Source of the DNA: Bacillota bacterium
GTDB lineage: Bacteria > Bacillota > Sulfobacillia > JACIYH01
DNA: 64,000 nucleotides
Assembly (NCBI GenBank): GCA_030019365.1
Contig: JASEFA010000001.1
Span: forward strand, 648,953 to 712,952
Reading direction: 5' to 3'
Part shown: piece after piece, positions 1 to 64,000 of the stretch
Position numbering within the stretch: position 1 is the stretch's first letter
Layout: every line of letters begins with the position of its first letter
Notes under the pieces: generated by a model
What the model saw: the letters and a program-made list of their open reading frames with translations, nothing else
Told to the model about the DNA's origin: nothing
The model's database searches: none
Translations under genes and position numbers: made by a program

Positions 1-415
1 CCCCGTACACGCCGGGCAGGTCGTTGCCGGGGAAGGCCAGCGGCTTCTCCGACGCCCCCGCGCACACCACCAGGCGGCGGGGACGGGCCTTCAGGTACTC
101 CGACTCGCCGTCCACGGTGCGCTCCATGGTCAGCACCCCGTCCGGGTAGTAGCCCAGCACCTGGGTGTCGAGCAGGAGCTCAACCCCGAGGTGGGTGCGC
201 ACCTTCTCCCCCAGCAGTCGGGCGATCTCGATCCCCCGCACCCCCGCGTGCTCCCCCCGGGAACCGAAGAACTTGTGGGTCTGCTTCACCAATTGGCCGC
301 CCGGCTCCGAAAAGAAATCCACCAGCAGTACCTTCACCCCGCAGTCGGCCGCCGCCAGGGCCGCCGACATCCCCGCCGGGCCGGCACCCACCACCATCAC
401 CTGGGGGTTAAGCAC
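1..415 (-). CDS. FAD-dependent oxidoreductase, N-terminal part (runs off the left edge)
   Basis: The N-terminus is a Rossmann FAD site (VMVVGAGPAGMSAA) followed by a stretch typical of the large subunit of sarcosine oxidase, opine oxidase and D-hydroxyproline dehydrogenase (EPGGQLVKQTHKFFGS). About 138 codons are visible; the C-terminal part lies outside the window. The GTG start at 415 overlaps the stop of the upstream 2Fe-2S gene by 8 bases, so the two are probably translationally coupled and form one multi-subunit dehydrogenase. The substrate (a cyclic or N-substituted amino acid) is inferred from the family only. Confidence 0.8.
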   Translation of the reverse strand, partial: MLNPQVMVVGAGPAGMSAALAAADCGVKVLLVDFFSEPGGQLVKQTHKFFGSRGEHAGVRGIEIARLLGEKVRTHLGVELLLDTQVLGYYPDGVLTMERTVDGESEYLKARPRRLVVCAGASEKPLAFPGNDLPGVYG

Positions 416-776
416 CGCCCTCACCCCCCCGGCCGCCCGCCCGGAGGACGCCCCGCTTTGCGGCCACAGCGCCCAGCAGGTCACCCTTGCCCACCTGCCG
501 CTCCACGTGCATGCCCTCCCGCAGCTTCTCCACGCACACCCGCACGTTGGGCACCCCGTCCACCACCATCAGGCAGGACGAGCAGTTCCCCACCGCGCAG
601 AAGAAACCCCGCGGCCGCCCCAGCACCGGGCTCTCCCGCAGCACGCGGATGCCCGCCGCATGAAGCGCCGCCGCGATGGGCTCACCCTCGTAACCCTCCA
701 GGGGCCGGCCCTCGAAAAAGAAGGTCACCTTCCTGCGCGCAGGGAAGGTCAGAATGGGATGTTCCCCGATGCGCAC
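408..776 (-). CDS. (2Fe-2S)-binding small subunit of an amine/hydroxyproline-type dehydrogenase
   Basis: This 122-residue protein has a plant-ferredoxin-like fold signature, with a Cys cluster CAVGNCSSC near residue 60 and a further Cys (VRVCVEKL) about 20 residues on. That matches the small iron-sulfur subunits (HcnA, SoxA N-domain, D-hydroxyproline dehydrogenase gamma) that accompany FAD subunits. It passes electrons from the neighbouring flavoprotein. It lies 16 bases downstream of a GntR-type regulator and overlaps the FAD gene, so all three are probably one operon. The substrate is not shown by the sequence. Confidence 0.78.
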   Translation of the reverse strand: MRIGEHPILTFPARRKVTFFFEGRPLEGYEGEPIAAALHAAGIRVLRESPVLGRPRGFFCAVGNCSSCLMVVDGVPNVRVCVEKLREGMHVERQVGKGDLLGAVAAKRGVLRAGGRGGEGGA

Positions 777-792
777 CAGTACCGCCTCCCGG

Positions 793-1482
793 CTACAAAT
801 CCTCCAACACCCGCCGCAACCGCTCCAGGTGTTCCGCCATGCGCCGGGCTGCTTCCGGGCCGTCGCGGGCTCTGAGCGCCTCGAAAACGTGGCAGTGCTG
901 GTGGCACATGGTGCGCCACTCTTCCCGGGGAAGGTGCATCTGCTGCCGGTGCTCCCGCAGGATGCCCACCAGCACCCGCACCAGCTCCCAGATCACCAGG
1001 TTCCCGGTGGCACGGGCCACCGCCACGTGGAAGTCCAGGTCCCGGTCCATCTGCTCACCCAGGTCGAACTGGGTACGGAAGAACTCGTCGATCACCCGCC
1101 CGATGTGCTCGATCCCCTCGTCTCCACCCCGCTCCGCCGCCAGTTGAGCCGCCCTCACCTCGATGATCTGTCTGGCCTCGCAGATGTCCAGCAGCACCGC
1201 CCTTTCCAGCCTGACGAAGCCCGCCTCCAGATCGAACAGGTTCTGGCCATCCAGCTGCTTGAGGAACCTGCCTCCCCCCGGGCGCGATTCGATGATCCCG
1301 CGGGCCTCCAGCACCCGGAATGCTTCCCGCAGGATGCCGCGGCTGACCCCCATCTGCCGCTCCAGTTCCCGTTCCGAGGGAAAGCGTTGCCCCGGCCCGA
1401 TCTGGCCGCTCCTGATGTGCTCGACCAGCTGGCCCACCACATCCTGGTATAGACGATACCGGCTGACCTTCTGGAACGACAC
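793..1482 (-). CDS. FadR/GntR-family transcriptional regulator (FCD domain)
   Basis: A 229-residue regulator. Residues about 10-75 form a GntR winged helix (ERELERQMGVSRGILREAF), and the rest is a helical FCD ligand-binding domain with metal-type His residues (DFHVAVARATGN, then QQMH and CHQHCHVF). It is the first gene of the leftward operon with the 2Fe-2S and FAD subunits and probably represses that operon until the amino-acid or organic-acid substrate is present. Its upstream region contains a 15-bp palindrome. Confidence 0.85.
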   Translation of the reverse strand: MSFQKVSRYRLYQDVVGQLVEHIRSGQIGPGQRFPSERELERQMGVSRGILREAFRVLEARGIIESRPGGGRFLKQLDGQNLFDLEAGFVRLERAVLLDICEARQIIEVRAAQLAAERGGDEGIEHIGRVIDEFFRTQFDLGEQMDRDLDFHVAVARATGNLVIWELVRVLVGILREHRQQMHLPREEWRTMCHQHCHVFEALRARDGPEAARRMAEHLERLRRVLEDL

Positions 1483-1553
1483 CCGCGCGCTCCCTATTCA
1501 GGGCTGCATGGACACTGGGCAGCCCAGTTGCCCTCCGGTGTATTCGACGCCTG

Positions 1554-1568
1554 GCAGGAAAGTCCTGC
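1554..1568. promoter_or_regulatory. Candidate operator: 15-bp palindrome GCAGGA-AAG-TCCTGC
   Basis: A perfect 6-bp inverted repeat with a 3-base centre lies 72 bases upstream of the FCD-type regulator and 170 bases upstream of the divergent gene at 1740. GntR/FCD regulators bind short palindromes in such positions. No convincing -35/-10 pair was found beside it, so the assignment is tentative. Confidence 0.3.
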
Positions 1569-1739
1569 ACCTGACAAACGGTTCCGGTCATAATGGCTGC
1601 CATGGAAGGTAACCGGAGTCGCGGGTGCCGGGCACGAAGGGGTTCTACCCCCGCGTGGGGAATCCGCACCCTGGGACCCGACGCGGACCGTGCCGGCGCA
1701 GCGGGGAAAATAGAGAGGGCCGGGAAGGGGGCTGCGCGC

Positions 1740-2120
1740 ATGGCCACCGTGGTGGCGGCTTTTCCATCCGAGGACAAGGCTCGCTTCGCCCGCCAGGAAC
1801 TGGTACAGGCCGGGCTTCCTGCCGGCAAGGTCCAGATGGTAGGGCCCCAGAGCTTCATAGACACCCGGGCCGCCCTGGCGGAACCCGAGCAGAACATCGT
1901 GACCGGGCGGGCCGGGCAGGATAACCCGGCCCTGGAAGCCGCCGCCCGGGCGGGAGACATCCTGGAGTCTGCCCGCGCGGGGGGCGACCTGCCTGCCGTA
2001 GAGCGCCAGTGGCTGAATCACATCCTCCTGGTCATCAGCGACCTGGAGCAGGAGCGGGTGGCGGGGGTGACCACCGCCCTCCGCCAGGCCGGGGCCGAGC
2101 ACGTACTCGTAGGTCGGTGA
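1740..2120 (+). CDS. Small protein of unknown function (stress-protein-like)
   Basis: 126 residues starting at ATG 1740 after a GGGAAGGGGG stretch. The in-frame sequence upstream (from 1593) reads as low-complexity non-coding DNA. The N-terminus [20 protein letters not shown], followed by a central Gly/Ala-rich segment, resembles the fold plan of small YflT-type or general-stress domains, in which a beta strand precedes a helix that senses or packs against a partner. I do not recognise a specific family. Its 3' end overlaps the convergent YcsI-family gene by 86 bases, which is unusual and may reflect a lost stop in the neighbour. Confidence 0.6.
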
Positions 2121-2856
2121 CGAACATGTGCCCGGGGGCGTGGGTGATGGCCAGGGGCACCCCCGCTCGCATCAGGGCCACCTGGGTGGTCACCCCACAG
2201 GCCCAGAACACGGGTACCTCTTCCTCCCGTACCGGGACCGCCTCGCCGAAATCGGGGCTGCCCAGGTCGCCGATCCCTATGGCCCCGGGATTCCCGACGT
2301 GCACGGGCGCCCCGTGGGCCCGGGGGTACCGGGCCGTCACCCGCACGGCCCGGGTCACCAGAGGACCCGGAATGGGCCGCATGCTCACCACCAGCGGACC
2401 GGAAAAGGGACCGGCCGGACGGCACTGGATGTTGGTGACGTACATGGGCACGTTGCTCCCCTGCTCCAGGTGACGCACCGGTATGCCCGCCTCCAGCAGG
2501 GCCCGCTCGAACGTGAAGCTGCACCCCAGGAGGAAGCCCACCAGGTCGTCGCGCCACCAGGCGGTGACATCGGTGGGCTCGTCCACCAGTTCACCCCGCC
2601 TTAAGACACGGTACCGGGGCACATCGGTGCGCAGGTCCGCGCCGGGTGCAACCAGGAGGGGCTCGGGGCAGCCAGGGTCGGTAACGTCCAGGAGCGGGCA
2701 CGGTTTGGGATTACGCTGGGCAAAAAGGAGGAAGTCGAAGGCCAATGCCCGGGGAAGGATCACCACGTTGGCCTGCACGTATCCGGGCGCCATCCCCGCG
2801 GTGGGCCCGGCCCACCGTCCCTCGCGGATCAACTGGCGCAGCTCGCGGGGGGTCAC
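2035..2856 (-). CDS. YcsI/DUF1445 family protein (putative hydro-lyase, D-glutamate cyclase type)
   Basis: 273 residues. Family hallmarks are [67 protein letters not shown] and [13 protein letters not shown]. The GTG start at 2856 gives a 4-base overlap with the PxpA gene stop, which implies translational coupling; the longer reading frame upstream is spurious. Relatives sit with 5-oxoprolinase genes, and one branch includes D-glutamate cyclase, so a role in pyroglutamate/D-glutamate handling is likely. The last 26 or so residues (Arg/Pro-rich) do not look like the family and lie antisense to the neighbouring gene, suggesting loss of the original stop. Confidence 0.85.
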
Positions 2857-3638
2857 CCGGCACCTGCCTCCCCCAGCCGGTCGCTCATGGGCGCCACCCG
2901 GACTCCGGCCCCTTCCAGGCGGGCCCGCACCTGCCGTACCAGGTTCGCCGCCCCCGGTGTATCGCCGTGGAAACAAACCGTATCCGCCCGCACTGCGATC
3001 GCCGAGCCGTCGCTGGCACTGGCCCGCCCCTCTCTAACCATCATGAGAACCCGGTTGGCCACCACCTGGGGATCGTGGATGACGGAGTCGGGCTGACCCC
3101 GCGGGACCAGGGTGCCGTCGGGAAGGTAACCCCGGTCGGCGAAGACCTCGGCGGCCACCCGCAACCCCGCCCGTTCCCCGGCCCTCAGGATCTCCGATCC
3201 CGCCAGGCCCACCAGCACGAGCCCGTCATCCACCCGCGCCACAGCCCGGGCAATGGCATCGGCCAGGGAGGCGTCCCGGGCGGCCAGGTTGTACAGGGCA
3301 CCGTGGGCCTTGACGTGGCGGAGGGCCACCCCCGCCGCCCGGCAAAAGGCCCAGAGCGCGCCCACCTGGTACATGACGAAGGCTTCCACTTCTGCCGGGG
3401 TCAGGGCCAGGTAGCGCCGGCCGAATCCCTGCAGGTCCGGGTAGCCGGGATGGGCTCCCACGGCGGCGCCCGCGTCCCTCGCCATAACCACCGTACGCTG
3501 CATCACCAGGGGATCGCCGGCGTGCATGCCGCAGGCCACATTCACCGACGTCACCTGCCTGATGACCTCCTCGTCCTCTCCCAACCGGTATGCCCCGAAG
3601 CTCTCCCCCACGTCCGCGTTTAGATCGACCCTGAGCAC
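2853..3638 (-). CDS. pxpA: 5-oxoprolinase subunit A (LamB/YcsF family)
   Basis: 261 residues. The N-terminal [11 protein letters not shown], the [11 protein letters not shown] loop, [15 protein letters not shown] and [10 protein letters not shown] are signature segments of the PxpA family. With PxpB and PxpC these proteins hydrolyse 5-oxoproline to glutamate using ATP. The start is GTG 3638 after GAGGTGATG. PxpB and PxpC are not in the window; the only partner here is the overlapping YcsI-type gene, so the complete enzyme may be encoded elsewhere. Confidence 0.85.
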
Positions 3639-3768
3639 TGCTCATCACCTCGCCCACGCTGCCTCCGTGCAGGGATTCGCGGCCCGGGCGGTGTCGACCT
3701 CTCCCGGCGTGCAACCTTTGCCCCCGCCCGCCCGTCTATCCACGGGGCACGAAAGGGGACGACACAGG

Positions 3769-3880
3769 ACGTTCCCCGACGTCGACGGGCATTGGGCGGA
3801 ACATGCGATCAGGAGGGCCCTGCAGCGGGGATTCGTGCACGGATATCCCGACGGGCTTTCCGGCCCGACTGGCGCCCGAG
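3769..3880 (+). pseudogene. S-layer homology (SLH) domain remnant
   Basis: A plus-strand frame reads FPDVDGHWAEHAIRRALQRG and then FVHGYPDGLSGP. This is a good match to one SLH repeat (F-x-D-V-x-G-H-W-A...A-I...G-x-x-x-G-Y-P-D-G). There is no start codon or RBS before it, and the pattern degenerates after about 45 residues (ARVMQM in place of VTRAE). It is probably the debris of an S-layer-anchored protein gene. The rest of 3639-3992 shows no gene. Confidence 0.55.
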
Positions 3881-3924
3881 TAATGCAGATGCCCCCCGCG
3901 GCAAGACACCCGCCGCACACAGGT

Positions 3925-3950
3925 GTGGGGAGGGCGACTGCCCTCCCCAC
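3925..3950 (-). terminator. Perfect 11-bp hairpin downstream of the Cys-rich protein gene
   Basis: GTGGGGAGGGC and GCCCTCCCCAC flank a 4-base loop, 43 bases past the stop of the leftward gene at 3993. There is no T-run on either side, so it is a stable 3' stem-loop rather than a textbook intrinsic terminator. Confidence 0.5.
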
Positions 3951-3992
3951 ATCACGCCAGGTTGGGGGGATTCACTCAGGCTGGCCCGTCCC

Positions 3993-4619
3993 TCACGCTG
4001 GAGGGTCGAACTGCGGCGGGTACCCGGGTGGGCACGGGATCTTGGGCGCAACCACGCACTGGGCGGGCACGCAGAACCCGTAGGCCGGCACCAGCAGCTT
4101 CACCAGCGCCTTGGACTGCACCAGGATGCACAGGTGGAACGTGCAGCACACCTGGGTATCGGCCACCGCGCACGGCCCGCACGAGAAGTCTGGCACCTCG
4201 CACTGGATGGTGGTCCCGGCGGGGGCGTACAGCACCACGGTCTTCACGAAGGTGAAGCTCTGGGTGAAGGTACATCTGGTGGTGCCATCCGGGTTCAGGA
4301 CCGTGATGTCGACCGTCACCACAAAGACGATGCTCACGCTCACGAAGCCAGGCTGACCGGGCACGGGCACCGGGGTACCGGGAGTACAGGTGACGCTGGT
4401 GATGGTGCACGTGGCCGTGGAACCAGCCGGTGCAGGCGGTACACACGTCAGGGGCAAGATGAAGCAGGCTTCCCGATCTTCGTTCTGGAAGCAGAAGTCG
4501 TAGACCTTCTCCACCAGGATGCACACGATCTCCGTGGGCGGCGGGCACCCCTCCGGCGGGCACTTGCCCGGAACCACCTCCTTGGGCGCGAACCTGGTCT
4601 TCAGCTTCTCGTCGCTCAT
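3993..4619 (-). CDS. Cysteine-rich beta-type protein of unknown function
   Basis: 208 residues with about 20 cysteines, mostly spaced along predicted beta strands (EIVCILVEKVYDFCFQ, CEVPDFSCGPCAVADTQVCC, FHLCILVQSK). It has no signal peptide and no transmembrane helix. The start is ATG 4619 after GGAAGGAGGGAAGAG. The composition recalls self-assembling, disulfide-linked spore-coat or DUF3794-like proteins of Firmicutes, but I cannot assign a family. About 45-50 bases upstream the minus strand reads CATAAGCT, compatible with a sporulation-sigma -10 box (CATAnnnT); the matching -35 is unclear. Confidence 0.6.
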   Translation of the reverse strand: MSDEKLKTRFAPKEVVPGKCPPEGCPPPTEIVCILVEKVYDFCFQNEDREACFILPLTCVPPAPAGSTATCTITSVTCTPGTPVPVPGQPGFVSVSIVFVVTVDITVLNPDGTTRCTFTQSFTFVKTVVLYAPAGTTIQCEVPDFSCGPCAVADTQVCCTFHLCILVQSKALVKLLVPAYGFCVPAQCVVAPKIPCPPGYPPQFDPPA

Positions 4620-4778
4620 TCTCTTCCCTCCTTCCTCTTCCTCGCTTCAGCCGGCAGCTTATGTCGTCACCTTCTGTCGCAATCCAGTGAACCGCTGCCA
4701 GCATTGCTTCCTGCTCCAGATTATGATGATGAGGTCCACACGGTGCAGACGGCATACGATGGACCGGGAGGACGGGAA

Positions 4779-5201
4779 ATGGCAGACCGGCTGGAGCCCC
4801 TGCGCCCCTACCTCGAGCAGCTGGAAGTATGTATCCGCAGCGCCTTCGACACGGCGCTGGAGCTGGAAGAAGAGCAGCACCGGCTCGAGCAGGAGCTGCA
4901 AACACTTAAGGACGCCATGGCCGGGCACGAGAACCGGTTGGCCTCGTTACGTGCTTCCCTGGAGGAGTCCCGCCAGCAGCGCTCCCGCCTGGAGCGAGAC
5001 CTGGAGGCCGCCCGGCGGGACCGGCGCGCGCTGGAGGAGGAAGTCCGCAAACTGAGGGCGGAAAAGAGCTCTCTTGAGGAGGAAGCCAGCAGGCTGCGGG
5101 AGCAAACCCAGACCCTCGGGGAGCGGGTGCGGGCTCTGGAAACGCAGCTGAACCAGGCCACGCTGCAGGAAAAGCAACGGCGCCGGCGCTGGAAGTGGTA
5201 G
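4779..5201 (+). CDS. Coiled-coil protein of unknown function
   Basis: 140 residues. After the first 35, almost the whole chain is heptad-like (HRLEQELQTLKDAM, LRASLEESRQQRSRLERDLE, LEEEVRKLRAEKSSLEEE) and it ends in a basic KQRRRRWKW tail. ATG 4779 follows GGGAGGACGG at good distance; the longer open frame upstream is non-coding and overlaps the divergent gene. It is probably a cytoplasmic structural or scaffolding protein. The basic C-terminus could bind membrane or nucleic acid. No function can be assigned. Confidence 0.65.
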   Translation: MADRLEPLRPYLEQLEVCIRSAFDTALELEEEQHRLEQELQTLKDAMAGHENRLASLRASLEESRQQRSRLERDLEAARRDRRALEEEVRKLRAEKSSLEEEASRLREQTQTLGERVRALETQLNQATLQEKQRRRRWKW

Positions 5202-5366
5202 ATTCTCTGGCAGTTTAAGCCAACAGGTCCCGTGGAGGGAGCAGAAAGAGCTTCCGGCCTCACGGGAGAGATATCCTTTGCCCACCGGCCGCGAGCCGGG
5301 GTGGCACGGGTTGTCCATGGCCAGAAGCACCTTTACACTGGGAGGGAGGCAACATAAAAGGAGGTA

Positions 5367-5978
5367 ATGCCGTTGCGGAAGACATGGTTACTGGCAGTCT
5401 GCCTCGTGGCGGTGATGTTCGCCCTGCCCCTCACCGCCCATGCCTCCTGGTACTGGCGATCCCTCCCGGCCACACCTTCTCCCGCCCCTCAGCCGGCACC
5501 AGCCCCGGAGCCATCACCCCAGCCGGCACCGGCACCTCAGCCCGCGCCGTCACCGAACCCCGCTCCCCCGTCCACCGGCGAGCCCGCGCCTCTCACCTCC
5601 GAAGAGGCCGTCGCAGTCCACCTGGTGAATGAGGCCAGGTCCCGGGCAGGGTTGCCGCCTCTCACCGTGGATCCCGTGCTCACCGAACTGGCCCGTAAGA
5701 AGAGCCAGGACATGGTGGTGAACAGCTACTTCTCTCACGTGTCGCCCACCTACGGCACGGCCTACCAGATGGAAGTGGCCGCGGGCATCCGGGCTCCCGT
5801 CATGGGAGCTGAGAACATCGCCAAGGCCCGCAATGCCCGCTACGCCCACGCCATGTTCATGGCGTCGCAGGGGCACCGCGCCAACATCCTCAACCCCAGG
5901 CACACCCGTGTGGGGATCGGTATCGTGGCCAACGGTCCCTACGGCATCGCGGAGACCCAGCTCTTTATCGGCGACTGA
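5367..5978 (+). CDS. Secreted CAP-domain (SCP/PR1-like) protein with Pro-rich linker
   Basis: 203 residues. Residues 1-27 form a signal peptide (KTWLLAVCLVAVMFALPLTA) with cleavage near AHA-S. About residues 35-70 are a Pro/Ala/Ser linker, and residues 75-203 are a CAP domain (VHLVNEARSRAGLPPL, FSHVSPTYG, GENIAKARN, SQGHRANILNPRHTRVGIGI). It resembles the YkwD/SafA-associated wall proteins of Firmicutes. The strong AGGAGG lies only 2 bases before the ATG but 8 bases before a TTG at 5373, so TTG 5373 may be the real start. Confidence 0.85.
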   Translation: MPLRKTWLLAVCLVAVMFALPLTAHASWYWRSLPATPSPAPQPAPAPEPSPQPAPAPQPAPSPNPAPPSTGEPAPLTSEEAVAVHLVNEARSRAGLPPLTVDPVLTELARKKSQDMVVNSYFSHVSPTYGTAYQMEVAAGIRAPVMGAENIAKARNARYAHAMFMASQGHRANILNPRHTRVGIGIVANGPYGIAETQLFIGD

Positions 5979-6005
5979 AACGGGCTCTATAAGTGGTGTC
6001 ATCGC

Positions 6006-6036
6006 GGGGGCCGCACCCCGCAGGGATGCGGCCCCC
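6006..6036 (+). terminator. Intrinsic terminator-like hairpin after the CAP-domain gene
   Basis: GGGGGCCGCA pairs perfectly with TGCGGCCCCC around an 11-base loop and is followed by CGTTT. It lies 28 bases beyond the CAP gene and between convergent genes. Confidence 0.65.
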
Positions 6037-6076
6037 CGTTTGCGACGTATCTTCTGGAGCAACCCTCAGTTGCCAG

Positions 6077-6418
6077 TCAGAGGGTGGCTGCTCCCACCCC
6101 GCGGGTGGCCGCGGCCCGGTCTATCTCCAGTTGCTCGGCCAGCACCTCGCGCAGCGTGTTGCAGGCCAGGACGATCTTCGGATTGGACAGCGAATAGTAC
6201 ACGTTAGCGCCGTCCCGGCGAGTCGAGACGAGCCGGGTCTGGCGGAGCATCTGCAGATGCTGCGACACGTTGGGGATCTGGGTACCCAGGGCCTCCGCCA
6301 GGTCGGAAACCGACTTCTCCCCTGACTTCAAGAGCTCGATGATTTGCAGTCTCTTGGGATGGGCCAGGGTGCGGCAAATCTGGCTCTGCAACTCAAAGAG
6401 GCGGTCATCAGTGCCCAA
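6077..6418 (-). CDS. ArsR-family repressor, probable sulfide/persulfide sensor
   Basis: A 113-residue winged-helix protein (AHPKRLQIIELLKSGEKSVS, IPNVSQHLQMLRQTRLVSTR). I chose TTG 6418: it follows GGGGGAGGAAGCGCGAG at good spacing and overlaps the SQR-like gene stop by 11 bases, while upstream codons are not ArsR-like. It lacks the metal-binding CxC motif of ArsR/SmtB metal sensors. It has two cysteines, C15 and C86, about 70 residues apart, a spacing similar to the dithiol pair of the SqrR/BigR persulfide sensors. Being last in a DsrE-TusA-SQR operon, it probably controls that operon. Confidence 0.8.
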   Translation of the reverse strand: MGTDDRLFELQSQICRTLAHPKRLQIIELLKSGEKSVSDLAEALGTQIPNVSQHLQMLRQTRLVSTRRDGANVYYSLSNPKIVLACNTLREVLAEQLEIDRAAATRGVGAATL

Positions 6419-7616
6419 CTCGCGCTTCCTCCCCCACGGAGCCTCTCCTCTCCTCCAGTTCGGCCACACCCCGCAGGGGCACGCGGCCCTGCGGTACCGT
6501 GTACCAGTATAGCACATTGAAGGCGAGTTTGGCCCAGTGGAGCACGCGATTGGGAAAAGGCGGGCGGGGCGGGTGCTGGTAATCGAACGAGATGATGGTG
6601 GCCCGCCCCAGACCGGTCTCGGCGAAACAGAGCACGCGCCCCGTGTATGCGTGGGCAGGGGTGCGGCCGGCCATCTCTGCCAGAATGTTCCCGGCTACCG
6701 CTTCCGCCTGGAAGTGGGCCGCCACCCCGCTCTTGGACACGGGCAGATCGGTGGCGTCGCCAAGGGCATACAGGCGCTCGTGCCCCAGCACCTTCAACAG
6801 ATGACGGTCGGTGGGGATCCAGCCGCTGCGATCACCCAACCCCGAGTTGCGTACGGCAGGCACCCCCCCGTGGGGTGGGATGAGCACCAGCAGGTCGTAG
6901 GGGACCTCATCTCCCTCGAGGGAACGGACCACCCGGGCCCCCGGATCCACACTCTCTGTGTTGAAGAAGGTGTGGATCTCGATCCCCCGCTTCTCCATGA
7001 TCGGTGCCACCATCTCAGAGACCTGCTCGATGGTGAAGGCCCGGGGGAGGGGGCTCAGGAAATGGATGCGCGTCTTTTCCCTGAGGCCCAGCCGGCGCAG
7101 GTGGGCATCCAGCATCAGGGTGAACTCGAGGGGCGCGGGCGGGCACTTGTAGGGAATGGTGGTCACGCCCACCACCACGTCACCGCCGCGGAAGGAAGCC
7201 AGAGCCTCCCGCAGGCACAATGCCGCCTCCTGAGAGTAGAAGTGATGGGCGGCCTCGCGGTACCCCTGTATTTCGTCCGGATAGTAGGCGGTGCCTGGCG
7301 CCAGCACCAGCCAGTCGTAGGGGAGGCTGCCGCCCTTTTGGACCTGCACCCGGCCGGCCCGGTGGTCGATGCCGGTCACCTCCCCCACCACCGTCTCCAC
7401 CCTCCCGTCCAGCAGGCCGTTAACCCGACGGCTAAAGAGCGGTCCGCCACCGGTCGGCACCCTGTCGGTGAAGGGCAAATACAGGTAATTGGGCTGGTAG
7501 GTGTGCCATCCCGTGGAGTCCACCAGGGTAACCCTGACTCCCCGCCGGGCCAGCAGGTTCGCCGCCAGGGTCCCGCCGGTGCCGCCACCCACGACCACTA
7601 CGCGATCCTTTGCCAT
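6408..7616 (-). CDS. Sulfide:quinone oxidoreductase-like flavoprotein (copy 1)
   Basis: 402 residues from ATG 7616 (an in-frame TTG at 7631 is an alternative). It has an N-terminal FAD Rossmann motif (VVVVGGGTGGTLAA), a second nucleotide segment ending in LYALGDATDLP, and cysteines near residue 158 (PYKCPPAPLEF) and residue 330 (RVLCFAETG). These occupy the positions of the redox-active Cys pair of SQR enzymes, which oxidise sulfide and reduce quinone at the membrane. The C-terminal amphipathic part (HWAKLAFNVLYW) could insert into the membrane. It lies downstream of tusA-like and dsrE-like genes and overlaps the ArsR gene. It closely resembles the second copy at 8542-9717. Confidence 0.85.
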   Translation of the reverse strand: MAKDRVVVVGGGTGGTLAANLLARRGVRVTLVDSTGWHTYQPNYLYLPFTDRVPTGGGPLFSRRVNGLLDGRVETVVGEVTGIDHRAGRVQVQKGGSLPYDWLVLAPGTAYYPDEIQGYREAAHHFYSQEAALCLREALASFRGGDVVVGVTTIPYKCPPAPLEFTLMLDAHLRRLGLREKTRIHFLSPLPRAFTIEQVSEMVAPIMEKRGIEIHTFFNTESVDPGARVVRSLEGDEVPYDLLVLIPPHGGVPAVRNSGLGDRSGWIPTDRHLLKVLGHERLYALGDATDLPVSKSGVAAHFQAEAVAGNILAEMAGRTPAHAYTGRVLCFAETGLGRATIISFDYQHPPRPPFPNRVLHWAKLAFNVLYWYTVPQGRVPLRGVAELEERRGSVGEEARVGH

Positions 7617-7713
7617 CTCTCTGCCCCCCAAACCGGTCCCGCCGGGAACCCGCCCGCAAGCGCGTGGGCCTGGTGCAGGCGAGTGCCCCCGGCGGGATGC
7701 CGGAACGGCCTCT

Positions 7714-7968
7714 CTACCTGGCCTTGCGCACCACTATGCGGTCATACCCCTGCTCGGGGAACACGCCCACCACTTCATGACCAGCCTTCTGGGCCCAGGC
7801 CGGAATGTCGCGCTTGGACCCCGAGTCCGAGGAGAGCACTTCCAGCACGTCTCCCCTCGCGGCCTCCCGCACCGCCCTGATCAGCTCCATCAGGGGGCCC
7901 GGGCAGTAGGCACCCCGGGCGTCGATGACCCGGTCCGCTTTGACCATCTGCTCGCTCACGTGCCCCAT
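7714..7968 (-). CDS. TusA/SirA-like sulfur carrier protein
   Basis: 84 residues. The catalytic motif is YCPGPLMEL with Cys22 (the CPxP motif), in the standard beta-alpha-beta arrangement ([42 protein letters not shown]). TusA-type proteins accept and donate persulfide sulfur. The start is ATG 7968, or GTG 7959, which sits at better spacing from GAGG. It lies 10 bases after the DsrE-like gene and about 97 bases before the SQR-like gene, suggesting a relay between sulfide oxidation and a sulfur acceptor. Confidence 0.88.
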
Positions 7969-7978
7969 CCTCGCTTTC

Positions 7979-8404
7979 TCAGATGAACAGAGTGATCTTG
8001 CCTTCCTTGGCCTGGTCCACGAACTCGCCCACGCCCACCACGTCGTCCACGATAGGGTCCAGGTCCTCCTTGGTGAGGCCGAACAGGTCCATGGTCATGG
8101 CACAGGCGTGCACCCGCACATCCCCCAGCTCCTTGGCCTGGCGCAGGGTGTCGTACCAGGAAGGGACCTTCTTCTCCTGCAGGATCTGCATCATGGCCCC
8201 GGCCTGGTCCTCGAAGTCCTTGCTCACCCGGGCCAGCCGGGCGGGGCTCCCCTGCCGGAGTGCCTGCAGGCCCCAGAAGGTGACGAAGATATCAACCTCC
8301 ATGCCCATGGCCACCGCACCCGATGCCATGATGGCCACGGGAAACAGCTTATCCACCGTCCCCGAGAACACCACCATGGAAAACCGCTCCTCCGCCACTT
8401 CCAT
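7979..8404 (-). CDS. DsrE-like sulfur-relay protein
   Basis: 141 residues starting at ATG 8404 (GTG 8398 is possible); the longer frame upstream covers the promoter and operator. It is of the DsrE/DsrF/DsrH-like family ([33 protein letters not shown]), with the sulfur-carrying Cys101 in [12 protein letters not shown]. Such proteins pair with TusA in sulfur trafficking. It is first in the operon DsrE-TusA-SQR-ArsR, just downstream of a sigma-A promoter and a 12-bp palindrome. Confidence 0.87.
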
Positions 8405-8425
8405 CCCTCCCCTGCTTACTTGCCA

Positions 8426-8437
8426 ACTTGCGCAAGT
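8426..8437. promoter_or_regulatory. Candidate ArsR operator: ACTTGCGCAAGT
   Basis: A perfect 12-bp palindrome located about 10-21 bases after the predicted transcription start of the DsrE-TusA-SQR-ArsR operon. Repressors of the ArsR family bind dyads placed on or just after the promoter, and the operon encodes one, so autoregulation is likely. Confidence 0.55.
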
Positions 8438-8453
8438 GGCCGCTTTTGCGAGT

Positions 8454-8482
8454 ATGCTACCATGTTCACAGGAGGAAGTCAA
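8454..8482 (-). promoter_or_regulatory. Sigma-A promoter of the DsrE-TusA-SQR-ArsR operon
   Basis: On the minus strand TTGACT (8482-8477), 17 bases, then TAGCAT (8459-8454). It precedes the DsrE-like start by 50 bases. Confidence 0.75.
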
Positions 8483-8541
8483 TCCCTCTTGTGCTGCTTC
8501 TCACAAGACCCCACCAGGCCCGTCGTGGAGCCACCGGCACG

Positions 8542-9717
8542 TCAGGAGGTAGCCCGGCGGCGGCGATACCCGTGCAGGGGCATTAGTCCCCGGGGCACGA
8601 GCCGCCAGTAGAGCGCGTTGGTGGCCAGCTTGGCCCAGTGGAGGATGGGAACCGGGGTGGGGGGCGCGGGGGGACGGTCGTAGCTGTACGATATGAGGCT
8701 TCCCCTCCCCCTGCCGGTATCGCTGATGCAGAACACGCTGCCCGCATACTCCCAGGCCGGCTCCCTGCCCTCGACTTCAGCTGCCACACTGCGCGCCACC
8801 ACCTCGGCCTGCATGTGGGCACCCGCCCCGTGCTTGGACACGGGCAGGTCGGCGGCGTCCCCCAGGGCGTAAAGGCGCTGGCACCCCACCACGCGCAGGG
8901 TCTCCCGGTCGGTGGGGATCCACCCGTTGCGGTCCCCCAGTCCCGAGCGGCGCACCATCTGCGTCCCCCGGTGGGGTGGCACCAGGACGGCCACATCGTA
9001 CGGCACCTCCTCCCCTTCCTGCGAGATAAGGCGGTGCCGGCCGGGGTCGACCTCCTCCACCGTGAAGTGGGTCATCACCTCGATCCCCCGCCGGGCGAAG
9101 AGGGGCTGGTAGGTCTCGCACAGGGACTTCATGCCGAAGAGCTGGCCCAGCGGCGTCAGGAACCTGATGCGGTAGCGGCCCCGCAGGCCGCGGCGACGCA
9201 GGAAGTCGTCCAGGAGAAGGGTAAACTCCAGGGGTGCGGGCGGGCACTTGTAGGGGAGAGTGGTAATCCCGGTCACCAGGTCGCCACCCTGAAAGCGGTG
9301 CAGGGCGGCCATCAGGTCGAGGGCCGCCTCCAGTGAGTAGAAATGCTGGGCGCCCTCCTGAAAGCCGGGTACCAGGGCGGGATCGTACTCGGCGCCCGGG
9401 GCCAGCACCAGCCAGTCCGCAGAGACAGTGCGGCCGTCGGCCATGTGCACGGCCCTCGCCTCGGGGTCGATGGCGCGGGCGTCTCCCAGCACCGGCTGCA
9501 CAGCTGGGTGGAGCACGGTGCGCAGGTCTCGCACCAGGCTGCCGGGCTTCACGCGCCCGAAGGGGACGTACAGGAATCCGGGCTGATACACGTGCTGACC
9601 GGCAAGGTCGATGAGGGTGACCTGGCAAATACCCCGCCGGGCCAGCCCGTTGGCCACGGGGACACCGGCCAGGCCACCTCCGACCACGGCAACGCGCGGC
9701 TTGGCCAAGAAAATCAC
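8542..9717 (-). CDS. Sulfide:quinone oxidoreductase-like flavoprotein (copy 2)
   Basis: 391 residues, collinear with the protein at 6408-7616. It has the FAD motif VAVVGGGLAGVPVANG, then PYKCPPAPLEFTLLLD (Cys158), LYALGDAADLPVSK, SVFCISDTGRG (Cys near 330) and a C-terminal HWAKLATNALYW segment. Both presumed redox cysteines are kept. Having two diverged copies on either side of a sulfur-carrier pair suggests different sulfide affinities or different electron acceptors. It lies downstream of the disulfide oxidoreductase gene, separated by 149 bases containing a tandem repeat. Confidence 0.85.
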   Translation of the reverse strand: MIFLAKPRVAVVGGGLAGVPVANGLARRGICQVTLIDLAGQHVYQPGFLYVPFGRVKPGSLVRDLRTVLHPAVQPVLGDARAIDPEARAVHMADGRTVSADWLVLAPGAEYDPALVPGFQEGAQHFYSLEAALDLMAALHRFQGGDLVTGITTLPYKCPPAPLEFTLLLDDFLRRRGLRGRYRIRFLTPLGQLFGMKSLCETYQPLFARRGIEVMTHFTVEEVDPGRHRLISQEGEEVPYDVAVLVPPHRGTQMVRRSGLGDRNGWIPTDRETLRVVGCQRLYALGDAADLPVSKHGAGAHMQAEVVARSVAAEVEGREPAWEYAGSVFCISDTGRGRGSLISYSYDRPPAPPTPVPILHWAKLATNALYWRLVPRGLMPLHGYRRRRATS

Positions 9718-9783
9718 CCCGCCCTAGTTTGCACCGGGGCGGGGATCGTCAGTTAGGGCTGGCTCCCCACCCGCGTTCGGGGC

Positions 9784-9897
9784 GGGGAGTTCACGCTTCC
9801 CCCACGCCTGCGGCTTCGGGTGGAGAGCTCAGGCTTCCTCCACACCTGCGGCTCCAGGCGGGGCCCTCAGGCTTCCTCCACACCGGCCGCCTGCAGC
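9784..9897. repeat. Three tandem copies of a 38-bp unit overlapping a gene 3' end
   Basis: The element TCA(C/G)GCTTCC(C/T)CCACxCC recurs at 9791, 9829 and 9867, exactly 38 bases apart. The right-hand copy contains the stop codon and last codons of the disulfide oxidoreductase gene, so the array looks like repeated duplication of that gene's 3' end. Confidence 0.8.
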
Positions 9898-10547
9898 ACG
9901 TAGCTCAGGAACATCTTCTCGGGAACTGCACCTTCGAACTGGACGCGCTCGTTGATCACCACCTTGGGAACCCCGAACACGTGGTAACGCTGGGCCAGGT
10001 GGGGGAACTCGGACACCTCCACCACATCGGCCCGCACCTTTTCGCTCTCCAGCGCCATCTTGTGGGCCAACCTGGCCGCACGCGGGCAGTATGGGCAGGT
10101 AGGGGTGACGAAAACCTGGATGTGGACGTCCCTGGGCAGCCCCTGGAGGGCTTCCGCGGTCTCGGGGCGGAGGCCGCTCTTTTCCGCGGACACGTCCAGG
10201 ATGTCTTCCACCAGGGACGCGAACTCGTACCCGGCCGGGATGCCGTAGTATCGCATGCCGTAGTCCCGGTCCCCCAGCACAACCACGGCCGGAATCCTGC
10301 TGATGCCGTATCGGGCGACCTGGTCCTTGTCCAGCAGGAAGTCGTAAACCTCGACCCCGATGCGGCCGTCGGAGACCTCGCCCAGGTCTTCCACCAGCAT
10401 GCGGGTCTCGCGACAGTAGGCGCACTCCTGGCCGGGAACGCTCAAACCCGACTCCGACTGGGTGAACATCACCAGCTTCGCCGGTCCGGTGAGCTCGGCG
10501 AAGCGCCGGCGGAGCGTGGCCGCGTCTCGTTCACTGATGAGCCGCAT
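9867..10547 (-). CDS. Protein disulfide oxidoreductase, two-thioredoxin-fold (PDO/glutaredoxin-like)
   Basis: 226 residues with two thioredoxin-like halves. The first has the active site CAYC (Cys42-Cys45) and the cis-Pro segment SRIPAVVVLG. The second has CPYC (Cys151-Cys154) and FGVPKVVINE. This matches the PDO family of thermophiles, which catalyses cytoplasmic disulfide exchange, usually reduced by a thioredoxin reductase. Its place before SQR-like genes suggests it handles persulfide or thiol stress. A good sigma-A promoter lies just upstream. Confidence 0.88.
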   Translation of the reverse strand: MRLISERDAATLRRRFAELTGPAKLVMFTQSESGLSVPGQECAYCRETRMLVEDLGEVSDGRIGVEVYDFLLDKDQVARYGISRIPAVVVLGDRDYGMRYYGIPAGYEFASLVEDILDVSAEKSGLRPETAEALQGLPRDVHIQVFVTPTCPYCPRAARLAHKMALESEKVRADVVEVSEFPHLAQRYHVFGVPKVVINERVQFEGAVPEKMFLSYVLQAAGVEEA

Positions 10548-10570
10548 CCTGCCATCACCTCCTGCGGCTT

Positions 10571-10599
10571 ATTATGCCACCGCAGGACCATCCCGTCAA
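10571..10599 (-). promoter_or_regulatory. Sigma-A promoter of the disulfide oxidoreductase gene
   Basis: Minus strand: TTGACG (10599-10594), a 17-base spacer, CATAAT (10576-10571), 24 bases before the ATG at 10547. The RBS CAGGAGGTG is present. Confidence 0.72.
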
Positions 10600-10756
10600 A
10601 AGTGCCGCCGCCCGCCGTGCCAGTCCACCGTGCACCGCAGACCCGCCGTCGGGTCCGGGGTCCGCCCGCCGGCCGCGCAGGAAATGGCAGCATCCCCGGA
10701 AGGAGAGCGACAGCCGGGCGGATAAGGTACTGCAGGCTGAAACGCCACGGGAAGGT

Positions 10757-12619
10757 GTGAGAACGCTTTTGCACAAACGACGGATTCTTCTCTGGCTGCC
10801 CGTCCTGGTTGTGCTGGCGGGCGCTGCGGGCGCGGGGGTGCTGGCCTGGCAGCGGGGACTGCTGCTGGGGCCCCGGCTGGAGGGAGAAGGCCCGCTGTTC
10901 ACGTCCTTCGCCTCGGACCTGATTCACCTCTTCCGGCGCGGGGATCTCCCCCCGGAGCTGCAGGGATACCGGGAGCTGGCCACCGCCCTGGCACGCTGGC
11001 CGGCAGGACGACCACAGGTGGAACGTCTGGCCCAACGCGGCGATGGGGTCGGGTACCAGGCCTGCCTGGTGCTGGCCCGCAGCCGGTCGGCACGTCACGA
11101 TGGTAGCGCAGTGGCCCATTACCTGCGCGCCCTGCACCTGCGGCCCGACCCCGGAGTACGGGAAGAGCTGGCCCGGCTGCTCGAAGACCGGGGACGCCCG
11201 GGAGCCGCCATCGATCAGTGGAAGGAGATGCTTCCTGCCCGCACGGCTGTAGAAGCCCTGCTCCGCCTGGAACCCGAGGCGTGGCAGGTGGCCGCATGGC
11301 TGAACGACCGGGGCTGGGCTGATCAAGCTCTGGACATCCTCCGGGAACGGGGCGGGGCGACGCAGGCTCGCGCTGACGCACGGGTGGCACGGGAATGGGG
11401 TCGCGCCCTGCTCACCCTCGGGGATGCCCGCGCGGCCCTGCCCTGGCTGGCCCGCTACCTCGCCGAATTCCCGCAGGATACCCAAACCCTGGGCCTCTAC
11501 GCCCGCGCCCTGGAAGGAGCGGGCAAGCTGGAGGCAGCGCGGGAGGCTTACCAGCGCCTGGGGCCGGCGGGGGCCCGCGGCCTGGGTCGGGTCCTGGAGC
11601 GCCAGGGGAGGAGAGGGGAGGCGGCCCGAGCCTACCTGGACTCCCCGGAAGCCGAGGCCCGCTGGCGGGGAGCATGCCTGCTGGAAGAGCAGGGGCATGC
11701 CTCCCAGGCCCTGGCCGTGTACCGCCAACTGGCAACGGAAAGGAGCCTCGTGCGCGACGATGCTGCCCTGCGGGGATACGTCCTCTCCCGGCGACGTGGC
11801 GACGCCGCCGGTGCCGGGGAGTTTCTCGCGGCCGTGTCGCCCGGCCTGGCCTGGTGTGCCGGGCTGCCCGTCGCCCATCCCCTGCCCTATGAGCCCGTGC
11901 CGGACCCCGGGCAGGAGCCTGCCGCGGCGCAGGCGGCCCGCGCCCTGCCGGGTGTGGGGCCGGGGGGAACGTCCCTCGCCCAGGTGGAGATGGAAATACT
12001 GGGGCACACGGGCGGTGCGACCGGCCGGCTGGCCCTGGCCCGGTGGTACTCCGAACGGGGTAACGTGACCCTGGCCGCGGAAACGGCCATGGCCGCTCTC
12101 AAGGACCTGCCGGCACCGGGGGCGTACCCGCTGGCGTACCCCCTCCCCTACGCCGGCCTGGTGGAAGAGGTGGGCGCGGAATTCGGCGTCGATCCCCTCC
12201 TGGTCTGGGCGGTGATGCGGGAAGAGAGCCATTTTGCGCCCTGGGCCGTATCCCGGGCCGGAGCGTGCGGCCTGATGCAGCTCATGCCCGCCACCGCCGC
12301 CGGCGCCGCCCGGGCCCTGGGACTAACCATCGACCGGGAAGACCTGTTCCGGCCCGAAGTCAACCTGCGCCTGGGCACCTGGTACCTGGCACGCCTGCTG
12401 GAGGCGTGCGGTCACGATATCCCGCAGGCGCTGGCGGCATACAACGGCGGGCTGGGGAACGTGCGCCGGTGGGCCGGCTCACCCACCTTCCGGGGGCGGG
12501 AAGGGTTTCCCACCGCCATCACCTTTTCGGAGACGCGCGAGTACGTGGCCAGGACGGCTCAATCCTACCTGGTCTACCAGTATCTGTACGGCGAGGGCGC
12601 TCCTGCCGGAGGGCGGTAA
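10757..12619 (+). CDS. Membrane-anchored TPR/lytic transglycosylase (Slt70-like)
   Basis: About 620 residues. An N-terminal signal anchor (RILLWLPVLVVLAGAAGAGVL) is followed by a long helical TPR-like region (about residues 60-430). A C-terminal Slt domain carries the catalytic Glu in AVMREESHFAPWAVSRAGA, the GLMQLMPATA motif, YLARLLEACGHD and ALAAYNGGLGNVRRW. It cleaves peptidoglycan glycan strands outside the membrane. The start is uncertain: GTG 10757 is in frame just after GGGAAGGT, and TTG 10769 has better spacing. Further upstream the frame is non-coding and overlaps the opposing promoter. Confidence 0.85.
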   Translation: MRTLLHKRRILLWLPVLVVLAGAAGAGVLAWQRGLLLGPRLEGEGPLFTSFASDLIHLFRRGDLPPELQGYRELATALARWPAGRPQVERLAQRGDGVGYQACLVLARSRSARHDGSAVAHYLRALHLRPDPGVREELARLLEDRGRPGAAIDQWKEMLPARTAVEALLRLEPEAWQVAAWLNDRGWADQALDILRERGGATQARADARVAREWGRALLTLGDARAALPWLARYLAEFPQDTQTLGLYARALEGAGKLEAAREAYQRLGPAGARGLGRVLERQGRRGEAARAYLDSPEAEARWRGACLLEEQGHASQALAVYRQLATERSLVRDDAALRGYVLSRRRGDAAGAGEFLAAVSPGLAWCAGLPVAHPLPYEPVPDPGQEPAAAQAARALPGVGPGGTSLAQVEMEILGHTGGATGRLALARWYSERGNVTLAAETAMAALKDLPAPGAYPLAYPLPYAGLVEEVGAEFGVDPLLVWAVMREESHFAPWAVSRAGACGLMQLMPATAAGAARALGLTIDREDLFRPEVNLRLGTWYLARLLEACGHDIPQALAAYNGGLGNVRRWAGSPTFRGREGFPTAITFSETREYVARTAQSYLVYQYLYGEGAPAGGR

Positions 12620-12658
12620 CCGGCTCGGGGCCGCGCTCCGCACCGCACCGGTCGGGTT

Positions 12659-13576
12659 TCAGGCGTACGTGCGGCGCCAGAGCAGGCGGTTCTCCTCCAC
12701 GACGGGCTCCACCCGGCCTTCCCCGGCCAGGTGGGACAGGCAGGCGTGGATCGCTGACTGCACCAGCAGGTACTCGCCCATGCTGGCAAGCAGGCGGGCA
12801 TAGTGGTCGGCCAGGCGCCGCACCAGTTCCGGGACCGCCAGGGGCTCGGCCAGCATGTCCGCGATCAGGAAAAGCATGTCGGTCACCCGCTGGCGGTTCT
12901 CCTCGATGGTACGCAGGGCATCTCCGGGATCACAGGCGGGGCCGTGGCCGGGCACAATGCAACCGTACCTCCCACCGGCCACCCACCCTGCCGCCCGCTC
13001 GAGGGACTCGAGGTGCCGGGTCACATCGGCATTGTAGGGGATGCCGTGCTTGTCCAGGACCTGACCGGAGAAGAAAAGGTCTCCTGCGAAGAGAATCCCT
13101 TCGGTGGTGGCCACGCCCACCTGGGCGGGACTGTGTCCGGCCAGATCGACCAGTTCCAGTCCCGCTTCCAGAGGATCATGCCAGCTCGCCGCGTCCACCC
13201 CTTCCACCCCGGGCGTGGGCTCGGCCATGAGGAACTTGTTGCGCAGCGCGGGAGGCGGTGCCGCCATCCCGTAGAGGGACGCAGGCTCCAGGATGGGACG
13301 CCGCACGAACTCGGCCTCCGCCTCCGGAGCCAGCACTCGCGCCCCGGTCCGCGCCACCAGGAAAGCGTTCCCGCCCACGTGATCGGCGTGGAAATGCGTG
13401 TTCAGGATGACCACCAGCCGCAGCCCCTCAGCGTTCAGGTGGCGCAGGATCTTGCGTGCGGTGCTCTCGTCCAGACCGGAGTCGATCAGGACGGCATCCT
13501 TACCCTTCCAGACCAGCCCGCAGTTGGTGGGGCCGGCGAAATACCCCGCCCCCTCGCCCAGGCGCTTGAACTCCAT
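12659..13576 (-). CDS. Metallo-beta-lactamase-fold hydrolase
   Basis: 305 residues from ATG 13576, which is spaced 6 bases from GGGGAG; longer frames extend into the divergent gene's control region. The metal ligands are visible as THFHADHVGG (HxHxDH), a later His in DLAGHSPAQVG, Asp in LFAGDLFF and the final His in CIVPGHGP. The last 80 residues are helical, as in hydrolases of the glyoxalase-II/YflN type. The substrate is unknown. It is convergent with the transglycosylase gene and divergent from the 2-hydroxyacid dehydrogenase. Confidence 0.85.
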   Translation of the reverse strand: MEFKRLGEGAGYFAGPTNCGLVWKGKDAVLIDSGLDESTARKILRHLNAEGLRLVVILNTHFHADHVGGNAFLVARTGARVLAPEAEAEFVRRPILEPASLYGMAAPPPALRNKFLMAEPTPGVEGVDAASWHDPLEAGLELVDLAGHSPAQVGVATTEGILFAGDLFFSGQVLDKHGIPYNADVTRHLESLERAAGWVAGGRYGCIVPGHGPACDPGDALRTIEENRQRVTDMLFLIADMLAEPLAVPELVRRLADHYARLLASMGEYLLVQSAIHACLSHLAGEGRVEPVVEENRLLWRRTYA

Positions 13577-13724
13577 CGCCATCTCCCCGTTCTCTTCCGG
13601 CGGAGCCCGGTCCGCGGTCCGGCATCTGCTCCCTTGAGCGCCGCCCCCGGCCCTCCCAGGGAGGAATCCCCGGCGAGAAGCAGAAACCTGAAGCGATCCC
13701 GTCGACTCAAGGAGGTACTGCCAG

Positions 13725-14705
13725 GTGAAACCGTCCATCTACGTCAGCAGGCGCATTCCCCGGGAAGCCCTCGACCTCCTGCACGCTCAGTGCCACGTGC
13801 ACATCTGGGACAGCGATGACCCCGTGCCCCGGTCCATCCTGCTGGAGCAGGTGGCCGCGGCCGAAGGGCTGCTCTGCCTCCTTACCGAGCGCGTCGACGG
13901 CGAGTTGCTGGATCATGCTCCCCGGCTGCGCATAGTCGCCAACATGGCGGTGGGTTACGACAACGTGAACGTCCCCACCTGTACCGCCCGCCGGGTGATG
14001 GTCACCAACACGCCGGGGGTCCTCACCGATACCACCGCCGACCTGGCCTTCGCCCTCATCCTGGCCACGGCCCGGCGCCTGGTGGAAGCGGCCCGCTTCC
14101 TGGCCGAGGGACAGTGGAAAACCTGGGGACCCATGCTCCTCACCGGCCAGGATGTCTACGGCAGCACCCTGGGACTGGTGGGGTTCGGCCGCATCGGCCA
14201 GGCGGTGGCACGGCGGGCCTGCGGGTTTGACATGCGTGTCTTCTACCACGATCCCCAGCGCCACCGGGCAGCAGAGGAAGCCCTGGGGGCGACCTGGCTG
14301 CCCCTGGACGACCTGCTGCGACAGGCGGACGTGGTCAGCATCCATGCTCCCCTCAGCCCCGAAACCCACCACCTCATCGGCGAACGCGAGCTGCGCCTGA
14401 TGAAGCGGACCGCCGTCCTGGTGAACACCGCCCGCGGCCCCCTGGTGGACGAGCGGGCCCTCTACCGGGCCCTGCGGGAAGGCTGGATCTGGGCGGCGGG
14501 CCTGGACGTCTTCGAGCGGGAACCCATCGGCCCCGATCATCCCCTGCTCTCCCTGCCCAACGTGGTGGCCCTCCCTCACATAGGTAGCGCCAGCATAGCC
14601 ACCCGCACCCGCATGGCCACCCTGGCCGCCCAAAACCTCATCACCGCGCTCCGGGGGGAAGTGCCACCCAACCTGGTGAACCGCGAAGTCATCACCCCCT
14701 CCTGA
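13725..14705 (+). CDS. D-2-hydroxyacid dehydrogenase (glyoxylate/hydroxypyruvate reductase type)
   Basis: 326 residues from GTG 13725, 8 bases after AAGGAGGT. It has the NAD-binding GLVGFGRIGQAVARRA, the catalytic Arg in NTARGPLVDE, Glu in DVFEREPI and His in ALPHIGSAS. The TADLAFALILATARR segment is typical of the glyoxylate reductase (GyaR) subgroup. It reduces a 2-oxoacid such as glyoxylate or hydroxypyruvate with NAD(P)H in the cytoplasm. It is a single gene with no operon partner downstream. Confidence 0.88.
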   Translation: MKPSIYVSRRIPREALDLLHAQCHVHIWDSDDPVPRSILLEQVAAAEGLLCLLTERVDGELLDHAPRLRIVANMAVGYDNVNVPTCTARRVMVTNTPGVLTDTTADLAFALILATARRLVEAARFLAEGQWKTWGPMLLTGQDVYGSTLGLVGFGRIGQAVARRACGFDMRVFYHDPQRHRAAEEALGATWLPLDDLLRQADVVSIHAPLSPETHHLIGERELRLMKRTAVLVNTARGPLVDERALYRALREGWIWAAGLDVFEREPIGPDHPLLSLPNVVALPHIGSASIATRTRMATLAAQNLITALRGEVPPNLVNREVITPS

Positions 14706-14778
14706 CCCGATGCATCCGGCTGAGTCCCGGCCCATCCAGACCGCCCGCACGCGTCCGGCCCAGCCGCGCCCCACGCGG

Positions 14779-16773
14779 TCAGTCCTGCCCGGGCGACGGC
14801 CGGGGCGGCGAGGCCTGAGCGATGGCGCTGGCCAGCAGCCCTGCGCAGGTGGCAAATGCTGCTCCCGTGCGTACCGTGCCCGTGCGGGCATCCATGCTCT
14901 CGCAGGCCAGGCCTCCGTCCATGGGGGCAGCGGAGAGCAATCTGAGGAACCTGGCCCGATCCACCCCCAGGACCTCCCAGCTGCGGGCCGGTACTAGCAG
15001 CCCGTTGGCCAGCGACATGACCCAGGGGTGGCGGGCATGGGGGCACGCCGGGGCTGCAAAAGGCCCGTCGGCCATGTACCAGGGGTTATGGGTGCTCCAG
15101 ATCCACCTCAGGGTGTTCAGGTATACTGGGTCCAGAGGGTCACAGAAGCCATAGTAGGCCAGCAGCGCGAGAGACCCCGGGGGCTCGTCGTAGAGGACGT
15201 AGCTCCCGGCCGCGCCCGGCTCCCCTTCCCCCTCCGCCGCTGCATCGGGCGGGTCGAAGGACCATGCCCACATGGGCCCAAAGGGCCCCGGCACCACCGC
15301 CCACCGCCTGAGGTCAGCCTGGAGGCCGACAGCTTTCTCGCGGGCCCCGGGCCAGCGCAGGTCGGCGAACACGCTCAGGGCCTTCCAGGCCAGTGCGTTG
15401 TCGTAGGTCACGATAGGATGGTGGGCGGGATCATCCGAAGGCAGAAGAAAGGTGCGGTAAAGGTGGTGGGGACGAACACGCACCTCTTCCAGCGCACCCC
15501 ACACCCGGACCATCCCTTCCCGCACGGGGGCCTCCTTCAGCACCGACCGGTCACCGGTTCGTTCCAGGTAGTGACCCAGGGCCACGGGGAAGGCTGCCAG
15601 TTCGTCCAGCTCGAAGCCGGGGTAGAGCTCGCTGCCGTCGAGATACAGGCTGTGTACCCCCGCTCGGCGCGAATACAACCGGAAGGCCTGCACCAGGGCC
15701 TGCCGGGCCACGCCCCTGTCCGCCAGCAGGAGACCGGGGAAGCTCCAGAGGAGGCTATCCCGGCTCCAGTGGGCAGCGCTCACGTAGTAGCGGGGGCTGC
15801 GCGAGGTGACCAGCACCAGTTCCTCGTTGTCCAGGCACACCCCCCGGCTGTAGTAGAAGTTGAAGACCAGGTTGCGTCGCCAGAGGGAGATCAGGGCTTG
15901 TTCCTGTTCCTGCCCGGCCCTGGGAGACCCCTCCCCGAAACCGGCCGCCCCGGGCCGTGGGGCCAGCCCCGCCCCCAACCGCCCCAATTCGTGCCCGGAC
16001 TCCTCTCGTAGGGCCGGGTACCCGTGGCGGAGGAGGTCCACGGCCTGGCAGGCGGCCCCGTCCCCATCGGGGGCCAACCCCAGCACCACGGTGAGCTCGT
16101 GCCCTTCCCGGCTGACGCGAAACCCGCAGGGAGGCCAGGACTCCAGGCGCGCGTCCGGCTGGGCGGGCCGAATGGCCACGGCCAGGAAGGGCCAGGGGCA
16201 CCCCGCCTCCCACAGCAGGCACTGCAGCCACCGATGCCACCGGCTCACCACCGGCACCGGGAGAGGACGGGGAGTGAAAACCCGGCGGCGGACCTCCCCA
16301 AGGTATCCTTCCAGATAAAGCATCACCGGGCCGGGAGCCGGGTCCACATCGACATGGACGACGAGGCCCTTGTGACCAGGAGGGGTCAGCCAGGTCACCC
16401 GCATGGTGCCCCAGGGAACCCGGTACCGCACTTCCGGTATCCACTCGGCCGCCCGGTGTACCCCGGCGCCCCCGGGCTCCCAGCCACCCGCAGCAGATTC
16501 GGCAGAGCGCGCGGCGGGCTGTACTGTCCGCCCACCTCCCCCGGGCTCCCCTTCCGGGGCAGGGGACTCCACGCCCACCCGAAGCAGAGGGGCGTTATCC
16601 GTCCCGGCCAGCTCCACCAGCCCGCGGGCGCTCCAGGAAAGGACATTGAGGGAGAGCACGGCCCCGTCCTGCGCTCGTATCTCGGGCAGGGCCACGAACT
16701 CGTTACCGGTCACCCAGAACTCCTCGGCCCGGTCGATCTCCTCCGGTACCGTCAGGTACTCCCTGCTCCCCAT
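14779..16773 (-). CDS. Six-hairpin glycosidase-like protein, possibly GH125-related
   Basis: 664 residues from ATG 16773, which follows GCAGGAGGTCCGC. About residues 1-260 are beta-rich (FWVTGNEFVALPEI, GPVMLYLEGYLG), and the rest is helical with features of an (alpha/alpha)6 barrel: SAAHWSRDSLLWSFPGLLLA, SDDPAHHPIVTYDNALAWKA, LYDEPPGSLALLAYYG and STHNPWYMADGP. GH125-type exo-mannosidases share this plan, but I could not confirm the catalytic pair. There is no signal peptide, so it acts inside the cell. It is last in a leftward run after NikR. Confidence 0.65.
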   Translation of the reverse strand: MGSREYLTVPEEIDRAEEFWVTGNEFVALPEIRAQDGAVLSLNVLSWSARGLVELAGTDNAPLLRVGVESPAPEGEPGGGGRTVQPAARSAESAAGGWEPGGAGVHRAAEWIPEVRYRVPWGTMRVTWLTPPGHKGLVVHVDVDPAPGPVMLYLEGYLGEVRRRVFTPRPLPVPVVSRWHRWLQCLLWEAGCPWPFLAVAIRPAQPDARLESWPPCGFRVSREGHELTVVLGLAPDGDGAACQAVDLLRHGYPALREESGHELGRLGAGLAPRPGAAGFGEGSPRAGQEQEQALISLWRRNLVFNFYYSRGVCLDNEELVLVTSRSPRYYVSAAHWSRDSLLWSFPGLLLADRGVARQALVQAFRLYSRRAGVHSLYLDGSELYPGFELDELAAFPVALGHYLERTGDRSVLKEAPVREGMVRVWGALEEVRVRPHHLYRTFLLPSDDPAHHPIVTYDNALAWKALSVFADLRWPGAREKAVGLQADLRRWAVVPGPFGPMWAWSFDPPDAAAEGEGEPGAAGSYVLYDEPPGSLALLAYYGFCDPLDPVYLNTLRWIWSTHNPWYMADGPFAAPACPHARHPWVMSLANGLLVPARSWEVLGVDRARFLRLLSAAPMDGGLACESMDARTGTVRTGAAFATCAGLLASAIAQASPPRPSPGQD

Positions 16774-16820
16774 GCGGACCTCCTGCACACAGCGTTTTGC
16801 GGGCTCCGACCGCAGGGCGG

Positions 16821-17240
16821 TCAGGGGAGTCCGCGGCCGGTGGAGGTCATGGTGAGCTGCCCGTGCTTGACCCCGCGCCGGGCGATCATGGCGTGAGCCA
16901 GGGAGCGCACGCGGGCGGCAGGGCCGCGCAGGACCACCACTTCCAGGCAGTTGCGCTCGTCCAGGTGGACGTGCATGGTGGAGAGTACCAGCTCGTGATG
17001 GTCGTGCTGCAGGTGAGTGAGCTCGTCCCCCAGGCCCCGGGCATCGTGGTCGTACACCAGGGTGACCGTCCCCGCCACCTCGGCCTCCTCCAGCTCCCAC
17101 TGCCGCTCGATCAGCTCCCGCCGGGCCAGGTCGCGCAGAAACTCCGACCTGTTGCTGTAGCCCCGCGATCGGGCCAGATCGTCGAACTTCTCCAGGAGGT
17201 CCTCCTCCATGGAGACCCCGAACCTGCGCAAGCCCCCCAT
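16821..17240 (-). CDS. nikR: Nickel-responsive regulator NikR
   Basis: 139 residues. Residues 1-50 are a ribbon-helix-helix DNA-binding domain (LRRFGVSMEEDLLEKFDDL). The rest is an ACT-like tetramerisation domain with the nickel ligands HDHHELVLSTMHVHLDERNC: a His from the HDHH segment plus His90, His92 and Cys98. NikR represses nickel uptake when nickel is bound. It starts 3 bases after the ZIP transporter stop, so that transporter is a probable partner; nickel would be needed for hydrogenases or urease elsewhere. Confidence 0.92.
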   Translation of the reverse strand: MGGLRRFGVSMEEDLLEKFDDLARSRGYSNRSEFLRDLARRELIERQWELEEAEVAGTVTLVYDHDARGLGDELTHLQHDHHELVLSTMHVHLDERNCLEVVVLRGPAARVRSLAHAMIARRGVKHGQLTMTSTGRGLP

Positions 17241-17243
17241 CGC

Positions 17244-18044
17244 TCATCCCCCATTCAGCAGATGCACCAGCGCCGCCACCACTGCCCCTGCCAGCCCGCC
17301 CACCAGGGTGAGCCCCGGCGACTCGCACCAGGACATGCGCAGGAGCTCGCCCAGGACGAAGAGCAGGCTGCCGCCCGCCAGGGCCACCGAGGCGGCCAGG
17401 GCAAGGGACGACAAGCCGGCCAGGCCTTCGCCCAGCAGGGCCCCCAGGGGCGTGCACATCCCGGCCAGCAGGGTGTTGCCCACCGCCCGGAACGCTCCCG
17501 CCTGCCCGAGGACGAAGGGCGTGGCCACCAGCATGCCCACGGGAAGATTATGTAGCGCGACCGCCGCCGCCAGGGCCATGCCCAGATGTCCCGACTCCTG
17601 GAACCCCGCCCCGATGCCGAAGCCATCGAGCACGTTGTGGAGCGCCACCGCCGTCCAGGTCAGGAAGCCGGCCCTGAGCCAGCGCTCGTCGCCATGGACA
17701 GGACAGAGTCCGGCGTGGACGTGGGCAACCCCCTCCCCCCGGCCGCCGCCTGGGCTCCCGCCTCTGCCGCCGGCACCGTCTCCGGCCCGCTGCCGGTGGG
17801 GTTCAAGGACCAGGTGCAGCCCGCCCATGAGGGATATGCCCCCCGCCAGTCCGGCCACCAGGGTGAGGAGGGAGCCCCTCTCCCGGGCCGCGGGAAGGAC
17901 GTCCAGACCCACGATGGCCAGTACGGCCCCGCCCGCCAGCCCCAGCAACAGGGCGGACGGCCAGCGCCTGCCCCGGAGGGCCACGGGGATTGCCCCGCCG
18001 AGGGCAATGGCCAGTCCGGCCGCCGCAGCCACCGCCAGGGTCAA
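17244..18044 (-). CDS. ZIP-family divalent metal transporter
   Basis: 266 residues with about 8 hydrophobic helices. The two ZIP metal-site helices are WTAVALHNVLDGFGIGAG and AAVALHNLPVGMLVA. A variable loop (about residues 85-120, Gly-rich, VAHVHAGLCPVHGD) is rich in His. The start is TTG 18044, 7 bases after AGGAGG, and overlaps the response-regulator stop by 4 bases. Its position between a two-component system and NikR suggests nickel or zinc uptake under double control. Confidence 0.85.
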   Translation of the reverse strand: MTLAVAAAAGLAIALGGAIPVALRGRRWPSALLLGLAGGAVLAIVGLDVLPAARERGSLLTLVAGLAGGISLMGGLHLVLEPHRQRAGDGAGGRGGSPGGGRGEGVAHVHAGLCPVHGDERWLRAGFLTWTAVALHNVLDGFGIGAGFQESGHLGMALAAAVALHNLPVGMLVATPFVLGQAGAFRAVGNTLLAGMCTPLGALLGEGLAGLSSLALAASVALAGGSLLFVLGELLRMSWCESPGLTLVGGLAGAVVAALVHLLNGG

Positions 18045-18757
18045 GTCGAAGCCTCCTGTTCCGCCTTGGGGACGCTGAACTTATAGCCCACCCCCCACAC
18101 CGTCTTGATGAAACGGGGGTGAGCGGGGTCCTCCTCTATCTTGTCCCGCAGGCGACTCACCAGCACGGTCACGTTGTCCACGTCGCCCTCGTAATCAGAT
18201 TGCCAGACCTGGTACAGCAGCTGCTCCCGAGTGAACACATACTCCACGTGGGAGGCCAGGACCCACAGCAGGTCGAACTCCTTGGGGGTCAATTCCACTT
18301 TCTGGCCCCTGGCCGTCACCGAGCGCCGCCTGCGGTCGATGGTCAGCTCGCCGAAGTCGAGCACCGCCGCCTCCCTGTCCTCCCGGAGACCCTCACACCG
18401 GCGCAGCACCGCTGCCACCCGCATGGCAAGCTCGGCGGCGCTGAAGGGCTTGGTTACGTAATCGTCCGCACCCATGCGGAATCCCACCAGCTTGTCGACC
18501 TCGTCGCCCTTGGCCGACAGGACTATGATGGGAACTGTAGACTGCTTCCGGATGATGCGACACACTTCGTACCCGTCGATCTTGGGCAGGATGAGGTCGA
18601 GGATCACCAGGTCCGGCTTCACCGCCTCGAAGAGGCGTAGTCCCTGCTCACCGTCCGGGGCGATGACTACCCGGTATCCCTCCTGGCCGAGGCGGTGTTC
18701 TACCAACCGGGATACGGCGGGATCGTCTTCCACTACCAGGATCGTCCTGCCTGGCAA
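18041..18757 (-). CDS. OmpR/PhoB-family response regulator
   Basis: 238 residues. The receiver domain (1-120) has the acidic pocket VVEDD, phospho-acceptor Asp in PDLVILDLILP and Lys in VTKPFSAAEL. A winged-helix DNA-binding domain (about 135-230) has the typical ELTPKEFDLLWVLA and VDNVTVLVSRLRDKIEEDP. It works with the kinase gene 4 bases upstream and is followed by an overlapping ZIP transporter gene, a likely target. Confidence 0.92.
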   Translation of the reverse strand: MPGRTILVVEDDPAVSRLVEHRLGQEGYRVVIAPDGEQGLRLFEAVKPDLVILDLILPKIDGYEVCRIIRKQSTVPIIVLSAKGDEVDKLVGFRMGADDYVTKPFSAAELAMRVAAVLRRCEGLREDREAAVLDFGELTIDRRRRSVTARGQKVELTPKEFDLLWVLASHVEYVFTREQLLYQVWQSDYEGDVDNVTVLVSRLRDKIEEDPAHPRFIKTVWGVGYKFSVPKAEQEAST

Positions 18758-18761
18758 GTCC

Positions 18762-19559
18762 TCACCTCCCGCCCGCCCGCACGGGCAGGGCTATGTAGAA
18801 AGTGGCACCCTTCCCCGGCCGGCTCTCCACCCAGATGCGCCCCCCCTGCATCTCCACCAGCTGGCGCGCCAGGGTGAGGCCCAGCCCCGTCCCGGCACCG
18901 TCCCCCTCATCCCGCGCCCGGTAGTAGCGGTCGAATATGGCCTCCTGCTCCTCCTCCGGGATGCCCGGACCGGTGTCCTGGACCGTGACCACCGCCTCGG
19001 ACGGGGAGTGCCACGCCGCCCTGACCCTGACCTCCCCTCCGGCCGGCGTGAACTTGACGGCGTTGTCCAGCACGTTGCACAGGACCCTCTCCACCTTCTG
19101 ACGGTCTGCCTCAACCAACGGGGTCTGTCCCTCGCCCCCCAGGTCCACCTGCAGGGACAGGCCCTTGCGCCGGGCGCGGGGCTCCATCCGTTTCACCAGG
19201 GGGGCGATGACCTCAGACAGGCGAAGGGGCGCAGTGCGCACCTCCATGCGGCCCGCTTCGATGCGGGCCAGGTCCAGGATATCGTTCATGGAGCTGAGTA
19301 GCTCCTGACCCTGTTCGACGATGCCATCGACGTACTCCTGCTGGAGGGGCGTGAGCGAGCCTCCCGCTCCCTCCTGGAGCAACTCGGCGTATGCGATGAT
19401 GGAAGCGAGCGGCGCCCGCAGCTCGTGGCAGCAATCCGAGGTGAACTGGCAGGCCCGGGCCAGCTCGGCGTTAGCCCGCCGCAACGCAGCCAGCCGCTCC
19501 TCGAGCTCGCGGTTGGCCTGGGCGAGGCGCAGGTTCTCCTGCCTGAGCTCCTCGATCAT
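18762..19559 (-). CDS. Soluble sensor histidine kinase
   Basis: 265 residues. An N-terminal coiled coil (1-38) leads directly into the HisKA segment (CCHELRAPLASIIAYAELLQ, His near 46) and then the HATPase domain (VLCNVLDNAVKFTP, VQDTGPGIPEEE, GTGLGLTLARQLVEM). There is no transmembrane helix and no PAS or other sensor domain, so it must sense through the coiled coil or a partner. It is first in the operon kinase-regulator-ZIP-NikR with its own sigma-A promoter. The cysteines near residues 37 and 44, just before the phospho-acceptor His, are candidates for metal or thiol sensing. Confidence 0.88.
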   Translation of the reverse strand: MIEELRQENLRLAQANRELEERLAALRRANAELARACQFTSDCCHELRAPLASIIAYAELLQEGAGGSLTPLQQEYVDGIVEQGQELLSSMNDILDLARIEAGRMEVRTAPLRLSEVIAPLVKRMEPRARRKGLSLQVDLGGEGQTPLVEADRQKVERVLCNVLDNAVKFTPAGGEVRVRAAWHSPSEAVVTVQDTGPGIPEEEQEAIFDRYYRARDEGDGAGTGLGLTLARQLVEMQGGRIWVESRPGKGATFYIALPVRAGGR

Positions 19560-19577
19560 ACCCGCACCTCCGCACCC

Positions 19578-19606
19578 ATATTACCCCCCTGGAAAAAATG
19601 TTGCAA
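19578..19606 (-). promoter_or_regulatory. Sigma-A promoter of the kinase-regulator-ZIP-NikR operon
   Basis: Minus strand: TTGCAA (19606-19601), a 17-base spacer, TAATAT (19583-19578), 18 bases before the kinase start. Confidence 0.7.
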
Positions 19607-19723
19607 GTAGATGACAATAGGATTACGGTGCCCCCGGCCCGCGAGTACGCTATGATGGGGAAGGGAAGAACCGCCCGGCCACCGAATCGGGTATTCGGCA
19701 CCGTATACAAAGAGGAGGGGTGT

Positions 19724-21088
19724 GTGGTGCGCAACTTCATCAGACTGGTCACCGAGGTACCCGGACCGCGGTCGCGGGAAGTGCTGGCGCGGAAGGACCG
19801 TCACGTGGCGGCCGCGTTCTCGGTCCATGCACCCGTGGTGATCGACCACGGCCGGGGAGCCCTGGTGACCGACATCGACGGCAATACCTTTATCGACCTG
19901 ACGGGAGGCATCGGCGTCCTCAACGTGGGGCACTGCCATCCTCAGGTGACCGCAGCCGTGCACCGGCAGGTGGACCGTTTCCTCCACACCGACTTCACGG
20001 TCATCCCCTACGAGTCCCTGGTTGCCCTGGCCGAAAGGCTCGCTCCCAGGGCTCCGGTCGGGCAACCGGCCAAGTGCGCCTTCTTCAACTCCGGTGCCGA
20101 GGCAGTGGAGAACGCCATCAAGATCGCCCGCGCGTACACCAGGCGCCCGGCCATCATCGCCTTCGAGGGGGCCTTCCACGGCCGCACCATGATGGCCATG
20201 ACCCTCACCAGCAAGAGCAAGCCCTACCGCGCGGGCTTCGGCCCCTACGCTCCCGAGGTGTACCGGGTTCCGTATGCCTACTGCTACCGGTGCCCCATCC
20301 GCGCCACCTACCCCGAGTGCGGGGTCGCCTGCGCCGACCTGCTCGACCGCATGCTGGAGCTGTTCGTGGCCCCGGAGGATACCGCCGCCGTCATCGTGGA
20401 GCCCGTCCAGGGTGAGGGTGGATTCGTGGTGCCGCCCCCCGAGTACCTGGGCCGCGTCGCGGAAATCTGCCAGAAGTACGGGGTGCTGCTCATAGCGGAC
20501 GAAGTACAGACCGGGCTCGGCCGCACCGGGCGGCTCTTCGCCCTCGAGCACTCGGGCGTGCGGGCGGACCTGGTCACGGTGGCCAAGTCCCTGGCGGCCG
20601 GTATCCCTCTCTCCGGCGTGGTGGGCAGGGCAGAGGTGATGGACGCCCCCGGCGACAACCGCATCGGCGGCACCTACGTGGGTAGTCCCGTGGGCTGCGT
20701 GGCCGCGCTGGAGGTCCTGGACATAATGGAAAGGGAAGACCTGCCGGGCCGGGCCCAGCGGCTGGGACGCACGATGAGGGATCGCTTCGAAGCCATGCGG
20801 GACTCCCATCCCCTCATCGGCGACGTGCGCGGCCTGGGCGCCATGGTGGGCATCGAGCTGGTGCAGGATAGCGCCACCAAGGAACCGGCCCCCCGGGAAA
20901 CCTCCGAGGTGCTCAGGCGCTGCATGCAGAAGGGAGTCATCCCCCTCAAGTGCGGCCTCTATGGCAACGTCATCCGCATGCTGGTCAGCCTGGTCATTAC
21001 CGAAGAGCAACTGGCGGAGGCCCTGGACGTCATGGAAGAGGCCATTGCCGAGGTGGAAGAGGAAGCGGGGCTAAAGGTACCGGTCTGA
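19724..21088 (+). CDS. Class III aminotransferase (4-aminobutyrate aminotransferase type)
   Basis: 454 residues from GTG 19724 (GTG 19727 is equally possible) after AGGAGG. The PLP Lys lies in VTVAKSLAAGIPLSG, preceded by LLIADEVQTGLGRTG; the substrate and cofactor loops are NSGAEAVENAIKIARAYT and FEGAFHGRTMM. The segment YAYCYRCPIRATYPECG is characteristic of GABA aminotransferases and of the archaeal-type ornithine/lysine omega-aminotransferases, so it could also make glutamate semialdehyde/P5C from ornithine. It lies 72 bases upstream of aspA, suggesting amino-acid catabolism feeding 2-oxoacids. Confidence 0.85.
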   Translation: MVRNFIRLVTEVPGPRSREVLARKDRHVAAAFSVHAPVVIDHGRGALVTDIDGNTFIDLTGGIGVLNVGHCHPQVTAAVHRQVDRFLHTDFTVIPYESLVALAERLAPRAPVGQPAKCAFFNSGAEAVENAIKIARAYTRRPAIIAFEGAFHGRTMMAMTLTSKSKPYRAGFGPYAPEVYRVPYAYCYRCPIRATYPECGVACADLLDRMLELFVAPEDTAAVIVEPVQGEGGFVVPPPEYLGRVAEICQKYGVLLIADEVQTGLGRTGRLFALEHSGVRADLVTVAKSLAAGIPLSGVVGRAEVMDAPGDNRIGGTYVGSPVGCVAALEVLDIMEREDLPGRAQRLGRTMRDRFEAMRDSHPLIGDVRGLGAMVGIELVQDSATKEPAPRETSEVLRRCMQKGVIPLKCGLYGNVIRMLVSLVITEEQLAEALDVMEEAIAEVEEEAGLKVPV

Positions 21089-21160
21089 CGGCGACACCGG
21101 CGCCCGACCGGGCGCTGCCGGCCCCGGCGCGGAGGTCTGAAAGCGAGGAGGCCTGAAAAC

Positions 21161-22660
21161 ACGGCCACCAGGACAGAACGGGACTTCCTCGGAGAGGTGG
21201 AGGTACCGCAGGAAGTATATTACGGGATCGCCACCGTGCGGGCGGCGGCCAACTTTCCCGTATCGGGTCAGAAGGTCCATCCCGAGCTGATCAAATCGAT
21301 GGCGCTGGTGAAGCAGGCTGCCGCCCTGGCCAACGTGGAAGCGGGGCTGCTCGACCGTCGCATCGGCGAGGCTATCGCCCGGGCGGCGGCCGAGGTCGCC
21401 TCCGGCGCTCTGGCAGACCAGTTCATCGTAGACGCCTTCCAGGGCGGCGCCGGCACCTCCACCAACATGAACATGAACGAGGTGCTGGCCAACCGGGCCA
21501 TCGAGATCCTGGGGGGCACCAGGGGTGACTACTCCCTCGTTCACCCCCTGGATCACATCAACCTCTCCCAGTCCACCAACGACACCTACCCCACGGCCTT
21601 GCGTATCGCCGCCATCCGCCTGCTGCGGCCGCTCACGGACGCCTTCGCCGCCCTGCAGTCGGCCCTGCAGGCCAAAGAGGCCCAGTTCGCCGGTGTGCTC
21701 AAGCCGGGACGGACCCAGCTCCAGGACGCCGTGCCCATTACCCTGGGCCAGGAGTTCTCCGCCTGGGCGGAGGCGGTGGCCCGTGACCGCTGGCGCCTTT
21801 ACAAGATGGAGGAACGCCTGCGCCAGGTGAACCTGGGCGGCACCGCGGTGGGATCGGGCCTGGGGGCGGATCGGCGCTACGTCTTTGGGGTGATCGAGAA
21901 GCTGCGGGAACTGACCGGGCTGGGGCTGGCGCGGGCCGAGAACACCGTCGACCCCACCCAGAACGCCGACGTGTTCGTGGAGGTCTCCGGGCTGCTGAAA
22001 GCGGGAGCCACCAGCCTGGCCAAGATCTCGGGGGACCTGCGGCTCCTCTCCTCGGGTCCGGGGGCGGGCCTGGCCGAGATCGCCCTGCCCCAGCTGCAGC
22101 CCGGGTCGTCCATCATGCCCGGCAAGGTCAATCCCGTGGTTCCCGAGATGGTCACCCAGGTGGCCTACCAGGTGATCGCCAGCGACCTGGCCATCACCCT
22201 GGCCGCCCAGGCCGGCCAGCTCGAACTCAACGCCTTCCTCCCCCTGGTAGCCCACCACCTGCTGGGGTCCATGGCCATGCTCACCCGCACCCTGGAGATC
22301 TTTGTGGAGAAGTGCGTGCGCGGGATCACGGCCGACGAGCAGCGCTGCCGCGACCTGCTCGAGCGCAGCGACGGCCTCGCCACCGCCCTCGTCCCCCACA
22401 TCGGGTACACGGAGGCCTGCCGGGTGCTGGGCGAGGCCCACCGGCGCGGACGCCCGCTGGCCCAGGTGGTGGCGGAAAAGGGCTTTCTGCCCGAAGAGGA
22501 CGTGCGCGTCATCTTCAGCAAGGAGGAACTCACCCGCCCCGGCATTCCGGGCTCCCGCCTCCTCAAGAAACGCCCCACCCCGGTCGAGGGTCCGTGCCTC
22601 CGCGTGCACCAACAAGGCGCTGAGCCCGAGGGCACCGGGGCGCGGGAGGGGAAGCCATGA
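21161..22660 (+). CDS. aspA: Aspartate ammonia-lyase (apparent ACG start)
   Basis: Aspartase/fumarase superfamily: GGAGTSTNMNMNEVLANRA, HINLSQSTNDTYPTA, and the catalytic-Ser loop GSSIMPGKVNPVVPE are all present. It converts aspartate to fumarate and ammonia. The first ordinary start (GTG 21197) would remove the conserved N-terminal TERDFLGEVEVP stretch and has no RBS. An in-frame ACG at 21161 sits 9 bases after GAGGAGG and would give (M)ATRTERDFLG, matching the family N-terminus, so I set the start there. The last 40 residues are family-atypical. It overlaps hydF by 4 bases; aspA genes are known neighbours of hydrogenase maturases. Confidence 0.9.
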   Translation, partial: TATRTERDFLGEVEVPQEVYYGIATVRAAANFPVSGQKVHPELIKSMALVKQAAALANVEAGLLDRRIGEAIARAAAEVASGALADQFIVDAFQGGAGTSTNMNMNEVLANRAIEILGGTRGDYSLVHPLDHINLSQSTNDTYPTALRIAAIRLLRPLTDAFAALQSALQAKEAQFAGVLKPGRTQLQDAVPITLGQEFSAWAEAVARDRWRLYKMEERLRQVNLGGTAVGSGLGADRRYVFGVIEKLRELTGLGLARAENTVDPTQNADVFVEVSGLLKAGATSLAKISGDLRLLSSGPGAGLAEIALPQLQPGSSIMPGKVNPVVPEMVTQVAYQVIASDLAITLAAQAGQLELNAFLPLVAHHLLGSMAMLTRTLEIFVEKCVRGITADEQRCRDLLERSDGLATALVPHIGYTEACRVLGEAHRRGRPLAQVVAEKGFLPEEDVRVIFSKEELTRPGIPGSRLLKKRPTPVEGPCLRVHQQGAEPEGTGAREGKP

Positions 22661-23898
22661 GCGAGCGTACCCCGCGCGGCGAGCGCCTCCACATCGCCAT
22701 CTTCGGCCGCCGCAACGCGGGCAAGTCCAGCCTCATCAACGCCCTCACCGGACAGGACATCGCCCTGGTTTCGGAGGTACCGGGTACCACCACCGATCCC
22801 GTCTATAAGTCGATGGAGATCCTGCCCCTGGGCCCGGTGGTGATCATCGACACCGCCGGGATTGACGACGCCGGCGCCCTGGGTGAGCTGCGCGTGCGCC
22901 GCACGGAAAGCGTGATGCGCCGCACCGACCTGGCCCTGCTGGTGGTGGACCCGGGCGCCGGGGCCGGCGACTACGAAGAGGGAATCGTCTCCCGCCTGCG
23001 CTCGGCGGGAATCGGGGTGCTGGGGGTGCTGAACAAGACCGACCTCCTCGCTCCCGGAGAGGCGGAACGGGCCTGCCGGGAACTTTCCGACCGCCTGGGG
23101 ATCCCCCTTGTGCCGGTGAGCTCCCTCACCAGGGACGGGATCGACAGGCTCAAGATGGAAATCGTGCGCTCCGCCCCGGGGGACTGGGCGGCTCCCACCA
23201 TCGTGGGGGACCTGCTGAATCCCGGGGACCTGGTCGTGCTGGTGGTCCCCATCGACCTGGCGGCACCCAAAGGACGTCTCATCCTCCCCCAGGTGCAGAC
23301 CCTGCGGGACATCCTGGACCACGATGCCTCTGGTGCCATGGTCAAGGAGAGGGAGCTCCGCCACCTGCTGGGGCTGCTGGCCCAGAAGCCGCGCCTGGTG
23401 ATCACCGACTCCCAGGTATTCGCGAAGGTGAGCGCCGACACTCCCCGCGACGTCTGGCTCACCTCCTTTTCCATCCTGTTCGCCCGTCACAAGGGCGACC
23501 TGCCCACCCTGGTGCGGGGGGCGAAGGCCATCGACCGCCTGGAGCCCGGCGACCGCGTGCTCATCGCGGAAGCATGCACCCACCACCCCGTGGCCGACGA
23601 CATCGGGCGGGTGAAGATCCCCCGCTGGCTCCGGCAGCGGGTGGGCGGGGAGCTGCAGGTGGACGTTAAGTCCGGCCTGGACTACCCGGAGGAACTCAAG
23701 CAGTACCGGCTCATCGTGCACTGCGGGGGATGCATGATCAACCGGCGCGAGATGCTCTACCGCATCATGCAGGCGCAGCAGGCGGGCGTGCCCATAGTGA
23801 ACTACGGCGTAGCCATCGCCTACCTGCACGGCATCCTCGAGCGCGTGCTGGAACCGTTCCCGCTGGCCCGCCTGGCCCTGGAAGACGAGACGCCCTAA
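22657..23898 (+). CDS. hydF: [FeFe]-hydrogenase maturation GTPase HydF
   Basis: 413 residues. The N-terminal GTPase domain has G1 FGRRNAGKSS, G3 DTAG and G4 NKTD. A middle dimerisation domain is followed by a C-terminal [4Fe-4S] domain with its three Cys ligands and His: CTHHP near residue 307 and HCGGC near residue 355. HydF is the scaffold on which HydE and HydG assemble the H-cluster before transfer to the hydrogenase. HydE, HydG and the hydrogenase are not in this window. It is translationally coupled to aspA (ATGA overlap). Confidence 0.94.
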   Translation: MSERTPRGERLHIAIFGRRNAGKSSLINALTGQDIALVSEVPGTTTDPVYKSMEILPLGPVVIIDTAGIDDAGALGELRVRRTESVMRRTDLALLVVDPGAGAGDYEEGIVSRLRSAGIGVLGVLNKTDLLAPGEAERACRELSDRLGIPLVPVSSLTRDGIDRLKMEIVRSAPGDWAAPTIVGDLLNPGDLVVLVVPIDLAAPKGRLILPQVQTLRDILDHDASGAMVKERELRHLLGLLAQKPRLVITDSQVFAKVSADTPRDVWLTSFSILFARHKGDLPTLVRGAKAIDRLEPGDRVLIAEACTHHPVADDIGRVKIPRWLRQRVGGELQVDVKSGLDYPEELKQYRLIVHCGGCMINRREMLYRIMQAQQAGVPIVNYGVAIAYLHGILERVLEPFPLARLALEDETP

Positions 23899-23956
23899 GC
23901 CGCAATCACAGGCCGGCCGGTGCCAGCCCTATCAGTGCCGCGACCGCTCCGGACGG

Positions 23957-26536
23957 TCACTGCGAGGAAGCGAGGGTGCGGGCCCGGGCGGCAATCAGTT
24001 CGGCCTCGAGGGCGGCGTCCTGGATGGAGGCGGCGTCCCTGAGGAAGGGGGTCGGGTCCTGCCCCGCCAGCCGGGCCCAGACGGCCAGGAACAGGCTGGC
24101 CTCCGGTTTGAGATCTTTCTGTTTGGCGGCCTCCTGCAGGTCCGCGCAGGCGGCGCTCAAATCACCCCGGAGCAGCAGGGCCTCGCCCCTTGCCAGCACC
24201 ATGCGGGGCGTGACAGAGGGCATTTTACGGTTGCGGGCGAAAGCGGGAGCCAGGGCCGAGTAGCGCTGCATCTGCCCCGCCACCCCGGCCACCCGCTCCA
24301 GGTACAGGCGGGCGCGGGCACCGTCCACCTGAGGGGACAGGGCTGCCCGCACGCAGGCGATGGCCAGGTTTTCGTACCCCGCCGCCAGGGCGGGACGGCA
24401 ACTGATGGCCGTCTCCAGCTCCCGCAGGGCCGGTTCGATTTCGCCCTGCCGCAGCAAGAAGTTGGCATAGAGGGTATGGTACTGGAAACTGTAGCGGTCG
24501 AGGCCCACCCCCCGCTGGTAGCTCAGCCGGGCCTTTTGGAACAGTCCCGGGGCCCCACTCTGGCGCCCCATCCTCTCGTAGATCTGCCCCAGGTCGATGG
24601 AAAAGGAAGCCGTCCAGGGATCATACCTGCGGGCGCTTTCGAATTCCACCAGGGCCCGGTCCAGGTTGCCGCCGTTGAGGGCAGCGGCACCCCGCTGGCC
24701 GGCCGCGTGCCCGACCCGCAGCGACACGATGAGGAGCAGGATGGCCACCGCCACCAGTGGCACGCCCGCAGCCAGCCACCAGGGTGCAGTCGCCCTGCGC
24801 CTGCCCCGGGGCTCGGGCACCGGTTCGGCGGCTGCCACCAGCCCGAACAGCGCCCACAGGGTGGCGGCCACCGCCGGCAGGGACAGGTTGAAGTCGAGGA
24901 CGGCATGGGCGCCCAGTCCTGCCGCCGCCACGAAGGTGGCGGTGAGGAGCGCCCCGGCCGGCCCCCCGGTAACCTGCCTGGCCCTCCAGTAGGACCAGAT
25001 CAGGCCCGCCCAGACCCCCAGAAAGGCAAAGAATCCCAGGGTCCCTGCCTCCACCCACACCTGGGCATAGTGGTTGTGCACTTCGGTACTGAAGTAGGGG
25101 TAGGTCTGGATGGTACCGTACAGGGCGTTCCAGCCTCCCCCGCCCGCGCCCAGGACGGGCCGCATGGCCACCAACCGCAGGGCATCCCGGGTCCACTGGA
25201 CGCGATCCTGGGCTCCTGATTCGGTCAGGCTGATGGCCGCCAGCCGGTCTCGCAACTGGCGGGGCACCAGGGCGGCCACCGCTGCCGGCCGCGCCAGGAC
25301 CAGGACCACCCCTGCCACCATCACCAGGATGACGACCTCCACCGCCACCCGGCGCAGCGTCCTGATCGCGGGTGAGATTGGCCGCGCTGCGGCTGATGGT
25401 ACAACGCGCTCTGCGGTCGGGGCGGCGGCCACGCGCGGTGTGACCCGGACCGCGCCGGAGCCGGTAGCGGCGCGCGAGCCGGTCCGGGGCGCCGCCAGGC
25501 CTGCCGCCACGTACACGGCCAGCCGGGCCACCGCACCGAGCAGCCCTCCCAGGGCAAAGGCCAGGGTAGTGTACATCCACACCGCCTCACCGCCGGGACC
25601 GCTCATAACCCGGCCCAGCCCGGGAACGGCCGCCAGGCCCCCCAGCAGCGCCGCCACCAGGAGCGAGAGGCTGAGGGCACGCTGCCCCCGGGGCATGAGC
25701 ACACCCAGCAGCACCAGCAGGAGGGGAAACACCAGCCAACCGCCCCGGGAGAGGGTGAACACGAAGGCCAGGAATATCACCGACATGGAACCGGCCAGTG
25801 CGCCCGCGCCCAGAAGGCCCGACCAGCGGGGAAAGCCCAGGCCCGACCCCGGGCCACCGCGTCCGCTGCCGCCGGCAGCCCAACCGGCTAACCCGCTGGC
25901 CAGTATGAACCCGGCGGTGAGGTAGGTGGCGGCCGTGTTGGGGTACTGCAGGCTGGAGCAGATGCGACCCCCCTCGAAGGCACCAGGGTACGAGAAGGTC
26001 CCCGCTGCCGCCCCCAGACCCAAGATCGCCACCCCGAGGGCCGCGACCACCAGAGGAACCGACAGGGCAAACCGCCATTCCTGCCCGTCTCCCAGCCGGG
26101 CCAACATCCACAGCACCGCCAGGTAAGCAGTGTACTGGAGGGCTTCTCCCACTGCCGCCCGGGGCGTTACCGCCGTGAGGACGGCTGCCCAGTAGGTGAG
26201 GACCAGGGCCAGGCCCGCCCACTCCAGGTACCGCCGGGGGCGCTCGTATCCCCGCAGCGCCGAGTACACCCAGAATCCCGCGAAGACCGCCATGACAACC
26301 GCCAGGGCCACCAGCTGCTCCCCCGGAAAGAACAACCCCCGGAAGAAGGGCCCTACCACCAGCACTCCCAGCAGGGGGATCGCCAGCAGACAACGGACCC
26401 AAACGTCTTTCTCGCGCCACCGGCTCAGCGGGGCGGGCCGCGCACGCCCCTTTGCCTGCGGAAAGCCCCCTTGGTTTGCGGCAGGTTGGCTCGCCCCTGC
26501 CCTGGATGGATTACGGCTCGCTCGTTTCGGCCCCAA
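23957..26536 (-). CDS. O-antigen ligase-like membrane protein with C-terminal TPR domain
   Basis: 859 residues from TTG 26536, 6 bases after GGAGGCGGGGGG. The first 560 residues hold about 12 hydrophobic helices with the Wzy/WaaL-type periplasmic loop (VRPVLGAGGGGWNALY, YPYFSTEVHNHYAQVWVEAG). After residue 600 come TPR-like repeats (YDPWTASFSIDLGQIYERMG, RQGEIEPALRELETAI). Such proteins ligate or polymerise surface glycans in Gram-positives, often attached to S-layer or wall proteins. It is convergent with hydF and has no glycosyltransferase neighbours, so the glycan is unknown. Confidence 0.85.
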   Translation of the reverse strand: MGPKRASRNPSRAGASQPAANQGGFPQAKGRARPAPLSRWREKDVWVRCLLAIPLLGVLVVGPFFRGLFFPGEQLVALAVVMAVFAGFWVYSALRGYERPRRYLEWAGLALVLTYWAAVLTAVTPRAAVGEALQYTAYLAVLWMLARLGDGQEWRFALSVPLVVAALGVAILGLGAAAGTFSYPGAFEGGRICSSLQYPNTAATYLTAGFILASGLAGWAAGGSGRGGPGSGLGFPRWSGLLGAGALAGSMSVIFLAFVFTLSRGGWLVFPLLLVLLGVLMPRGQRALSLSLLVAALLGGLAAVPGLGRVMSGPGGEAVWMYTTLAFALGGLLGAVARLAVYVAAGLAAPRTGSRAATGSGAVRVTPRVAAAPTAERVVPSAAARPISPAIRTLRRVAVEVVILVMVAGVVLVLARPAAVAALVPRQLRDRLAAISLTESGAQDRVQWTRDALRLVAMRPVLGAGGGGWNALYGTIQTYPYFSTEVHNHYAQVWVEAGTLGFFAFLGVWAGLIWSYWRARQVTGGPAGALLTATFVAAAGLGAHAVLDFNLSLPAVAATLWALFGLVAAAEPVPEPRGRRRATAPWWLAAGVPLVAVAILLLIVSLRVGHAAGQRGAAALNGGNLDRALVEFESARRYDPWTASFSIDLGQIYERMGRQSGAPGLFQKARLSYQRGVGLDRYSFQYHTLYANFLLRQGEIEPALRELETAISCRPALAAGYENLAIACVRAALSPQVDGARARLYLERVAGVAGQMQRYSALAPAFARNRKMPSVTPRMVLARGEALLLRGDLSAACADLQEAAKQKDLKPEASLFLAVWARLAGQDPTPFLRDAASIQDAALEAELIAARARTLASSQ

Positions 26537-26694
26537 AAGCTACCCCCCGCCTCCTGCCGATTGTTCCAGCACAAATGGAATTCCTGCTCGAGCCACAAGA
26601 TGTCGCGCACAGGGCCTCTTGAAGCATGGTCCCCTGAAGCTTCCGCAGCCATTTGGCGAAGGTTATCTGCTGGTGCGGAACCGGGTCCAATCGC

Positions 26695-27654
26695 TTACCC
26701 CCCGTTCAGTCTCTGCAGTTCGTCAAGGATGCGTCTCTCTGCCATCGCAATATACTGCGGGTTGATTTCGATGCCGATGAACTTCCGACCATGCTGGGCA
26801 GCAACCAATCCAGTCGTGCCTGAGCCAAAGAAGGGATCCAGTACGTAATCCCCCGGTCCGGACCCCGCCAGGATACACGGTTCAATCAGCCGGGGCGGAA
26901 ATGTGGCAAAGTGGGCCTCCGGAAACGGTTGCGTGTTTACAGACCAAACGCTTCTCTTGTTCCGGAACCCGCCGGAACCGTTTGGCTCCCGGATAACCTC
27001 ATGGTCGTAGTAGTATCGCTCGTTCTTTGCGAAGAGAAACAGGTATTCGTGCGCAACAGTCGGACGATCCCTGACACTTTCTGGGATACAGTTGGGTTTG
27101 TACCAAATAACGTCACACCTGAGGTACCAGCCTTCCTCCTGAAGGCGGAAGGCCACCCTCCAGGGAATACCAATCAAGTCCTTGGGCTTCAAGCCCCTGG
27201 GAGTAGGAGGGCGAAAGGGTAGCCCCCGGACCACATGCCCATTATCGGTTTTCTTATCGGGAGCCCGATAGGCCCTGCCCCCGCTCGTGTAAGCATCTCC
27301 CAGGTTGAGCCACAGCGTCCCGTCATCCGCCAGAACCCTTTTCACCTTGTCGAACACCTCAACCAGGCGCTCAATGTAGTCCTCCAGGCTGTCTTCCGTA
27401 CCGATCTGCCCGTCGGCGTTGTAGTCCCGTAGGCCCCAGTAGGGCGGGGACGTTATGCAGCACCTTGCACAGCCGGCAGGCAGCGCTTCAAGCCATTCCT
27501 CAGCCTTTCCGCAGAATATGTAAGAACCGCTCAGTTCCTGAAATTCTCCCACAGGTCGCTCAAAAACCACGTGCATCTCCTCGCCTCCCAAAGGCCCTGG
27601 GAGGTTCGTAGTAGTCGTCATGGGGAAAAGCAGCTGTTCGGGATTCCTGTCCAT
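26695..27654 (-). CDS. Orphan beta-class DNA (N4-cytosine/N6-adenine) methyltransferase
   Basis: 319 residues from ATG 27654 (GGGGGGA upstream; TTG 27669 is possible). Catalytic motif [14 protein letters not shown] comes before the AdoMet motif [17 protein letters not shown], the beta-class order. A target-recognition region between them (residues about 120-230) includes [20 protein letters not shown]. No restriction endonuclease gene adjoins. Sampled stretches are about 55% GC against about 70% around it, and its codon use differs, indicating recent acquisition; it may be regulatory or phage-derived. Confidence 0.9.
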
Positions 27655-27723
27655 AGGAGTTCCCCCCAATCAAAGCGATACGATTCTCTGCCAGCGCGGC
27701 TATCTCCTGTCGCGAGGCTGCCA

Positions 27724-27733
27724 CATATGCTGT
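27724..27733 (+). promoter_or_regulatory. CATATnnTGT element upstream of the 27769 gene
   Basis: CATATGCTGT lies 36 bases before the ATG. It is one of four copies of a shared element in the 27.7-31.5 kb cluster; it fits the CATAnnnT -10 pattern of SigE/SigK-type sporulation promoters. Confidence 0.4.
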
Positions 27734-27768
27734 ACAGGTAAACCAACGCCATCATGGAGGTGCCACAG

Positions 27769-28107
27769 ATGTCCGAACCCAGGATCCCCGATCCCGCTTC
27801 CCTGAAGGAGGCCCTGCGCCAGGCCATCGAGAGCGGTCAGCTGGGCCAGCAACTGGAGCAACTCAAGGCCCACACCCAGATGGGACGGGCCCGCCTGGAA
27901 GAGGTAGAGTCCTCTCTGGGGTCACTGCGCGACCTGCTGGACACGGTAAGGCAGGATCTTACCGGCGAAAGCGCGCTGCAGGGCTCAACCGCAGACCTCC
28001 TGGCCGAGGTCATGCGGCAACCCGCCTTCACCCAGCTGGCCGTGGAGGTGCTCGCCAGGGTCCTGGCGGAGAAGAAAGGCGGCCCGCCCGAGACCGGTCA
28101 GGGGTAG
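27769..28107 (+). CDS. Coiled-coil protein with C-terminal cluster motif (member 1)
   Basis: 112 residues from ATG 27769, 7 bases after GGAGGTG (the in-frame ATG at 27754 has no RBS). The N-terminal and middle parts are amphipathic helix (QLEQLKAHTQMG, LEEVESSLGSLRDLLDTVRQ). The C-terminal 30 residues, LLAEVMRQPAFTQLAVEVLA and on, match the ends of the proteins at 28111-28731 and 30011-30844 (pattern L-x-x-x-V-x-x-x-x-F-x-x-L-A-x-x-x-L-A). No known family is recognised. It is convergent with member 2, with 3 bases between the stops. Confidence 0.65.
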   Translation: MSEPRIPDPASLKEALRQAIESGQLGQQLEQLKAHTQMGRARLEEVESSLGSLRDLLDTVRQDLTGESALQGSTADLLAEVMRQPAFTQLAVEVLARVLAEKKGGPPETGQG

Positions 28108-28110
28108 CCC

Positions 28111-28731
28111 CTATTTCTTGATCAGCTGGGCCAGCAACTGGGCAGCCACCTTCTGAAACTGGGGGGAAGAGATGATACCGGCCAGCGCCTCCGCCCCCGG
28201 TGCCGGCGAGGATGCGGCGGAAGCCGGCGTCGCCCGCGGCGCGGGCGGCGCGGAACCGGTCTCTGCCGCCGCTGACGGGGGAGATTCCCCGGTGTCCGCA
28301 ACGGGGCCGGGCGCGGAAGGCCCGGCCGGTAATGCCCGGGTGCGGGCCAGGGCGTGCAGGGCTTCCGCCAGCAGCATCACCTCGGCCAGTTCCTCGGCCA
28401 TGGCCTGGCAGCGGAGCTTCAGCAGCCCCAGGCAGCAGTCCAGTTCCTCCTCCCGGCTGGCGGGGAACCCCCCGCCAGCGGGATCCGCACTCTCCGCACG
28501 AGAATCCCTATTATCCGCACGGGGACGGGACAGGTGACAGCCCACATTCGGCGGGGCTGCGGGGGCACCAGACCCGGCGCCGGTGCGCACCCCCTCCTCG
28601 CGGGGGAGCAACTTCTCCAGGTGACAGATCAGATCCCGGCGCCGGGATTCCAGTTCCGCCAGCCGGGCATCCAGCTCCTCTTTCCTCCTGCGGCAGGCCT
28701 GCACGGCCTGCTCCACCCCGGCGGTCTCCAA
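28111..28731 (-). CDS. Coiled-coil protein with C-terminal cluster motif (member 2)
   Basis: 206 residues from TTG 28731, spaced from GGGAGG. Residues about 5-45 form a coiled coil (CRRRKEELDARLAELESRRR), followed by a low-complexity section, a second helix (LKLRCQAMAEELAEVMLLAE), a Pro/Ala-rich linker (about 135-180) and the shared C-terminal motif LAGIISSPQFQKVAAQLLAQ. It lies 24 bases downstream of the subtilisin gene and is probably co-transcribed with it. Function unknown; the shared motif with members 1 and 3 suggests a common docking partner. Confidence 0.65.
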   Translation of the reverse strand: METAGVEQAVQACRRRKEELDARLAELESRRRDLICHLEKLLPREEGVRTGAGSGAPAAPPNVGCHLSRPRADNRDSRAESADPAGGGFPASREEELDCCLGLLKLRCQAMAEELAEVMLLAEALHALARTRALPAGPSAPGPVADTGESPPSAAAETGSAPPAPRATPASAASSPAPGAEALAGIISSPQFQKVAAQLLAQLIKK

Positions 28732-28755
28732 CGTCCCGTCCTCCCGCCCCGGTCT

Positions 28756-29907
28756 CTACCGTTCTATGCCCACAGCGCCAGGGGCGTTCACCAGCCCCGC
28801 CCCCTGCTCGTCGGGGCCCAGCGACGGGAGCCCGGCGGCGGTCTCCTTGAGGCGACGCTCCACCTCGTCTCTGCCCAGCCGGGGCCAGCGGGAAAGGACC
28901 AGGGCCGCCGTCCCGCTCACGTGCGGTGCTGCCATGGAGGTGCCGCTCAGCTCGCGGTACCCATCTCCGTAAGTGGAGAGGATGCGGGACCCCGGCGCTG
29001 CCAGGTCCACCTCGGGACCGCGGCTGCTGTAGCGGGCCAGCGTATCGCCGGCGTCCAGGGCACTGACGGCAATCACACCCGGGTGGGTGGCGGGGTAATC
29101 TACCGAGTCAGGACGGCCGTTGTTACCCGCGGCCGCCACCAGCACCAGCCCGGCATCGAGGGCGGCTTGCAGGGCGCGGCCCAGAGCCCGGTTCTTGTTG
29201 CCCCCGAAGCTCATGTTGACCACCTGCATGCCGTGCTCGAGGCACCACTGGATGCCGGAGATGATGTTGGAGATGGCCCCCGACCCCTGGCCGTCAAAGG
29301 CCTTCACCGAGTATATTTCGGCATCCGGGGCCACGCCCACCACTCCGATCTGATTGTCGCGGGCGGCAATGATTCCCGCCACATGGGTGCCGTGACCGTT
29401 GTCATCCTGGGGAGGCTTCCCGGCATCGACCAGGTTGGTACCCCCTCTCACCGCCCCCTTCAGGTCGGGGTGACCGGCGTTGACACCCGTGTCGACGACC
29501 GCCACCTTCACCCCCCTTCCCCGGCTCTGCTCCCAGGCGCGGGGCGCTCCCACCCTCTGCACCCCCCACGGCACCGTCTGGTCCGCAGGGACGCTGGGCC
29601 TGCGCCACCAGCAGAGGATATGCATGACGCCGTCCTCTTCCACGTCCATGATCTGGGGCGACAGAGCCAGGGCACGGTAGAACTCGGAAGTCGCCCGGGG
29701 AAACTCGCACAGAGCCCCGTTTATGAGGGGCAACTCGCCGATGACTTCCCCGCCCAGGGACCTCACCAGGCCCATTCCCTGCGCCAGGGGGACGTCCTTC
29801 CAGAACGTTACGATTTTCCGCTCCCGGGGTGGAACCACCCTGCCCCGGCTCCGGGACGCCGCGGCACCCACCACGCCGAGCAGCAGCACACCAGCAATTG
29901 GCCACAC
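28756..29907 (-). CDS. Subtilisin-like serine protease (S8), membrane-anchored
   Basis: 383 residues from GTG 29907, 6 bases after GGAGGGG; an ATG at 29952 is an alternative and the longer upstream frame is spurious. An N-terminal hydrophobic anchor or signal (WPIAGVLLLGVVGAAAS) and a propeptide-like region (to about residue 110) precede the catalytic domain: Asp in VAVVDTGVN, His in NGHGTHVAGI, Asn in AAAGNN, Ser in SGTSMAAPHVSG. It acts outside or at the membrane. It lies inside the uncharacterised coiled-coil/peptide cluster and may process its products. Confidence 0.9.
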   Translation of the reverse strand: MWPIAGVLLLGVVGAAASRSRGRVVPPRERKIVTFWKDVPLAQGMGLVRSLGGEVIGELPLINGALCEFPRATSEFYRALALSPQIMDVEEDGVMHILCWWRRPSVPADQTVPWGVQRVGAPRAWEQSRGRGVKVAVVDTGVNAGHPDLKGAVRGGTNLVDAGKPPQDDNGHGTHVAGIIAARDNQIGVVGVAPDAEIYSVKAFDGQGSGAISNIISGIQWCLEHGMQVVNMSFGGNKNRALGRALQAALDAGLVLVAAAGNNGRPDSVDYPATHPGVIAVSALDAGDTLARYSSRGPEVDLAAPGSRILSTYGDGYRELSGTSMAAPHVSGTAALVLSRWPRLGRDEVERRLKETAAGLPSLGPDEQGAGLVNAPGAVGIER

Positions 29908-29927
29908 GGGGAACCCCTCCCGCGTTG

Positions 29928-29937
29928 ACAGAATATG
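29928..29937 (-). promoter_or_regulatory. CATATnnTGT element upstream of the subtilisin gene
   Basis: Minus strand CATATTCTGT, ending 20 bases before the GTG start at 29907. See the other copies at 27724, 30673 and 31546. A plus-strand relative, CATATCTATGT (29950), precedes the divergent gene at 30011. Confidence 0.4.
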
Positions 29938-30010
29938 ATGTTGCTGCCCCATATCTATGTCAGCGTCAGCAAGGGCGTGCGTTGTCCGCCCGCGCGAGGA
30001 GGTGCCGGGT

Positions 30011-30844
30011 TTGCCGGTCAGCACCGACGACTGGCAGGAAAAGCTGAGGAGACTGGAAGAGGAAATCGCCTGTAGCCGCCAGCGGCGCCTGGAACTGCGG
30101 GAGATCTTGGACCGCCTGGAGCAGCTCAAGCGCCAGGTCGACTCCCTTGCCGCCGCTCCTTCGCCACTGCGAACGGGAGAAACCGAAGGCGCACGGGAAC
30201 TGGCGACCGGCGAAGGCGTGCCGGTCCCGGCTGCCGGCGAAGGCGAAGGCGTGCCGCCGCCGGCACACGGGGAGAGCCCGGAACCGGACGGTGGTTCCGC
30301 CCCCGGGGACAACCTGCCCGGTGAGATGCCCGCGATTCCGGGGCAAGGCGGGGAGGACACCGGCGGGTGGAAAGCCAGATGGCGCCAGGCCATTCTGGAG
30401 CGCGGTCCCCAGGCACGCCTGGAACGCATGGGGGTGCTCACCGCCACGGTGGCCGGTCAGCTGGGGGCGGTAGAGGGCTCGCTGGAGACGGCCGCCCACT
30501 TCTTCGGTGCCGTGGCCTCCCGGCTGGCGACCGAAGAAGGCGGCATCCCCATCCCGGGTCACCTGGTACGGGAAGTCGTCACCTCCGAGTCTTTCCGTCT
30601 CCTGGCCGCCCGGCTGCTGGCCCGCTTCCTGCGGCAAACGGGTACCGGGTCTGCACATCCGGCAGCAAGCCCCATATTATGTAGTGAAGCCGGTCACCCG
30701 CAGGCCACATCGAGGAGAAAGGAGGTGCAGGCCGTGAAGCCACAGTCGCCCGATCCCGGGTTCTTCTGGTGGATCATCATCATCCTGCTCATCTTCCTGC
30801 TGCTGTTCTTCTTCTTCCCCCTCGGAGCAGGAGCAGGCCAGTAA
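30011..30844 (+). CDS. Coiled-coil protein with cluster motif (member 3), reading through into a hydrophobic tail
   Basis: 277 residues from TTG 30011, 7 bases after AGGAGGT. A coiled coil (WQEKLRRLEEEIACSRQRR, ILDRLEQLKRQVDSL) is followed by a Gly/Pro/Glu-rich linker, a helical section, and the shared motif HLVREVVTSESFRLLAARLL near residues 196-220. The same frame then stays open through a non-conserved stretch and ends in the very hydrophobic segment WWIIIILLIFLLLFFFFPLG. Either the protein has a C-terminal membrane anchor, or that tail is a separate gene (30734-30844) in the same frame. Confidence 0.6.
   Translation: MPVSTDDWQEKLRRLEEEIACSRQRRLELREILDRLEQLKRQVDSLAAAPSPLRTGETEGARELATGEGVPVPAAGEGEGVPPPAHGESPEPDGGSAPGDNLPGEMPAIPGQGGEDTGGWKARWRQAILERGPQARLERMGVLTATVAGQLGAVEGSLETAAHFFGAVASRLATEEGGIPIPGHLVREVVTSESFRLLAARLLARFLRQTGTGSAHPAASPILCSEAGHPQATSRRKEVQAVKPQSPDPGFFWWIIIILLIFLLLFFFFPLGAGAGQ
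30673..30684 (+). promoter_or_regulatory. CATATnnTGT element upstream of the 36-aa hydrophobic peptide
   Basis: CATATTATGTAG lies 50 bases before GTG 30734, inside the member-3 reading frame. It is identical over 12 bases to the minus-strand copy at 31546-31535. CACA lies 15 bases upstream, near SigK -35 spacing. Confidence 0.42.
30734..30844 (+). CDS. 36-residue hydrophobic peptide (possible internal gene)
   Basis: GTG 30734 lies 8 bases after a perfect AAGGAGGT RBS. The peptide begins KPQSPDPGFFWW and continues as one long Ile/Leu/Phe membrane helix, ending GAGAGQ. It is in frame with the upstream coiled-coil gene, so the same residues may also be made as that protein's tail. The strong RBS and the upstream CATATTATGT element favour separate expression. 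It resembles the two minus-strand peptides nearby only in size and hydrophobicity. Confidence 0.55.
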   Translation: MKPQSPDPGFFWWIIIILLIFLLLFFFFPLGAGAGQ

Positions 30845-30864
30845 GGCAGGGCAAACCCACCGCT

Positions 30865-30893
30865 GAACCGGGGGGCAGGTAGCCCCCCGGTTC
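30865..30893. terminator. Perfect 12-bp hairpin between convergent small genes
   Basis: GAACCGGGGGGC and GCCCCCCGGTTC pair perfectly around a 5-base loop, 21 bases after the plus-strand peptide stop. It could act in both directions. There is no strong T-run. Confidence 0.6.
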
Positions 30894-30901
30894 GCCCTGT
30901 T

Positions 30902-30964
30902 GCGAAGGCGGAGGCATGCCTTGCTAAGGCGGAGCGCGATCTCACGAAGGCGGAGGCGCAGGCG
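30902..30964. repeat. Three tandem 21-bp units at the end of a peptide gene
   Basis: (G/T)AAGGCGGAG recurs at 30904, 30925 and 30946, exactly 21 bases apart. The right-hand copy is the 3' end of the 35-aa peptide gene, including its stop region. Confidence 0.7.
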
Positions 30965-31049
30965 GCGGAGCGGGAACGAAGAACAGGGGTAGCAGGATGA
31001 GGAGGAACGCCAGGATCATTACCACGACGAGCAGCCAGTCAATTTGCAA
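30942..31049 (-). CDS. 35-residue single-helix membrane peptide with Pro-rich tail
   Basis: TTG 31049 follows GAAGGAGGTGCCCGCCTC, a strong RBS at 8-base spacing. The sequence is MQIDWLLVVVMILAFLLILL followed by PLFFVPAP and a PPPAPPPS tail: one transmembrane helix plus a short Pro-rich end. It is probably co-transcribed with the 30-aa peptide and the two-TM protein upstream. Function unknown. Confidence 0.55.
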   Translation of the reverse strand: MQIDWLLVVVMILAFLLILLPLFFVPAPPPAPPPS

Positions 31050-31126
31050 GAGGCGGGCACCTCCTTCCGCCCTCCAACAAGTAGGGGGCAGCCCTTCGCC
31101 GCCCCCTACCCGGGTCCCGGGCTCCC

Positions 31127-31219
31127 CTAGAAGATGATCCAGAGGAGAATGATGATGGGCAGGAAGATGATGAACAGCAGCCACCAGACCAGCCCGGTGG
31201 TGTTCATCCCCTTCTTCAC
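31127..31219 (-). CDS. 30-residue single-helix membrane peptide
   Basis: GTG 31219 overlaps the stop of the two-TM gene by 4 bases (GTGA) and follows AGGAGGTGAGGC. The peptide is MKKGMNTTGLVWW followed by a membrane helix (LLFIIFLPIIILLWIIF). The overlap and RBS argue that it is translated. Like the plus-strand peptide at 30734 it has a WW pair at the helix start. Function unknown. Confidence 0.6.
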   Translation of the reverse strand: MKKGMNTTGLVWWLLFIIFLPIIILLWIIF

Positions 31220-31515
31220 GACGCCTCACCTCCTCTCAGGGCATCCAGTGCCGCCAACAGCAAACGCGCATGGAGGGGCAGGAACAGAGCGGCCACGCCC
31301 AGGGCAGCAAGCACAATGAGTGCCTCTACCCGGGCCCGGGTGTACCGGCCAGGCTCCTGGAGGGGCCGCTCGGGGGCAATTACCTGCCTGCCCAGCGGAT
31401 AGAGAGGAATCATGGCACTCAGTACGAAGAGCATGGAGCCGTGCAGCCTTACCAGGTACTCGGTTTCCACCAGGAGACTGCGAACCTGCTGACTTGCCTG
31501 GCTCACAGCGGTCAT
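31216..31515 (-). CDS. Small two-TM membrane protein
   Basis: 99 residues from ATG 31515 (RBS AGGAAGG). There are two hydrophobic helices (MLFVLSAMIPLYPLG near 28-45, and ALIVLAALGVAALFLPLHARL near 65-87) and an amphipathic N-terminus. It is first in a three-gene string with the two tiny peptides and has a CATATTATGT element upstream. Unrecognised family. Confidence 0.6.
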   Translation of the reverse strand: MTAVSQASQQVRSLLVETEYLVRLHGSMLFVLSAMIPLYPLGRQVIAPERPLQEPGRYTRARVEALIVLAALGVAALFLPLHARLLLAALDALRGGEAS

Positions 31516-31534
31516 CCTTCCTGCCGGTTACTCG

Positions 31535-31546
31535 CTACATAATATG
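31535..31546 (-). promoter_or_regulatory. CATATnnTGT element upstream of the two-TM gene
   Basis: Minus strand CATATTATGTAG, ending 19 bases before the ATG at 31515. It is identical to the element at 30673. TACC lies 17 bases upstream, close to SigK -35 geometry. Confidence 0.42.
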
Positions 31547-31621
31547 CCGGACCGTCCGACCAGGGTACCACGGTTTCCCATGGCACGGTAACGCCCGTCC
31601 CCGCATATCAAGGGTAGGGGG

Positions 31622-33235
31622 ATGAGGATGGAGGGCGGGTCGCGCTGGCGCCGGGCATGGCATAGGATGAGGGCGTTCCTGGCCAGGGCGGCACTGCTGC
31701 CCCTGGCTCCCCTGCTGGGGTGGGGCCCTTTCACGCACATCGAGGTTGCCCGCCTGGCCTGGCGCAAGGTACGGACATGCCCGGACCTGGCGGCCAACGA
31801 CCTGGCCGAGCGCCTGCAGGGCCACGAAGAGACCTTCGCCCGCGCCTCCGCCTCGGCCGACGCCATTTCCGCCCACCACGTGCTCAGGCGCTGCCCCCTC
31901 TATGACTACATGCACAACTGGATACCGGACAACGCCCACGGCCTGCCGCGATTCGGATACGCCCTGGTGCAGCAGTGTCTGCACGGTCCCCCGGCCGACC
32001 TGGCCGTGGCATGCGGGTGGCTGGCCCACCAGATGGCGGACTGGTGGGCCCACTACGCCCCCATCGCCCGGGACGGCACCCCGGCGGGCAACGCCGGCAA
32101 TCCCGGACTTTTCTCCGGATATGCCAACTCGTTCCGGGTGATCGGTACGGACTTCTACCCGGAAATCCTCGAACACTACCGGGTGCTCGACCACGCCCTG
32201 CTGGAGCTGCTCTACGACCTCCTGGTGCTCTACCAGCCCGAGGGCGACAGCCTGCGAGGCGAGCGCCCGGCTCTCTTCGCCCCCGAAGGGGAGAACCCCC
32301 TCACCCGCACCTCCGAACGCTGGGCGGCCCGGTTGCCCCGCGTCCCGCCTGCTGTGCTGGGGGAGATGGTGGAGGAATTCGGCCTGGTGATGCAAGGGCT
32401 GGTCACCCTATACTCCCTGCTACGCCCCTTCCGGCCGGTGCTTGGGGAGCGCGTCGATCGCCTCATCTCCTTCCGCCAGGTGGGGGCGTCCTACCTGGAA
32501 CGCTGCGCCGACAAGATCGTGCAGGGGGTGTTCGGGGTCAGCGGGGAGGAAATCGCCCAGTGGGCCTCCCCGGACGTGCTCGCCCCAAAAACCGAACCAC
32601 CTTACGCCGTCCGTATCTGGCCCATCCCCCGGGGACTGTATCCCGGGACTCCCCTGCTGGAGCTGGCCGGCTGGCTGGGCAACCTGCAAAGCGAGGTGGA
32701 CACCTCTTTCCTGCCCCGTCTCGTCGAGCTGGCAAGAGGAGAGCCCGCCGGACCTCGCACCCTGGGCCTGGCCTTCCTCCTGGGCCTGACCACCGTTCCA
32801 TCGACCACCGCCTCACCTGAGGAAGACCGCCTGCCGGCGTGGCTGTATCGCCTGATGCCGCCTGCCATTTCTCTGGCAGGGGTATCGCCCCCCCGGGTCG
32901 AGGCCGGGCTGGTCGAAGCCATCAGGGCACGGGAACTGGTAGTAACGTTCGTTCCCGCGGCCCGGACGGACGAGGACCCCACCGATGGCTCCAAGGCCCT
33001 GGACCCCACCAGCCTGCAGCTAGTCTTCAACGGATACGATATGGACCTGTATCCGGAATACTTCCGGGTGGAAAAGCACTTCCACGAGGGCAAGATCGTC
33101 TGGCATTGCCGCCTGCTGCAAGCGGTCGAGGAAGGCTATCACCAGGTGTGGGCGACCGGCCGGGATCGTTCCGGTATCGCCACCCTGCCCTTCCATTACG
33201 TGGTGGATCTCAGTGCGCGGCCCCCGTCGCCATGA
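31622..33235 (+). CDS. Zinc-dependent phospholipase C-like protein
   Basis: 537 residues (ATG 31622, or ATG 31628 with better RBS spacing). Motifs of the Zn-dependent PLC/S1-P1 nuclease helical fold are present: an N-terminal WGPFTHIEVARLAW, AISAHHVLR, LYDYMHNWIPDNAHG and GWLAHQMADWWAHYAPIARD, supplying His/Asp ligands. A hydrophobic N-terminal stretch (AFLARAALLPLAPLLG) may be a signal. The last 110 residues are a beta-rich domain (SLQLVFNGYDMDLYPEYFRV). It may hydrolyse phospholipid outside the cell; the substrate is not proven. Confidence 0.7.
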   Translation: MRMEGGSRWRRAWHRMRAFLARAALLPLAPLLGWGPFTHIEVARLAWRKVRTCPDLAANDLAERLQGHEETFARASASADAISAHHVLRRCPLYDYMHNWIPDNAHGLPRFGYALVQQCLHGPPADLAVACGWLAHQMADWWAHYAPIARDGTPAGNAGNPGLFSGYANSFRVIGTDFYPEILEHYRVLDHALLELLYDLLVLYQPEGDSLRGERPALFAPEGENPLTRTSERWAARLPRVPPAVLGEMVEEFGLVMQGLVTLYSLLRPFRPVLGERVDRLISFRQVGASYLERCADKIVQGVFGVSGEEIAQWASPDVLAPKTEPPYAVRIWPIPRGLYPGTPLLELAGWLGNLQSEVDTSFLPRLVELARGEPAGPRTLGLAFLLGLTTVPSTTASPEEDRLPAWLYRLMPPAISLAGVSPPRVEAGLVEAIRARELVVTFVPAARTDEDPTDGSKALDPTSLQLVFNGYDMDLYPEYFRVEKHFHEGKIVWHCRLLQAVEEGYHQVWATGRDRSGIATLPFHYVVDLSARPPSP

Positions 33236-33278
33236 GACAGGAGGACTTCCGCCGGGGAACGCCGGTTGCCGCAGATGC

Positions 33279-34928
33279 TCAGGGCAGCGAATCGAGCTGG
33301 GACGCGATGACATCCCATACGCCGGGCTTCTCGAATCCGCGCCGCCAGGAAGCCAGCCCGGCCAGACGGTAACGGGCCGCCAGTCTGACCCGTGCCAGCA
33401 CGGAGCGCTCGTTCTCCAGCCACACCTGGTAGGCGACCCCGTCCTCCTCCCAGCGGGCATGGTCCTGGCCGGTGGCGGGGTCAAAGCGGGGGACCACCCC
33501 CCTCTCCGCCAGGAGAGCTTCCACTTCGGCCATGCCCAGGGCGCGCGAGGTCAGCCTGTACCCCCCACCGGGCTGCCGCTCCACCTTCCACAGGCGCGTG
33601 TAGAAGGGGATGCCCAGCAGCAGCTTGCCCGGCGGGACCTCCTCCAGGAGATCGCGGATACCCTTCTCGACCCAGGGCAGGGAGGCCACCGACCCCGCCC
33701 GGGCGGAGCCGGCGTAATGCTCATCGTAAGTCATCACCGCCAGGTAGTCGGCGACCCGGGCCAGGGCCCGGCGGTCGAGGAACCCCGACCAGGTGGGGCT
33801 GGGGGACTTCACCGTTACATCCACCGACACCACCAGGCCCTCCGGGTGGGCGAGCCGGCCCAGCTCCTCCACGAACCGGACGAAAAGCTGCTTCTCGGAA
33901 GGGTACACGTTCTCGAAATCCACGTTGATCCCGTCCAGGGCAAAGAGGCGGCAGTAGAAGAGCAATTGCCTGATCAGGTGGTTCCGTGCTCGCTCCTCCT
34001 GGAGCACCTGGCGGGTGAGGTCTGGATCGAAGTCGTTGCCCACCAGCACCCAGACGGCGTATCCCCGTCCGTGCGCCCACCTCACATAGGAGGCGTTACA
34101 GCCCGAAGAGAGGGAACCGTCCTCCCCCTTGAGGTACAGCCAGGTGGGGCACACCACATTCACGCCGGGGAGAGGACCGATGCTGTCCAGGTCGGGACCG
34201 CCCGGACGGGTGACGTGCTCCCAGGTGAGGCACACCGGGCCACCCGCCCGCACCGGTGCCGGCCGGGGGGGCCGGCCCACCCGGTGCACTCCCGCCCCCT
34301 CCACCCTCCCCGCCGGGACGTAGCCGGTGACCCCCTCTTCGGTGCGCACCAGCAACCACCTGCCCACGCGGTCGTAGACGAAGAGAGTGCTTCCGGCCGG
34401 CACGGTGGGGCCCGGCCACAGGGGCCATGGTCGGGCCCGGATGCGCACGTCCGCCAGGGCCCGCACCCGGGGGATCTCCCGCTCGGCCCGGTCGATGAGC
34501 AGGCGCGAACCCGCCACCTGCACCACGATGCCGTACATCTCCTGGAGGGCCTCGATGGGCACCCGGCCCTCGGGAGCGTAGAACTCGATCGACACGGGCG
34601 CGGCCTGGAGGAATTCGGTGGCCTGGGGAGAGGCCATGTCCAGTCGCCAGGGCGAGGTGGAGGTCTGTGCCCTGTCGCCTTCCATGAGGCGGATGGCAGG
34701 GTCAAAGTGCTCCCGCACCACCTGCACGGGGAGCCACACTACCCCCCGCCCATCGACCCGCGCCCAACCAATGCGGCGCGCCCCCAGGATGGCCTCCAGC
34801 CGCCCGGGGACCGCCGGCCGCTCCCCGCCCCCACGGGTTGCCAGGGGCGTGATCAGCCGCACGGTCAGCACCGCCAGGGCGGCGAGCACCAGCAGCAGGA
34901 CGGTGAGGGAACGCAGGGCCGGCCTCAT
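33279..34928 (-). CDS. GH18-family protein with SH3-like domain (spore germination/YaaH type)
   Basis: 549 residues. An N-terminal membrane anchor (LTVLLLVLAALAVLTVRL) is followed by a copper-amine-oxidase-like/SH3-like region (residues about 60-215, including VRIRARPWPLWPGPTVPAG). A GH18 catalytic domain holds the motif DGINVDFENV near residues 327-336 (DxxDxDxE) and MTYDEHYAGS, and ends in LAGLASWRRGFEK. It resembles the cortex or wall glycoside hydrolases of Firmicutes. It faces the PLC-like gene convergently. Confidence 0.88.
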   Translation of the reverse strand: MRPALRSLTVLLLVLAALAVLTVRLITPLATRGGGERPAVPGRLEAILGARRIGWARVDGRGVVWLPVQVVREHFDPAIRLMEGDRAQTSTSPWRLDMASPQATEFLQAAPVSIEFYAPEGRVPIEALQEMYGIVVQVAGSRLLIDRAEREIPRVRALADVRIRARPWPLWPGPTVPAGSTLFVYDRVGRWLLVRTEEGVTGYVPAGRVEGAGVHRVGRPPRPAPVRAGGPVCLTWEHVTRPGGPDLDSIGPLPGVNVVCPTWLYLKGEDGSLSSGCNASYVRWAHGRGYAVWVLVGNDFDPDLTRQVLQEERARNHLIRQLLFYCRLFALDGINVDFENVYPSEKQLFVRFVEELGRLAHPEGLVVSVDVTVKSPSPTWSGFLDRRALARVADYLAVMTYDEHYAGSARAGSVASLPWVEKGIRDLLEEVPPGKLLLGIPFYTRLWKVERQPGGGYRLTSRALGMAEVEALLAERGVVPRFDPATGQDHARWEEDGVAYQVWLENERSVLARVRLAARYRLAGLASWRRGFEKPGVWDVIASQLDSLP

Positions 34929-35031
34929 CTACAGCTTCTCCCGCCAAAAGCTATGGTCTAACCCGGTTCTCCATTCGGCGCCCGGCCCGGGGTTCCCCCC
35001 CCGGCCGCCTTTGCCACTTTCTGCTTACCGA

Positions 35032-36264
35032 CTACCGGCCGGTTCCTCCCTCTGCGACCAGGTGCCTCCACCCCGAGCGCAGGAGCAGGACACACACGCC
35101 CAGAAGCAGTCCACCCGCGTGGAAGGGGGCGGCCAGACCCATCCCCTGGCCCACCGCCCCGCCCACCAGGGGGCCCAGCACCGAACCCAGGTATATAAAC
35201 GAATTGAGGACCCCGAAGGCCCGGCCCCGGGATTCCCGGCCCACGCTGCGGGCGATGAGGGTGTTGCCGGCTACGGTGACACCCGCGTTCCCCAGCCCGA
35301 AGAAGAAGCGGAGCACACCCAGGCCCGCGGGCCCGTGGGGCAGGGCCTGCAGGGCGCTGAACAGGGCGGATACCAGCAGGCTGAGCAAGAGCAGCGTGCG
35401 GTACCGCAGCCAGCCCAGTCGCACCGCCAGGGGTGAGCCCACCACGGTGGCGATCCCCACCACCGAGAACACGATTCCGGTCACCACCTCGGCCCGCTCG
35501 GGCACCATGGCCTCGATCCACAGGGGCAGGGTGGGCTGGGTGACCAGCACAGCCGCCTGGGCCAGCCCCAGCACCGTGAACAGCACCCGCAGGGAGGGCT
35601 CGGCCAGGGCACCCCGCACGTCTCCCATGATACTGGAAGCCACCCGGCAGGAGGGCCTCTCTTCGCGCACAGCGATCACCGGAAAGAGGGTGGCCAGCAC
35701 GAGGAGGAAAGCGGTCACCACCATGCTGGTGCGAATGCCCACCAGCTCGGCCATGATGCCGCCCAGGAGGGGTCCGGTGATGCCGCCCGCCGCGCCGATG
35801 GCCTGCACCACCCCCAGCGAAAGGGCCAGCTGCTCTTCGGGACACGTGCAGGAGACCAGCATGACGGCGGCCGGGATGAACCCCGAGACCAGCCCGTTGG
35901 CCAGACGGACGACCAGGAGCTGTATGGGATCGGTCACCAGGGCCGTGAGCAGGTACGTGATGGCCATCCCCACGCCGGCCCGCACGATCATGGGTCTCTT
36001 CCCATACCGGTCGGCCAGAGACCCCCACACCGGGGCCATCACCCCAGCGGCCAGGAAGGTCACGGAATACGCCAGGCCGGACCACAGGGAGGTGCCGTTC
36101 CTGACCCCCAGCTCCCGCAGGAACATGGGCAGAAAGGGGATGACCAGGGAAAAGGCCACCTGGGCCAGGAAGACGCCCCCCGCCACCAGGATGAGGCTGC
36201 GGCGCCAGGCCCGGGGGGTCATGCCCGGGCCGGGCAGGTTCGGGGCGGGTGCCGTCACGCCCAC
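35032..36264 (-). CDS. MFS efflux transporter
   Basis: 410 residues with about 12 transmembrane helices and the MFS signature GSLADRYGKRPMIVRAG between helices 2 and 3. The central loop is short, and SVGRESRGRAFGVLNS lies in the second half. It belongs with the multidrug/tetracycline-type exporters (DHA1). The GTG start 36264 overlaps the phosphohexomutase stop by 10 bases. It is last of the long leftward series from proC; the exported compound is unknown. Confidence 0.85.
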   Translation of the reverse strand: MGVTAPAPNLPGPGMTPRAWRRSLILVAGGVFLAQVAFSLVIPFLPMFLRELGVRNGTSLWSGLAYSVTFLAAGVMAPVWGSLADRYGKRPMIVRAGVGMAITYLLTALVTDPIQLLVVRLANGLVSGFIPAAVMLVSCTCPEEQLALSLGVVQAIGAAGGITGPLLGGIMAELVGIRTSMVVTAFLLVLATLFPVIAVREERPSCRVASSIMGDVRGALAEPSLRVLFTVLGLAQAAVLVTQPTLPLWIEAMVPERAEVVTGIVFSVVGIATVVGSPLAVRLGWLRYRTLLLLSLLVSALFSALQALPHGPAGLGVLRFFFGLGNAGVTVAGNTLIARSVGRESRGRAFGVLNSFIYLGSVLGPLVGGAVGQGMGLAAPFHAGGLLLGVCVLLLRSGWRHLVAEGGTGR

Positions 36265-37724
36265 CGAAAATCTTCCACTTCGGGGTAACGGGAGAGGGCT
36301 ACCTTCATGGTCCGGCAGATGCGGTCCAGGCCCGCGGGGGTGGTGGCCTCGCAGCGGGCCACCAGGGCGGGCTGGGTGTTGGAAGCCCGCACCAGTCCCC
36401 AGCCGTCCGGGAAGATGACCCGGGCCCCGTCCACGTCTATGACCTGGTGGGTCTGCCGAAAGCGCTCCACCAGGTCGCTTACCACGCCGAACTTGGCCGC
36501 GTCCGGACAGGGGATGCGCGTTTCGGCAGTGCAGCAGTACCGGGGTACGTCCGCCAGCAACTCGTGCAGGGCCCGATCGCTGCGGGAAAGGATGCGCAGG
36601 AGCCTCCCGGTGGCGTAGAGGGCGTCATCGAACCCGAAGTACTCGTCGGCGAAGAACATGTGCCCGGACATCTCCCCGGTGAACACGGCCCCGATCTCCT
36701 TCATGCGCGCCTTGATGAGGGAGTGGCCCGTGCGGGAAAACACGGGCTTGCCCCCCAGCCGCTCGATCTCCTCCACCAGGGCCCGCGAGCACTTGACCTC
36801 TACCAGAGCCGTGGCCCCCGGATAGCGGGGAAGGATCTCGCGCCAGAACAGGATCATGAGCGTGTCGCCCCAAACGATGGAGCCATCCCCCGCCACGACC
36901 CCCAGGCGGTCGCCGTCACCGTCATATGCCACTCCCAGATCGGCTCCCGACTCCCGCACGGTGTGGATGAGGTCCACCAGGTTGCCGGGCTGGATGGGGT
37001 CGGGGTGATGATGGGGAAAGCTGGGGTCAGACTCGCAGTATAAGGGGATCACCTCGCACCCCCAGGCCCGCAGGGCCCGGGGAGCGAAGTGGCTCATGGT
37101 GCCGTTGCCGCAGTCCACCACCACCCTGAGACGGCGCGGCCCCAGGGCGATCTTCTCCTTCAGCATCTCCAGGTAGGAGGAAACCACATCCCGCTCTTCC
37201 CGTCCACCGGTCGCGGGCTCCTGCCTCCGGGCCACCAGAGGGGTCACGGTGGCCCCGGTAGAGGCAGGGTCGGCATCGGCGCCCATAGTCGGGGCCGCCG
37301 CGCCCGTCGTCAGGCTCTCTGCCAGGCGGCGCACCCGCTGGATGTCTTCCCCGTATATGGTGGCGTGACCCTGGGCCAGCTTGAACCCGTTGAACTCGGG
37401 CGGGTTGTGGCTGGCGGTCACCATCACGCCCCCGTCAATGCCGTACAGGACGCGTGCGTAGTAGAAGACAGGCGTGCTCACCTCTCCGACGTCCACCACG
37501 TCCCGTCCCCCGGCCATTAGACCTTCCTGCACGGCCCGGCTCAGTTCGGGCGAGGAAAGGCGGTTGTCCCTGCCCACCACCACCGGACCCGGGCTCCTCT
37601 CCTCATCCAGGAAACGGGCGTAGGCCCGTCCCAGGAGAAAGACCCCCCCGGCATCCAGGTCCCGGCCCACCACCCCCCTCAGGTCATACTCCCGGAATAT
37701 GTCCGTCGCCAGCCTCATCACCAT
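36255..37724 (-). CDS. Phosphomannomutase/phosphoglucomutase
   Basis: 489 residues (ATG 37724, or ATG 37718 at better RBS distance). It has the active-site phosphoserine loop VMVTASHNPPEFNGFK, the metal loop AYDGDGDRLGVV, sugar-binding GEMSGHMFFADEYFGFDDA and the phosphate-binding C-terminal RASNTQPALVARCEA. It interconverts hexose-1- and hexose-6-phosphates for surface glycans. An insertion of about 40 residues (near 140-180, Ala/Thr-rich) is unusual for the family. Confidence 0.92.
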   Translation of the reverse strand: MVMRLATDIFREYDLRGVVGRDLDAGGVFLLGRAYARFLDEERSPGPVVVGRDNRLSSPELSRAVQEGLMAGGRDVVDVGEVSTPVFYYARVLYGIDGGVMVTASHNPPEFNGFKLAQGHATIYGEDIQRVRRLAESLTTGAAAPTMGADADPASTGATVTPLVARRQEPATGGREERDVVSSYLEMLKEKIALGPRRLRVVVDCGNGTMSHFAPRALRAWGCEVIPLYCESDPSFPHHHPDPIQPGNLVDLIHTVRESGADLGVAYDGDGDRLGVVAGDGSIVWGDTLMILFWREILPRYPGATALVEVKCSRALVEEIERLGGKPVFSRTGHSLIKARMKEIGAVFTGEMSGHMFFADEYFGFDDALYATGRLLRILSRSDRALHELLADVPRYCCTAETRIPCPDAAKFGVVSDLVERFRQTHQVIDVDGARVIFPDGWGLVRASNTQPALVARCEATTPAGLDRICRTMKVALSRYPEVEDFRWA

Positions 37725-37797
37725 ACCCCCCGGATAACACCCGCTCTTTCCGGCCCCTGATGTTGCGCAGCTCCCGCCGCCCCGAGACGCCGCCCGA

Positions 37798-39114
37798 TCA
37801 CCGCCTCCTGCGGACGCCGCTCAGGCGGTAGGCCCACCTTCCCAGGCGATACGCCAGAGCCACCCGCCAGTCGGCAAAGGCATACCGGTAGTCCAGGTAA
37901 TCGCCTCTGAGCCGGCTGCGAGCGCGCAACTCCTCTTCGACGGGAGTGCCCGGGTACACCTCCAGCCGGTTGAGCACGTCCATGCGGCTGTTGAACGCCC
38001 GGGACAGGATGCCCGTGCGGGCCAGGAAGGCCAGATTCTCCTCCAGCTCCCCCAGGGTGGTACCGTGGTCGAAGAGGATGAAGCCGGGCACGGCCTCCAG
38101 GCCCAGCTCTTCCAGGACACACAGGGCCCGCAGGTTGTCGGCCACCGTGATCCCTTTGCTCATCCTGTCCAGGGCCGCCTGCACCCCCGACTCCATGCCC
38201 AGGAACACCCGCCGCAGACCCACCTGCCCCAGGCGGCGAAAAAGCCCGGGCTCCACATCTTCCGGCCGGGCGGAAACCATGAACTCTACCCGCCAGGGCT
38301 GTTTCTCCAGAAGATCGGCAAAGGAAAAGGCCCGCTGGCGGCCCTTCTCCCCCGGACCCACCCAGTTGTCGTCCACGAAGTTCACCTGTCCCACCCCGTG
38401 GTCGCGCACCAGGCGGCCGAGCTCCTCCACCACGTTCTCCGGGCTCCGCCCCCTCCACCGAGGTCCCCGCCCCAGTCCGTAAAACGCCGCGATGGCGCAA
38501 AAACCACAGCGGGCCCAGCACCCACGAGAGGAGTAGACGGCGGCCGGCTCCCCCCGGGCCAGCACGGCCGGAAGCAGATCCCGGTCCGGAAGGGGAAGGC
38601 CATCCACGTCCACCAGGGCCCGGCCGGGGGCGAGCGCCGGGGAACCGTCGGCGTCCCGGCGGGCAACCCCCGGGATCTCCAGCGCCGCCGGATCGCCGTC
38701 CCGTAACCGATCCACGAGTTCGGCAAAGGTCGCCTCTCCCTCGCCCACCACCACCATGTCCACCCCGGCGGCCTGGCCCAGAAACTCCCGGTAGGCCAGG
38801 CTGGGGGTGTACCCTCCTGCCACCACCAGGCCGCGGTACCCACCCCGGCGCAAGAGAACGGCCAGACGGATACCCTCGCGCACCATGCGGGGTAACACCA
38901 GGGACAGCCCGATCAGCCCGGGCCGCTCCGCCAGGAGCTGGCGGGCCAGACGCGCGGTATCCCACCCCAGCAGGGTGGCATCATACACCCCTACCTGGTG
39001 CCCGCGCTGGCGGAGCACGGCCGCCAGGTACTCCACGCCCAGGGCCTCACCGGCGTCCTCCCGGAAAAGCCGGCGCCGCCGGGGCGGCACCACCAGTGCT
39101 ACATCAGCTGGCAA
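37798..39114 (-). CDS. B12-binding-domain radical SAM protein
   Basis: 438 residues from TTG 39114, overlapping the ornithine carbamoyltransferase stop by 11 bases. The N-terminal cobalamin-binding-like domain (about 1-150) has GVEYLAAVLRQRGHQVGVYD and VVVAGGYTPSLA. The radical SAM core has YSSRGCWARCGFC (CxxxCxxC) and VNFVDDNWVG. The chemistry is unknown; relatives methylate or rearrange lipids, tetrapyrroles or natural products. It sits inside the proC-led operon. Confidence 0.88.
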   Translation of the reverse strand: MPADVALVVPPRRRRLFREDAGEALGVEYLAAVLRQRGHQVGVYDATLLGWDTARLARQLLAERPGLIGLSLVLPRMVREGIRLAVLLRRGGYRGLVVAGGYTPSLAYREFLGQAAGVDMVVVGEGEATFAELVDRLRDGDPAALEIPGVARRDADGSPALAPGRALVDVDGLPLPDRDLLPAVLARGEPAAVYSSRGCWARCGFCAIAAFYGLGRGPRWRGRSPENVVEELGRLVRDHGVGQVNFVDDNWVGPGEKGRQRAFSFADLLEKQPWRVEFMVSARPEDVEPGLFRRLGQVGLRRVFLGMESGVQAALDRMSKGITVADNLRALCVLEELGLEAVPGFILFDHGTTLGELEENLAFLARTGILSRAFNSRMDVLNRLEVYPGTPVEEELRARSRLRGDYLDYRYAFADWRVALAYRLGRWAYRLSGVRRRR

Positions 39115-40114
39115 GGTTGGTCACCAGATCCCCCACCGGGGCGGGCACCTCCGCCGGTTCCACGTCCACCCCCAGCAGCGCTACCAGCAGGGCCTTCTGA
39201 AAATGCATGCGGTTCTCCGCCTGGTCGAAGATGATGGACTGGGGGCCGTCCATGACTTCGTCGGTAGCCTCCAGGCCGCGCGCCGCCGGCAGGCAGTGCA
39301 TGAAGCGGGCGGTGGGTTTGGCCTTCTTCATCAGGGCGGCGTTCACCTGGTACGGGGCCATGGCCTTCTTGCGCGCCTCCGCCTCGTCCTCCTGGCCCAC
39401 CCACCACCACAGGTCGGTGTACACGAAGTCGGCGTCCCGTACCGCCTCGACCGGGTCGCTCAGGAACTCGGTCCGGGCCCGCGACTCCCTGCTGTTCTGC
39501 CGGGCCAGCTCCCGGATGTCCGGACGCACCGTGTACCCGGGCGGGTTGGCCACGGCCAGGTCGATCCCCAGCTTGCTACAGGTGACCACCAGGGCGTTGC
39601 ACACGTTGGTAGCATCGCCCAAAAAAGCGAGCTTGACCCCCTCCAGCTTACCCATGGCTTCGCGGATGGTAAAGGCATCGGACATGGTCTGCACCGGGTG
39701 GTAGAGGTCAGTCAGGCCGTTGATCACCGGTACCGTGCTCCCCTGGGCCAGCTCCACCAAAGTGGTGTGCCTGTACAGCCGCGCCATGATCCCGTGGACA
39801 TAGCGGCTCATCACCCGGGCGGTGTCGCCCACGGTCTCGCGTGCCCCCAGGTGGATCTCCCCCGGCTTCAGGTACAGCGTGGTGCCGCCCAGGTCGGACA
39901 TCCCCACCTCGAAGGACATGCGCGTCCGGGTGGATGGTTCCTCAAAGAGCAGCGCCAGGTGCTTGCCCCGCAGGAGGGGCGTGGGCACCCCCCGGCGCCA
40001 GATGTCTTTGATGGCCGCCGCCAGGTCGAGCAGGGCCACCAGCTCCTGGGGACTGTAATCCTGGTCGGTCAGGAAGTCCCTGCCCCGCAGAGTGCGCAGA
40101 AGCTGCCAATCCAC
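39104..40114 (-). CDS. Ornithine carbamoyltransferase
   Basis: 336 residues from GTG 40114 after GGGAGGGG. It has carbamoyl-phosphate binding EEPSTRTRMSFEVGM, ornithine-binding features and the catalytic FMHCLPAARG near residue 270. It catalyses ornithine + carbamoyl phosphate = citrulline + phosphate. Downstream of an arginine-deiminase-like gene it probably works in the catabolic direction (ArcB role), releasing ornithine and carbamoyl phosphate. No carbamate kinase is seen. Related paralogs use putrescine or other amines, so specificity is inferred. Confidence 0.87.
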   Translation of the reverse strand: MDWQLLRTLRGRDFLTDQDYSPQELVALLDLAAAIKDIWRRGVPTPLLRGKHLALLFEEPSTRTRMSFEVGMSDLGGTTLYLKPGEIHLGARETVGDTARVMSRYVHGIMARLYRHTTLVELAQGSTVPVINGLTDLYHPVQTMSDAFTIREAMGKLEGVKLAFLGDATNVCNALVVTCSKLGIDLAVANPPGYTVRPDIRELARQNSRESRARTEFLSDPVEAVRDADFVYTDLWWWVGQEDEAEARKKAMAPYQVNAALMKKAKPTARFMHCLPAARGLEATDEVMDGPQSIIFDQAENRMHFQKALLVALLGVDVEPAEVPAPVGDLVTNLAS

Positions 40115-40230
40115 CAGTACCCCTCCCGTCTCGCTGTGTACTCCGTCTCCAGCGGGACTACCCCCTCCGGCCCGTAGCCCCGGCGGCCCCGCCCTGCGGT
40201 CCCCCGGCCCAGGCGGTGGGTGCCCCCGCT

Positions 40231-41163
40231 TCAGCGTACGTCCTCCCGCCAGCGGTACAGCGGAAAGGTCATGCACCGGGGTCCTCCCGCCCCCTTGAGC
40301 AACTCGGGCATCACGAAGGGCATGACCTCTACTCCCCGCTTCTCCAGTTCTTTGCGCGTCTGAAGATTCCTGGTCTCCCCATCCACGAAGATCACCTTGC
40401 GCGGGCCCACACACAGCCAGTTGCTGGCCAGGGTGGGATACTCCTCGGGCGGGATGCTGATGACCTCGTACCCCCTGCGCTCCACGAAATCCAGGAATTC
40501 CTCCGGGAGCGCCGGGAGGTACGCGGCGGCAATCCCCTCGCCGGCGACGTTGAACACCGTGTCCAGGTGCATCACCTCCCGGTGCAGGGGCACGGGGATG
40601 ACCCGATCCACCATGGTGCCCTCCATCACCCGCTGGATCTGGCGGAACCCCTCCCGGTTGGTGCGGTAGCTCTGCCCCACCAGCAGCGTCTTCTCGTCCA
40701 GGTAGATGATGTCCCCGCCCTCCATACGGCCCTGTCCGTAAACGCGGGCCACCACGGGGATGCCCAGGTGGACCAGCCGTCTCACCACGAACTCCTCTTC
40801 GCCCTGCCGGGGGAAATCGCAGTAAGCGATGAATGCCCCATACGGCGTCATGAAGCCGTGGTCCCGGGTGAACCACTCGTTGACGGGGACTCTGGTTTTG
40901 GGCTCCCAGTCGTCCAGGTAGTACACCTCGGCCCCCGCCCGCCGCAAGTAGTCCGCCATGGTGTCGTGCTCGCCCTGGGCTCGCCCCAGGTCCGGCTTGG
41001 CGTCACATATCCACCTCCAGGGGTAGCGCTCGTCCATCTCTTCCACTTCTTCCCCCGGACGGTGCACCAGCACTCCCGCCAGGTACCCGGTCTCGCTGCG
41101 CAGGCCGAAGGGTGCCGGCCGCTCCGGGCCCGCAATGGGACTCCGCTCTCCCAACCCCATCAC
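40231..41163 (-). CDS. Arginine deiminase-like guanidino-group hydrolase
   Basis: 310 residues (tandem ATG at 41163 and 41160). The amidinotransferase-fold catalytic set is present: EGGD in RMEGGDIIYLDE, HxD in VMHLDTVF near residue 199, and the nucleophile Cys in GAGGPRCMTF near residue 296. It is shorter than classical arginine deiminase (about 400 residues) and lacks that enzyme's extra helical domain, so it could hydrolyse arginine, methylarginine or another guanidine. Next to ornithine carbamoyltransferase, an arginine-to-citrulline role is most likely. Confidence 0.82.
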   Translation of the reverse strand: MMGLGERSPIAGPERPAPFGLRSETGYLAGVLVHRPGEEVEEMDERYPWRWICDAKPDLGRAQGEHDTMADYLRRAGAEVYYLDDWEPKTRVPVNEWFTRDHGFMTPYGAFIAYCDFPRQGEEEFVVRRLVHLGIPVVARVYGQGRMEGGDIIYLDEKTLLVGQSYRTNREGFRQIQRVMEGTMVDRVIPVPLHREVMHLDTVFNVAGEGIAAAYLPALPEEFLDFVERRGYEVISIPPEEYPTLASNWLCVGPRKVIFVDGETRNLQTRKELEKRGVEVMPFVMPELLKGAGGPRCMTFPLYRWREDVR

Positions 41164-41230
41164 CGTCCTCCGTATGTATTGCCGCCTCTATTATCTGATC
41201 GGGGGCATCTCCGTACACCCGCACTGATGC

Positions 41231-42214
41231 TCAGATCTGGAAGCCGGCCGGGAAAGGATCATCCTCCTTGACCACCAGGTGGGTTATGCCCATGAGGAAA
41301 GATCGGGCCGTCACCTCCGGCACCACCTGCCCACCCGGGCGCACTTCCCGGGCGCGGGCCCGGAAGGCCAGCCCCAGGATGCTCTCGTGCACCACCTCCG
41401 CCGCTCGCCCCACCTCCCCCGCACGCCCCAGCTCCCCCCTGGCCAGGAGCAGGGCCAGCCGGGCTGAAATCCCCGTCCCCGACGGGGTACGGCCCATGGT
41501 GGCTGGGGCGTAAAAATTGGCTACCCGGAAGCGCGCGGGTCCGGGAAGGCGCTCCCCCACCGTCACCAGGTCAACCTGGCGGCCCTCCACCTGCACCGAC
41601 CGGGCCGCCTCCCAGAGAGCGGTTCCCATATCCAGGAGATGCGCGCGCGGTTGCCGGTCGAGAGGGACCAGGTCCACCGCCCCGGCGTCGACGAAGGCGT
41701 ACGCCAGCCCTCCGTATGCCACCTCCGCTGCCACCGTCCGCCCGCCTGCCCGCAGCTGGGCAGGGCCCAGGTAGTACGAGGGGACGTTGGCGACGGTCAC
41801 CTCCATCACCTCGCCGCCCGTCACCCGCACGCGGGCGTCCACCGGCCCGACCACGGTGTCCAGCCGCACCTCGAACTCGCCCTCCCGGGAAGGCACCATG
41901 CCGCTGTCGACCAGGGCGGTGACCGCGCTGAACGTACTGTCGCCACACATGTCGAAGTACCCGCCCGGGTGGAGGAAGATCACCCCGGCGTGGGCATCCG
42001 GCCTCACGGGGGGCAGCACCACCGCCCCCAGCATGTTGGTGTGCCCGCGCGGCTCCGCGCACACGATGCTCCGCACCCAGTCCAGGTGCTGGCGGAAGAA
42101 AGCCTGCCGGGCGGCCATGTCGGCCCCGGGTACGAACGGTAACCCCGCCAGGACCACCCGGGTGGCCTGGCCGTGGTGATAGTCCATGCAGTAGAGCAGG
42201 TGCCTGGCCCGCAC
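41231..42214 (-). CDS. Proline-racemase-family enzyme with Cys/Ser active site (candidate hydroxyproline dehydratase)
   Basis: 327 residues from GTG 42214. Family features are MDYHHGQATRVVLAGLP, LHPGGYFDMCGDSTF and MGRTPSGTGISARLALL. The first catalytic Cys is kept (Cys90), but the usual CGH is CGD; the second catalytic Cys is replaced by Ser245. True racemases and epimerases use Cys/Cys, while trans-3-hydroxyproline dehydratases have a non-Cys residue (typically Thr) at the second site. A dehydratase giving pyrroline-2-carboxylate is therefore more likely than racemisation. It is co-directional with proC, 87 bases downstream. Confidence 0.82.
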   Translation of the reverse strand: MRARHLLYCMDYHHGQATRVVLAGLPFVPGADMAARQAFFRQHLDWVRSIVCAEPRGHTNMLGAVVLPPVRPDAHAGVIFLHPGGYFDMCGDSTFSAVTALVDSGMVPSREGEFEVRLDTVVGPVDARVRVTGGEVMEVTVANVPSYYLGPAQLRAGGRTVAAEVAYGGLAYAFVDAGAVDLVPLDRQPRAHLLDMGTALWEAARSVQVEGRQVDLVTVGERLPGPARFRVANFYAPATMGRTPSGTGISARLALLLARGELGRAGEVGRAAEVVHESILGLAFRARAREVRPGGQVVPEVTARSFLMGITHLVVKEDDPFPAGFQI

Positions 42215-42301
42215 CCCATCACCCCCGCCCGCTATTTTGCCAGAGCAGGGGGCGCTTTTCCAGTGTCCGCGGGGCCGCCGGCCGGTACCCGTGCCGCGCG
42301 G

Positions 42302-43174
42302 TCAGGCGCCCGCGCTCTCCAGCAGCCTCCTGCCCCGCTGGGGAGGAACGAGTTCCTGCCCCATCTCGCGCGACCTGGCCGTAGCCCGCCTCACCGCTTC
42401 CCGGAGGGCAGCCACGAAGCCCATCTCCTCCAGCACCTTGAGGGCAGCCATGGTGGTGCCATTGGGCGAAGTGACCTTCCGGCGGAGCAGGGCGGGATCC
42501 TCCCCCGTCTCCAGAACCATGCGGGCGGCACCCAGCACCGTCTGCCGGGTGAGGAGGCGGCTCACCTCTGGGCTCAACCCCACTTCCACCCCCGCCTCGG
42601 CGAGGGCTTCCATGAGGAGGTACACGTAGGCGGGCCCGCTGCCGCTCAACCCGGTCACCGCGTCCAGCCACTCTTCCGGCACGGTCACCACCTCTCCCAC
42701 AGCGGCGAAGATGGTGCGGGCCACCTCTTGGTGCTCCTCCCGGGCCCACCGCCCCCGGGCGACGGCCGTGGCCGATTCCTTCACGTGACAGGAGGTGTTG
42801 GGCATGGCCCTGATCACCGGGATACCCTCACCCAGGCTCTCCTCCACCAGGCCACAGGGGATGCCGGCCACCACCGACAGCACCAGGTGGCGGGGACTCA
42901 CCAGACCCCTCAGCTGTCCGAGGGCGGCGGGGATATCCGCCGGCTTGGTGGCCAGCACCACCACATCTGCCGACGCGCACACCTCCGCCTTGCTCCGGGT
43001 GGTGCGCACTCCCCAGCGCAACGCCATGGCATCCAGCCGATCCTGGCGAGAGCGATTGGTGACCACGATGCTGGGGGCAAACGTCACCCCCGCCGTCAGC
43101 AATCCGGCCACCATGGCCTCGGCCATGGAGCCCGCTCCGATGAAACCCATCCGCCGCCACTTTTCCGGCAACAT
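42302..43174 (-). CDS. proC: Pyrroline-5-carboxylate reductase
   Basis: 290 residues from ATG 43174 after GGGGGTGAAAAGG. The NAD(P)-binding GFIGAGSMAEAMVAGLL is near the N-terminus, followed by RAMPNTSCHVKESATA and the C-terminal signature DAVTGLSGSGPAYVYLLMEA with GAARMVLETGEDPALLRRKV. It makes L-proline from P5C, the last biosynthetic step. It is preceded by a proline T-box leader, so expression rises when tRNA-Pro is uncharged. It is first of a long co-directional series. Confidence 0.94.
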   Translation of the reverse strand: MLPEKWRRMGFIGAGSMAEAMVAGLLTAGVTFAPSIVVTNRSRQDRLDAMALRWGVRTTRSKAEVCASADVVVLATKPADIPAALGQLRGLVSPRHLVLSVVAGIPCGLVEESLGEGIPVIRAMPNTSCHVKESATAVARGRWAREEHQEVARTIFAAVGEVVTVPEEWLDAVTGLSGSGPAYVYLLMEALAEAGVEVGLSPEVSRLLTRQTVLGAARMVLETGEDPALLRRKVTSPNGTTMAALKVLEEMGFVAALREAVRRATARSREMGQELVPPQRGRRLLESAGA

Positions 43175-43200
43175 CCTTTTCACCCCCGCAGTTCTCCGGG

Positions 43201-43470
43201 AAACGAAAATCCCTTCCGCCCCAAGGGCGAAAGGGATGCTTCCGCGGTACCACCTTGCTTGGTCCCTCTGCAGGACCCGCTCCACCCGGCACAACCGGAC
43301 GCGGAGCCCGGTGATGCCTGCCCCTTCTAACGGAGGGATGCGGCCGGCTCCTCGCCAGCAGCTCCGGGGCGGGTTCGAACCGGCACGACCGCCCGCCTTG
43401 CAGCCAGGGGCGGGCTCTCTGCGGGGTCGGCTGGGGTCCTACTGCTCCCCTTCACAGCCCGATGCTGCTT
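43201..43470 (-). ncRNA. T-box leader, specific for tRNA-Pro, upstream of proC
   Basis: Read on the minus strand: the T-box AAGGTGGTACCGCG at 43256-43243, then a 13-bp terminator stem (43237-43209, one G-U pair, 3-base loop) followed by TTTCGTTT. In Stem I an AGTA box (near 43443-43439) is followed by GGACC, which pairs with GGTTC just before GAA (43376-43374). The specifier position right after GAA reads CCC (43373-43371) or CCG, one base on; both are proline codons. AGAGAG and GCAAGG distal-loop motifs are also visible. The layout follows known T-box leaders and predicts anti-termination by uncharged tRNA-Pro. Confidence 0.9.
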
Positions 43471-43476
43471 TGCCGC

Positions 43477-43505
43477 ATTGTATCGCGCTCTCCCCTCCCT
43501 GTCAA
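43477..43505 (-). promoter_or_regulatory. Sigma-A promoter of the T-box/proC operon
   Basis: Minus strand: TTGACA (43505-43500), a 17-base spacer, TACAAT (43482-43477), an almost perfect consensus placed just before the T-box leader. Confidence 0.9.
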
Positions 43506-43624
43506 TACGTACGTGCGTCCGCTGCGCGTGCCCGAGTCAATGGCGGCCTCGCCCCCGTGCGTGGCGGACGCAGCATGAAGGGGGCCGGGGAAGCCATAAG
43601 CATAGAGGGTGCGGGGGAACCATC

Positions 43625-45196
43625 GTGGACGAGCACCGCGAGGGCACCGGCGCCCTGTTTGCCGCGCACACGAGCGCCCGGGTGGTGGACTTTCTCTACC
43701 GGATCCTCATCGTGCGGGCGGCCGGCGCGGCGGCCGTGGGGGCGCTGGGCGTGATCGGCTCGCTGTACGGCCTGCTGGTGACGGTGGCCAGTGCCGGCAT
43801 CCCGGCGGCCGTTACCAACCTGACGGCCGAAAAGACGGCCCGGGGCGACCGGGCCGGCCTGGAGCGCACCCTCTCCCTGTCCTTCCTGATCACGGGGGGG
43901 TTGGGGGTGCTGCTGGGCGCCGGGCTGATGGCCACCAGCCGGCCGGCTGCCCGCCTGCTCTTCCACGACCCCTCCCTCCACCTGCCCATCCTGGCTCTGG
44001 CGCCGGCGGTGGCCATCGTGCCGGTCTCCGGTGTCTACCGGGCCTACCTCCAGGGCCGTTACTTCACCTACCCGACCGCCCGCGCCCGTCTGGTGGAAGC
44101 CCTGGCGCAGACGGCGTTCGGGCTCTCCGCCCTGACCCTGGCCGGACCCCTGCCCCTGGCGGCCGCCACCACCATCCTGGCCTGCGCCATCACCGGGGGG
44201 GAAGCAGCGGGCCTGCTCTCCGTGTACGCCTCCTTCCAGCGGGTCCACGCACAACCCTCACCGGTGCGGCGAGAGGGCGTGGCCAGGAGGGCAGGCGCCA
44301 GGGCGCCTCTCCGGAAGGAGCAGCTGCCCGGAAGTAACGCTCATGCAGCGCGGCTCCGGGATGACCTGGGGACCATGGCCCGCTTCGCCTGGGCCTCCAC
44401 CAGCGTGAGGCTAGTGGCCATGGCATCCGGCGCCATCAGCGCGGCCATGATCCCCGCCCTGCTGCGGGCGGCCGGCCACGCACCCGACCGGGCCCTGGCC
44501 CTGTACGGGCAGTTCGGAGGCATGGCGGCACAGATCGCCTTCTTCCCCGCCACCCTGGTGTGGGCCTTCACCTTCAACCTCACGCCCGGTCTCTCTGCCT
44601 GCCGCAGCCGGGGTGACACCCGTAGTGCCCCCCGCCTGGTGGAAGACTCCCTCTATCAGGCCTGGATGCTGGCCCTTCCCGCCGCCGCGTGCACCTTCCT
44701 GCTGGCGGAGCCGCTGTGCCGTTTCGCCTTCGGCACCGGGGAACCCGCCCTGCTCCTCATCATCCTCTCGGCAGTGGCACCCCTGGTCACCGTCGACCAG
44801 GTGATGACCGCCTCCCTGCACGGCTGGTCCGAACCGGGCCTGGCCTTCCGCAACTTCGCTGTGGGCGAAGTCATCAACCTGGGCCTCACCTACCTGCTGG
44901 TTCCCCGGTTGGGGCTGCCAGGGGCAGCGGTGGCCATCGGGGCCGGTACCCTGATCGAGGCCCTGTGGGACTGGCAGACCGTGGCCCGCCTGCTGGGGCG
45001 CCCGCCCTCCCTCCGCCGGCCGGCCGCGCGAGCCGGCCTTCCCGCCGCCCTGTCCGGCCTGGCGGCCTACCTGGCGCACCGGGCGGCTGTCCCCACCCTG
45101 GGCAACGCCGCCGCCACCCTGCTGGCCCTCGCCACCGCCACCCTGGTGGTAGTGGCCCTCGTCCGTCTCGCCCGCGATACCCGCCGCAGGCCTTGA
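43625..45196 (+). CDS. Polysaccharide/lipid flippase (SpoVB/MurJ-like, MOP superfamily)
   Basis: 523 residues from GTG 43625 (GCGGGGGAACCATC upstream). About 14 membrane helices are present, with the family's FLYRILIVRAAGAAAVGALG start, LGAGLMATSRPAARLLF, IVPVSGVYRAYLQGRYFTYP and LVPRLGLPGAAVAIGAGTLIE. A hydrophilic loop of about 45 residues (near 200-245) joins the halves. The SpoVB group flips lipid-linked glycan precursors and is common in spore formers. It is divergent from the proC leader. Confidence 0.85.
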   Translation: MDEHREGTGALFAAHTSARVVDFLYRILIVRAAGAAAVGALGVIGSLYGLLVTVASAGIPAAVTNLTAEKTARGDRAGLERTLSLSFLITGGLGVLLGAGLMATSRPAARLLFHDPSLHLPILALAPAVAIVPVSGVYRAYLQGRYFTYPTARARLVEALAQTAFGLSALTLAGPLPLAAATTILACAITGGEAAGLLSVYASFQRVHAQPSPVRREGVARRAGARAPLRKEQLPGSNAHAARLRDDLGTMARFAWASTSVRLVAMASGAISAAMIPALLRAAGHAPDRALALYGQFGGMAAQIAFFPATLVWAFTFNLTPGLSACRSRGDTRSAPRLVEDSLYQAWMLALPAAACTFLLAEPLCRFAFGTGEPALLLIILSAVAPLVTVDQVMTASLHGWSEPGLAFRNFAVGEVINLGLTYLLVPRLGLPGAAVAIGAGTLIEALWDWQTVARLLGRPPSLRRPAARAGLPAALSGLAAYLAHRAAVPTLGNAAATLLALATATLVVVALVRLARDTRRRP

Positions 45197-45258
45197 CTGC
45201 CCACCCGCGCGCGGATACGGTAATAAGTGCTTCACCAATCATGAACGGGTGATTCGCT

Positions 45259-45924
45259 GTGCAGGCTCTGCCGCCCGCTACCGCAGGGGAAAGGCTGCCC
45301 CGGGAGTTCTATGCCCGGCACGGGCTGGAAGTGGCGCCCGAACTCCTGGGCACGATCCTCGTCCACCAGACGCCCGCAGGGACGACGGCCGGCCGTATCG
45401 TCGAGGTAGAGGCGTACATCGGGCCCGGGGACCGGGCCTGTCACGCCTTCGGGAGCCGCCGCACCCGGCGCAACGACGTCATGTGGGGTCCCCCCGGCCA
45501 CGCCTACGTCTACTTCACCTACGGGATGCACCACTGCCTCAACGTGGTATGCGCCCAGGAGGGAGTCCCCCACGCCGTCCTGGTGCGCGGGATGGAACCG
45601 GTGGCGGGCGTGGAACTGATGGCGGCCCGCCGGGGCCTGGCGAGCGACGACTGGCACCGGCTGGGGGCGGGGCCGGCCCGGCTCTGCCAGGCCATGGGTA
45701 TTACCCTGGCGCAGAACGGGGCCGATCTGGTGCAGGGCCCCCTGTATATCATCCGGCCCGCAGAAGCGCCCGTGCAGGCCGTGGCGTGCGGCCCCCGCAT
45801 AGGGATCGACTACGCTGAAGAGGCCCGGGATTACCCCTGGCGCTTCTATGTGCCGGGCAGCCCGGGAGTGTCGCACCCCGGAAGGACGCCGCGGCGAAGC
45901 GGGCGCCCTCAGAGGGCACGGTAG
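45259..45924 (+). CDS. DNA-3-methyladenine glycosylase (AAG/MPG family)
   Basis: 221 residues from GTG 45259. Signatures are [39 protein letters not shown] (catalytic Glu), [15 protein letters not shown] and [14 protein letters not shown]. It removes alkylated purines in base-excision repair. The last 25 residues (Arg/Pro-rich) are not family-typical, and the 3' end overlaps the convergent MBL gene by 16 bases. Confidence 0.92.
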
Positions 45925-46877
45925 TAAAGCTTTCCCCCGATTTCCTCCTTCGCCGCCTCCCCCCGTTCTTCCAGCAGGTCCAGGTACCCCATGACCTCCC
46001 ACAGCCCCGACATCAGCTCCACCCAGCTCAGATGGGGGTACAGGTTGAGACATACCTGGTAGGGGGTCTTTTCACCCTCCATGAGCAGGCCCCCCACCGC
46101 TTCCGTGCGTCCGCGCAGGTAGCGCAGACGAGAGGCGGCGAACGAAGCAGGTGCGGCGACCGGTTCCCCGTGGCCCGGCAGCACCCGCTCGACCCCCAAC
46201 TGCCGGATGCGCTCCAGGCTTTCCATCTGCCGGGTCAGGCTGCGGTACCATCCCTCTCCGGCAGGCGCGGGCTCGATCAGGCTGTGACCGTAAGCGTCAA
46301 GCAGTAGAGCATCGCCGCCCAGGCAGGTGCCATCCTCCCGGCGCCAGAAGGCCGTGGAACAGGAAGAGTGACCGGGAAGAGACACCACCTCCCACTCGGC
46401 GTCCCCCATGCGGACCGTGGTTTGGGGTTCGAGCCAGCCGTCCGGGCCCGACTCCACCTGGAAGTCGGCCAGCCCGAAGCGGGTCTTCTTCAGCTGGCGA
46501 AAGACTTCGCCTGGTACCCCGGCCCGGGGCAAGAAGCCAGCAAGGAACTCCTCCCACTCCTCGGCCCTGCCCGGTGCCAGCCAGCGAGAGGCTGTCCGGG
46601 GAGCCAGCATCCTGACTCCAAATCGGCTGCGCAGGCGCTCGCCCAGCCCGAAATGATCCGGGTGAGCATGGGTGATCACCACCTGCCAGGACCGGCCGGT
46701 GCCCAGCCCCTGCTCTTCCAGGAAGCGCACCAGGGCAGCCCAGGCATCCTCGGTGGGCGGACCGGTATCCACCAGGGTGGGCAACTGGCCCTGAACCAGG
46801 TAGCAGTTGACCGGACCCACCGGGTAGGGGGTGGGCAGCCGCAGGGATACCACTCCGGCCGGGATGAGATCCTGCAC
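45909..46877 (-). CDS. Metallo-beta-lactamase-fold hydrolase (glyoxalase II-like)
   Basis: 322 residues. The metal motif is [13 protein letters not shown] (HxHxDH), with [22 protein letters not shown] and VLPGHGEPV supplying later ligands, and a helical C-terminal domain from residue 230. It resembles the hydrolase at 12659-13576 in plan but with low identity. ATG 46877 is preceded by GGGAAGGAGCGAGG. The substrate is unknown. Confidence 0.85.
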
Positions 46878-47438
46878 CCTCCTCGCTCCTTCCCTGATTC
46901 ATGCTGGCGTTCCATAAGCTGGCATCTCGTATTTTACCACGAAAACACGCCCGCAGCCACAGCATGCGCCGCAAGCTGCACTCGCCGCAGTGGTGGTACG
47001 GTCTTACACCCACCAGGATGTACCCCCCGGCAGCGTCATCTCCAGGTACCCGGCCGTCCCCCGCAGCAGCATCTGGAGCAGGACGAGAACCCCCGAGCCC
47101 AGGGCCGGCAGCACACCTGGGCTTCCGGGCTACGCTGGCGTGCCCCCTTCACCCGCTCGCATCCGCCTCGATGCCTGTCGCCCGCAACTCATCCGCAATG
47201 GCACCTGCGATCTCGCGGGTACTGCCGTGGCGGCTCGCGACGGCTACCAGTACCTTCATCCATACCACATCCTTGGCCTGGGGCATACCCACTCTCTCAG
47301 CGCCTGCGTGCTGCGCGTCGCTGGCTGAGGTGAACATCACCTTCCCCGATCTGGCCGGTCGTTGGCCGCCGGAAGACGTCGAGCATAAGCCGGCCCGTGC
47401 CACAAATGGCCAGGTCGTTGGAGTAAAGAGGCGCGGCG
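46878..47438. other. 561-base stretch with gene debris only
   Basis: There is no intact gene. It holds the flavodoxin-like fragment at 47149-47259 and, on the minus strand just after it, a frame ending near 47005 that reads like the end of a membrane protein (LGSGVLVLLQMLLRG and GYLEMTLPGG). I read the region as decayed. Confidence 0.45.
47149..47259 (-). pseudogene. N-terminal fragment of a flavodoxin-domain protein
   Basis: 36 residues from ATG 47259: MKVLVAVASRHGSTREIAGA and then IADELRATGIEADASG, ending in a stop. The T/S-x-x-G-S-T-x-x-I-A phosphate-binding loop and the following helix match the start of flavodoxin or menaquinone-dependent protoporphyrinogen oxidase-type proteins. The remaining 120 or so residues are missing in all frames. 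Confidence 0.55.
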
Positions 47439-47858
47439 TTACTTAATCGAACCCGCGGCACGCAGCAACGTAAGCCCCAACCTCGCTTCGATAAGGCCAA
47501 GGACGAAATAGAGAAGGTGTACCCAGGAGAATCCAATCCACCACACCTGCAAAACGATCCACAGCATGAGGAATATACCCAGGCCGGTGGCAAGAACACC
47601 TGCAAACGCCTGCTGGTAGAAGGAAGCCCAGGCGCCCACCAGGCTTCCAACGCCGTTAACCAGGAGGAGTACGAGGCCAGGGACGAGGTAATCTCTGAAC
47701 GGGGTGCCCTCGAGCAGCGCAAGCGGAATCCCCAGGACTCCTCCCGTACGGTCCAAAACGAGGGCGCAGCCGCCCGCCACTGCCCCCAGACCGATGAACA
47801 CCTGCAGCGCTCCTAAGCCGCGCGCAAGGCGTGTCCCACGTTTGGTGGTGAAGTCCAT
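47439..47858 (-). CDS. Four-helix membrane protein of unknown function
   Basis: 139 residues from ATG 47858 (AAAGGGAGCTAGCC upstream). It has four predicted membrane helices (LGALQVFIGLGAVAGGCALV, DYLVPGLVLLLVNGVGSLVG, LATGLGIFLMLWIVLQVWW, WVHLLYFVLGLIEARLG) and a basic N-terminus (TTKRGTRLARG). It resembles small uncharacterised integral membrane proteins; no family is recognised. Local GC is lower than in the flanks. Confidence 0.65.
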   Translation of the reverse strand: MDFTTKRGTRLARGLGALQVFIGLGAVAGGCALVLDRTGGVLGIPLALLEGTPFRDYLVPGLVLLLVNGVGSLVGAWASFYQQAFAGVLATGLGIFLMLWIVLQVWWIGFSWVHLLYFVLGLIEARLGLTLLRAAGSIK

Positions 47859-48128
47859 GGCTAGCTCCCTTTCTCACCAGACATATCGGCCACCGGCAGA
47901 CGCATTATCACACTCAAGGCAGGGGCTGCGAAGGCTCTGCAACCGAACGACCAGCTGAATACAAGTGGTAGTCTTGCATCAGTGCGTAATGCAAGCCATG
48001 TCGGCGCTCACGCATTCACCCACCCCCCGGCTCAAAGGTACGTCTGGTCTTAGTACTGACCAGCCCGACCGGCAGCGGGCGCGCGGGTCAGCTGGTGGGG
48101 CTGATAGCCTGCGCCCCAGCCCCTGGGA

Positions 48129-48542
48129 GTGTGGCTGGGGGGGAAGCCGACCTTTGCCGTGGCGGGAGCACTACTCAGCGGCGTCGTGATGACGGCGGTC
48201 GTGGCGGTCACCTGCGGTGTGCGGCCCGGAGCGGGGTGGGGGGCCGCCGCCCTGGCTGCTCTGCTCCTCGCGGTTGCTTACGCAGGCGCCCGGATGCTGC
48301 TGGCCGTGGTGGCCCGCAGCTATCTCCCGGCTGCCTTCTCCTCGGTGATGATCGGGTTCATTTCCTGGATGTTCGGGGGGGCCATGGTCCCCGTCGCCCA
48401 CTTGGGCGGTCTGATGGGTTTTGCTTCAACCGTCAGCCGTGTCAATCGCGTGGCGGGCACCTTTCTCCCCTCGACCTGGGCCATGACACCCTGCACCCGT
48501 GAGGCGGAAGTCGCCGGCCGGCGCTGCGGCGGCCCGGCGTGA
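48129..48542 (+). pseudogene. C-terminal fragment of an ABC-2-type transporter permease
   Basis: About 137 residues. They include helices AVAGALLSGVVMTAVVAV, ALAALLLAVAYAGARMLLAV and SSVMIGFISWMFGGAMVP, followed by VNRVAGTFLPSTWAMTP. That last part matches the final loop and helix of ABC-2 permeases (helix, Gly/Pro stretch, then P-x-x-W-A). The N-terminal half and the ATPase gene are absent, so it is most likely a remnant. No gene was seen in 47859-48128. Confidence 0.5.
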
Positions 48543-48544
48543 GC

Positions 48545-49744
48545 CTAAACGGCTTCCACCACCAGGGCGATGCCCATGCCCCCGCCGATGCACAGGGTGA
48601 CCAGCCCGCGCCGCGCACCCCGGGCCCGCATCTCGTAGAGCAGCTTCACCAAGAGGATAGTTCCGGTGGCACCCACGGGATGTCCCAGGGCGATGGCCCC
48701 TCCGTTGGGGTTGACGCGCGGATCTCCCTCAAGGCCCAGTTCCTTTAGCACGGCCAGGGACTGAGCAGCAAAGGCCTCGTTGAGCTCGATGAGGTCGATC
48801 TGATCGAGACCCAGGTGTGCCCGTTCCAGGGCCAGGCGCGTGGCCGGTACCGGACCAATCCCCATGTAACGCGGGTCGACCCCCGCCACCGCCCACGAAA
48901 CCACCCGTCCCAGGGGCTCCAGGCCGCGGGACTCCGCCAGGTCGGCGGGGATGAGCACCACCGCCGCCGCCCCGTCGTTCATGGGGCAGGAGTTGCCCGC
49001 CGTCACGGTGCCCTCCTTCTTGAAGGCGGGGGCCAGGCGGGCCAGGGCCTCCATACTGGTGTCGGGGCGCGGAGACTCATCCCGGTCGAAGGGGAGGGGC
49101 TCCTTGCCCTTGGGCTGGGGAACGGGGACGGCCACCACCTGCTCGCGGAACCGACCCTCGGTGAGGCCCCGCACGGCCTTACGGTGACTGGCCAGGGCAA
49201 AGGCATCCTGCTCTTCCCGCGAGATGGCGTACTTTTCGGCCAGGTTTTCCGCCGTGAGCCCCATGTTGACGTAGCCGAACAGTTCGGTGGGCGAGCAACT
49301 CTCCGCGTTGCGCACGAAGGGGTCGTACATGGTGATGTGCCCCAGCCGGGCCCCCCACCTCATCTCGTTGGCGTAGTAAGGAGCGCCCGACATGCTCTCC
49401 GCCCCGCCCGCCAGCACCACCCGCGCCTCACCGCAGATGATGGCCTGGGCCCCTGAGATCACCGCCTGCAGCCCCGACCCGCACTGGCGGTGGACGGTGT
49501 AGGCGGGCACTTCCACGGGGATGCCGGCCCAGAGCGCCGCCACCCGGGCCAGGTTGGGGGCCTCGTTGGTCTGGAGCACGCATCCCATGATGACGTCGCC
49601 CAGCTCGCGCCCCTCCACGCCCGCGCGCGCGAGCGCCTCCACCATCACCCGGGCACCCAGTTTCTCGGGCGGGACCTCCCGCAGCGCCCCGCCGAACCTG
49701 CCCACCGCGGTCCTCACCGCAGACACGATGACCACCGGGGTCAC
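48545..49744 (-). CDS. Acetyl-CoA acyltransferase (thiolase), copy 1
   Basis: 399 residues from GTG 49744. It has the nucleophile Cys near residue 88 (VHRQCGSGLQAVISGAQ), the His motif LNEAFAAQSLAVL, the GHPVGATGTIL loop and the C-terminal Cys in LVTLCIGGGMGIAL. It cleaves 3-ketoacyl-CoA (or condenses acetyl-CoA). It is the last gene of the leftward beta-oxidation cluster, 40 bases after the enoyl-CoA hydratase gene. Confidence 0.92.
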   Translation of the reverse strand: MTPVVIVSAVRTAVGRFGGALREVPPEKLGARVMVEALARAGVEGRELGDVIMGCVLQTNEAPNLARVAALWAGIPVEVPAYTVHRQCGSGLQAVISGAQAIICGEARVVLAGGAESMSGAPYYANEMRWGARLGHITMYDPFVRNAESCSPTELFGYVNMGLTAENLAEKYAISREEQDAFALASHRKAVRGLTEGRFREQVVAVPVPQPKGKEPLPFDRDESPRPDTSMEALARLAPAFKKEGTVTAGNSCPMNDGAAAVVLIPADLAESRGLEPLGRVVSWAVAGVDPRYMGIGPVPATRLALERAHLGLDQIDLIELNEAFAAQSLAVLKELGLEGDPRVNPNGGAIALGHPVGATGTILLVKLLYEMRARGARRGLVTLCIGGGMGIALVVEAV

Positions 49745-49784
49745 TCCCTACCCTCCCCCCTCATCTGCAGCGTGATGCCCGCGG

Positions 49785-50564
49785 TCAGCGGCCCTTGAAC
49801 TGAGGCTTACGCTTGCCCAGGAAGGCCGAGATTCCCTCCTTGGCGTCCTCGGTGCCAAACAGGTGCAGGAACCCGGCCACCTCCGTCTTGAGGGCCTCGG
49901 GCAGGGGTTGCCCCAAGCCCTCGAACACGACCTTCTTCATGGTGGCCATGGCCACCGGCGCCTGGGCGGCCAGCTTGCGGGCCAGGTTCCTGGTCTGGGC
50001 CATCAGCTCCCCGTCCGGCACCACCCGGTTTACCAGCCCGATACGCTGGGCCTCGGGACCCTTGATCATATCCCCGGTGAGGAGCAACTCCATGGCCCGC
50101 CCCTTGCCTATCAGGCGCGGCAGCCGCTGGGTGCCACCCCACCCGGGCATGATGCCCAGGTTGATCTCCGGCTGCCCGAAGCGGGCCGACTCCACCGCCA
50201 CCCGGATGTCGCAGGCCATGGCCAGCTCCAGCCCCCCGCCCAGGCAGGTGCCGTTAATGGCGGCGATGACGGGCTTGGGCAGGGTCTCGATGGCGGTGAA
50301 CAGGGCATGGCCGCTCTCGAGGAGTTCGCGGCCCGAATGCTCATCGAGGGCGGGGAACTCGGAGACGTCCGCTCCGGCGATGAAGATGTAGTGCCCGGTG
50401 CCGGTGATGATGACCACCCGCACCTCCTCGTCCCGCGCCGCCTCATCTATGGCCTGCCGGATCTCCCCGATGGTGGCCCGGCTGAGAGCATTGGCGGGAG
50501 GCCGGTTCACCGTGACGGTCAGCAGGGGCGGTTCCCGATCAACCAGGATGTTGTTGTACGCCAT
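49785..50564 (-). CDS. Enoyl-CoA hydratase/isomerase
   Basis: 259 residues of the crotonase fold. The oxyanion segments FIAGADVSEFPALDE and INGTCLGGGLELAMACDIRV are present, and the catalytic Glu pair lies in GLELAMACD and GQPEINLGIMPGWGGTQRLPR. It hydrates trans-2-enoyl-CoA to 3-hydroxyacyl-CoA. It lies between the 3-hydroxyacyl-CoA dehydrogenase genes and thiolase 1, with RBS AAGGAGGGAGAGG. Confidence 0.92.
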   Translation of the reverse strand: MAYNNILVDREPPLLTVTVNRPPANALSRATIGEIRQAIDEAARDEEVRVVIITGTGHYIFIAGADVSEFPALDEHSGRELLESGHALFTAIETLPKPVIAAINGTCLGGGLELAMACDIRVAVESARFGQPEINLGIMPGWGGTQRLPRLIGKGRAMELLLTGDMIKGPEAQRIGLVNRVVPDGELMAQTRNLARKLAAQAPVAMATMKKVVFEGLGQPLPEALKTEVAGFLHLFGTEDAKEGISAFLGKRKPQFKGR

Positions 50565-50590
50565 GTCCTCTCCCTCCTTGAAGTTCGGGA

Positions 50591-50914
50591 CTACTCCTCG
50601 GCACCTGCGTATTCGAAGAAGCCCTTCTGGGTCTTCTTGCCCAGTTCACTGCGCGCCACCATGGTGCGCAGCCTCTCCGGTATGGCGAAGGCCTCCCCGT
50701 AACGCGGGTACAGTTCCTCCAGCCTAGCCAGTATCACATCGAGCCCCACGTTGTCCGCCCAGGCGAGGGGACCCTTGGGATATCCGGCCCCGGCCCGCAT
50801 GGCCAGGTCGATGTCCCGGGCGCTGGCGATCCCCTCTTCCAGCAGCCGGCAGGCTTCCACGAAACCGGCCAGCTGGAAACGGTCCACGAGCAACTGGGCC
50901 TGCTTTTCGTCCAC
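50591..50914 (-). CDS. Stand-alone C-terminal domain of 3-hydroxyacyl-CoA dehydrogenase
   Basis: 107 residues matching only the helical dimerisation/substrate domain (LAGFVEACRLLEEGIASARD, MRAGAGYPKGPLAWADNVGL, LGKKTQKGFFEY). There is no Rossmann domain. It has its own RBS (GGAGGAGGCGGCATC) and lies 15 bases after the full-length gene at 50930. It may be a split or duplicated domain acting as a partner subunit, as in two-component 3-hydroxyacyl-CoA dehydrogenases of some Firmicutes and archaea. Confidence 0.82.
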   Translation of the reverse strand: MDEKQAQLLVDRFQLAGFVEACRLLEEGIASARDIDLAMRAGAGYPKGPLAWADNVGLDVILARLEELYPRYGEAFAIPERLRTMVARSELGKKTQKGFFEYAGAEE

Positions 50915-50929
50915 GATGCCGCCTCCTCC

Positions 50930-51778
50930 CTACTTCGTGTACGTGTAGAACCCCTGACCGGACTTGACCCCCAGTCTGCCCTCTTTGATCATGTTTTCGA
51001 AGTGGGCGGGGGCAGCGAAACGCGGGCCCAGGGTCTCCAGGGTCCTGCACACGTCCAGCACCACGTCCAGGCCCAGGGTGTCCGCCAGGCTGAAGGGGCC
51101 CATGGGCACCCCCGCCTTCTCTTTCACCACGGCATCCACTTCCTCGTAGGGCGCTCCCGTCTCGTGCTGGAAGTGGATCACCTGCATCATGGCCGCCAGC
51201 AGGATGCGGTTGACCAGGAAGCCCGGGCACTCCTTCACCCGGACGGGGAGCTTGCGCAGGCTTTCCACGAACTCCACCGCCGTGTCGAGGGTCTCCTCAC
51301 TGGTCTCCCGGCCGGCGATGACCTCCACCAGCTTCATCACCGCTGCCGGGTAGAAGAAGTGCATCCCCACCACCCGCTGGGGCCGGGAGGTGGCCGCCGC
51401 CATCTCCGTGATGGAGAGGGCGGAGGTGTTAGAGGCCAGGATGGCCGTGCTGGGGGTGGCCCGGTCCAACTCCGCGAACACCCGCTTCTTGAGGTCCATC
51501 TTCTCGGGGACGGCCTCCACCACCAGGTCCACGTCCCCGAACCCGTCATAGCTCAGGGTCGGGGTGACGAGGGCCATCTTCTGGTCCATCTCGGCGGTAC
51601 TCATGCGTCCCCGGTCCACCCGGCGCTGGTAGATGCCGCGGATGCGCTCCACACCGCGATCGAGCATGGCCTGGTCAACGTCCTTGAGTACCACGGGGAG
51701 GCCGCTCCAGGATATCACCTGGGCGATCTCGGCCCCCATGGCCCCCGCCCCCACCACCGCCGCCTTGAAGATGTACAT
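50930..51778 (-). CDS. 3-hydroxyacyl-CoA dehydrogenase
   Basis: 282 residues from ATG 51778 after AAGGAGGAACAGAGC. The Rossmann motif is AAVVGAGAMGAEIAQVIS; SNTSALSITEMA and the catalytic GMHFFYPAAVMKLVEVI (His) follow, with Asn in CPGFLVNRIL. The C-terminal domain is complete (MGPFSLADTLGLDVVLDVC). It oxidises 3-hydroxyacyl-CoA with NAD. It is co-transcribed with thiolase 2 (17 bases upstream) and the stand-alone C-domain gene. Confidence 0.93.
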   Translation of the reverse strand: MYIFKAAVVGAGAMGAEIAQVISWSGLPVVLKDVDQAMLDRGVERIRGIYQRRVDRGRMSTAEMDQKMALVTPTLSYDGFGDVDLVVEAVPEKMDLKKRVFAELDRATPSTAILASNTSALSITEMAAATSRPQRVVGMHFFYPAAVMKLVEVIAGRETSEETLDTAVEFVESLRKLPVRVKECPGFLVNRILLAAMMQVIHFQHETGAPYEEVDAVVKEKAGVPMGPFSLADTLGLDVVLDVCRTLETLGPRFAAPAHFENMIKEGRLGVKSGQGFYTYTK

Positions 51779-51795
51779 GCTCTGTTCCTCCTTCG

Positions 51796-52986
51796 CTAAC
51801 GACGCTCCAGGATCACGGCGCCACCCTGCCCCCCGCCCACGCACATGGTGGCCAGGCCGTACCGCACGTCCCTCCGCCGCATCTCGTGGGCCAGGGTGTT
51901 GATGAGGCGCAGCCCGGTGGCCCCGATGGGGTGTCCGAGGGCCAGGCCGCCACCGTTCACGTTGGTGATTTCCTCGGAGAACCCGAGCAGTTCCCGGCAG
52001 GCCAGGTACTGGGCCGCGAAAGCCTCGTTGATCTCGATGAGGCCCACGTCACCCAGTTCCAGCCCGGCCCGGGCCAGGGCCTTCCTGGTGGCCGGGACCG
52101 GCCCGATCCCCATGACCTTGGGGTCCACCCCGGCGAATCCCCAGGACGTCACCCAGGCCAGTGGCTCCAGGCCCAGCTCGGCGGCTTTGCTCTCCGACAT
52201 TACCAGCACACCGGCGGCGGCGTCATTCATGGGACAGGAGTTCCCCGGCGTCACCGTGCCACCCTTCCGGAACACCGCCGGGGCCAGCGCCAGCCGCTCG
52301 AGGGACAGGCCTGCCTGCGGGCCCTCGTCCTGCACCACGACCTCGGGCTGGTCACCGGGCCGCCGGGAAGGCACCGGCACGGGCACGATCTCGTCCTTGA
52401 ATTTACCCATGCGCTGCGCCCGGAAGGCCTTCTGGTGGCTGGCCAGGGCCACCTCGTCCAGTTGCCGCCGGGTGAAGCCGAACTGGTCCACCAGGTTCTC
52501 CGCCGTCTCCCCCATGAGCAGCCCCGAGAACCCGTCTGTGAGGCCCTCCCACAGGGCATCGGAGAACACGCCGTGGCGCAGGCGCAACCCCCAGCGTGCC
52601 CCGTATACCTGGTAAGGAGCCTGGCTCATGTTCTCCGCCCCCAGGGCCATCACCACTTCGGCTTCCCCCAGCCTGATCAACTGGCTGGCGCACACCAGCG
52701 ATTGCAGGCCGGCCGCACAGTTGCGCTGCACAGTGAAGGCGGGGACCTCGAGGGGAAACCCGGCAAACAGGGAGATCTGCCGCGCCACGTTGGACTCCTT
52801 GGGCAACATACCACCCACACCGCATATCACCTCGTCCAGCAGGGCGGGATCGAGCCGGGCCCTCTCCGCCAGAGCCTTGGCCACCACCACGCCCAGCTGG
52901 GTGGCCGACATGTCCCGGAATGCTCCCCCGAAGTTACCCACCGGGGTGCGCGCTGCAGCAACTATTACCGCTTCTACCATGCCCAT
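51796..52986 (-). CDS. Acetyl-CoA acyltransferase (thiolase), copy 2
   Basis: 396 residues. The nucleophile position is VQRNCAAGLQSLVCAS (Cys near residue 88, with AAG in place of GSG), followed by INEAFAAQYLACRELL, GHPIGATGLRLINTL and the C-terminal Cys in LATMCVGGGQGGAV. It is diverged from copy 1, so the two probably prefer different chain lengths or directions. It is preceded by 222 bases without a gene, so a second promoter is possible here. Confidence 0.92.
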   Translation of the reverse strand: MGMVEAVIVAAARTPVGNFGGAFRDMSATQLGVVVAKALAERARLDPALLDEVICGVGGMLPKESNVARQISLFAGFPLEVPAFTVQRNCAAGLQSLVCASQLIRLGEAEVVMALGAENMSQAPYQVYGARWGLRLRHGVFSDALWEGLTDGFSGLLMGETAENLVDQFGFTRRQLDEVALASHQKAFRAQRMGKFKDEIVPVPVPSRRPGDQPEVVVQDEGPQAGLSLERLALAPAVFRKGGTVTPGNSCPMNDAAAGVLVMSESKAAELGLEPLAWVTSWGFAGVDPKVMGIGPVPATRKALARAGLELGDVGLIEINEAFAAQYLACRELLGFSEEITNVNGGGLALGHPIGATGLRLINTLAHEMRRRDVRYGLATMCVGGGQGGAVILERR

Positions 52987-53002
52987 TCCTCCTTACCAGC
53001 AG

Positions 53003-53050
53003 AGACTCCGACCAACTTGCCGGGAGAAGCTCCGACCAGTTGCGCGGGCA
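53003..53050. repeat. Two tandem 24-bp units upstream of thiolase 2
   Basis: CTCCGACCA(A/G)(C/T)TTG occurs at 53006 and again 24 bases later. It lies in the 222-base gap between the acyl-CoA ligase and thiolase genes; nothing else was seen there. Confidence 0.6.
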
Positions 53051-53208
53051 CAAGGAATCTCGCCCCTGCCGGTCGAATCCATGCTACCTCCGGTTGCGGA
53101 ACCGGGGGCCGGTCGGGCGCGACCTGCCGGGCTGCCCTGCCAAACAGCCGCCGGGAGATCGTCTTTCCTGTCGGCTCCGGACCGGCCCCGGCTCCTGCCC
53201 ATGGGGCT

Positions 53209-54939
53209 TCAGCCCTCGGGCTGGCTCTTCTTCTGCTTCTCTTCCTCCGCCAGCAGGCGACGCAGCACCTTACCCACGATGGTCTTGGGGAGTTCGGAGC
53301 GGAACTCCACCAGGCGCGGCACCTTGTACGCCGCCAGATGCTGGCGGCAGAAGGCCTCGATTTCCTCCCCGGTGGCCTGTTCGCCTTCCTTGAGGACGAT
53401 GAAGGCCTTCACCGTCTCCCCGCGGTAGCGATCGGGCACGCCGATGACGGCCGCCTCTTTCACCTTGGGATGCATGTACAGGACCTCTTCCACCTCACGG
53501 GGATAGATGTTGTAACCGCCGGCGATGATGAGGTCCTTCTTGCGATCCACGATGTAGAAGAAGCCGTCCTCGTCCATGCGGGCCACGTCACCCGTGCGCA
53601 GCCAGCCATCCTTGAGGGTGGCCCGCGTCTCCTCGGGCCGGTTCCAGTAGCCCAGCATCACCTGGGGGCCACGTACCGCCAGCTCGCCCACCTCACCGGC
53701 GGATAGCTGGCGCTCACCGGTCTCCAGGTCCAGAATGCAGCAGTCGGTGTCGGGGAAGGGAAGGCCGATGCTCCCCACCTTGCGCATGCCGTAGATGGGG
53801 TTGCAGTGGGTGACCGGCGAGCTCTCCGAAAGGCCGTACCCTTCCACCAGCTTTCCCCCCGTGAGGCCTTCGAACTGCTCCTGGACTTCCACGGGTAGGG
53901 GAGCAGAGCCGGAGATGCAGGCCTTGATGGAGTTCAGGTTGTACTGCTTCACCTCGGGGAAGTTATTGATGGCCACGTACATGGTGGGCGCTCCCGGGAA
54001 CAGGGTGGGCTTCGTCTGCTGGATGGTGTCCAGGACGTCTTTGGTCACCCACCGGGGCAGCAGGATCATGGCATGGGCCCCCGCCACCGAGAAGTTCATG
54101 GCGGCGGTCATCCCGTAGGAGTGGAAGAGGGGCAAGATGGTCAGGCAGCGCTCCGCTCCCCGCTCCGCGGTGGGAACCCACTCGGCGGTCTGCAGGGCGT
54201 TCACCACCATGTTGTAATGGGTGAGCATGGCTGCCTTGGGGATACCCGTCGTCCCTCCGGTGTACTGGAGCACCGCCACGTCCCGGCGGGGGTCCACCTC
54301 CACCCGGGGAGGATGGGGCGGCGCCGCCAGGGCCTCCCGCCAGCGGTGGATGGCAGGACCCCAGTCCACCTCGACGGCATGGCCTTCGCGCCTGGCCTTG
54401 ATCGGGTACAGCAGGTTGAGGGGAAACTTGAGGCCGTCGGCGATGCTGGTGACGATTACGTGGTCCAGATGCACCTTCTCCCGCACCTTTTTCACCCGGG
54501 GGTAGAACAGGTCCAGGACGATCATCACTTTGGCCCCGGAGTCATTGAGCAGGTATTCCAGCTCCCGCTCCACATACATGGGGTTGGCCGCCGCCACCGT
54601 AGCCCCGGCTCGCAGCACCCCGTAATAGGACACGGGGAACTGGGGGACGTTGGGCAGCATGACGCACACGCGGTCGCCCTTCTTCACCCCCAGACCGGAC
54701 AGGAAGGTGGCCATGCGCGCCACCCGCTCGCCTAGCTGGCGGTAGCTGGTGCGAGCACCCATGAAGATCATGGCGGGGTTCTCGGGGTGGGTGCGCACGG
54801 CTTCCTCGAGCAGGCCGGTGATGGGGATGAGCGGATACTCTATGTGCTGCCTCACGCCTTCGGGATAGTTCCGGACCCAGGGCCGGGCCTTCAGCTCGCT
54901 GGCGTCGGTTTCCTGCTGGGGAATACGCTCTGCCTCCAC
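53209..54939 (-). CDS. Long-chain fatty-acid-CoA ligase
   Basis: 576 residues, ANL adenylating superfamily. The P-loop is VLQYTGGTTGIPKAAMLTH; also present are EGYGLSESSPVTHCNPI, the hinge region WLRTGDVARMDEDGFFYIVD and the C-terminal catalytic Lys in PKTIVGKVLRRLL. It activates fatty acids with ATP and CoA to feed the beta-oxidation enzymes of the same cluster. It starts 25 bases after the EtfA-like gene. Confidence 0.93.
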   Translation of the reverse strand: MEAERIPQQETDASELKARPWVRNYPEGVRQHIEYPLIPITGLLEEAVRTHPENPAMIFMGARTSYRQLGERVARMATFLSGLGVKKGDRVCVMLPNVPQFPVSYYGVLRAGATVAAANPMYVERELEYLLNDSGAKVMIVLDLFYPRVKKVREKVHLDHVIVTSIADGLKFPLNLLYPIKARREGHAVEVDWGPAIHRWREALAAPPHPPRVEVDPRRDVAVLQYTGGTTGIPKAAMLTHYNMVVNALQTAEWVPTAERGAERCLTILPLFHSYGMTAAMNFSVAGAHAMILLPRWVTKDVLDTIQQTKPTLFPGAPTMYVAINNFPEVKQYNLNSIKACISGSAPLPVEVQEQFEGLTGGKLVEGYGLSESSPVTHCNPIYGMRKVGSIGLPFPDTDCCILDLETGERQLSAGEVGELAVRGPQVMLGYWNRPEETRATLKDGWLRTGDVARMDEDGFFYIVDRKKDLIIAGGYNIYPREVEEVLYMHPKVKEAAVIGVPDRYRGETVKAFIVLKEGEQATGEEIEAFCRQHLAAYKVPRLVEFRSELPKTIVGKVLRRLLAEEEKQKKSQPEG

Positions 54940-54964
54940 GGCGCAATCCCTCCTATCTCACAAT

Positions 54965-56095
54965 TCACGGCGCTGACATGGACAGCAGTGTGCGCAGGAC
55001 CTCCCGGGGCGGAAAACGGACGATGTAATCCGCTATCTGCCCCAGGTTGCTGTCCTGCTCGGTCGTCACCGCCACTACCAGCTGGCTCTTCTGCACCGCC
55101 GCGTTATGGGCGGGCGAACCCCTCACCCCCAAACCAAGATAGAGGACGGGAGCCAGCGGGCCCGCCGCCTCCACTGACCACTCCGCCGGGGCCAGGCCGG
55201 CCTCCACCGCCTCCTTCTCCGCTCCCAGGGCCGCCCCCCAACGCCGCGCCAGTTCCACCGCCTCCGCCACCGCTTCCGCCGAACCCAGCTCGATCCCCAC
55301 CCCCAGCACCACCCGGGCCTTGCCCAGGGGAACCTCCTTATGCAGGGGCGTCCGCTCCCGCACCTCCTCAACCTCCCGAGGCAGGCCACCCACTTCCAGG
55401 TGACGCACGCTGCCCGTGCGACTCCGATCCAGAAGGCCCGAACGCGCGCCCCACGGGACCAGGGATACCACCGCAGGCTGGCGACCGCACACCACCGTCT
55501 GTCTGAACCTGCCCCCTGCCACCGCCCGTACCGCCCGCAGCGCCTGCTGGCCGGGCGCCCACTCCACTGCCTCGACGCGGGAGGCCACTCCCGCCTCGAG
55601 AAGAACGGCTGCCCGGGCCAGCCCGGCCTCGTGGTGGGGTTCCGCCAGACCCAGGATGGCAACCGGGCTCTCCCGGGCAGCGGCAGAAGCGAGCAGGCGG
55701 AACCCCGCCCCTTCCCCTTCCAGCACCAGGACCTGGTCCGCTCCCCGGGAGAACAACTCCTGGCTGTCGAAGCTGTTGCCGGGGACGACCGCCGCCACCT
55801 GATAATCCCCCTCGTCAGCCAGCACCCGGGCTACTCCCAGGACGCCTGCCGGGTCACGGGCTTCCGGGAGATACACCCAGATGGCCCTCCTGCCGCCCAG
55901 AGAAGGCCGCACTTCCGCCCCGGGCTGCACCAGGGCCCCCTCCGGGCAGGGCGGGATGCAGGCGCCGCAGCCCGTGCAGCTCTCCGCCACGACGGCCACG
56001 CCTTCCACCACTTCGATGGCCCAGAACGGGCAGGCCGCCACGCACTCCCCGCAACCGGTGCACCTGCCGGCTATGACCTCGATCTCGACCATCAC
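54965..56095 (-). CDS. Electron transfer flavoprotein alpha subunit with N-terminal 2x[4Fe-4S] ferredoxin domain
   Basis: 376 residues from GTG 56095, overlapping the EtfB stop by 4 bases. Residues 1-60 carry two CxxCxxCxxxCP clusters (CTGCGECVAACP, CTGCGACIPPCP). The rest follows EtfA topology (VVPGNSFDSQELFSRGADQV, SAEAVAEAVELARRWGAALG, LYLGLGVRGSPAHNAAV). The usual FAD-binding QxGxTG segment before LYLGLG reads PAEWSVEAAGPLAP, so flavin binding may differ. The ferredoxin domain links acyl-CoA dehydrogenase electrons to another iron-sulfur carrier. Confidence 0.88.
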   Translation of the reverse strand: MMVEIEVIAGRCTGCGECVAACPFWAIEVVEGVAVVAESCTGCGACIPPCPEGALVQPGAEVRPSLGGRRAIWVYLPEARDPAGVLGVARVLADEGDYQVAAVVPGNSFDSQELFSRGADQVLVLEGEGAGFRLLASAAARESPVAILGLAEPHHEAGLARAAVLLEAGVASRVEAVEWAPGQQALRAVRAVAGGRFRQTVVCGRQPAVVSLVPWGARSGLLDRSRTGSVRHLEVGGLPREVEEVRERTPLHKEVPLGKARVVLGVGIELGSAEAVAEAVELARRWGAALGAEKEAVEAGLAPAEWSVEAAGPLAPVLYLGLGVRGSPAHNAAVQKSQLVVAVTTEQDSNLGQIADYIVRFPPREVLRTLLSMSAP

Positions 56096-56847
56096 AGCAC
56101 CCGCCTTTCCCGCAGCCGCGCCAGCAACAGATGGCAGGCTTCCTCCACCGTGGATGCCTCCAGCGCCTCCCGCAGGGGACGGCGCCGTTCCGCCGACACC
56201 AGGGCATGGGCCGTCACCAGAGACGCTGGCGCTGGGGCTTCCACCACTTCCAGGGGGGCCCGCATGGCTCTGGCCAGGGCCATCACCGAGGGTCGGGCCG
56301 GCCGGGGCGCGTCCTCACCGACGGTGAGCAGGGCCGGAATGCCCAGCCGCACGGTGACCCGCTGGGCACCGTGGTGGCACTCCACCACCAGGGCCTCGTC
56401 CTCGCGCCGGACCCCCACCACCCCGCTGGCCAGGGGCAAGCCCAGCAGCTCCGCCAGCATGGGACCCACCGCCGCCCGGCCCTGATCCTCCGACGCCCCT
56501 CCGCACAGGATCGCTTCTGCCGGGTGCTCCCGCAGGTAACCGGCCAGAACCCGCGCCGTGCGCCCGGGGTCGGGATCCAGCCAGGGTTCCGCCGATAGCG
56601 GGTCGGCCCGGTGCAGGCGTACCGCCGCCGTCGCTCCCAGGGCCAGGGCCTGGCGGAGGGCGGCTTCGCCCTCCGGCCCCATCCAGGAGAGGACGGTCAC
56701 TTCGGCCCCCAGTCCCCGCGCCAGCCCCACCGCCGCCCCCTCGGCGGCGGCCAGCTGCCGCTCGGCCTCGGTACCGTCTACCACTCCCATGGAAAACACG
56801 ACCTGGGACTGCACCGGCACCGGCCGGACGCACACCACGGCCCGCAT
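56092..56847 (-). CDS. Electron transfer flavoprotein beta subunit
   Basis: 251 residues from ATG 56847, 2 bases after the acyl-CoA dehydrogenase stop. It has EtfB features: the N-terminal VVCVRPVPVQSQVVF, LGAEVTVLSWMGPEGEAALR, the AMP/FAD pocket AILCGGASEDQGRAAVGPML and PALLTVGEDAPRPARPS. It forms a heterodimer with the ferredoxin-EtfA. The sequence is diverged from standard EtfB (SEDQGRAAVG in place of IDGDTGQVGP), consistent with an unusual partner or a bifurcating or confurcating role. Confidence 0.87.
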   Translation of the reverse strand: MRAVVCVRPVPVQSQVVFSMGVVDGTEAERQLAAAEGAAVGLARGLGAEVTVLSWMGPEGEAALRQALALGATAAVRLHRADPLSAEPWLDPDPGRTARVLAGYLREHPAEAILCGGASEDQGRAAVGPMLAELLGLPLASGVVGVRREDEALVVECHHGAQRVTVRLGIPALLTVGEDAPRPARPSVMALARAMRAPLEVVEAPAPASLVTAHALVSAERRRPLREALEASTVEEACHLLLARLRERRVL

Positions 56848-56849
56848 CT

Positions 56850-58001
56850 TCACTTCCCCGCCTTCAGGAGATCGCGGGCGATGACCAGCCGCTGGATTTC
56901 GTTGGTACCCTCGTAGATCTTGAGGATGCGGGCATCGCGGTAGGCCCGTTCCAGGGCATACTCCTTCATGTAGCCGATGCCGCCGTGAACCTGCACGGCC
57001 AGGTCGGCCGCCCTGTTCGCCAGCTCCGAACAGAAGGTCTTGACCATGGCGGCCTCCCGGGAAACCCGCAGCCCCTGGTCCGCCTTCCAGGCGGCGTGGT
57101 AGGTCATGAGCCGGCCGGCATGGGCCCCCATGGCCATATCCACCAGCATCCACTGGATGGCCTGGTTCTCGGCGATGGGCCGGCCGAACTGCACCCGGGT
57201 GTTGGCCCAGGCGATGCTCATCTCCAGGAGCTTCTGGGTCGCCCCCACCGCCCCCGCCGCCAGGCCGATGCGGCCCATGTCCAGGGCCTTCATGGCGGTG
57301 ATGAAGCCCATGCCCACTTCGCCCAGCACGTTCTCGGCGGGGACCTCCATGCTTTCGAATATCAACTCGGCGGTGTGGGAGCCGCGCAGGCCCATCTTGC
57401 GGTCGACCTTGCCCACCTTGAACCCGGGGAAGTCCTTCTCCACGATGAAGCCGGTGATGCCGCCGCGGGCACGCAGCGCCGGATCGGTGAGGGCGTATAC
57501 GATGATGATGTCGGCGATATCGCCGTTGGTGATCCAGATCTTGCTGCCGTTGATGATGTACCGGTCCCCGCGGCGCTCCGCCCGGGTGGCCAGGTTGGCG
57601 GCATCGGAGCCGGCATTCGGTTCGGTGAGGGCGTAACAGGCGATCTTCTCCCCGGCACACATGGGGGGCAGGTACTTCTGCTTTTGCTCCTCCGTTCCGC
57701 CCAGGAGGATGGACATGCCCGCCAGCTCCACATGGGGGGCCAGCACGTTGGAGAAGGCGGCGTTGATGCCCCCCAGCTCCTCCAGGAGGACGGCCATGCC
57801 CAGCTCACCCATGCCCCCGCCGCCGTACTCCTCCGGGAAGGGCAGGCCGAAGAAGCCCAGTTCCCCCATCTCTTTGATGATCTCGGACGGGATCTCGTCT
57901 TCCTCCTCCACCTTCTCGGAGATCGGCTGCAGACGGTCGTTGACGAAATCCCTGACCATCTTGCGCAGGATCTCCAGTTCCTGAGGCAGGTTGAAGTCCA
58001 A
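56850..58001 (-). CDS. Acyl-CoA dehydrogenase
   Basis: 383 residues from TTG 58001 after GGGGGACTCCGC; the longer frame upstream is regulatory DNA. Family signatures are CYALTEPNAGSDAANLATRA, ITNGDIADIIIV, RVQFGRPIAENQAIQWML and VQVHGGIGYMKEYALERAYR, with the catalytic Glu in YEGTNEIQRLVIAR. It makes the trans-2-enoyl-CoA and reduces the adjacent ETF. It is the first gene of the cluster, behind a sigma-54 promoter. Confidence 0.94.
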   Translation of the reverse strand: MDFNLPQELEILRKMVRDFVNDRLQPISEKVEEEDEIPSEIIKEMGELGFFGLPFPEEYGGGGMGELGMAVLLEELGGINAAFSNVLAPHVELAGMSILLGGTEEQKQKYLPPMCAGEKIACYALTEPNAGSDAANLATRAERRGDRYIINGSKIWITNGDIADIIIVYALTDPALRARGGITGFIVEKDFPGFKVGKVDRKMGLRGSHTAELIFESMEVPAENVLGEVGMGFITAMKALDMGRIGLAAGAVGATQKLLEMSIAWANTRVQFGRPIAENQAIQWMLVDMAMGAHAGRLMTYHAAWKADQGLRVSREAAMVKTFCSELANRAADLAVQVHGGIGYMKEYALERAYRDARILKIYEGTNEIQRLVIARDLLKAGK

Positions 58002-58047
58002 GCGGAGTCCCCCTTTCTGAGTGGTACGGTCCACCATGGGGTGACAC

Positions 58048-58063
58048 GCAAGAATCGTGCCAA
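58048..58063 (-). promoter_or_regulatory. Sigma-54 promoter of the beta-oxidation operon
   Basis: Minus strand TTGGCACGATTCTTGC: the -24 TGGCAC and -12 TTGC elements are at exact spacing, with one mismatch to the extended consensus. It lies 47 bases before the acyl-CoA dehydrogenase start and is divergent from a sigma-54 activator gene. Confidence 0.88.
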
Positions 58064-58186
58064 AAAGCGCATGCTCCCTTTGAGCCACCCCTTCGCGCCA
58101 GGCCGTCGGGCCATCCACATGCGGTGGGCCGTTGGGCGATCCACCTGCTGGGGCATTGCGCCATCCCCCTTCGGTTGCCTCCGGAG

Positions 58187-58258
58187 TGTCCCGCCGGGGC
58201 GCCGGGCTGTCAGGAAAGCGGGACAGGTGTCCTCCAGCGCGGACAGGGGCCGGGACAG
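58187..58258. promoter_or_regulatory. Candidate enhancer (UAS) for the sigma-54 activator
   Basis: A dense set of TGTCC/GGACA half-sites: the inverted pair TGTCCCGC (58187) and GCGGGACA (58218), the dyad TGTCC-N8-GGACA (58228-58245), and a further GGACA at 58253. It lies about 125-195 bases upstream of the sigma-54 promoter, a usual distance for looping activators. Confidence 0.55.
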
Positions 58259-58308
58259 GTGGCGGCCCCGGCAAAGGATCGCAGGAACGTATGTAGAATC
58301 ATTTCACT

Positions 58309-58402
58309 GATTGCCAGTTGCCGGAGGGGCGCCGGTGCTCCTGATCGCCACCTGCCGCAGCGGCGCCGGTGCACCCGATTGTCACTTACCGGAGGGTCGG
58401 CG

Positions 58403-58410
<8 letters not shown>
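58309..58410. repeat. Three tandem 34-bp units overlapping the activator start
   Basis: Units begin at 58309, 58343 and 58377 with GAT(T/C)G(C/T)CA and share xCCGxAGxG and CGGTGC. The third unit contains the RBS and GTG start of the sigma-54 activator, so earlier units look like duplications of its translation start region. Confidence 0.75.
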
Positions 58411-60511
<2,101 letters not shown>

Positions 60512-60514
60512 GAG

Positions 60515-60560
60515 CTCAGCCGCAGTTCCCTTGAAACCTCAGCCGTAGCTCCTTTGCATC
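60515..60560. repeat. Two tandem 23-bp units after the activator gene
   Basis: CTCAGCCG(C/T)AG(T/C)TCC occurs at 60515 and 60538, 23 bases apart, directly after the activator stop. Confidence 0.6.
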
Positions 60561-60593
60561 AGCGCGAGCAGGCGGGGGGAAGGAAAAGAAAAG

Positions 60594-60609
60594 CCCCCCT
60601 GGCGGGGGG
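60594..60609 (-). terminator. Intrinsic terminator of the GntR/OadG-like operon
   Basis: Minus strand: CCCCCC-GCCA-GGGGGG hairpin followed by CTTTTCTTTT, 41 bases past the stop at 60651. Confidence 0.8.
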
Positions 60610-60650
60610 AACCTGCGGAGAGCCGATGTCGTGCTGGCGAACCTGGCCTG

Positions 60651-61031
60651 TCAGGCTGCCTGTCCTACCTGCTGCACCTCGACGTCGTAGTCGCTTCCCG
60701 CCAGCCGAAGGTGCAGGTGCAATGAACGCGAGCGGGCAGGGGTCCTGTCAGATGAGGCGACGTACGCTCCCTGCTCCCTTGCCGTGGTGCCCGTTACGTC
60801 CGTTTCCGCGTAGCCTGATTCGTCTCGGGCATCTTCCTCTGCTGCGTAAGGTGGGGCGGCATGTGCTGCCTGTGGTGCGACCCTGGCTGCATCGACGTTT
60901 CGACCCTGGTTCAGTTCTCTTTGCCGGGAGGCGAGGTCAACCACCTTGGATAGGGCGAACAGAATGCTCATCGCTGCGACCAATCCTGCTACAGTTACTG
61001 CCAGCCCGAGCGCGATATGGATGTTGTCCAT
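60651..61031 (-). CDS. Small membrane protein, OadG-like (uncertain)
   Basis: 126 residues. One N-terminal helix (IALGLAVTVAGLVAAMSILFAL) is followed by a charged/Ala-rich linker, then a short beta-like end SLHLHLRLAGSDYDVEVQQV. The single helix with polar linker recalls OadG-type gamma subunits of sodium-pumping decarboxylases. The last stretch recalls the first strands of a biotin-carrier domain (V-x-x-G-x-x-Y-x-V-x-V), but the biotinyl Lys motif is absent. ATG 61031 directly follows the GntR stop. The identification is tentative. Confidence 0.5.
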   Translation of the reverse strand: MDNIHIALGLAVTVAGLVAAMSILFALSKVVDLASRQRELNQGRNVDAARVAPQAAHAAPPYAAEEDARDESGYAETDVTGTTAREQGAYVASSDRTPARSRSLHLHLRLAGSDYDVEVQQVGQAA

Positions 61032-61769
61032 CTACCCGCCTCCCTGCCCGACCTGCCCCAACCGTACCACGTTACCCTGCCCGCTCGCGAAACCGTTTTT
61101 CGCCTGCCTGCCCAGAAAACGCAGGATCTGCCGACCCGAGTGCTCGAGGTGCTCGCGCATGAGAGCTTCCGCGGCCGCCCCGTCTCCCCGTTCCAGTACC
61201 TCCAGGATGTGCCGGTGCTCTTCCAGCACCTCCGCCGGGCTGCCCTCGGCCTGCAGGCTGAGCCGGCGGAACCGGGAGATGTGGTGATCGAGCACCTGCA
61301 TCAGGGAGGCGAGCCGCGTGTTACCCGCCACTTCCATGATGGTGTTGTGGAACACGGTGCTGGTCCGCACCAGGAGATCCAGGTCTCCCCCCCGCCGGGC
61401 CTCCTCCCCTTCCCGGATGGACGCTGCCATGCGTTCCCGGTGCTCCGCCCGCAGCCTGCCCGCGGCCAGCCGGGCGGCCAGGCCTTCCAGGACGCTGCGC
61501 ACGGCGTACACCTCGGCCACATCCCGCAGGTCAACCCCGGCCACCGCCATCCCACCGCGGGGATGGCGCCGGGCCAGACCCTCATGCTCGAGCCTGCGCA
61601 GCGCTTCCCGCACGGGGTTACGGCTGATGCCCATCTCCTGGGCCAGCTTCGCCTCTACCAGCCGTTCGCCCGGAGCAAGCTGGCCGGAGATGATGGCCTC
61701 CCGCAGCACCTGGTAGGCGCGGTCACGCAGGGGAACCGATTCAGGGATCTCAAGCCTCAGGCTGGCCAA
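61032..61769 (-). CDS. GntR-family regulator (FCD domain)
   Basis: 245 residues. The winged helix is at about 15-75 (EAKLAQEMGISRNPVREALR, LARRHPRGGMAV). The FCD domain has metal/ligand residues in VRTSTVFHNTIMEVAGN, LDHHISRFRR and LEEHRHILEVLERGD. It is first in a two-gene operon with the small membrane protein, and its upstream region has a GTATAC-type palindrome, so it probably regulates itself. Typical ligands are organic acids. Confidence 0.88.
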   Translation of the reverse strand: MASLRLEIPESVPLRDRAYQVLREAIISGQLAPGERLVEAKLAQEMGISRNPVREALRRLEHEGLARRHPRGGMAVAGVDLRDVAEVYAVRSVLEGLAARLAAGRLRAEHRERMAASIREGEEARRGGDLDLLVRTSTVFHNTIMEVAGNTRLASLMQVLDHHISRFRRLSLQAEGSPAEVLEEHRHILEVLERGDGAAAEALMREHLEHSGRQILRFLGRQAKNGFASGQGNVVRLGQVGQGGG

Positions 61770-62080
61770 CCGCCTGCACCTCGTCGCACACCTTCACTGC
61801 TGCCCTTACCCACGGAGTATACGGTATACCGTCTACCCTAACGGTATCGTATCCACTCTGAGGCGGGCAGTCAACTCCACCAGAGCAGCATGGCGGACCC
61901 TGTGGCGCCTCCACAGTCGGTGCAATCACGCCACCGCCTCACTACGTCACCTTTCTCTGTGGCTCGCCTGATCTCTGCGAATTCTTCAACCCTCAACCCC
62001 AGGCCTGTCCCGTCCCGGGGCGCCTGCCAGCCGGCCTGCACACCGGGACTCGCCCGCCGCGCCGGCGGAAGGCCGCCAGG
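61770..62080. other. 311-base intergenic region
   Basis: It holds the GntR control region (61800-61860). From about 61870 to 62080 I see no gene, hairpin or repeat; the plus-strand frame there is shadow sequence of mutS2 and spacer. Confidence 0.6.
61817..61832. promoter_or_regulatory. Candidate FCD/GntR operator ACGGTATACCGT
   Basis: A perfect 12-bp palindrome at 61821-61832, extended on the left by GTAT to give overlapping GTATAC units. It lies 50 bases upstream of the GntR start. FCD regulators commonly bind GTATAC-centred dyads. A related half (ACGGTATCGTAT) follows at 61841. Confidence 0.55.
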
Positions 62081-64000
62081 CTACCCTTTCAGGCGGGCGA
62101 CGGTGGCACCCTCGCCTCCCTCACTGGCATCGGCGAGGCGGAAGGACTCTACCTCAGGGTGGTTGCTCAGGAATTCAGCCACGGCGCGACGGAGGACTCC
62201 GGCCCCCTTGCCATGGATGATGCGCACCGTCTTCTGGCCCGCCAGGATGGCATCGTCCAGATACTTACCCAGGGCATCCAGGGCCTCGTCCACCAGCATC
62301 CCCCGCAGGTGAAGCTCGGGAGAGACCTCGCGCGCCTTGCGCACGGCCAGGTCTCCGGCCGGGCGGCCGGCCGTCTCCGCCGGCACCACCTCCGCGAGGG
62401 GCACGCGGGTGCGCATGATGCCCACCTGCACCTCGACCCGGCCCTCGGCGTCGGGGGGCGAAATCAGGTAGCCCTCGCGGCCCGACTCCAGGAGGCGCAC
62501 CCTGCTGCCGGCCAGGAGGGGTTCTCCTCCCCGCGCCGCCACGCCCGCGGTTTCCGCCCCCGCTTCCCGGCCTGCAGGCGGCGATGCCCGTGGGGGAACC
62601 GATTCGTCGAGCCATGCCGGCAGGGGTCCCGGGCTGTCGCCGGGAGCCCGGGCGGGCGGGGCCTCCAGCGCCTGGGAGCGCTCGCGCAGGAGGCGCAGGG
62701 TACGGCGGGCCTCCTCCAGGGCGGCCTCCCGGCCGCGGCGATCCTCCTCCCGGGCCGCCTGGCGCAGGGCCCGGCTCACCTGCTCGACTTCCCGGCGCAA
62801 CCCCTCCACCATTTCCTGGGCGCGGGTCCGCGTCCGGGCCAGGGTGGTTTCCTGGCTCTCGCGAAGGGAAGCGAGCAGGCGCCGTGCCTCCTGCCGGGCC
62901 GTCTCCGCTTCCTGGCGGGCGCGGCGGGCGGCCTCCAGCTCCTGGGCTGCCCGGGAGCGGTCCTCGGCCAGTCCCGCCAGCAACGCCTCTACCCGCTGCT
63001 GATCGGGGGAAAGAAGGGAGTGGGCGCGCGCCACTATCTCCGGCGTCAACCCCAGGCGGGCGGCGATGGCGAAGGCGTTGGAGAATCCCGGGGTGCCGAT
63101 TCGCAGGCGGTAGGTGGGCTCCAGGGTCACCGGGTCGAACTCCACTGCCGCGCTCTCCACGCGGGGGTGAGCGTAGGCGAAGGCCTTGAGCTCGCCGGAA
63201 TGGGTGGTCGCCACCGTGCGGCATCCCGCCCGCTGCAGGTGCTCCAGGATGGCCATGCCCAGCACAGCTCCCTGGGCGGGATCGGTACCCGCTCCCAGCT
63301 CGTCCAGCAGGACCAGGGTGCCGGGGGCGGCGTCCTCGATGGTAGCCACGATACTGCGCATGTGGGAAGAGAAGGTGCTCAGGTTCTGCTCGATGGACTG
63401 CTCGTCGCCGATATCGGCGTGCACCCGGCGGAACACAGCCACCTCGCTCCCGGACCCGCAGGGGATGTACATCCCGGCCTGGGCCATGAGGGTGAGCAGG
63501 CCCACCGTCTTCAGGGCCACCGTCTTGCCCCCGGTATTGGGGCCGGAGATGACCAGGGTGTCGAACTCCTGACCCAGCCGGATGTCAATGGGGACCGCGC
63601 CCCGCCCGAGCAGTGGGTGGCGCGCCCCCGTGAGGTCGAGGCGGCCGTCCTGGTTCAGAGAGGGCCGGGAGGCCGCCAGCGAACGGGCGTAATGCGCCCT
63701 GGCCAGGGCCAGGTCCAGGTGGGCCAGGGCATCCAGGGCACCCAGGAGGTCCGAGCCGTGGGCACCCACCCGGCCGGACAGCTCGGCCAGGATGCGGGCC
63801 ACCTCCTCCCGCTCTTCGGCAGCCAGGCGGCGCAGTTCGTTGTTCAGGTCCACGGTGGCCATGGGCTCGATGAACAGGGTGGCCCCGCTCGCCGACTGGT
63901 CGTGGATGATGCCCGGCACCTGGGCGCGGGCCTCGATCTTCACCGGCAGCACGTAACGGCCGTCCCGGACCGTGATGATGGGCTCCTGCAGGTGGCGCAG
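62081..64000 (-). CDS. mutS2: MutS2 endonuclease (N-terminus beyond the right edge)
   Basis: About 640 residues are visible; the frame stays open to base 64000, so the N-terminal 130-150 residues are missing. The clamp region (IHDQSASGATLFIEP) is followed by Walker A ISGPNTGGKTVALKT, Walker B LVLLDELGAGTDPAQGA and the signature VATTHSGELKAFAYA. A long coiled coil follows, and then a C-terminal Smr nuclease domain (LHLRGMLVDEALDALGKYLD, VRIIHGKGAGVLRRAV). In Firmicutes it acts on branched DNA or collided ribosomes rather than mismatches. Confidence 0.95.
   Translation of the reverse strand: MRHLQEPIITVRDGRYVLPVKIEARAQVPGIIHDQSASGATLFIEPMATVDLNNELRRLAAEEREEVARILAELSGRVGAHGSDLLGALDALAHLDLALARAHYARSLAASRPSLNQDGRLDLTGARHPLLGRGAVPIDIRLGQEFDTLVISGPNTGGKTVALKTVGLLTLMAQAGMYIPCGSGSEVAVFRRVHADIGDEQSIEQNLSTFSSHMRSIVATIEDAAPGTLVLLDELGAGTDPAQGAVLGMAILEHLQRAGCRTVATTHSGELKAFAYAHPRVESAAVEFDPVTLEPTYRLRIGTPGFSNAFAIAARLGLTPEIVARAHSLLSPDQQRVEALLAGLAEDRSRAAQELEAARRARQEAETARQEARRLLASLRESQETTLARTRTRAQEMVEGLRREVEQVSRALRQAAREEDRRGREAALEEARRTLRLLRERSQALEAPPARAPGDSPGPLPAWLDESVPPRASPPAGREAGAETAGVAARGGEPLLAGSRVRLLESGREGYLISPPDAEGRVEVQVGIMRTRVPLAEVVPAETAGRPAGDLAVRKAREVSPELHLRGMLVDEALDALGKYLDDAILAGQKTVRIIHGKGAGVLRRAVAEFLSNHPEVESFRLADASEGGEGATVARLKG

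Follow-up and report, generated by a model that had tools for sequence, protein, structure and literature searches.

The window analysed here is a stretch of 64,000 nucleotides. On its minus strand lies a run of genes that all point in the same direction, headed by proC and preceded by a promoter and a leader (Table 1). The gaps among proC, the proline-racemase-superfamily (PRS) gene, the deiminase gene and the carbamoyltransferase (CTase) gene are about 70-120 bp, and further downstream the genes overlap. The first-pass annotation had described this co-directional set with short gaps or overlaps, and it was found as listed. Its gene labels stand as well, except that 'ornithine carbamoyltransferase' is a family-level label with which the substrate loop of the protein disagrees. 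The radical SAM, phosphohexomutase, MFS and GH18 genes have no evident connection to proline.

Table 1 Features of the operon, with positions in the window.
Feature	Position	Strand	Evidence
Sigma-A type promoter TTGACA-17-TACAAT	43477..43505	minus	11/12 matches; core invariant in G001 and G002
T-box leader, specifier CCC (Pro)	43220..43464	minus	RF00230, 67.7 bits, E 2.4e-14
Intrinsic terminator of the leader, overlaps antiterminator	43209..43237	minus	13-bp stem and T run
proC, pyrroline-5-carboxylate reductase (P5C reductase), ProI type	42302..43192	minus	TIGR00112 277.9 bits, cut-off 196.75
PRS member, divergent clade	41231..42214	minus	PF05544 237 bits, motifs, tree
Short arginine-deiminase-like hydrolase, 310 aa	40231..41163	minus	PF02274 114.6 bits
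OTC/PTC-like CTase, WWVG replacing SMG loop	39104..40114	minus	TIGR00658 386.3 bits, TIGR04384 378.1 bits
B12-binding radical SAM protein	37798..39114	minus	Family matches; relic only in G002
Phosphohexomutase, no evident proline link	36255..37724	minus	Family matches; order kept in G001 and G002
MFS transporter, drug-efflux-like	35032..36264	minus	Family matches
GH18 protein, possible last gene	33279..34928	minus	Ends the unit in all three genomes

The mechanism of T-boxes is well established. An uncharged tRNA pairs with the specifier and with the antiterminator bulge, and the terminator is then read through. In a scan of 33200-43700, the promoter in Table 1 is the only promoter-like site. 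The Infernal match of the leader covers positions 1-219 of the RF00230 model. The Rfam gathering score for this model is 93, which means that a default scan misses the proline leader. The T-boxes before trpE, pheS, thrS, alaS and valS of the same genome, several of them beyond doubt, also score below 93. There are 13 T-box matches in the genome.

The register of the specifier was calibrated on the same-genome T-boxes of leuS (CUC), trpE (UGG), valS (GUC) and metS (AUG). In these four, the specifier codon is found immediately 5' of GCCCC, and the codon at that position in the proC leader is CCC, for proline. Two other readings were tried and rejected. The arginine codon CGC, one base on, is out of the register set by the four calibration leaders. 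CCG, which assumes a one-base spacer after GAA, would also specify proline, but it is CCC that fits the register of the genome. The terminator segment has a folding energy of -35.1 kcal/mol, with a z of about -4.1. As judged from its sequence, the leader is a T-box, with a covariance-model match, a specifier that matches the pathway and a terminator that competes with the antiterminator. The promoter, the proline T-box and the terminator had all been proposed in the first-pass annotation and are borne out here, and the check that it suggested, a match to the Rfam model and a reading of the specifier, gives a codon of the CCN type.

Conservation was studied in three near-complete genomes of the genus (98-99% complete), being the source genome G000 and its relatives G001 and G002. 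The leader, the promoter core, the CCC specifier and the terminator are kept in both relatives, so that CCC is invariant across all three. In G001 the order is proC, PRS, CTase, radical SAM, phosphohexomutase, a MFS region that the gene finder did not resolve, and GH18. In G002 it is proC, PRS, deiminase, CTase, phosphohexomutase, MFS and GH18. The two missing genes have left traces. In G001, 50 bp of the deiminase gene survive as a collinear relic between PRS and CTase (86%, E 7e-12), and in G002 a 25-bp radical SAM relic, which scores above all 500 shuffles, sits between CTase and phosphohexomutase. It follows that the ancestor of the genus had the gene order of the window and that two genes were lost independently. 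A look for the same order in related genomes had been suggested, and this order is what was found, minus the two genes that survive only as relics. Deiminase homologues of the class, at about 40%, do not have other operon genes nearby. In G002 the PRS gene lies on two contigs with a 28-base overlap; where they meet, ahead of FRVANFYAP, it has about 25 apparently additional codons.

No proA was found in G000, G001 or G002, while the same search found ProA or relatives in 14 of 14 control genomes. This means that P5C does not come from glutamate via ProBA, and that ornithine is its likeliest source. The proline T-box operon itself is real, and it is conserved in a genus without detectable ProA.

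How ornithine would become P5C is a separate matter. None of the three genomes has an ornithine aminotransferase above the cut-off (best 333 versus 378), and there are some ten class III aminotransferase matches per genome. A true ornithine cyclodeaminase was considered and rejected, with OCD-family proteins scoring at most 141 versus the PRK07589 cut-off of 350. The aminotransferase at 19724 had been put forward as the supplier of this step. It passes the GABA-transaminase cut-off and fails the one for ornithine aminotransferase, so by cut-offs it is GABA-transaminase-like, and the proposal is not upheld.

Bacillus subtilis offers the closest comparison for both regulation and route. Its proBA and proI are under T-box control (PMC9245794), and the operon described here similarly has a tRNA-Pro T-box before a ProI-type P5C reductase. 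There, however, proBA is co-regulated, whereas in the present operon proC is followed by three other enzymes and the genome search gave no proA. In B. subtilis, ornithine can also bypass ProA into proline via RocD, so there too proline can be fed without ProA. But its rocDEF genes are under arginine/RocR control, and it takes a suppressor mutation to open the bypass (PMC9245794). In the genus studied here the putative arginine branch is under a proline T-box, and there is no RocD over the cut-off.

The deiminase keeps FTRD, MEGGD, HLD, GGPRCM, YRTN, NEW and FPRQGEE, which are active-site and arginine-binding motifs of arginine deiminase (ADI). By homology, we take the catalytic residues to be the Asp, Glu, His-x-Asp and Cys, and the others to bind the carboxylate of arginine. 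These residues support arginine as the probable substrate. The enzyme is not a full-length ArcA: it scores 116.3 on TIGR01078, versus a cut-off of 489.1, falls short of full length, and its 310 aa leave no room for the ADI helical domain.

The CTase passes TIGR00658 (cut-off 280.85) and fails TIGR04384, for putrescine carbamoyltransferase (cut-off 500). In the alignment it has WWVG where ornithine carbamoyltransferases (OTCs) have the ornithine-binding SMG loop and putrescine carbamoyltransferases (PTCs) have YGLY. It does retain the Asn and Asp positions of OTC. Other OTCs of the class that were aligned have SMG or GMG, and a canonical argF-like OTC with an SMG loop is present elsewhere in the source genome. 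A single further genome with a WWVG CTase was found, G034, at 70% identity. In the tree, this protein, the CTase of the window and those of G001 and G002 form a clade (support 100/98), which joins the putrescine carbamoyltransferases (94/89). With that loop and that grouping, the description as a plain OTC has to be given up. The protein represents a third type of ornithine/putrescine carbamoyltransferase, of unassigned specificity, that automatic annotation would probably misname.

In G034 the CTase gene comes after that of a long, divergent ADI-fold enzyme and before that of an amino-acid (APC) antiporter. In the genus, this long type is found only in G001 (63% identity to that of G034), which is the genome without the short deiminase; G000 and G002 are without the long type. 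So each of the genomes found with a WWVG CTase has one of the two deiminases, which is good evidence, if from just four genomes, that deiminase and CTase work together. The known arcAB and aguA, ptcA pathways likewise pair an ADI-fold enzyme with a carbamoyltransferase of the OTC/PTC family, and the G034 version shares the antiporter. The operon differs from them in its short deiminase, in its WWVG loop that is neither SMG nor YGLY, and in its proline T-box. A separate cluster, at G002:C8:6955-12559 and on G000:C17, combines an ADI-like gene of another subfamily with a second OTC-like gene, a PucR-type regulator and a class III aminotransferase match.

The interpretation that we put forward, with about even confidence, is that the operon answers proline starvation in a genus that lacks ProA, draws on arginine and ornithine and includes one unassigned enzyme. 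Uncharged tRNA-Pro would pair with CCC and the antiterminator bulge, and transcription would pass the leader terminator. The operon would then yield ProC, the arginine-deiminase-like enzyme and the non-standard CTase. Arginine would be converted to citrulline, and from there to ornithine (or, for this CTase, a related amine) and carbamoyl phosphate. Ornithine would be turned into P5C by the product of a gene at another locus, probably a class III aminotransferase, and ProC would reduce P5C to proline. The PRS enzyme may work at the alpha carbon of some compound that is neither plain proline nor hydroxyproline. The feed from arginine over ornithine to P5C had already been proposed. The lack of any proA found and the kept deiminase residues favour it, but given a CTase loop that is not that of OTC, the step from citrulline to ornithine is not assured.

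A less likely alternative is that deiminase and CTase are a catabolic unit that was relocated to a place downstream of proC; read-through from the T-box would then express it although it supplies no proline. It would be an analogue of ADI or agmatine deiminase systems and would release carbamoyl phosphate from arginine or a different guanidino compound. The G034 CTase gene and its neighbours, a divergent deiminase and the antiporter, are arranged like arc and agu clusters; in the tree the CTase falls with the PTCs; and unrelated genes continue downstream in the same direction. Against this, the module has been kept behind a proline T-box in three genomes, and without proA a supply of ornithine is relevant to proline.

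It is unlikely that the T-box serves proC alone, with the downstream genes having promoters of their own, or constitutive read-through plus regulation of their own. Non-consensus promoters could lie in the gaps of 70-120 bp. Yet the site scan of the stretch from proC to the CTase gene gave neither a second promoter-like site nor a terminator-like one, and the order is the same in the genus. The interval between proC and the PRS gene, where a strong terminator would have told against a joint operon, is part of this result.

Members of the PRS family use the catalytic pairs Cys/Cys, Ser/Cys, Cys/Thr or Ser/Thr, and coordinate the prolyl nitrogen with a His and an Asp (PMC4113996). The motifs here are DYHHGQ, MCGD (C90, D92) and TMGRTPSGTG (G241, S245). 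The pair is thus Cys/Ser (C90/S245), which matches none of these ProR, 4HypE or T3LHypD pairs, and the coordinating His and Asp are replaced by D92 and G241. None of the equivalog cut-offs for these enzymes is reached (190.9 versus 556, 175.3 versus 376, 163.9 versus 540, 122.7 versus 550).

Among the sequences examined, DYHHGQ, CGD and TMGRTPSGTG occur elsewhere only in proteins of a Thermomicrobium roseum plasmid and of Paenarthrobacter histidinolovorans. The resulting four-sequence clade has support 100/100 and a stem of 1.84 changes per site; with such long branches, its attachment point in the tree is uncertain. No further members were among the retrieved matches of 154 genomes of the class, 398 of the phylum and 297 of the order of Paenarthrobacter, nor in viral contigs, and a plasmid search gave only the T. 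roseum one. An enzyme of the ProR, 4HypE or T3LHypD kind, as full-length PF05544, the first catalytic Cys, the SGTG motif and the known Cys/Thr dehydratases (PMC4113996) might suggest, is highly improbable in view of the Ser, the lost His and Asp, the low scores and the rare separate clade. The same residues and clade tell against the proposed arm from 3-hydroxyproline to pyrroline-2-carboxylate, and they make a hydroxyproline role of the operon look unlikely.

On the T. roseum plasmid (11409-13032), the PRS-clade gene points away from the genes for DUF6917 and a TPP enzyme. Its Paenarthrobacter counterpart faces the genes of an FAD oxidase, of piperideine-6-carboxylate (P6C) dehydrogenase and of 2-oxoadipate dioxygenase, the latter two scoring above their cut-offs. 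By its gene content, this neighbourhood is a lysine/pipecolate-type cluster, and P5C/P6C chemistry would be the thread that it has in common with proC. The cluster, at 2414-12478, comprises P6C dehydrogenase, HglS, the FAD oxidase, the PRS-clade gene and a peptide-type ABC transporter. It is conceivable, if quite improbable, that the clade performs an undescribed step that supplies P5C or proline in organisms that lack all three of ProA, ornithine aminotransferase and ornithine cyclodeaminase. This could for example be a proton shift between 2-ene and 5-ene pyrroline carboxylate, or piperideine carboxylate in Paenarthrobacter. If true, tRNA-Pro would here control a route to proline that is new.

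A search of the literature library gave no paper that combines 'proline racemase' and 'T-box'. The operon links an arginine-type module with a sensor of tRNA-Pro, and does so in a lineage where ProA was not detected. Proline starvation is thereby a regulatory clue to an uncharacterised PRS branch, which automatic annotation would probably misname, and to a third CTase type. It also makes the question of how ProA-less bacteria make proline testable.

Some further observations concern other loci. Just before the window, G000:C1:632000-648953 holds DAO-type FAD oxidoreductases with a small protein of 2Fe-2S type and, near a Liv-type ABC transporter, a separate OCD-family gene. In G002, a canonical Cys/Cys racemase is found near its OCD gene. 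A T-box at G000:C10:32231-32537, with an apparent Trp specifier UGG, precedes a gene for a Liv-type ABC substrate-binding protein, which suggests a tryptophan transporter. Finally, a short T-box aptamer with an apparent Ser specifier, UCC, is located upstream of an mtnA-like gene at G000:C11:34595-34735.
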